Below are positions 1 through 31,303 of a DNA stretch of 31,303 nucleotides, in pieces. Numbering within the stretch: position 1 is the first letter of the stretch; every line of letters starts with the position of its first letter. The stretch is from Pigoraptor vietnamica. Its lineage: Eukaryota > Opisthokonta > Filasterea. The stretch covers positions 9,181-40,483 of the forward strand of contig CALSCQ010002973.1 of the NCBI GenBank assembly GCA_943704525.1. Reading direction: 5' to 3'. The position numbers were made by a program, and so were the translations under genes. The notes under the pieces are model-generated. The model saw only the letters and a list, made by a program, of their open reading frames with translations. It did no database searches and was not told the origin of the DNA.

Positions 1-2876
1 CTGTCCGGACTGCAGCACGTACGCGAGCGCGACCTGATACGTGGTGCTGGGCGCGAGGCCGACAAGGGTCGTCTTTGAAATCGAGACGTCCGTTCCGTTC
101 CAAGCCGCTTCGCCGTTGACGAGGATCTGGTACTGGATGACCGAGACCCCGGGAGTGGGCGGCGCCTGCGCCCACGACAGGCGGATCGTGCGCGCAGTCG
201 TCCCGCTCAGCGTCGGCAGCGGCGGCCGCTCTGCGAAAAAAAATAGGATATATGCATTAGGACGGCCCTATAGAACCAGCAGTCGGGCACAAGGCGATAC
301 ATACGCGGTAGAGTCTTTGCGACGACGGGGAAGCTCGTCGTCGCGCCGTATTCCGTCCGCACGCGCAGCACGATCGCGTACGTCGTCCCAGGCAGCAGAT
401 TGTTGATGACGGCGCTCGTCGCACTGCTCAACACCGTCATCACTTGAGTGCCGTTGACCTCGACAAAGCTGTCGAGCAGCGGCGCATCGATCGCCGGCGC
501 GTTCACAATCGGCCACGAGATGCCAATGGACGCGTCCGTCACACTCGCCACGGACAGAGTCGGCGGCGTCGGAAGACCTGCGTAATGCCACCATGAGCAA
601 CCGCTGGCAGTGTGGGTGCAGAGTTGCTGGACGTGCTGTTCGGAACCCACCGGACAGCGTCACCACTTGAATCGGAACCGAAGCATACGTAACATCCGCC
701 GTCACGGTAATCAAGACGGTGTACGTCGTCGAAGGCTTGAGTCCGGGCAGCGTCGCCGAGACCACTTCCCCGTTGGGCGTCGCCTTGACCTTCGGGACGC
801 CGTCGAGCAGAAGAGTGTGCTCAAGATTACCGACGGTCGACGTGAACGTAACGCGCAATGACGTAACTGTCGGCGTCACTTCGGAGATGCTGATGACGAC
901 CGCCACTGAGAGTTGGACGTATGTGGGTGTTAGGAATTGCAAGGGTTAGGCCTGGCTGCGGTTAAGGAAAGACAAAACACGGCCGCACATTCGACTCAGC
1001 CACTTACGAGTTGGCGTCGGTGTAGCGAGAGGCACGTTCGTTGGCAGGGATGAAATCGAAGTCGGCACGGCAGTCGGCGTCGTTACAGAGGACATTAGGG
1101 TTACGAGCGGCTGCGTTGTGCGCGCGATGTTGGTGCCGGCCACATCACGCACAAAGCCGTCGTCGATGACGAAATAGGTCGTCTCCGGCGAAGTCAGCGC
1201 CCGCGGGTCAGCCGCGCGGAGTGCGCTGACGTAGTCCGGGTTGAGCGAGAACGCAACCGCGTTCGTCACTAGAATCGACGAGGAGGTCGTCAGCGTGAAC
1301 GTTGCCGAGGGTGCGACGAACGGGCCGCCGAGAGTCATCGGGGCTGACGTGGACACGGCGTTGCCGGAAGAGGTGAGCAGGTGGATGCGAGTGAGTATCG
1401 CCGACGCCACCACAGGCTCATCGAAAGTGGCCGCGACGGTGAGTGTCGACAGGTCGAGCACGAGCGAAGTGAGGCGTGGGCGCACGTCGTCGACGTTGGC
1501 GTTTGAGTACTGTAGGCCCGTCGCATACGCGGGCATCGCCAAAGTCGCAACACCGTCCAGATCGCGCGCGAAGTCAGGGAACACAAGGAGCCGCTGCGTG
1601 CCGTAAAAGCTGAAGATCACGTGGAGCACATTGGCAAAGTATGGCGACGGCGACAGCGAAATCGTGCGCGCGACCGTGTCGACGGCGACGTCTCCCGCGA
1701 ACAGGTACAGAGTCGACTGCGCGTTCTCTGCGAACGCGAGTCCGGACGCATTCACCGAGCGGACGTCGATCGTTCCCGAGTAGCGGAGCACAATCTTTGC
1801 GGAGCCGACGTCGACGTCCCACGACATAACGCCAAGCGGGGCGTCGGTCCTCACGGCCATGGCGTCGCTGACGAGGATCTGTCCGGACTGCAGCACGTAC
1901 GCGAGCGCGACCTGATACGTGGTGCTGGGCGCGAGGCCGACAAGGGTCGTCTTTGAAATCGAGACGTCCGTTCCGTTCCAAGCCGCTTCGCCGTTGACGA
2001 GAATTTGGTACTGTATGACCGAGTCCCCGGGAGTGGGCGGCGCCTGCGCCCACGACAGGCGGATCGTGCGCGCAGTCGTCCCGCTCAGCGTCGGCAGCGG
2101 CGGTCGCTCTGCGACACAAGGAAAGTTAGAATACGGCTTCAGAGGCGCACAAGGGCATCAGCAGCACGTACGTTGCAGAGTCTTAACAATCACGGGGTCG
2201 CTTGTCGCCGAGCCATACGCAGTCCGCACGCGCAAGACAATCGCGTACGTCGTCCCGGGCAGCAGCTCAGGGACAACCGCGTCTGTCGCATCGTTTGCGA
2301 CCGTCATCACTTGCGTGCCGTTGACTTCCACGGCGCTGTCAAGGAGAGGCGCATCGATAGCGGGCGATTGCACGGACGGCAACTGGATATGGACGGACGA
2401 TTCCGTAACGCCCGTCACGACTGGAGTGCGGGGGGCTGCCGGTATGCCTGCGCACGCACAATGCATCCGCGAACGTAAGAGCGATGAAGGGACACGACCG
2501 CATCAAACAGCACTTTAACAGCACATGCAACTGTGGGGGATAGTACACAACATCAACAGAGGTTGTCACAACAGCGCACACAACATAGGTGGTCCAATGT
2601 CAATGTGGCCGTACACACCCGACAGCGTCGTGACATTCACGGGCTGTGTCAAGAATGGATTGGAGCCGACCATGACGCCGACGAAAATCGTGTGAGTGCT
2701 CGACGGCTTGAGTCCGGACAGCGTCGCAAAGACAGGCTCGCCGCCGGGCGTGGAGACAAGCTGGGAAGCGCCGTCCAGATACAGCGTGTGCTGCAAGTTG
2801 CCAACATTCGACGTGAACGACACGCGAATGGACGTAACGGCCGGGACAATCTCGAACAGGTTGATGCGGATATCCA
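1..2876 (-). repeat. Duplicated FN3 exon trio (b-c-a) at the left end
   Basis: Three consecutive exon types recur in the same order: b (2876-2619 and 905-651, LSGLKPSSTHTIFV or LPGLKPSTTYTVLI), c (2447-2172 and 577-305, ending LLPGTTYAIVLRVRT) and a (2108-1008 and 230-1). Positions 1-236 match 1879-2114 with only a handful of mismatches, at an offset of 1878 bp. All six exons begin in phase 1; five also end in phase 1, and the sixth is cut by the window edge. This is a tandem duplication of a three-exon block that continues past the window edge. Confidence 0.9.
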
Positions 2877-5800
2877 CTGCGCAGGGGCACAGAAGAGGGT
2901 ATTAGCGCCGTACAACCAGACGCACACGATCGAGGCAGCCACAACGACGACAGACGGAAGTACAATTGAGAAGACAAAAAACAAGCCCGAAATTTTCAGA
3001 CAGGCCAGTCTGTCCACATACTCTGCGTCGTGAACTCCGTTTCGCCGCCCACGGCCGATCCGCCCTCGCCGTCAACAATGATTTGAACGACGTAGGCCCT
3101 GCCGGCCTCCAGCCCCTTCAGCGTGGCGGACGTTGCGTCGGCTTTCAGTGTCTGGACAACCTCGCTGTCGAGCATAATCCGGTAGCCCGTGATGGGTCCG
3201 TTGGAGGGATCGGCAGGCTGCCAGGATAGAGTCGCGGAAGACGACGTGATGCCGGTGACGACGGCTTCCACCGCGGGCGGAATGGCTGGAGAACAGAACA
3301 GACGGTGCGGTGAAAAACGCGCCAGAGCGACAATAAATATTGCGGGGAAAAAAAAAAGGGAAAACAGTAATGAAGAGCGGAAAATGTTGCGCAAAAGGGC
3401 GAAGAGATGAAGAGGACTCAGAAACGAGAAACAGGTCCACTGACCGGCCCGTGTCCGGACAAGGAGCGGCGGACCCTGCGCCGCGCCCCATTCGGTGACG
3501 GCGCGAATCGAAATTGCGTACAGCCTGTACGGAAGCAAGTTCGGCACAAACGCGCGCGTGGCCCCAGGCGCCATGTCAATGGGCGCGATGGTGTCGTTGA
3601 GGAGGACGACATAGCTCACGTCGACGTTGAAGGGGTTCGGAATGGCTTCCCACTGCAGCGCAATCGTCGACGATGTGACGGTCGTGGCGGTCGGCGCGGC
3701 GGGCGCGATCGGGTCGCCTGCACGCGAGAATGCGTATGTGTCAACAAAATGAGGAAATAGAGGGGAACACAGAGACTAAGATTGTACAGACGCGCAGTTC
3801 GCGTGAGCCAAGAAGCTCCACCAGCAAGACAGTCAGGAAGACTTAGGTGCCCACCTGGCGACGTCTGAATTTCGACGGGCTCAGAGTCCATCGATCCGGC
3901 GTCGTTGGTCGAACGCACAACAATCGTGTAGAACGTGAACGGGAGAAGGCCGTCGACAGTGGCCGTTGTCGTGTCCCCAGGGACCTTCACCGCAATGTTC
4001 CCGTTGACGAGAATGTCAAACTCGCTCACAAACGAGTCGAAGGGAAGGATCCACGTGACCTCGATCGAATTCGCAAACGCGTTGTACCCCTGGATGGCCG
4101 CTTGCGTCGGCGCATCTGCGGGATGGACGTGGCGAAAGGGGATGTTAGAGGTGTCGGAACGGCTTATATCATAGACGCATGCAAATCGGAGGCGTTGGAG
4201 GTCGGACCAGTCTGAATAATAGACGTTTGTCCACAGGCTTCACGACAAGACAGGGTGAGGAGAGGTGCAGCTGTGAGTGCGCGAGGAATGTGCACACTTC
4301 ACGCACCCGGCAGCGTCAGGAACGACACTTGCGCGCTGGAATTCGAGCCCGCCAGCGTGAATGCCCGCAGATAAATGTTGTACTGCGTGTGCGGCGACAG
4401 GCCCGTCACGTTCACCGAATAGCCGGTTAGGGGGATGGTGTGGTCTGTGCTGACGACGACGAGGTCGTAGCGCGTGATGGGGGAGAGGGAATCGGTAATG
4501 GGAGCCCACTCGACAACCGCCATGCGCTGCCGCACGGACACAACGACAGGCGGCAGAGGAGCCGGTGGGAAGGCTGCGTGCGGCAAACGAAAATTCAAGT
4601 GGGTGAGAAGAGATAGCGAGAGCACCTCTTGACGCATACATGGCACGTGAAGCGGCATAAAAAAAGAAGGCATGCGAAAGGAGCACGTTTCCTTTGCGTG
4701 GAGACACAAACAATGCAAGCGCAACAGACGACCCACCGGTGCAGCCGTCCGATCCAAAGCCGCTGTTGAAGGTGAGGTACGGCTGCGGGCAAGTGCACGT
4801 GACAATCGAGGTCGCGTTGAGGCAGGCCGCTACTGCGTGGCATCCGCCGTTGTCGAACGCGCACAAATCGCACGGCGTCTGCGCGCCCCGATAAGAGCCG
4901 GACTGGACGCTGAACGACCCGCACGTCATGAGCGCAGAGACGCCGCTGAGGCGGCCACCCGCGAGCACTATGCGTCCGCGGAACTTGAACAACGCCGGCG
5001 CTTGGAGGGTGCCGGCCGGCTGAATCGTCAGCGTGAAGCTCGAAACCTGCGTCGTCGACGTAAACGCAACAGTTCCGTTGACGTACATCGAGCCGGTGCC
5101 GTCGGAACGGAAGCTGGTCGGTGTCGACTGCCACAGCAGGCCGCTCGAGGGAACGCAAAAGGCGCCGTTGTTGTTCATCACAATTGCCACCGAGAGGTTG
5201 CCGCCACTCACGGCGCCGCCCGCAAACGCGTCGGCACAGTCCGTCGCAAACGGCACTGCAGCGCCAGTGAGAGCCATTTCCCAGTGCGGCAGGCCACCAT
5301 TGTCGATGAGGAGCGTGCGCGACGTCGGGACGCCTCGCACTTCCGTGTAGACGGTGCCGGGGCCGCCGCCGCGCGTGGACTGATCGGAAGAGCCCTTGGC
5401 ACGCGCCGTCATGCGCCCACGGAACGCGGCGAGGCTGTCTGCGTAGACAGCCACGCGACCGCCGCCACCGCCTCCAGAGTACAGGTCGCCCGTGCCGCCG
5501 TTGGCAGATATCGTCCCGTTGCCAATTAACACGCCGCATTCGAGCCAGATGCTGCCGCCTGACGTCGCGCCGACCGCCGCAAAGAGCGGGCAAGCTGTGA
5601 CACGGTCCATTCCGTTCGCGCTGATCGTGCCGTCGACAGCGCACTGACCCGTCACGCGGAAGTGGATGGCACCGCCCGCCGCAACGCTGCACCCGGCTAC
5701 CTGGGGAACGTCTCGCGCGCTATATAGGGAGATAGGAATTTAAAGGGTCAGCAAAACGGACACAGTGCAAACCACAACACGGGATACTCACGAAACGCCG

Positions 5801-8588
5801 CTTCCAAAGGTGACCGGCGCCAGGAAGTTGCCGTAAGGAGCGCCCGGGAGCACCGTCACCGTCTGCGAGGAGTAAATGCCACCGTAGCCGCCGTGGCTGC
5901 TGCCTGCCATCGCGTACAAGTAGGACGGAATGACCGTCGGCGTGCCCGGACCACCCACGCGAGGCCCTTCGCCGTCGGCCGATATGTAGGAGTTGGCACC
6001 GACAACGAGAGAAGCGGTGTTGACCGTGACAGCCTGCGGGTTCGGATCGCCCGTCGAGTACCCGTTCGCGAAGATCAGGCGCCCGCCGGACACGACGCTC
6101 ACAGAGTCGAAGTTGAACGCGAACGATCCGCCGAGCGTGCCGTTGCGACCGTCAAAGGTGGCCGTTGCATTGGACACCGTGAGGGAGCCAACCGAAGAGA
6201 TCCGACCGTGGTTCTCGAACGACGTCCCACTCACGACCAACTGGCCCACATTGCCCAAGTTACCGAAGTTGACGAGGCGCGACGTAACGTTGAGCAGGCC
6301 GCCCGTTGCCACAAGGCGGCCGCGAGGCATGATGAAGATGGTCCACGCACCGGGCCAGCTCGTGCTCGGCGCCGTCAGCGAGTTGACGTTCAGCGACCCG
6401 CCGTCAATGTAGAGCGCGGTGGAGTAGATGCCCTCGGACGTGATAAGCGTGGATGGGGAGTACACGTCCGTGTCGCGCACAATCAGCGAGCCTCCGTTGC
6501 GAAGCACAATCTGGTCATAGCCCAAGACGCCGCCCGCGACGACGGCGCTCGCAGTGACGCGCGAGCCAACCACGAACGAAATGTCGGCGGGCGTGCGACC
6601 GCCACCGTCCACGATGAGCATGCTGTGAATGGCCCTCTCGTCCCGCAGGAAAATCGTGCCAGGTCCAGCATAGTTCGACCCAAACACGTTTCGCCCACCA
6701 TACGCGGTGATGGACCCCGAGAAGTCCATCGCGTTGAAGTGGACCGCAATGCGCCCGCCGCCGCCCGCCGAGTTCGCGTTGTACGATTCGCCGCCGTTCG
6801 CAGACAATCGCCCGGTGCCGGTCAGCTGGAACACGTTCAGAAGAAGCGACCCGCCCGACCCGCCGCTGCCCTGGTAGCACGAGTTAGACGTGTTGGCGGC
6901 GTCCGCTGAAATCCAGCCGTTCAGAACCATCGTTTGCGTGGAAAAGCTGAGAGCGCCGCCGCCCCGCCCCGCACAAGGTGCGTATCCGGGATACTGCAGA
7001 CCGCCCGAGCCGATAGACGTGGGCGTCTGCACGTTGCCATACGTGGGGCCTGGTGCGGTCGACGGGAACACAAGGTTGGCCGAGCCGTAACCACCGTGCG
7101 AAGCGCCGCCCACTTGGTTGTCGCGGCCGTCGCGGCTGGTGCCACTGCCGGGACCTGTGAGCCAGAAGCCTGCCAACGCGACGAGATGTGCACACGTGAG
7201 ATCCCTGCGCTTGGACAACACCGGACAGAAGGACGGTTCCACTCACCCTGTGCGTCGGCAGAGATGTGCCCGCCAGATTCGACCGTCACGGACGTCGCGC
7301 GAATTGTAACGAGCGCCCCCAAGTCCATGCGCTGTAGGGCCACTCCGTTGCCGATCGTCAGCGTCGCGTTCACGCTGACATACACAGAATCGAGATCGAA
7401 GGCAAACGTGCCGGCCGACGTGCTGTTACCCTCGAGGAACACGCGCACGTTCGGACAGAGGGTGAGCGAACGGAGCCCCAAAATGGGGCCGTACAGGTCC
7501 GTATCCGCGCAGAGTGTCAGGTCGCTGACGCCCGTGACGTTGCCGTAGACGGCCATGTTTCCGTTCAGCTGCAGGCTACCGAAGCCGACGAGTGTGCCGG
7601 CTAGCGTCATGGCGACCGTGTTCGGAAAATCGAACTGCCCAGCGAACACCCTCCCGCCAATAAGCAGGCGCGAATCAGGGCGCGAGCCAGTGAAATCGAC
7701 AACGCGCATGTCCAGCGTGTCGCCGGGCGCAATGCACAGGTGGCCAACGTTCGTCATGCGGATGTGAGAGGGTCGCGAAGGGTCGGACGCGTACGCGCAC
7801 GGATAGTTGAGCGGCGAGAGGGGAAGAATGGGCGCCACTTGGCGGTTGCCGTTGTCGACGTAGAGGGTGCCGCGGTCGTTGTTGAGGGACCGATCGAGCA
7901 CAAAGACGGTGCCCGGCCCTCCCGCGAACGGAGAGCGTGACAAGTAGGGGTCGCCGCCGCGCGACAAAAGTTGGCCGGTGAAGCCGCAGTCGGTGCAGTA
8001 CACGGCGAGGCGGCCACCAGCACCTGTTGGTGTGACACGTTCGTCAGAAAGCGCTCAAGATGAGCAATCAACAGGTGCGTCTGCGTGAAATGACGACACA
8101 CTGACGTGCACGAGATGACATGGGACTTACCGGCGCCGCCGTAGTAGGTCGCCGCTCCACCGTTGACACGGATCGTGCCGTTTCCTCGGAATGTCGCCGT
8201 GTCAATCCAAACCGACCCGCCACTGCACACGAGAAAGCTAAATAAGCATGCCCCAGCTGCCAGTGGTCGACAACTCACCAGCGTACAGCCTTTCAATCGT
8301 ACAGCAACTCACCTGGCACCTGCGGTTGAACAGCTCGGATCCGCGTTGCTGGCGTCCGCGGACACGGTGCCGTTGACGGTCATCGTCCCGCTCACAACAA
8401 TCTTGAGGGCGCCGCCGCCGTACGCTTGGCAAATGTCGCGCAGATCATTCGGATTGAGGCCGCCGCTCCCAAGCGTCGTCGGCTGATATGCATCGCCATA
8501 CGGATACCCCGGGAGTGCCGTGGAGCCCTGGCCAAAGTTGTCCGTGGACCCTGCAGAGTAGGGAGTAGTTCAGTTGGACTGCGCTATC

Positions 8589-8619
<31 letters not shown>

Positions 8620-11600
8620 CAAGAAAATAGCAGCAAACGTTTACGACACAGAGAGAGAGAGAAGACGTGCACAGGCAGGCCGTACCAAAGCCGCCGTGCC
8701 CGGCGCCTCCGTTCTGTTGGACGCGGCCAATGTTGCCGACCGAGGCTCCAGGGCCAAAGAAAGGCCACCCCTGCTTGTCCGCCGTGATGCGGCCGGTTGC
8801 GTCGACGACGACGGTCGACGCCTCCAGGGTCATGCCCTGCCCGGTGCTGCCGGATGTCGGGTTCGCGACGCTGATGCCGTTCGTGAGTTGGAGGGTGCCC
8901 CCCAAAACGCGCACGGTGTCCATCGCATAGTGGAAAGGCGCGACGTTGCCCGAACGGCCGTCCAGCGTCATCAGGGCGCCGCTGCAGACGGTCACCTGTT
9001 GCATTGTGGATATTGTGCCGTTCAGCTGAACGTACGACCCAGTGCCGCACGCCGTCAGGTCTTGGGTGCCGTTCACACGCCCCATCGCGAACAGTCGGCC
9101 CGTCCCGTCGACGCGAATCGCGCCCGACGTCACGAACAGCGCGCCGCTCGGCAACACGTAAAGGTCGAGGCCGGGCACCCATGCGGGGCCCGTCATCGAC
9201 ACGGTGCCGTCGACATAGATGACCCCCGTGAGATCCGGCGTCGAGACAGCGGTGAGGGCCATGTCGAGCAAGTCGTTCTTTGGAACGTAGACCACGCCGA
9301 GGCCGCGCAGGACGAGCTCGCGGAGGGCGTCCGGCCTGGTGCCCTGGACGACGGTGGACGAAACGACCGACGGGCGCGTCTGCGAAATGGGGCCCGTTTC
9401 GAGTCCGCCGTTGTCAATCACGATGCGGTCCATCGTCCCTTCGCCGCTGACGTCACGGAAGTAGACGGTGCCCGCCGCGGCGTTGGCGGCCGGCGGAATG
9501 GCGCCGTTCGACGTGTAATACGACCCTCCGTACGCAGTCACGTTACCCGTGAACGTCATCGTTTTGAAGTAGACGGCAATTCGACCGCCTGAGAAACACG
9601 GGACGGGAGTGGGTGAGCGAGCAACCGGAACAGTCATGCGCTTGCCGAGGCAATACGCGGATGCGAGAACTAATGGCTTCATCCACTGTGCAAAAATCAA
9701 GGCCCTCTCCTCCGTACCTCCGCCGCTTCCACCGTAGTACGTCCCCTGAGCACCGGCCGCAGTAATACGCCCGCCGCCAGCGAATCGGTCGAATTCGAGC
9801 CACAAAGAACCGCCGCTGAGAAAAGCCAGAAGCGAAAAAGGAAAAAAAAAAGAGAGGCGGCAATTTAGACAACTGGGCAATGCATCCCGAGGCAGTGACT
9901 CGGCTCTCACCTCGCGGCACCCATGATGCAGTTGGAATCGACCGTGATCGCATCCGCTGAAAGCCGCCCGTCGATCGTGGCGTCCGAAGCAATAATGTGA
10001 AGGGCGCCGCCGCCGCCGAACTGGCACCTCGCCGACAGAATGACATCAGGCGTGACGCCGCCGCTGCCCTGCGTCATTGGGCGGTACGCGTCGCCGTAGG
10101 GCGCCTGGAACGTCGCCGTCGGGACGCCGGCCCACGCCCACGCAGCGCCGAGGCCACCGTGCGCCAAACCGGGCTGCCCGCTTGTGGAGTACTGCGTCTT
10201 GTAACCCCCCGGACCTCCCTTGAGGTAACCCTGGCCGTGGGTGCCCATCAGCGCACCGGCCTCGACCACAAGAGATTGCGCGGTGAAGTTGACGGCGGTC
10301 AGTGGCTGTGTGGACGCGGGATCGCCGTTCGAAATGACGACCTCGGCGCCACGGCGGACCGTGAAGCTGTTGTAGAAAAATTGGAAGGCGTCTCCCTTGC
10401 TGCCGTTGCGGCCGTCGAAGGTCGCGAGGACTCCGCCGCATATGTCGACGTTGTCGCACTGCGGCATCGTTCCGTGGTTCTCGAACGTCCCGCACACGGA
10501 GACGGAGCCGGCGCACTGGATCACGCCGTAGTTGACTGTCGGGGCATTCATGCGGAGCGGGGTGCGACCGGCCACACGGATGGCGCCGCTGGGAAAGACA
10601 AACGCCGACATGTTCGCGTTCCATGTCGTGTCTGTGACCTGCACTTCTCCTTGCACAAAGAGCGTCGTGCTGGCGTCGAACGTCGCACTCTCCAATTGTT
10701 GAAGCACTAGCGTCTGCTGCGCGGGGACGAGCGGCTGTCCACCGTTGCGCACGATCAGCGTGTGGAAGCGTTGGCCCACGAGCGGCAGCGGCGTGCACGC
10801 CTTCGCACGCGGGTCGAGCGTCGGGAACGGCGCAGCGACGAGCCCGCCATTGTCGATCGTCAGCGTCCCAATGTCCTCAGACGACGACTGGAGATAGACT
10901 GTTCCGGCACCCGCGGCGTTGCTCCGCGAGCCGTATGCACCCATGCCACCGTACGCGGTTATCATCCCCGTGAATTCGGACATCCTGATGTAGTAGACGG
11001 CAATTCGCCCGCCGCCACCACCACCGCCGTAGTAAGTGGCACCGCCGCCGTTCACGGAGATGGATCCGTTCCCCACGAGCTCGTTGACGTTGATCCAGAG
11101 CGAGCCGCCGCTACAAACGAAAAATGTGATTGCATTAGCCAAACACGCACAGTGAAACCCGGCCAGCCGTGTGGGAAATGGGCAGCACACGCAAATCGAA
11201 CTGCACGGGATGGTGAAACTTGCCTTCCGCCCTGCATCACGCAGTTCCCGCTGTTGTACGGATTCCCGCCATCCGCAGACAGGAACCCGCGCAAATCGAA
11301 TGTCGTCCGCACGGTGAGCTTGAGCGCGCCGCCACCCGCGCCACTGCACGCGTCCGCCCTGTCGTTCAGAGAGCCCGTCCCGAGTGACGTCGGCTGGAAC
11401 GGGTCGCCGTACGTCGCGCCGGGCGGGCTGGGGTCCTTGTTGTAGTACCAATCCTGCGAGCCGTAACCGCCGTGCGAAGGGCCTTGCTGGTACGAATTCC
11501 GCGACGGCGTAGGCGAACCGGGGCCGCCCGAGAAGTAACCCTGCTTGTCGAGCGACAGCCGCGCATTGCCGCCGATGGTCAGCGCGCCGACATCGAGCGT

Positions 11601-14600
11601 CGTCACGCCACCATAAGCCGCCGTCGGAGTGATGCCGTTCGAGAGGCCGAGGAACGAGTACGCACCAAGCGTCAGGCTGTTGAATGCGAAAGACAGATTG
11701 CCGGCGTTACCGGCGTAGCCGTCGAGGTAAACCGACATGGACGGGCACACGATGAAGTCCAGGATGTCCTTCAGGGAGCCGTAGTTGTTGAACGTCGCGC
11801 ACGCCGTGAAGGCCTCGGCGCCGCGGATGGTCCCGTAATTGTTGAGCGTCGTGCGGACGGTGAGAGAGGGTCCCAGGGCGCGGAGGGTGCCGTTCACCAC
11901 GACGACCGTCGTCATGTTGCCCGGCCAGTTTTCCCCCGTGAGCTGGACCTCGCCGGCCACGATGATGCCCGTGTCGCCATCGAACGTGATCGGAATGCTG
12001 TCAATGCTCAGCGTGCTTCCCTGCAGCACGTGCGCCTGCGCACCCCCGCGAATCGCCACCGACCGATAGCGAATCGGCGAGAGCGGAAGTGGAGTCGACG
12101 CCTTCGCCAGCGCGTGCACATATGGGAACGGCGCAGCGACGAGCCCGCCATTGTCAATCGTGAGCGTCCCAAAGTCATCCGACGACGACTGGAGATAGAC
12201 TGTTCCAGCACCCGCGGCGTTGCTCCGCGAGCCGTAGGCTCCAATGCCACCATACGCCGTAACCGTTCCTGTAAATCCCGACATCGTGGTGTAGTAGATG
12301 GCAATTCGCCCGCCGCCACCACCACCGCCGTAGTAAGTGGCACCGCCGCCGTTCACGGAGATGGATCCGTTCCCCACGAGCTCGTTCACGTTTATCCAAA
12401 TCGACCCGCCACTACGGATCATAACATCTCGCGTCAGTATTGGACAAAACAAAGTGGCACAATGGACCAACACCACTACGCTGTGAGCGAGCGCGCCGCT
12501 TGCCTTCCACCCTGCATCACGCAGTTCCCGCTGTTGTACGGATTCCCGCCATCCGCAGACAGGAACCCGCGCAAATCGAATTTCGTCCGCACGTTGAGCT
12601 TGAGCGCGCCACCACCCGCGCCGCTGCACGCGTCCGCCCTGTCGTTCAGAGAGCCCGTCCCGAGTGACGTCGGCTGGTAAGGGTCACCGTACGTCGCGCC
12701 GGGCGGGCTGGGGTCCTTGTTGTAGTACCAATCCTGCGAGCCGTAACCGCCATGCGAAGGGCCTTGCTGGTACGAATTCCGCGACGGCGTAGGCGAACCG
12801 GGGCCGCCCGTAAAATAGCCCTGCTTGTCGAGCGACAGCCTCGCATAGCCGCCGATCGTCAACGCGCCAACGTCGAGCGTCGTCACGCCGCCATAAGGGG
12901 CCGTGGGAGTGATGCCGTTCGATAGGGTCAGCACCGATAGGTACCCGAGGTTGAGGGTCTCAAAGTTGAACGACAGATTGCCCGCATTCCCCGCATAGCC
13001 GTCGAGGTAGACGGATACGCCGGGACAGGTCGAGAAGTCGGTGATGTCGAGCAGCGGGCCGTAGTTGTTGAAGGTGGCACACGCAGAGAACGTCACGGCC
13101 CCGCGGATGGTGCCGTAATTGTTCAGAGGAGCACGCAGGGTGAGCGACGGCTGAAGCGTCCGGATGACTCCCCCCTTGAGGACGAGCGTCGTCATGTTGG
13201 CAGGCCAGTTGTCCCCCGTCAGCTGCACCTCACCCTGCACATTGAGCATCGCCGTCGCGTCAAACTTGCTCGCGATCGTATCGATCGGGTAAACGTCGCC
13301 CGGATTGACGAGCGCCTGCGCGGCGCCACGCACGAAGAGGGTCGCAAACTTGAGCGGCTGGCTGAGCGGCAGCGGCGTCGGCATCCTCGTGGACGGATTC
13401 AGCCACGGGAAGAAGCCTGGCACGAGGCCGCCGTTGTCGATGTACAGCGACCCCGGATTGTCCTGACTCTGCAGATAGACCGTCCCCGCCCCCGCACCCC
13501 AGTTGTGAGTGTCGCCGTAAGCGCCAATGCCACCGTACGCTTGGATCGACCCGTTAAAACGGCTCATGGTCGTATAGTAAATGGCCACGCGACCGCCGCC
13601 GCCGCCGCCGGTGTAGTACGATGCGGCGCCGCCGTTCGCCGAAATGACACCGTTGCCCGATAGTTCGCCGACGGTGACCCACAGGGATCCGCCGCTGCAG
13701 ACACGAGAGGAAAATAATGTAGAGGTGAGAAGCGCGTCACGTGCGCCAATGTCGCACACCAAAACGAATGGGTGCAAAGTGCAAATGAATCATCAGAGAT
13801 CGAGAATATACGGCCGCAAGATAATCACCTTCCACCTCCGCCGAGACAGGGCGCGGTCTGCGGGCTGCCTCCATCCGCGCTAATGTACCCGCGGACGTCC
13901 AGCGTCGTGACAATGAGGCGAAGCGCACCGCCACCGGCGCCGTTGCAGATGGGCGTGAGGATGGTCGGTCTGGAGCCGCCAGTACCGAGGGCCGACGGCT
14001 GGAACGGGTCGCCGTACGTCGGTCCCGGCCGAGTCGGATCCCTGTTGTACGACCAGTCCTGCGTTCCGTAGCCGCCGTGCGACGGTCCCTGCGTGTAACT
14101 TCCGCTTGCGGTTGGGGCGCCGGGGCCGCCGGCGAAGTAGCCCTGCTTGTCCAGCGACAGGCGCGCCCCCACGCCCACCGAGAGCGAGTCGAGCGTCAGC
14201 GTCACCATATATCCCCACTCCGTCGCTGGCGTTATGCCGTTCGAGATGGTAAGCACGGAAGAGTCCCCGAGCGTTATACTGCTGAACTCGTAGCTCAGGT
14301 TACCGGCGTTCCCATAATAGCCGTGGAGCAGAGCAGTCGTCGAGCGGCAGAGCGAGAGGGACGTCGTGTCGCGCATGCCACCAAAGTTCGAGAACGACGA
14401 GCATACGACAAGCTGTGCGCCGCCCGTAAGAAGGCCGTAGTTTGCCAGCGAAGAAGTGACGTTGACGACCGCAGGGTTCGCCACGGCAGCGACAACGCCG
14501 CTCGGAAGGATAGTCGTCGAGACGACGTTTGGCCACGCCGACCCATCCACCTCGAGCCTGCCGCCGACGTAGAGCTGCCCCGTGCCATCGCCACTAATGC

Positions 14601-17006
14601 GGGTGGTCAAGGCTTTGAGCGTGAAAGTGTCTGCAACCAAGAGGGCGCCGCCCTTTCGGAGGACGAGGGTATCGTACGTGTGATCGAATGCGCCGCCGGC
14701 GGGCGCGGCGAGCGTAGCGATGTTCGGCAGGAACATGTCGAGCAGCGAGGGGGTGAGGTTGTCGTTGTCAATGATGAGCTTGCTGACGCCGTCGGCGTTG
14801 ATGAACACCGTGCCAGGCCCGGCAGCCATCGTCCGGTCCGCACTCGCTCCGCCTACAAAAAAATGGCGGTTAGCACGCGCGGAGACGTGGGATGCTCTCG
14901 AGCTCGAGGGAAAAGGGATCAAAGCCGAGGCGAGAAAGAACGAGAACAATCAGCAGACAAAACGCGCACAAAAAGCGAACTGTTCACAACACGGACCTCG
15001 CGCGCGCATCAGCCCAGTGAAGGACGCCGCCGTGTCCGCGAGCACGGCCACGCGACCGCCACCACCCGCGCCGCCGTAGTAAGTTCCGTTACCGCCATCC
15101 GCCATTATCATGCCCGTGCCCGAGAGCGCAGCAGTCCGAATGTATATAGAGCCACCGCTCCCGCTCGCTACGTTGCAGGAGTTCGGGTCGGGTGACAAGG
15201 CGTTCGCAGAGACGAGGCCGTCCACAACGACCGACGCCGAGGCCGTCAGCTGCATGGCGCCGCCAGCGTTGGTGCTGCAGATGGCGCGCGTGTCGCCGTT
15301 GCTTCGCCCTCCGCTACCAAAGGCCGTTGGGGCGTACGGATTGCCGTAAGGTGCCAGAACGCCGCGCTTCGACCGACCCGAGGGCGACTCTTGTGCGCCG
15401 TAGCCGCCGTGTGATGAGCCGCACAGGGGCGACAACCTCGTTGTGTCCGTGCCTGGACCACCGTCGACGAAGCCCTGGCCGTCCGAATCGAGCATGGCGT
15501 TCCGCTCAACCGTGATAGTGAACGCATCGATCTTCAGGAGGTATCCGTTGACCGCGCCCGCCACTCCGAGCCCATTGCCGAGCGAGAGGCGTCCACCGCT
15601 GTTAACCGTCACCGACCCGAACACAAAGGAGCCGCGCTGTCCGATCGAGTTGGCATCAGCGGCGCCGGCGCCGTCCGCAAGGAGAAGGCGCGAGGCCGCG
15701 CACACACGAAGGGCACCTATGCCGTACAGCTGGGCGCGGCTCTCGACGTACGATGCGCACGCCGTCAGTGCCTGCGCGTTGACAGCGCCCATAAAGTACG
15801 CCTTGCCGCTGACCACGAGCTCGGCGGGACTCGATATGGACGAGTTCACGGACGAGTAGAGAGTCATCCCCGTCGGCCAAAACTTGTCTGCAAAGGTGAC
15901 ACTGCCCCACACGTGAAGCGTGCCCAACGAGTCCGACACAAGCGAGGCCGAGGAGGCCGAGAGCGACGTGGACGCGGGCACCATGAGCTGACCTCCGTTA
16001 CGCACGGTCACGGTCTTGAAAGGAAACGCGCCAGTAACGCCGAGGGGGACAGTGGCAGAGTAAGGCGGAAAGTAGGAGAGCCCCGTCCCCCCAAAAGGGT
16101 TTGATTGGCGACCGGCGTTGTCGACGATGAGCGAGCCCGTGCCCACGTCAGGCAGCCCCGTGAAGACATACACGGTCCCCGCGGCAGCAGCATTGTACTT
16201 TGTCACGTCCGACGTGCGATAAATGCCGCCATACGCCGTCATCGCGCCCGTGAACAGCGACGTCGCCGCGTAAACCGCAATGCGACCGCCGGAACCGCCG
16301 CCGCCTCCGAAGCCGGCGTCGCCGCCGTTCGCAGAGATGGTGCCAGCACCCGACAGCACGCCAGTCTCGATCCAAATACTGCCACCGGAGCCACCGCCGC
16401 CGCTGCACGAGGCGGGGTCCACGCCGAGCGCGTCTGCCGTGACGCTGCCATCAAGCGTCAACGTGGTCGTGACCATGAGATGCACCGCGCCACCGCCCGC
16501 GCCGGAGCACAGCAGGCGCGCGTCATTGGCATTTCCGCGGCCGCAGCCAACGGACACGGGCCGAAACACGTCGCCGTACGGGCGTCCGGGGACTACAGAC
16601 GACGGATCCGCGCCTCCCGAGCTTCCGTAGCCGCCATGGCCTGCGCCGGGGTAGATACCGAGGGCGGTCGTGCGGCCGTCAAGCCCACCGAATGAGCTGT
16701 ATCCCTTGCCGGTCGTGGTGATGGATCCACCCGCCTCAATAAGCACGGTGTCGGCGCGGATTTCAACGGGCGCAATGATGGTTCCGTCGGTGTTCCTCGG
16801 ATCGACCACAATGGAACCCCCGCTGCGGACCGTGATGGAGAGGAATGTGTGCGGCGAGTTGTCCGCGGTTATTGTGCACGATTGCCCGCTGAGCAAGAGA
16901 ATGGCAGTGCCGTCGATGCAGGGCGCTGCATGCGGAACACAATGGAGTCGCGTTAACGAATGTGACAAAACCAACAAACCACACGCACGCACGAACACAC
17001 TCGCAC

Positions 17007-17060
<54 letters not shown>

Positions 17061-17267
17061 GCACACACACACACACACACACACAGACGCACACACACGC
17101 GCGCGAGCGCTCACAAAAGTGTAAAACAGAAGAGTGAGAAGCGCAACAAGTGGATGTGACCCCATCTGCGCACGACAAAGCCCACCCGCAAAGGCACTGC
17201 GAGTAAGTACGAGGAGCGCGAGCAGGTGGATGGCGACGACACGACGAACGCACGTCCGCGCCGCCAT
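1..17267 (-). CDS. Giant secreted/surface modular protein: beta-solenoid repeats, EGF, FN3 chain (3' end missing)
   Basis: Twenty-three exons can be joined in one frame (4842 codons), reading down: 17267-17186, 16925-14997, 14852-13829, 13694-12504, 12411-11224, 11110-9911, 9815-9718, 9588-8686, 8550-8313, 8222-8131, 8023-7247, 7154-5792, 5719-4737, 4573-4307, 4115-3855, 3717-3445, 3285-3022, 2876-2619, 2447-2172, 2108-1008, 905-651, 577-305, 230-1. All borders are GT-AG except two GC-AG (donors at 12503 and 11223). Exon 1 encodes a 27-residue signal peptide. Then come about nine glycine-rich units marked by SHGGYG, GGGGGGRIAVY, AGAGTVYL and ISADGG motifs, an EGF-like module, and FN3 domains. 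No transmembrane segment or stop is seen, so the anchor, if any, lies outside the window. The architecture suggests an adhesin or extracellular-matrix role; this is inference. Splice sites are assigned by eye and need transcript support. Confidence 0.85.
1008..2108 (-). other. Exon 20: FN3 domain fused to two Ig-like 'LTFSETV'-type domains
   Basis: The first 90 or so residues are an FN3 domain (IRLSWAQAPPTP, GLAPSTTYQVALAYV). After it, without an intron, come two related domains of about 115 residues, each opening with a strand pair of the form P-L-S-x-D-L-D-x-x-T-x-x-A-x-F-x-E-P-V. The first is SWDVDVGSAKIVLRYSGTID, the second LVLDLSTLTVAATFDEPV, followed by an aspartate-rich FVIDDGFVRDVAG. 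The pattern resembles Ig-like repeats seen in large surface proteins of protists and algae. I assign this by pattern only. A Thr/Pro-rich linker (SSVTTPTAVPTS) closes the exon. Confidence 0.6.
3022..4573 (-). other. Exons 14-17: four fibronectin type III domains, one per exon
   Basis: Exons 4573-4307, 4115-3855, 3717-3445 and 3285-3022 (267, 261, 273 and 264 bp) each encode one FN3 domain of about 88 residues. The hallmarks are visible: an early proline run (PPAPLPPVVVSV), the core Trp (VVEWAPI, VTWILPF, LQWEAIP, LSWQPAD), and the LxPxTxYNIYLRAF or LLPYRLYAISIRAV strand. All four exons are phase 1 at both ends. FN3 domains usually act as spacers or binding modules in extracellular chains. Confidence 0.85.
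4737..5719 (-). other. Exon 13: end of solenoid region plus EGF-like module
   Basis: The exon first completes the last solenoid unit (ISANGG, SGGGGGGRVAVYAD, GPGTVYTEV, LLIDNGG). It ends with a six-cysteine EGF-like module, about 4737-4873, containing CDLCAFDNGGC and CTCPQPYLTF. This module marks the boundary between the solenoid head and the FN3 chain. The donor at 4736 (GTGGGT) is phase 1, which starts the run of phase-1 FN3 exons. Confidence 0.75.
5792..9815 (-). other. Exons 7-12: beta-solenoid units split over several exons
   Basis: Further units of the same family are cut by extra introns: 9815-9718, 9588-8686, 8550-8313, 8222-8131, 8023-7247 and 7154-5792. Two extra introns fall at the equivalent glycine run (YYGGSGG|GRIAVY and YYGGAG|AGGRLAVY), two near the start of the SHGGYG block (GHGGFG|S and ISADAQG|P). 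Exon 9 has no obvious long open frame of its own but reads through DNFGQGSTALPGYPYGDAYQ and continues the repeat pattern. The units are more diverged than exons 4-6. Confidence 0.75.
8591..8619. repeat. A29 tract (T29 in the transcript) in intron 8
   Basis: An uninterrupted run of 29 A on the plus strand lies inside the intron 8685-8551 of the giant gene. In the transcript it is a long poly-U tract about 40 nt before the acceptor and may serve as the polypyrimidine tract. It is also a likely place for sequencing length error. Confidence 0.95.
9911..14852 (-). other. Exons 3-6: beta-solenoid units, one unit per exon
   Basis: Exons 14852-13829, 13694-12504, 12411-11224 and 11110-9911 (1024, 1191, 1188 and 1200 bp) each carry one copy of the unit of about 400 residues. 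Exons 4-6 begin at the same point, inside an S-GGS(L/I)W motif, and exons 3-6 all end at the codon-phase-2 AG before the next one. Exons 4-6 are therefore symmetric (phase 2-2) and can be duplicated or lost without a frameshift. Recurring motifs are LSLDKQGYFxGGPG, SHGGYGSQDWYYN, GAGGGALKL, GFLSADGGNPYNSGNC, GNGSISVNGGG and GGGGGGRIAIYY. Confidence 0.8.
11224..12930. repeat. Near-identical tandem segments in exons 4 and 5
   Basis: About 430 bp from 11221 matches the sequence from 12501 (offset 1280) almost base for base, including the GC donor, and then divergence sets in. A second block, 10818-11110, matches 12118-12410 (offset 1300). The central parts of the exons are clearly more diverged. 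This mosaic fits recent tandem duplication with later gene conversion of parts of each unit. Confidence 0.85.
14997..16925 (-). other. Exon 2: glycine-rich beta-solenoid units 1 and 2
   Basis: This 643-codon exon starts at CIDGTAILLL and holds two repeat units. Each unit runs: ITTTGKGY or DSDGQGF lead, GHGGYG or SHGGYG block, P-YG---P---G turn, GAGGGAVHL block, ISANGG strand, GGGGSGGRIAVY block, AGTVYV strand, LIVDNAG, then a variable region with VRNGGQL. Short regular Gly/Ser turns alternating with aliphatic strands, and repeated Asn/Asp at turns, are what a right-handed beta-helix looks like. The fold is inference. Cysteine pairs recur in the variable half of each unit. Confidence 0.75.
17009..17098. 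repeat. (AC)n microsatellite in intron 1 of the giant gene
   Basis: A nearly pure AC tract with two AGACGC interruptions lies inside the 260-bp first intron (17185-16926). In the transcript it is a (GU)n tract ahead of the acceptor. It produces spurious cysteine/valine and threonine/histidine open frames that are not genes. Confidence 0.95.
17186..17267 (-). other. Exon 1: signal peptide exon of the giant protein
   Basis: The exon encodes exactly the 27-residue leader, with Arg residues followed by a hydrophobic core (HLLALLVL) and a small-residue end (SAFA). A phase-1 intron follows directly, with donor GTGGGC at 17185. Downstream sequence resumes as an APCIDGT start to the mature protein. 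The start codon at 17267 is the first ATG giving this leader. The signal peptide therefore sits alone on its own exon. Confidence 0.8.
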
Positions 17268-17962
17268 TTCCTCGCCCGAGACTGAGCGACCCCCCGCACG
17301 CTCAAAGAAGTGTCACCCCCGCCAATAAACAATTGCGGGCGAAATGCCCACAGTGTGAACAACGACTGTGAGATGGAGAGACTGAGAATGTTCCACCCAA
17401 AGTGTGAGCGGGTGGGGCACGTGTTTCCCGCGTCTTTTTGGCTTACTTGGTCAGTAGGAGGCCACTAATAACAAAAGTCGACCGCACAATGGCCGCACAC
17501 ACTGCCAGTGCATGCGCACGTGTCTGCGTGGGCTCTGTGCGTGCGCTGCTTCCACTGTCGCACGCGCGTGTGGGAGTCCGCGGGATGGCTGACCCGCGTG
17601 CGGACTGAGGGTAGCCACACCCTTGCAAGACAGCCCTAACCCCAACCCTAACTCTCACCTTATATACACACTGGCAAGACTGTTTGACAGGGGTCGCACC
17701 TTATTTGGACACAGTCGGCCAGTCCATTCGCCCATTTAGGAAGGCGAGTGCACTGTCCGGACGCGCCCCTTGCAGAGTCAAAACGTCCGCAACAGAAAGG
17801 GCTGCGTTGACGGAATATGGTCACATTTGGCTGGCGACATGAGGTTCCTCTACACTTCCAAGTGCTTCCATAGATTTCAGTTTGGACGCCATTTATATTT
17901 CGCCCTGGTGATGCAGTTTCAAACGGCACACCCAGTTCCTTAGCTCAACGCCAGGCATGCCT
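17268..17962. other. Intergenic region upstream of the giant gene
   Basis: This stretch lies between the carboxypeptidase stop and the giant gene start and must hold the latter's promoter. I find no convincing coding region; the short open frames lack domain features and codon continuity. It contains two CACGTG hexamers (17418 and 17517) and a 19-bp run of CCCTAAC-like units at 17634-17652. No clear TATA box or poly(A) signal could be assigned. Confidence 0.55.
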
Positions 17963-20324
17963 TCACAGAGGCTGGCTCTTGAGGAAGCGCTCAAAAAAGG
18001 CAAGCGACTGCACGGGCTTGTAATACGGCACCATGTGACCCGCCCCTGCAAGGGCAGCCGGAAGGAAGAGATAAGCGACTGCGTGCGAGCCAGTTTGCAA
18101 CAGGAGATAAACGGCGGAATAGAGAACACAATCACAGGCCAACGACACTCATGATGGTGAGCGACGGGTCGAATCCCATTGTTGACAATACAACACAGGA
18201 AATGTGCGACACAACCCACCCTTGATGGTAGCATAGACAAGGTTCTCGTACTCCTGAGTAAAACCGGCCACTTGGTCGCCCACAGTCCACGGCCGCCACG
18301 CGCTCTTTGGCGTGAGGTCAAGCGCGTCAATCCACGCCTCGGTGCCCGTGTGGGGCACGCTCAGGTCCTGGTCACCTGCGACGGTCGGGTTGAAGAGCGA
18401 TTAGTACCTCCAAAAGCGATGGAAACAGGAGACGCAAGGGAAACACTGCTAGGAGAGGCAAGGAAACGCACCGCTGAAGATGAACGCCCGCACGCCCTTC
18501 GACGTGAGCTCGGCGTGGATCGGAATCATCGACTTGGCGTAGAGGTCGCTGCCGTACTGAATCGACGTGCTGCACATGGCCCACTGGCCAATGTTCGCGA
18601 TGGGCGCCGCGTGGATTGCGCTGCGCACGACATCGGCGTTGATGTAGTCGACGAGGCGCGCAGAGTCAATGCAGGGCGGCGTCCCGCGAAGGCGCTCGGC
18701 CGCAAGGGGCGCAAAGACAGGCGACGAGAGCACATGCGCGTGCGTCGCCGCCTTCGTCTGCTGGAACTGGTCCCAGAGGACGTTGTACACGCAGAGCCCA
18801 GATGCAATGGTGTCGGCGTGCGAGGTGAGCTGGCGGCAGGCGGGCGACGGCTTCGAATACGAGCCGCGGCATTCCTTGTCGATCTTCGCGAAGAGGTCGT
18901 TGCTGATGATGCTGCAAGGCACGAAATAAAACACGGTAAATTCACTGTATGTGAGATATGTGTACACGTGCGTACGTGTTTGTGAGGAGTGTGAGTGTGA
19001 GTGTAAGTGTAAATGAGTGCGAGCGTGAGTGTGTGTGTTCGCGTAGAGAGAGCGCGCGAGTGTGTGAGTGCGAATGTCGGAGGGAAGCAGCGCATGCCGC
19101 ACACCTGTGCCCGTGCAGGAACGTGTAGGCGGCCTCGGAGTCCAGCTCCATGTCAGAGCAGCCGTTGCCCACAAAATACCCCTTGATGTTGATCTGCGTC
19201 GCGCCGCTCACCGCGTTGCCGTGAACAATCGCCTGCGTGAGAGTGGGCACGTAGATGCCTGGAGAGAGAGAGAGAGTGAATGAAGCTTGGTGTGAGAACA
19301 TACCGCCGATTGAATAAGGGACAAAGCCAGGTAGGTAACGCACCGGCGTACGACTCTCCCGAGACGTAGAAATCGTTGGCAAGGTACTGCGGATACTTCG
19401 CGAAGAAGGCGAGAAGGGCCGAGTAGTTGTCGCGTGCTGCGAAAATAAGATAACGGCCTAAGCAATGAAGGCCGCAAGGGTGGAGATATAGAGAAGGGGT
19501 ACAGGCACGCACCCGTGGTCGTGTCGTTCGTGTTGTAATCGGCCGTGTTCGACGAGTACGAGAGACCCACGCCAGCGGGAGCCTCGAGATAGAGGACATT
19601 CGCAACCTATTTCGCAGAGCACATCTCAGCCGGCAATACTTTGGCTCAAACTCCTTGACGTCGAAACACCAATACACATGTCACGCACTCGCACGTACCA
19701 CACTCGCACACACACAGCCACATATTATTACACACACACACCTGGTTCCACGAGTACGGGTTCAGGTCAAGCTGCTGCTGAGCGCCACTGGGACCGTCAA
19801 CAAAGCGGAAGGGTCCGTTCTCGTAAAACACTGCGTTTCGCCGCAGAGCGCGTGAGCACACGCGCCCTCCCACGCACAGATATAGACCCACGTGGAATGA
19901 AGATGTTCACAATAATCAACAGAATGCTCACTTCCGTAGAGTGAGCTGCAGCCCGGGCCGCCGTTCAGCCAGAGAACCTGCGTGAATATCGCAATGAGCA
20001 CAACGCACGACGGCGTACCGCATGTCAGACGAACAACGACAATAACGCACCAGAGGATCGCTCGAGGCATTGTTCGCAGACTCGACGAACCAGTAAAACA
20101 GTTGCTTGTTCCTGCGATTGTAACATAGCATTAGTTACGGCCGAGCAAGACAACGGTGCCGCGAACACCCACCCCACAGTGAGATAGCCAGCGAAAGACG
20201 TCACTTTCTGCGCCGAAGGGGTGAGGCCGGGCAGCGAAACGAGGTCTGCGTTCACGTCGATCGGTTTTGCGACGACGCACTGCGCGAGAATGGCCGCCGC
20301 CAGCACCACAGCAAGTCCCTTCAT
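17963..20324 (-). CDS. Serine carboxypeptidase, peptidase family S10
   Basis: Ten exons join to 455 residues: 20324-20173, 20111-20051, 19977-19932, 19830-19742, 19606-19513, 19436-19344, 19258-19105, 18911-18472, 18375-18220, 18045-17963. All introns are GT-AG, 61-193 bp. A signal peptide (MKGLAVVLAAAILAQCVVA) opens the protein. Family S10 landmarks follow in order: GYLTVGNKQLFYWFVES, WLNGGPGCSSLYG (about 74-86, oxyanion region), NGPFR, NPYSWNQ, APAGVGLSYS, GESYAG (catalytic Ser about 176), VGNGCSD, GDQDLSVPHTGTE (catalytic Asp near 380) and GAGHMVPYYKP (catalytic His about 432). The enzyme should remove C-terminal residues from peptides at acid pH in lysosomes, vacuoles or outside the cell. 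Length and motif order are complete, so it looks active. Confidence 0.95.
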
Positions 20325-20738
20325 GTTGCTCGTTCCAAGCAGAAATTCACTATACGCAAATGTGGCGATTCACGCTAAAAGCAATGGAAATAACGGGCCG
20401 ATGGGAGAGATAAGAGGGAAAAACTTGAGGTTGAAAGCTCGCTATGGGCTTGGGAGTTGAGTGTGCGGAACTTTCGCAATCGGATGGCAACCAATCAGAC
20501 GCCGCCGTGGCTGATTACGCCACACACGTGACCACAAATCTTACCATTGTAACAATAGTAACAAATATCATGACGTATATGTGACGACATATTTGTCACG
20601 TGCATGACGTCACCGTGCCTCTCGATGAGACGTAGTGCTCACCTTCACTTTTTATCGCACAGACAATTCTTATACGTTGTTAGAGACAAGTCGTAAGATC
20701 GGGTTCTGTTTGCGTTTGCTACAGACATTTTCGGTATC
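20325..20738. promoter_or_regulatory. Divergent promoter between carboxypeptidase and stomatin-like gene
   Basis: This 414-bp gap separates two genes transcribed away from each other. It contains CACGTG at 20525-20530 and 20597-20602 and a perfect CRE-type palindrome TGACGTCA at 20605-20612, three bases after the second CACGTG. The middle section is AT-richer with several GTGACG or ATGACG repeats (20570-20610). Binding by bHLH-zip or bZIP factors is inference from motif similarity only. Confidence 0.5.
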
Positions 20739-22675
20739 ATGGCGCTCAGTCTCGTGCGCGCCGTGTCTGCGCAACGGTTGGCGCTGGTGCGGCCGGTGAG
20801 CTCTACAACACCTCGTTTTGAGTGCAACACAGCGTTTTATTCACAGGCTAATTCGCGCTCAATGTGCCGTTGTTCTGTCGCAGGCGGGCATACCGCGAAC
20901 CGTCGGTGCGATGCGCATGGGCCTCCTTGCGCCGGTGTCCATTCAGTCAAACGCATACCATGCTGGGCGGCGCCACAAGAAGCCCATCAACACGGTGCGT
21001 CAGGGGCTTGGCATGGAGTGTGGGAGAGTGCGCACTGTACAATTTATGTGTCGGGACATGGCCTGTCGTGCTTTTTGTTTGACTGTGGGCAGCGCAGTAT
21101 GTGCAAGCTTCCGTCGCTTGTCCTCATCCACGGTGGCCCATTGCAGGTCATCAACTTTGTGCCACAGCAGGAGGCGTGGGTGATTGAGCGGTTTGGCAAG
21201 TTCCATCGGGTGCTGGAGCCCGGAGTGAACATCCTTCTCCCCGTTATCGACGACATCAAGTACGTGCACAGCCTCAAGGAACTCGCGCTCGACATACCCT
21301 CGCAGTCCGCCATTACGCAAGGTGGGTGTTGCGGCCCAGCACGGTTGCATTGTACTGGGAGGAGTGCGCTTTTTGTGCTGAAGGGTGCTTCTTCGCGTGC
21401 AGACAACGTTACACTTCATCTCGACGGCGTCTTGTATCTCAAGATTGAAGATCCAAAGCAGGCGAGTAACGGTAGTGCCAGCGAGCGCGCGGGACACAGA
21501 ATCGCCTAATGTGGTTCTATTTTGCAGGCGTCGTACGGTGTGGAGGACCCCGAGTACGCCGTCAAGCAGCTTGCGCAGACGACGATGCGTTCTGAGATTG
21601 GCAAAATGCGCCTCGATGACGTGTTCCGCGAGAGGGCCAGCCTCAACCTCCACATTGTGGATGCGATCAACTCTGCCGCCGCAGTGTGGGGCATTCGCTG
21701 CCTGCGCTACGAAATCCGTGGGTGGTTGCCTGGCCGCTGGGTTCGCCTCCTATTTGTTGTGTTTGTGTGTGTTTTGTTTCACTTCTAGAAGAACATTATC
21801 TCAAAAGGGCATGTTTCTGAAGGACATTTTCGCACGCCACAGGGGACATTCAGCTGCCGGAGAAGGTGGTCGAATCGATGCAGATGCAAGTGGCGGCAGA
21901 GCGGAGGAAACGCGCGGCCATTCTGGAGTCCGAGGGTCAGTAACCCTTCGCCGTCGATCATGTTTTGCATCCCTTGCGACCCATTTTTGTTTCTGTTTAT
22001 TCATTTCGAACTTTTTTTTTGCTCACTTACCAGGTGCGCGCGAGTCGGCCGTCAACCTAGCCGAGGGTAACAAGTCTGCGCAGATTCTTGCCTCGGAGGC
22101 GCGCAAGCAGGAGCAGGTCAACATTGCCACCGGTGAGGCGCAGGCCATTCTCGCGAAGGCCGAAGCAACCGCCAAGTCGATCGAACGCATTGCCGCCGCC
22201 ATCGCGCTGCAGGGCGGCCGCGACGCCGTGTCAATGACGGTGGCCGAGCAGTATGTCGAGGTGCGTGTTGGCCTCTAAGAGATGGTGCCCTCTACGAAGT
22301 GTTGGAATCGTATGCATTATCAATTCACACGTGCGTTACGCTGCGTTTCGTGTGCAGGCATTTGGAAAGCTCGCCAAGACGGGCACCACAATCCTCCTTC
22401 CTTCCCAAACCAACGACGCCGGTTCGATGGTTGCGCAGGTGAGCGGTGCTTTCGGCGTTTTCCAGCACTTGCGCTAAACAACCATGCCCATTTCGACTTG
22501 CCTCCGCAACTCTGCGCGAACAACTGATCGCGTCGTCGCGTTGCAGGCCATGTCCATCTTCGAGACCGTGCGCCGTTCCCGCGAGGGCGCGGAGCCGCCG
22601 GTGAGTGTCGCGGCCCCGAGCATCGAACCACCAAAGCCACGACCCGCCGATCGCAAGGTTCCTCCCTCGGCGTGA
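20739..22675 (+). CDS. STOML2: Mitochondrial stomatin-like protein 2 (SPFH/prohibitin-homology family)
   Basis: Nine exons give 373 residues: 20739-20795, 20884-20994, 21147-21321, 21403-21461, 21528-21717, 21843-21935, 22034-22260, 22358-22438, 22547-22675. The Arg-rich, acid-free N-terminus (MALSLVRAVSAQRLALVRP) looks like a mitochondrial targeting peptide. The SPFH core follows with VINFVPQQEAWVIERFGKF, DNVTLHLDGVLYLKI, ASYGVEDPEYAV, LAQTTMRSEIGK and GIRCLRYEIRDIQLP. An Ala/Glu/Lys-rich coiled coil and TVAEQYVEAFGKLAKTGTTI close the conserved part. Family members form oligomeric inner-membrane scaffolds that bind cardiolipin and stabilise prohibitins and respiratory complexes. Intron 4 (21462-21527) has a GC donor (CAG|GCGAGT). 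The last 20 or so residues, Pro-rich, are not conserved in what I recognise. Confidence 0.95.
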
Positions 22676-22881
22676 AATGCGTGTGCACGAGTAACAACAG
22701 ACAACACTAGGGGAACGTGTGTGAATTGCATGAATGCTTTAGTAGCCCTATCACAGGCGGTGGTAGCTGTACAAGCGTGTGGGGGAGGACGCAGCAGTGA
22801 CGGCGCAATTGAGACGGACGATAGAGAAAGAAACGACAACGCACGCGCACGCACAGACAGTCGACGCAGCCGCCGACGCTC

Positions 22882-23811
22882 TCACTTCTTCGCGACGCCA
22901 AACTCCTTGCGCTCCTCCTCCTCGGTGGTCGCATACACCACCGTCCCCTCCTTCAAGAGGGCCGTCGACGTGATGATGGCCTCGTACTGCGCATCCCGCA
23001 CCTGCACCACGTCCGCCTTGAGCGCCTCCGACGCCATGCGAATAATGTCGCGAATGTCCGTGTCCGGTCGCACGGGCACAAAGTGGCCGCCCCGACGCAT
23101 GCCCAACCGCCGCACCACAATGCCAAACGCGAGGCTCGCGGGGGGCTGCGGCGGCCGCGCGGGCGTGAAGCTTCCGCCGCCGGGGTTGTACTGGGGAATA
23201 ACCCCCATCATCTGCTGCGCGGCGGCGAGCGGGTGCGGCGTCGTCTTCTCGTCGCCCTTGGACTTGCTGGCGATCTTTTCCCGGAGGCGGAAGCGGACGC
23301 GCTGCACGTCGGCGACCGTGTCGAAGAACGCCTTAAACCGCGGCTTCTCCTTCTTGCGCGCAAACTCGAGCAGCTTGATCACGCCCTGCGTCTCGAGGGT
23401 CACCATCTCGCGTCCATTGACGTCGCGGCGGTGGAAGTCCTCCTCGGACAACTTGGACATGCAGTCGCCCTTGATGCCCGCGGCGCGAAAGATGTCCGAG
23501 CGCGGCCACTCGACAATGTTGCCGTGCGCGTGGTGCTGGATGCGCCTCACGGGCATGATGCGCTTAAACACGTTGTAGTACTCGAAGCGCGCGACGGCAT
23601 ACCCCGCGCGCTCGAGCACGTCCGTCTCCGGAGCCTCGTCCAGGCCGAGGTCGCTGACGTGCATCTTGGACAGGAAGCCGTTGTTGTGCGCCTCCATCAG
23701 TTTGCGCTTGCGCGTCGGAGGAGCGGCAACGGCTGCAGCGGCCGCATCGGCCGGAATGTCCGCCATGAGCGTGCGCGCCGCGAGGGGCTCGGTGGGAAGG
23801 GTCACGTCCAT
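22882..23811 (-). CDS. Single-exon protein of unknown function, 309 aa
   Basis: An uninterrupted frame from ATG at 23811 to TGA, convergent with the stomatin-like gene 206 bp away. I do not recognise the family. Visible parts are an Ala-rich N-terminus ending in a basic patch (PPTRKRKLMEAH), which could be a nuclear signal; a mixed alpha/beta section with aromatic residues (FEYYNVFKRIMPVRRI); a Lys/Arg-rich helix (LEFARKKEKPRFKAFF); a low-complexity Pro/Gly linker (PARPPQPPAS); and a C-terminal block of about 80 residues (FGIVVRRLGMRRGG to GTVVYATT). The strand-helix-strand order of that block, ending in hydrophobic-EG-hydrophobic, resembles ubiquitin-like or doublecortin-like folds, but weakly. 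It is the only complete gene here without introns. Codon use matches the neighbours and no stop breaks the frame, so I take it as real. Confidence 0.75.
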   Translation of the reverse strand: MDVTLPTEPLAARTLMADIPADAAAAAVAAPPTRKRKLMEAHNNGFLSKMHVSDLGLDEAPETDVLERAGYAVARFEYYNVFKRIMPVRRIQHHAHGNIVEWPRSDIFRAAGIKGDCMSKLSEEDFHRRDVNGREMVTLETQGVIKLLEFARKKEKPRFKAFFDTVADVQRVRFRLREKIASKSKGDEKTTPHPLAAAQQMMGVIPQYNPGGGSFTPARPPQPPASLAFGIVVRRLGMRRGGHFVPVRPDTDIRDIIRMASEALKADVVQVRDAQYEAIITSTALLKEGTVVYATTEEEERKEFGVAKK

Positions 23812-24006
23812 CGTGCCGTATGCGCGCAGATCGCAAGTGGATTGTGCGGAATAATAACGTTACAAGTATAATCGAGACGGTGGATTAGTGGCAGTAATAA
23901 GTGTGGATCGGTTGTAAAAATTGTGTGAGTGCACGCGCACACGCAAGGCAAGAGGAAGGAGGGGATGTGGTGTGTTGGCGTGAGAGAGGGAGAGAGAGAG
24001 AGAGAG

Positions 24007-24045
<39 letters not shown>

Positions 24046-24696
24046 ACGGTCACTCTGTCAAAGCCGACCCTTGTTTTAAAAAAAAAATTATTTGCCAAAA
24101 TTTCCGCGCGGTAATAAAGGGCGTTTACTATGCACTTTGTATGGCGGGAATGCGCTTTAATAACGACAGTCGAAATCGCTTTCGCAAGCCTTTTTAGGAA
24201 CGCGCCAACTCCACCGTCGCTTGCCCTTTCGAGTGCGTGGAGAGCCCATAGTGAAGGCCCATAGTGAAGGAAAAGGGCTGTTGCTATTTTAGGACGAATG
24301 GGGCAATGTGCGCCATCGCGCGTCCCATCGTGAAGCCAATACAAATCGGAGATCCGCTAAAAAGTTTCCTTTTTTGGACTAAACCGGCTGTCCACCGAAT
24401 GATGGTTTGAACATTATACTTCATACAAATTTCATAGTCAACATCAATTATTAGTTGAATATCACGGCGATGCCCACAATGGATCTAATTTTGGATTATA
24501 ATCACGTGATCACTTCTGAACGGCCCAATTTAGAAGGGGGCTTCACCTCTTAAAAAGGCTTACTTTCCTGGACATGTCTTCCCAAATATGGGCAAACACG
24601 GATACCTAAGGAAATGGAATACCTGCACTTGCCAATGTGGATTGTCCGGACAATCGCATGTTACTAAAGAATGGAAGTCTCGCCACAAAAAATTAT
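23812..24696. other. Intergenic region with microsatellites and an AT-rich block
   Basis: The region holds a (GA)n run joined to a (GT)n run (about 23988-24040), a 13-bp perfect tandem duplicate (24244-24269), and an AT-rich stretch (about 24060-24700) unlike the GC-rich genes around it. One CACGTG lies at 24503-24508. It should contain the promoter of the 309-aa gene and the 3' end of the receptor kinase gene. I see no gene, tRNA or transposon ends. Confidence 0.6.
23988..24040. repeat. (GA)n-(GT)n compound microsatellite
   Basis: An AG-rich tract switches to a 30-base GT tract at about 24010. It lies 180-230 bp upstream of the 309-aa gene start. No function is implied by the sequence. Confidence 0.9.
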
Positions 24697-26478
24697 TTAG
24701 TGGCCTGTCACGACACGCTGGAGCGACTCGTACCACGCCATCGTGTCGATGATCGACTCGAACCGAATCGTGACGAAGAGCTTGTTCAGCACGACGAGGC
24801 AGAAACCGCACGATCCCGTCACGCTCGTCGATAGCGGGCCGATTAGCGTGACAAAGGGAAGCACCAATTCCCTGCCGCAGTCGTCCCGCTCCCGTATGAT
24901 CAAGTTGAGGTCGTCCATCGTCACGCGGCAGCGCACGAACTCGGACGAACCCAGCGGTCCATCCTCCTGATTACCGATACAAGTGAGGATCTTGCACTCG
25001 CAGTCGGCTTCGAGGTGCTGGCCAGCGTTGTTCGAGTTGCCCAAGAAGTCCGAAACGCTCCGTCCCCGCCGAGGCAAGTACGCCTCGTCGCCGTTCGAAA
25101 CGCCCTTGGCGATGTTGTCGAGGCCCACGAGAATGTTCGCGAATGTGGGGCGGCGAGCGGCCTCCGCGTCCCACGCCGATCGCGCGAGTACAGCTAGAGG
25201 CACAGGGCAATCGTCGCCCAAGCGAGGACGGAGGTCTTCCTCTGCCACACGCCGCGCAACTTCGTCCGCCTCGATGCCGTCGGCCCTTACGACTTCTTCG
25301 TAGGGAGTGCACGAGTAGAATGTCTCCCATATAATAATGGCGCTGGAAAACAGATGCGGCAAGATCAGCGATGGGGACTAAGAAAGCAAAGCACCTCTGC
25401 GGCGATTACTCACAAGCTAAACACGTCGCTCGCAGTTGTTTGGCCCGCACACTCGAAGACCTCCGGGGCCATATACAAGTACGTGCCCACTTGCTCCGCA
25501 CTCGACGCACGATGCCGCAGCCTCGTGAGACCAAAATCCGCCCTGCCATAGATTACATCACTCGGTCAGTACGCACCATTTCCACTCACGAAAACCGTCC
25601 ATTAACCACTTGGCCTGGGTCACACTCTCAAACAAGTCACACACACACACTCAAGCGAAACTCAGTCATCGCACTTACGAAAACCGTCCATCGAGTCACA
25701 CACCCAAAGCCACGCTCTCGAGACACACGAAGCCATACTTACACTTTGAGCACCATGTTCGCGTCGAGAAGGAGATTGGCGGTCTTTAGATCGCCGTGCA
25801 CTGCAAGCGGTAGATCATGTTACCAAGTAACATCAGCATTGGTAACATGTGCAGTCATTCGAACCACGGGCTTCGAACATCTCGCACGCCAAGCCACCGC
25901 TGGCAAAATGCACTCACGAAAGTTGGCCTCGTGAAGGTACACCATCCCTCTGCGGGTGAGAAGCAGCTAAGTGTCAATGACCATTGAAGAAATCCCAGGA
26001 GATCAAACGGGTGGAAGCACGCGCGATGTGTAGTGAGCCCGCGGGTGCGCGGATGCAAGCACCGGACGCAACACAAGGACACACACACGACACACACACA
26101 CACACGACACACACAACAAGGGTTCCCACCTTGCGGCGTCCCCAAGAAGGCGCAGCTTGACAGACAACTTCAAGGGGACCTGGCGCTCGATGAGCATGTC
26201 ACGCAGCGACCCGTTACTCATGAATTCCGTGATGAGGCAGAGCGGTTCTTCGCAGCTACCCATGAAAAGTAGCACGTTAGGATGTCTTAAAGAGGTCATG
26301 GCGTCGATTTCTGAGAGAAACGAGGACATTGCGCTGGTCGACGAAGACGTCGAGTTGTTCGTAATGGCCGATAGCTGCGCCGGTTCGACGCGAGTGAGTG
26401 GGACGGTCCGCTGAGGTGTGTGCGCGTGCGTATGTGTGTGCGACTGCGTGCGAGAGCGAGCGAGCGAGCGAGAGAGAT

Positions 26479-26574
<96 letters not shown>

Positions 26575-28750
26575 TGAGCGTGTGCGTGAGCGTGTGCGTG
26601 TGTGCGTGCGTGTGTGCGTGCATGTGCGTGTGTGCGAGTGTGTGTGAGCGTGCGCGTGCGTGTGGTGTATATGCGTGCGAGGGTTAGTATGCGGTGTGTG
26701 TGTCGTGTATGTTCGTGTGTGTGTCGTGTATGTGCGTGTGTGCGAGTGCGAGTGTGAGTATGTGGTGTGCGTGCGTGTGTGTGATGCGTGTGTGTGTGTG
26801 TGTGTTGTGTAGGTGCGCATGTGCCGCCCGGGCGCGTGTGTGCGTTTCAGTGACGCGCGGGAGACAAAGAAGAGGGCACGCCAAACGCGTTGCACGCACC
26901 ACCTGGGCCTGGATCGTTCGCGCAATGGACATTTTGCGCCCCGTGCTGCCGCGCTGTGCCTGGCGCTCCGCTTCTTCGTTGACGGCGTCCCAGCGAATCT
27001 TCTTGATCGCAACGTCGGTACCCCTGCCAACAGCGAGGCCGCTCGGCGTCAGAAACGGACTGTACAGTTCTAGCGCGGTGTGCGAGCGGTGTGTGCGCGT
27101 CGTTTTTGTGTCCCATGTGCGCACGCGTGCACGCGTGGGCAGATTGTGTACATTGTACATGTCCCGAAATCCATGGTTCCTCCAGAGAGACACACCTGAA
27201 CGAGCCCTTGAAGACCTGGACACAAAACACAACAAAGTGTCAGCAGCGGGCAGAAGGGACATGCAACGTCCGCAGCGGCCATATATGCGACAGATTATGA
27301 TCGACGGTTCGCAGGGCGACACGGCAGAAACGCACCTCGCCGTACGCCCCGACGCCAATCCTCTCGTTGACCACGAGTTCCTTGTAGTCGACCACGTGAC
27401 GCCGCTGCCTCGTGCCGGCCTCAATCGCGCGCCGCTTCTGCCGCATGACGACAAAGACGCCGACGAGGGCGGCGATGACCGCGGCGCCCGTCAGCGACAC
27501 GACGGGCCCGACGATGCGCGCAATGTTCTCGCTCGACTTGGCCGTGACGAGGTCGCCGCACGCGGATCCCTGCCACCCGTAATCGCAGCTGCACACGCCC
27601 GCGCGCGCCACCTTGACGCACTTTCCGTGCGAGCACGCCGGCATGCAGATGGCGTCCGTCGGCGTCTCGTGCACACCCTCGCCCCACACAATCACCCGCT
27701 GAAACGAGACGCGGTTGCCGGTGGTCGCGTCAAACACGCCCACGTTCGTGATGCCGTCCAGGCCAGGGGGGTGGTTGATGATGGCGTACTGGCCGAGGCG
27801 CTCGCCCCCCGCAAACGCCACGTGGCCGGTGGTCCCGTCAAATTCGACGCTGCAAGCGCCAATCGCATGAGGAACTTGCCGTGCGTGTGACTTGACTGTG
27901 CGTGGTGCATGGATTCATGCGTGTTCATGCGGGCTCATGCGTGTGCGTGCGCGCGTAAGGGTGCGTGCACGTGAGCGTGATAGTGCGCGCACGCGCGTTC
28001 ATGCGTGTTCATGCGTGTGTGCGCGCGCGTAAGGGTGTGTGTGCGTGAGTGCGTACCAGTGAGCGAGTCAGTGCTCACACACGTGTTCATGCGTGTTCAT
28101 GCGTGTGCGTGCGTCGCGTAAGGGTGTGTGTGCGTGAGTGCGTACCAGTGAGCGAGTCAGTAATCACACACGTGTTCATGCGTGTTCATCCGTGTGCGCG
28201 CGCGCGTAAGGGTGTGTGCGTGAGTGCGAGCGAGCGAGCGTGTTAGTGTTCGCACTCGTGTTCATGCGTGTTCATGCGTGTGCGTGCGAGCGTAAGGGGA
28301 TGTGTGCGTGAGTGCGTGCGAGTGAGCGTGTTAGTGTTCGCACGAACCCGTTCATCATGTCGTAAAGCGTCGCGTAGTCCGCGGGAAGCGACTTGTTGGC
28401 AGCCACAAGGCGCGAGAGACCCGCGGCGACGGTCACCACGGTGTCGTACATGTATGGCATGAACGGTGAGTAGAGCTCGCGCGCGACGGGGTCGAACTCT
28501 GCAAAGCGCGACGGGTGCGCCTGCTTGTATGCCGTGATCTCGTCTAGCATGCGGTTGAGGGTGGGACCGGCGCTATAGTAGGGAATGGTCGCAATGACGC
28601 CCCCCTGGAAATCAACGAGGCCTGCGGGGATACGATAGAAGGTGTTGAGATTGTTGTGGGCTCGCAATGCGTGTGTGATTGTCTGTGCATGTGTGCATGT
28701 GCGCGTGCGTGGGTGTCTGTGTATGTATGTGTGTGTGTATGTGTGTGTGC

Positions 28751-28792
<42 letters not shown>

Positions 28793-28851
28793 CGTGGCAA
28801 AGATAGGCGAAAGGACGAATATGAGGGACGCGCAACATGTACCGACGAGGC

Positions 28852-28882
<31 letters not shown>

Positions 28883-28929
28883 ACACACACAGACACACAC
28901 ACACAGACACACAGACACACAGACACACA

Positions 28930-28970
<41 letters not shown>

Positions 28971-29866
28971 CACAAACACTCACCCATCTCGCGAAAGACG
29001 CTGCCGTAAATCCACCCGTCCGTCCCAATGTAGACGTACTCGCGCGTCGCCATTCCCTGCCGCGCAAACTCGTTCAGGAGAGATTTCGCGAGGTCCATAA
29101 AGGCCACGAGCACAATGATCTTCGCTCCGGACGTCTTGATCGCCAGCACGGCGTCCGCCGGGTCGCGTCCCGTCGCCACCTGCTGCGACTGCACGACCGT
29201 CATGTTCAGCGTCGCCGCCTCCAGCCGCAGACTCGCAATGAGCGGCTTGGCGTAGTCGTCGTCCGCCCCGATCGTCGCGATCGAGTCCCACCCCAGAGTG
29301 CGCGCGACGTGGGCAATGGCGGCGCCCTGCAAGCCGTCCGACGGTATCGTCCGCATGAACGTCGGGTACATCGACCGATCCGACAGCTGCGTGCTGGTCG
29401 AGCTCGCCGATATCTGCACGACGTTCACCTTGGAGAGGTACAGCTGCGTGATGCGGGATGCGGCGGACCAGTCGGCGCCAATGACGACGTCAATGTTGTC
29501 CGACTGGTGCAATGTGATGGCAGAGAACAGCGCCGTCTGCTCGTCGGACGCTTCGTCGCGCCGAACGGGCACGAGCGTAATGTTCGCGGGCATGAGAGAA
29601 CGCAGAAGGGGAGACGAGCCGTTGCTCGCGAGGCCCATGACCATCTCGGCGACGTCCGCCATTTCGTTGCCGTACACGTTGAGGAAGGGGTCGGAAGCGC
29701 CGTAGGGGTAGAGGACGCCCACCTTGAACGTGACGGCCTGCGCCTGAGGGGCCGCACAGAGGAGCAGCGCGCAGGCCGACACGGCGACGACGCAAAATAG
29801 AGGCGACCATTGCGAGCGCCAAAGCCGCAATGGGCGCCCTTCGCCCGCACGCCCCGGTACATACAT
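24697..29866 (-). CDS. Receptor kinase: ANF-type ligand-binding ectodomain, EGF, TM, TKL kinase, PH-like tail
   Basis: Ten exons give about 985 residues: 29866-28984, 28621-28348, 27849-27336, 27215-27196, 27023-26900, 26410-26130, 25949-25918, 25800-25743, 25542-25414, 25342-24697. The fifth donor is ambiguous between 26902 and 26899, one codon apart. A hydrophobic leader precedes a type I periplasmic-binding/ANF-receptor-like domain (about 46-430; KVGVLYPYG, ADWSAASRITQLYL, GADDDYAKPLI). Then come an EGF-like cysteine module (454-483), a TM helix (about 495-520) and a TKL kinase: GVGAYGE loop, VAIKK lysine about 571, HGDLKTAN loop about 710, ADFG about 729, YLYMAPE. The C-terminal 105 residues look like a PH domain with its helix Trp (DTMAWYESLQRV). 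It should bind a small ligand outside the cell and phosphorylate Ser/Thr or Tyr inside. The frame is open upstream to 30352, so a longer N-terminus is possible. Confidence 0.88.
26489..26572. repeat. (AG)42 tract in a receptor-kinase intron
   Basis: This 84-bp pure AG run lies in the intron between exons 5 and 6 (26899-26411, about 490 bp). In the transcript it is a (CU)n polypyrimidine tract starting about 80 nt before the acceptor. From about 26573 to 26815 the same intron is filled with GT-rich degenerate repeat. Confidence 0.95.
27905..28346. repeat. Minisatellite of about 86-89 bp in receptor-kinase intron 2
   Basis: Five imperfect copies share the core GCGTAAGGGTGTGTGCGTGAG, with GTAAGG at 27955, 28029, 28118, 28206 and 28292, spaced 74, 89, 88 and 86 bp. 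Each is preceded by paired TTCATGCGTG units. The array fills almost the whole 498-bp intron and its last copy runs into the splice donor at 28347. Confidence 0.9.
28720..28969. repeat. Facing (GT)n and (AC)n tracts in receptor-kinase intron 1
   Basis: On the plus strand a GT-rich tract (28720-28792) is followed, after about 60 bp, by an AC-rich tract (28852-28969). The two are complementary and so form an inverted repeat within the 362-bp intron 28983-28622. Transcribed, they could pair as a long stem with a loop of about 60 nt. Confidence 0.85.
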
Positions 29867-30568
29867 TCCACGCACACGGCCCTCGCTCGGGCACACGAAT
29901 CTCTCTTTTCGCTCTAGTTCAAACCCATTGAAAGGTCGTATCATGCAGAGGCGGCGTCCACGCGTTTCCAAGTGCGTTAATATGCGCGAGCGTGAGCGTG
30001 TGTGTGTGTGTGTGCGTGTTTGACGCGACTGTTCGTGATGAGAGGCGTTCGAAAAGAGGCCGACCCATACCCATGTACCCATGTTGTGGTCAAACTCGAG
30101 TGCGTCACTCGGCGTCCCGATGCGAGCACTGGGACAACCTCGGAATTTCACCACAAATCGGACATATTTTTCAATACGCTCTCCGGACAGACCCAAAAAA
30201 ATTGCCCGCCAAGTCCCTTGGCAACCGCTCTCAGTCCGACACACAAGTCCGGACATGTATCCGCATGGCACGTGAGAGCACGTGATAGAGCAACGCCGCC
30301 ACCGTGCACCGGCCCCGCGGCTTGAAGATCGACGCTGTTCCTCACTGTCCACACTCTCCAGTCACATCGACGTTATTGCGACGAGCTGTCCCCAATTGCG
30401 CGGTCAAAGGAGCGATACTCCAAGAAGAGCGCCTCTGCGTTGTGCAAGTCGCAGTCGCTTTGCGCACACTTGCGGCGCCCACACTTCCTTGTCGGCTTGG
30501 ATTATTGTCATGTGTGTGATGGGCGAGACATAGTGACGCGGGCGGTGCAGCAGCCTGCCATCGACAGC
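29867..30568. promoter_or_regulatory. Divergent intergenic region between receptor kinase and SGF11-like gene
   Basis: The two flanking genes are transcribed away from this 702-bp stretch, so it should hold both promoters and 5' leaders. Two CACGTG hexamers lie at 30269-30274 and 30279-30284, starting 10 bp apart, about one helical turn. A short (GT)n run occurs near 29999-30018. The minus-strand frame stays open to 30352, so part could be extra N-terminal coding sequence of the receptor kinase. Confidence 0.45.

Positions 30569-31303
<735 letters not shown>

Follow-up and report, generated by a model that had tools for sequence, protein, structure and literature searches.

A probable very large secreted solenoid-EGF-FN3 protein with units of a bacterial type

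The closest counterparts of the protein described here are large bacterial proteins, mostly from Verrucomicrobiota and Planctomycetota and also from Hydrogenedentes and Marinicella, whose tandem units were matched by our unit profile with per-unit E values down to 2.5e-48. No Pfam or NCBIfam model scored over its cut-off on the units of these bacterial proteins. Beta-helix surface proteins such as SRRP, tapirin, HxuA, pertactin, Ag43 and Awp1 gave no sequence-profile match in PDB (best E 0.29 and 1). A pattern of six cysteines is the hallmark of EGF-like modules, and an EGF module combined with an FN3 chain is usual in cell-surface proteins. The building of extracellular proteins by intron-driven means, using phase 1-1 exons, is treated as restricted to Metazoa in PMC8001218.

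The window, meaning the whole stretch of 31,303 nucleotides that was analysed, holds on its minus strand a gene that begins with an ATG at 17267 and is still open at base 1. Because the contig consists of N to the left of base 1, the C-terminus and any anchor lie outside the view. Re-splicing from the DNA joined 23 exons in frame into 4847 codons with 0 stops, against ~121 predicted from base composition; the other two frames of the spliced coding sequence contained 137 and 53. The preliminary description had given 23 exons in an unbroken frame with an incomplete 3' end, which stands, and 4842 codons, which was corrected to 4847. Of 22 introns, 20 were GT-AG and two (introns 4 and 5) GC-AG. 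GC content was 79% at third codon positions of the coding sequence vs 51% in introns. Introns 7 and 16 have lengths divisible by 3 and lack a stop, and retention of intron 21 likewise gives none, so the case for removing these three comes from homology and splice sites and not from the frame. The product is probably a modular, secreted protein of at least 4847 aa, as judged from sequence. Bacterial contamination was ruled out by the 22 introns with their splice ends and by neighbour genes of eukaryotic type. An Rfam scan of the window gave no match. Elsewhere in the genome, a 75-aa end of an actin has a single residue that departs from the best PDB actin, which is not enough for a taxonomic placement. 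The features are as follows.

17186..17267, minus strand: exon 1, start codon and signal-peptide-like stretch (read by eye), then a phase-1 intron
15667..16893, minus strand: solenoid unit 1 (aa 39-447), weak G8 match in its first part
14335..15666, minus strand: solenoid unit 2 (aa 448-843), contains intron 2
13010..14334, minus strand: solenoid unit 3 (aa 844-1240), contains intron 3
11730..13009, minus strand: solenoid unit 4 (aa 1241-1636), contains intron 4 (GC-AG)
10417..11729, minus strand: solenoid unit 5 (aa 1637-2036), contains intron 5 (GC-AG)
8954..10416, minus strand: solenoid unit 6 (aa 2037-2449), contains introns 6 and 7
7431..8953, minus strand: solenoid unit 7 (aa 2450-2846), contains introns 8-10
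6151..7430, minus strand: solenoid unit 8 (aa 2847-3247), contains intron 11
4873..6150, minus strand: solenoid unit 9 (aa 3248-3649), contains intron 12
4737..4872, minus strand: EGF-like module (aa 3650 to end of exon 13), from cysteine positions and PF12947 (E 9e-5, below cut-off)
4307..4573, minus strand: exon 14, FN3, phase 1-1
3855..4115, minus strand: exon 15, FN3, phase 1-1
3445..3717, minus strand: exon 16, FN3, phase 1-1
3022..3285, minus strand: exon 17, FN3, phase 1-1
2619..2876, minus strand: exon 18, no Pfam match, FN3-like solely via likeness to exon 21, phase 1-1
2172..2447, minus strand: exon 19, FN3 with 24.2 bits (slightly under cut-off), phase 1-1
1008..2108, minus strand: exon 20, FN3 and ~290 aa with no Pfam match, phase 1-1
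651..905, minus strand: exon 21, copy of exon 18, FN3 with 18.1 bits (under cut-off), phase 1-1
305..577, minus strand: exon 22, copy of exon 19, FN3, phase 1-1
1..230, minus strand: exon 23 (incomplete), copy of the start of exon 20 with 225/230 bases identical, gene open

The protein thus runs from nine units through one EGF-like module to ten FN3-type exons. The units, described beforehand as nine glycine-rich repeats of SHGGYG type, were recovered as nine HGG[YLF]G units in tandem, spaced by 396-413 aa (about 397 aa each). Their pairwise identity was 30-36%, with units 3-5 reaching 55-72% among themselves. A phase-2 intron sits at the same codon (Ser) in five units, and exons 4, 5 and 6 show patchy identity to one another. 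Among the best candidates scored, the unit-1 core had 14 matches in its own genome, all within this gene. Pfam and NCBIfam searches with ten exons found no family that passed its cut-off on the units. Hits of EIAV_GP90, U71, DUF4402, DUF7433 and histidine ammonia-lyase on exons (E 0.03-0.17) were taken as chance. On the 32-row alignment, Pfam matched Big_5 to 2 of the members (best E 0.00086) and every other family to a single one. The unit is without a name in the family libraries searched (Pfam, NCBIfam), and among the matches listed from open-licence papers it was described by no title or start of an abstract.

The six-cysteine pattern was found in the exon 13 module. EGF_3 (PF12947) reached 23.1 bits vs a cut-off of 28.5; the single EGF-like module proposed earlier is borne out by its cysteines and an E value of 9e-5, though under cut-off. 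FN3 (PF00041) exceeded the 25-bit Pfam cut-off in exons 14, 15, 16, 17, 22 and 23 (6/10) and stayed under it in exons 19, 20 and 21; for exon 20 the score was 22.5 bits in the exon scan and 25.3 bits in the genome scan. Phase-1 introns flank exons 14-22 on both sides, as in class 1-1 modules, and exon 23 at the one end in view. In its own genome exon 20 matched itself and exon 23 only. An FN3 stalk, as proposed in the preliminary description, is present as a chain of FN3-type exons but is not pure, exon 20 holding ~290 unclassified aa and exons 18 and 21 being divergent.

AlphaFold2 predicted exon 2, comprising the N-terminus and 1.6 units, to consist of beta structure throughout and to be solenoid-like in its strand pattern (pLDDT 86.7, pTM 0.86), with Gly loops between strands of 10-12 residues. 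The modelled unit, as seen from 1.6 copies, consists of a Gly-rich core of ~34-residue turns and a further stretch of shorter strands. By its strand lists and structural matches, the confident model is a predicted beta-solenoid of stacked beta turns, in agreement with the solenoid head proposed at the outset; a non-solenoid prediction, which would have spoken against it, did not arise. Foldseek with the exon 2 model gave no match in PDB at E <= 0.001. In BFVD three matches at E <= 0.001 were obtained, to a Bathycoccus virus, an Ostreococcus virus and one entry without a name, with TM-scores of 0.20-0.24 (query length) and 16-21% identity. As the structural-match VIA rows mostly span model residues ~300 to 642, outside the first core, the resemblance concerns the solenoid fold at large, and having that fold in common indicates no function by itself. 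Sequence searches of PDB gave a best E of 0.28 with one unit, 0.29 with the nine-exon profile and 1 with the 32-row profile. Exon 20, folded without an alignment, had a pLDDT of 32.9, too low to use.

The unit core is homologous to the tandem units of the bacterial proteins, which come from Verrucomicrobiota, Planctomycetota and a few other bacteria. Matching due to glycine-rich composition alone was ruled out by controls. In Marinicella L025 the units are followed by FN3 and Ig-like domains in one ORF. Of 11 bacterial ORFs scanned, 4 showed no domain besides the units at E <= 0.001, so the bacterial relatives do not share an FN3/Ig stalk as a rule. It had been stated that no named family shows this order of domains: no curated model reaches cut-off on the units, but with many bacterial relatives, one even carrying FN3 and Ig-like domains, the unit is not an orphan. 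In a tree with bacterial units the nine units formed one group with support 87/97 (below the tool's mark of 95/80), which suggests that a single bacterial-type unit was multiplied in this gene. Two viral-contig scans yielded 32 and 22 pattern matches and no relative by tblastn, and tblastn of the unit-1 core against plasmids and phages found nothing at E 1e-5. Aligned members do match the phage family phrog_13336, yet a viral route for the unit is a lead only.

We lean, with modest confidence, towards one gene for a very large, probably secreted solenoid-EGF-FN3 protein, a putative rod-like adhesin whose bacterial-type unit would have entered the lineage and multiplied. The units would form a stiff stacked rod borne on the FN3 chain; at the ~11 turns per unit counted by eye on the model strands, simple arithmetic gives ~5 nm per unit and ~50 nm for nine. 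The repeated surface could touch polysaccharide or other cells at many points, and the protein could act as a beta-helix-type adhesin; the preliminary description had likewise proposed an adhesin or matrix component as a possible role. In this lineage the unit would have increased in number as pieces flanked by introns were duplicated. The long regular array, a solenoid part with Gly at 17% and K+R+D+E at only 10.7%, and the restriction of unit 1 matches to this gene among the best candidates in its own genome would also suit a structural matrix or coat protein, in which rods pack side by side into a wall, theca or cyst coat with FN3/EGF spacers and no specific ligand. This is unlikely in our judgement: the FN3 part is without cysteine for cross-links, and an EGF plus FN3 chain is typical of cell-surface proteins, though neither point is decisive.

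Whether exons 1-13 (solenoid) and exon 14 onward (FN3) are two adjacent genes merged by the splice model was also considered, since the exon 14 frame is open upstream across intron 13 with in-frame ATGs, making an internal start there possible. Such a split is very improbable, as intron 13 is GT-AG, its removal keeps the frame and its retention brings 13 stops; phase 1 is used both by the intron that follows the EGF module and by all later FN3 introns, and Marinicella holds units and FN3 in one ORF. Least probable is an enzyme that is secreted and processes polysaccharide. Many lyases have beta-helix folds, and the N-terminal stretch has a weak likeness to G8 (PF10162), but G8 reached 17 bits vs a cut-off of 22.9 and matched 1/32 aligned members at E <= 0.1. 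No catalytic family was over cut-off on the units, and nine near-repeats would suit binding or structure better.

For the origin of the single solenoid-EGF-FN3 gene a tentative, still doubtful course can be drawn, in which an unnamed bacterial solenoid module crossed into a eukaryote, an intron in a Ser codon turned it into exon-sized phase 2-2 cassettes, and the array grew to nine and joined an FN3 chain built from class 1-1 exons. The patchy identity of exons 4, 5 and 6 and the intron common to five units point to a duplication series, with intron phases that differ between the solenoid pieces and the FN3 pieces beside them. If this is true and the host is not an animal, it would be intron-driven extracellular protein building of the kind treated as Metazoa-only, and the gene bears on whether phase 1-1 exon building is an animal speciality, as PMC8001218 has it. 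Through the one confidently modelled unit, a region of large bacterial proteins that lacks annotation is tied to a eukaryotic gene, and the unit can thereby be named, expressed and tested.

Compared with known systems, mycobacterial PE_PGRS proteins also have glycine-rich repeats, whereas the protein described here has Gly loops between its strands of 10-12 residues. Only one NCBIfam model recurred, that of the AgmC N-terminal domain (NF047640, 'adventurous gliding motility protein AgmC'), which 12/32 aligned members matched at E <= 0.1 with a best E of 2.8e-7. In the window unit this match falls on the Gly-rich core, but exon 2 scored 16 bits vs a cut-off of 275. The family phrog_13336, which has no name or function, likewise matched 12/32 members at E <= 0.1 (best 2.9e-7), whereas exon 2 itself had no PHROG match. 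The bacterial tandem-unit proteins share the unit core at 42-47% identity over ~200-213 aa (best pairs) and the tandem arrangement; several have a similar first strand pair preceding unit 1 in the alignment, and some carry FN3, Ig-like, lectin-type or CARDB domains elsewhere. The core thus matches in tandem without the bacterial spacing of ~260 aa: units lie mostly 254-282 aa apart in bacteria (299-381 in a minority) and 396-413 aa apart here. Bacterial genes are plain ORFs (in L029 several overlapping frames), whereas this gene is interrupted by 22 introns and bears an EGF and FN3 exon chain that sets it apart from the bacterial tandem-unit proteins.

The splice model of the giant gene (1..17267, minus strand) was rebuilt from the DNA. 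Its 23 exons gave 4847 codons with no stop, where the preliminary description had 23 exons and 4842 codons without a frame break; approximately 121 stops would be expected from base composition over this length, and the two alternative frames of the spliced coding sequence contained 137 and 53. The 22 introns measured 63–260 nt (20 GT-AG, 2 GC-AG), and GC content was 79% at third positions vs 51% in introns. Retention of introns 7, 16 or 21 adds no stop; they were excised because of their splice ends and because the units and FN3 domains then fit. The ATG at 17267 opens exon 1, which, judged by eye, reads as signal-peptide-like. Exon 23 runs open at base 1 of the window, in line with a gene described as incomplete at its 3' end, and the C-terminus is not visible because the 9180 contig bases to the left read N. 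The frame of exon 14 stays open upstream across intron 13 and has in-frame ATGs there; judged by sequence, the FN3 part might therefore have its own start. Long GT repeats occupy intron 1 (16926-17185), and GT and CT repeats are present at other places in the window. The neighbouring features were:

18449-19680, minus strand: Peptidase_S10 (serine carboxypeptidase), upstream of the giant gene and divided among at least three open frames
20697-21509, plus strand: SPFH/Band 7 domain (E 9.6e-10)
24697-30361, minus strand: receptor-kinase-like pieces, with ANF_receptor, an EGF-like stretch and PK_Tyr_Ser-Thr in this order
30821-31303, plus strand: Sgf11 match (E 6.8e-17)

The pieces at 24697-30361 look like those of a receptor kinase, with the ANF_receptor ligand region matching at E 1.2e-41 and the EGF-like stretch below cut-off. 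At the end of the window, the Sgf11-matching frame enters an extended GT repeat.

Nine HGG[YLF]G units, spaced 396–413 aa apart, correspond to the nine glycine-rich units described initially. Identity between units was 30–36% for most pairs and 55–72% among units 3, 4 and 5. In units 3–7 (5/9) a phase-2 intron lies at one identical Ser codon of an SGGS motif, and exons 4, 5 and 6 are for this reason one unit long each. These exons were divided into six blocks and compared pairwise. Exons 4 and 5 shared 94% and 96% identity in the final two blocks and 59–69% in the preceding four; exons 5 and 6 shared 89% in the first block and 48–71% in the following five, which looks like patchy exchange among neighbours. 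Introns 4 and 5 (12412-12503 and 11111-11223), the two GC-AG introns, both begin GCAAG and adjoin the stretches in which exons 4 and 5 resemble each other most; they look as if they had been copied along with these.

Exons 14–22 have phase-1 introns at both ends, as does exon 23 at its visible end. Of the 10 FN3-type exons in the FN3 chain proposed earlier, 6 scored over the Pfam cut-off and the rest did not. Exons 18-19-20 are repeated as 21-22-23 (DNA identity 60%, 70% and 97.8%). Adjacent FN3 matches in the giant gene were at least 108 nt apart. Elsewhere in the genome (32.5 Mb, 1395 contigs), where other FN3 genes are known as matches only, at least seven adjacent pairs lay 25–61 nt apart (contigs C1248, three; C520, two; C279 and C84, one each), a lower bound read off the genome-wide match table. 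Since these gaps are shorter than the shortest giant-gene intron, a single FN3 per exon is, judging by match spacing, not the rule in this genome.

Relatives of the unit were sought in genome contigs with a five-row core alignment, and 15 of the 69 stretches found encoded them (Verrucomicrobiota 10, Marinicella pacifica contigs 2, Planctomycetota 1, Hydrogenedentes 1, uncultured bacterium 1). The unit profile matched 15/15, with E 2.5e-48 for the strongest unit. Most matches covered positions about 12–316 of 400, and the unit's end was mostly unmatched; in locus L046 the match extended to position 376. The same 200 ORFs, reversed or block-shuffled, gave best E values of 0.32 and 0.42. For phylum-wide searches, the unit-1 core was used at E ≤ 0.001, with seeds included in the counts. 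Matches were obtained in 28/288 genomes of the Verrucomicrobiota (genome G002, locus L027), 15/199 of the Planctomycetota (G004, L034), among them the marginal G595 (7.5e-4, internal stops), and 2/299 of the phylum of Marinicella (G001). In the Verrucomicrobiota search, matches on contig C1 of genome G103 (about 3963472-3967671) lay within a 14,967-aa open frame. Plasmid (72,556) and phage (50,697) records gave no unit-1-core match at E 1e-5.

Eleven of the 15 bacterial loci each supplied one long ORF for a Pfam scan, with a threshold of E ≤ 0.01 for three ORFs and E ≤ 0.001 for the other eight. Among the best stretches listed, none over a cut-off falls on the units. Other domains lay after the units in L025 (Marinicella; FN3 and Big_13) and L027 (caspase-type domain and DUF7619), before them in L033 (Big_7 and Big_2), and on both sides in L038 (lectin-type, CARDB, Big_5 and Big_13). 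L030, L036 and L037 had below-cut-off matches only; L039, L028, L031 and L034 had none at E ≤ 0.001. The caspase-type domain of the verrucomicrobial L027 (2299-12225, six units) is a Peptidase_C14 match over cut-off at 28.5 bits.

For the core tree, 77 cores were used, 9 eukaryotic and 68 bacterial, the latter selected by E < 1e-20 and length filters; L040 was omitted as identical in place to L027. The nine eukaryotic units formed one group (support 87/97), adjoining units of Marinicella, Hydrogenedentes and some Verrucomicrobiota-search loci within the bacterial spread; the root is arbitrary, and the long branches include those of units 6 and 8. The simplest reading is that one bacterial-type unit, which would have been gained from bacteria, multiplied in this lineage. 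The units may instead descend from an old eukaryotic copy, the tree's eukaryotic cores being this gene's nine only. At E ≤ 0.001, part of the AlphaFold2 model of exon 2 is similar to three viral structure predictions, two of which belong to algal viruses, and phrog_13336, a nameless phage protein family, matched 12/32 members of the unit alignment (best E 2.9e-7) with no match to exon 2; both are leads only.

The giant protein is large, with tandem units, an FN3 chain and bacterial homology. Its units are confidently predicted to fold as solenoid type, in agreement with the solenoid head first proposed. Such a protein would be secreted, and its units would form a rod of approximately 5 nm per unit (about 11 turns at 0.48 nm) and 50 nm for nine, probably mediating adhesion. 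The chief alternative to this adhesive role is that of a coat or matrix protein.

In NCBIfam, AgmC_N (NF047640) was the sole recurring model, with 12/32 members at E ≤ 0.1 (best 2.8e-7); from the model name, we take AgmC to act in gliding. G8 gave one weak match only. Exon 2 scored 16 bits with AgmC_N, far below its 275-bit cut-off. Bacterial tandem units (27 loci) are spaced mostly 254–282 aa apart, with a minority at 299–381, whereas those of the giant protein are spaced at 396–413.
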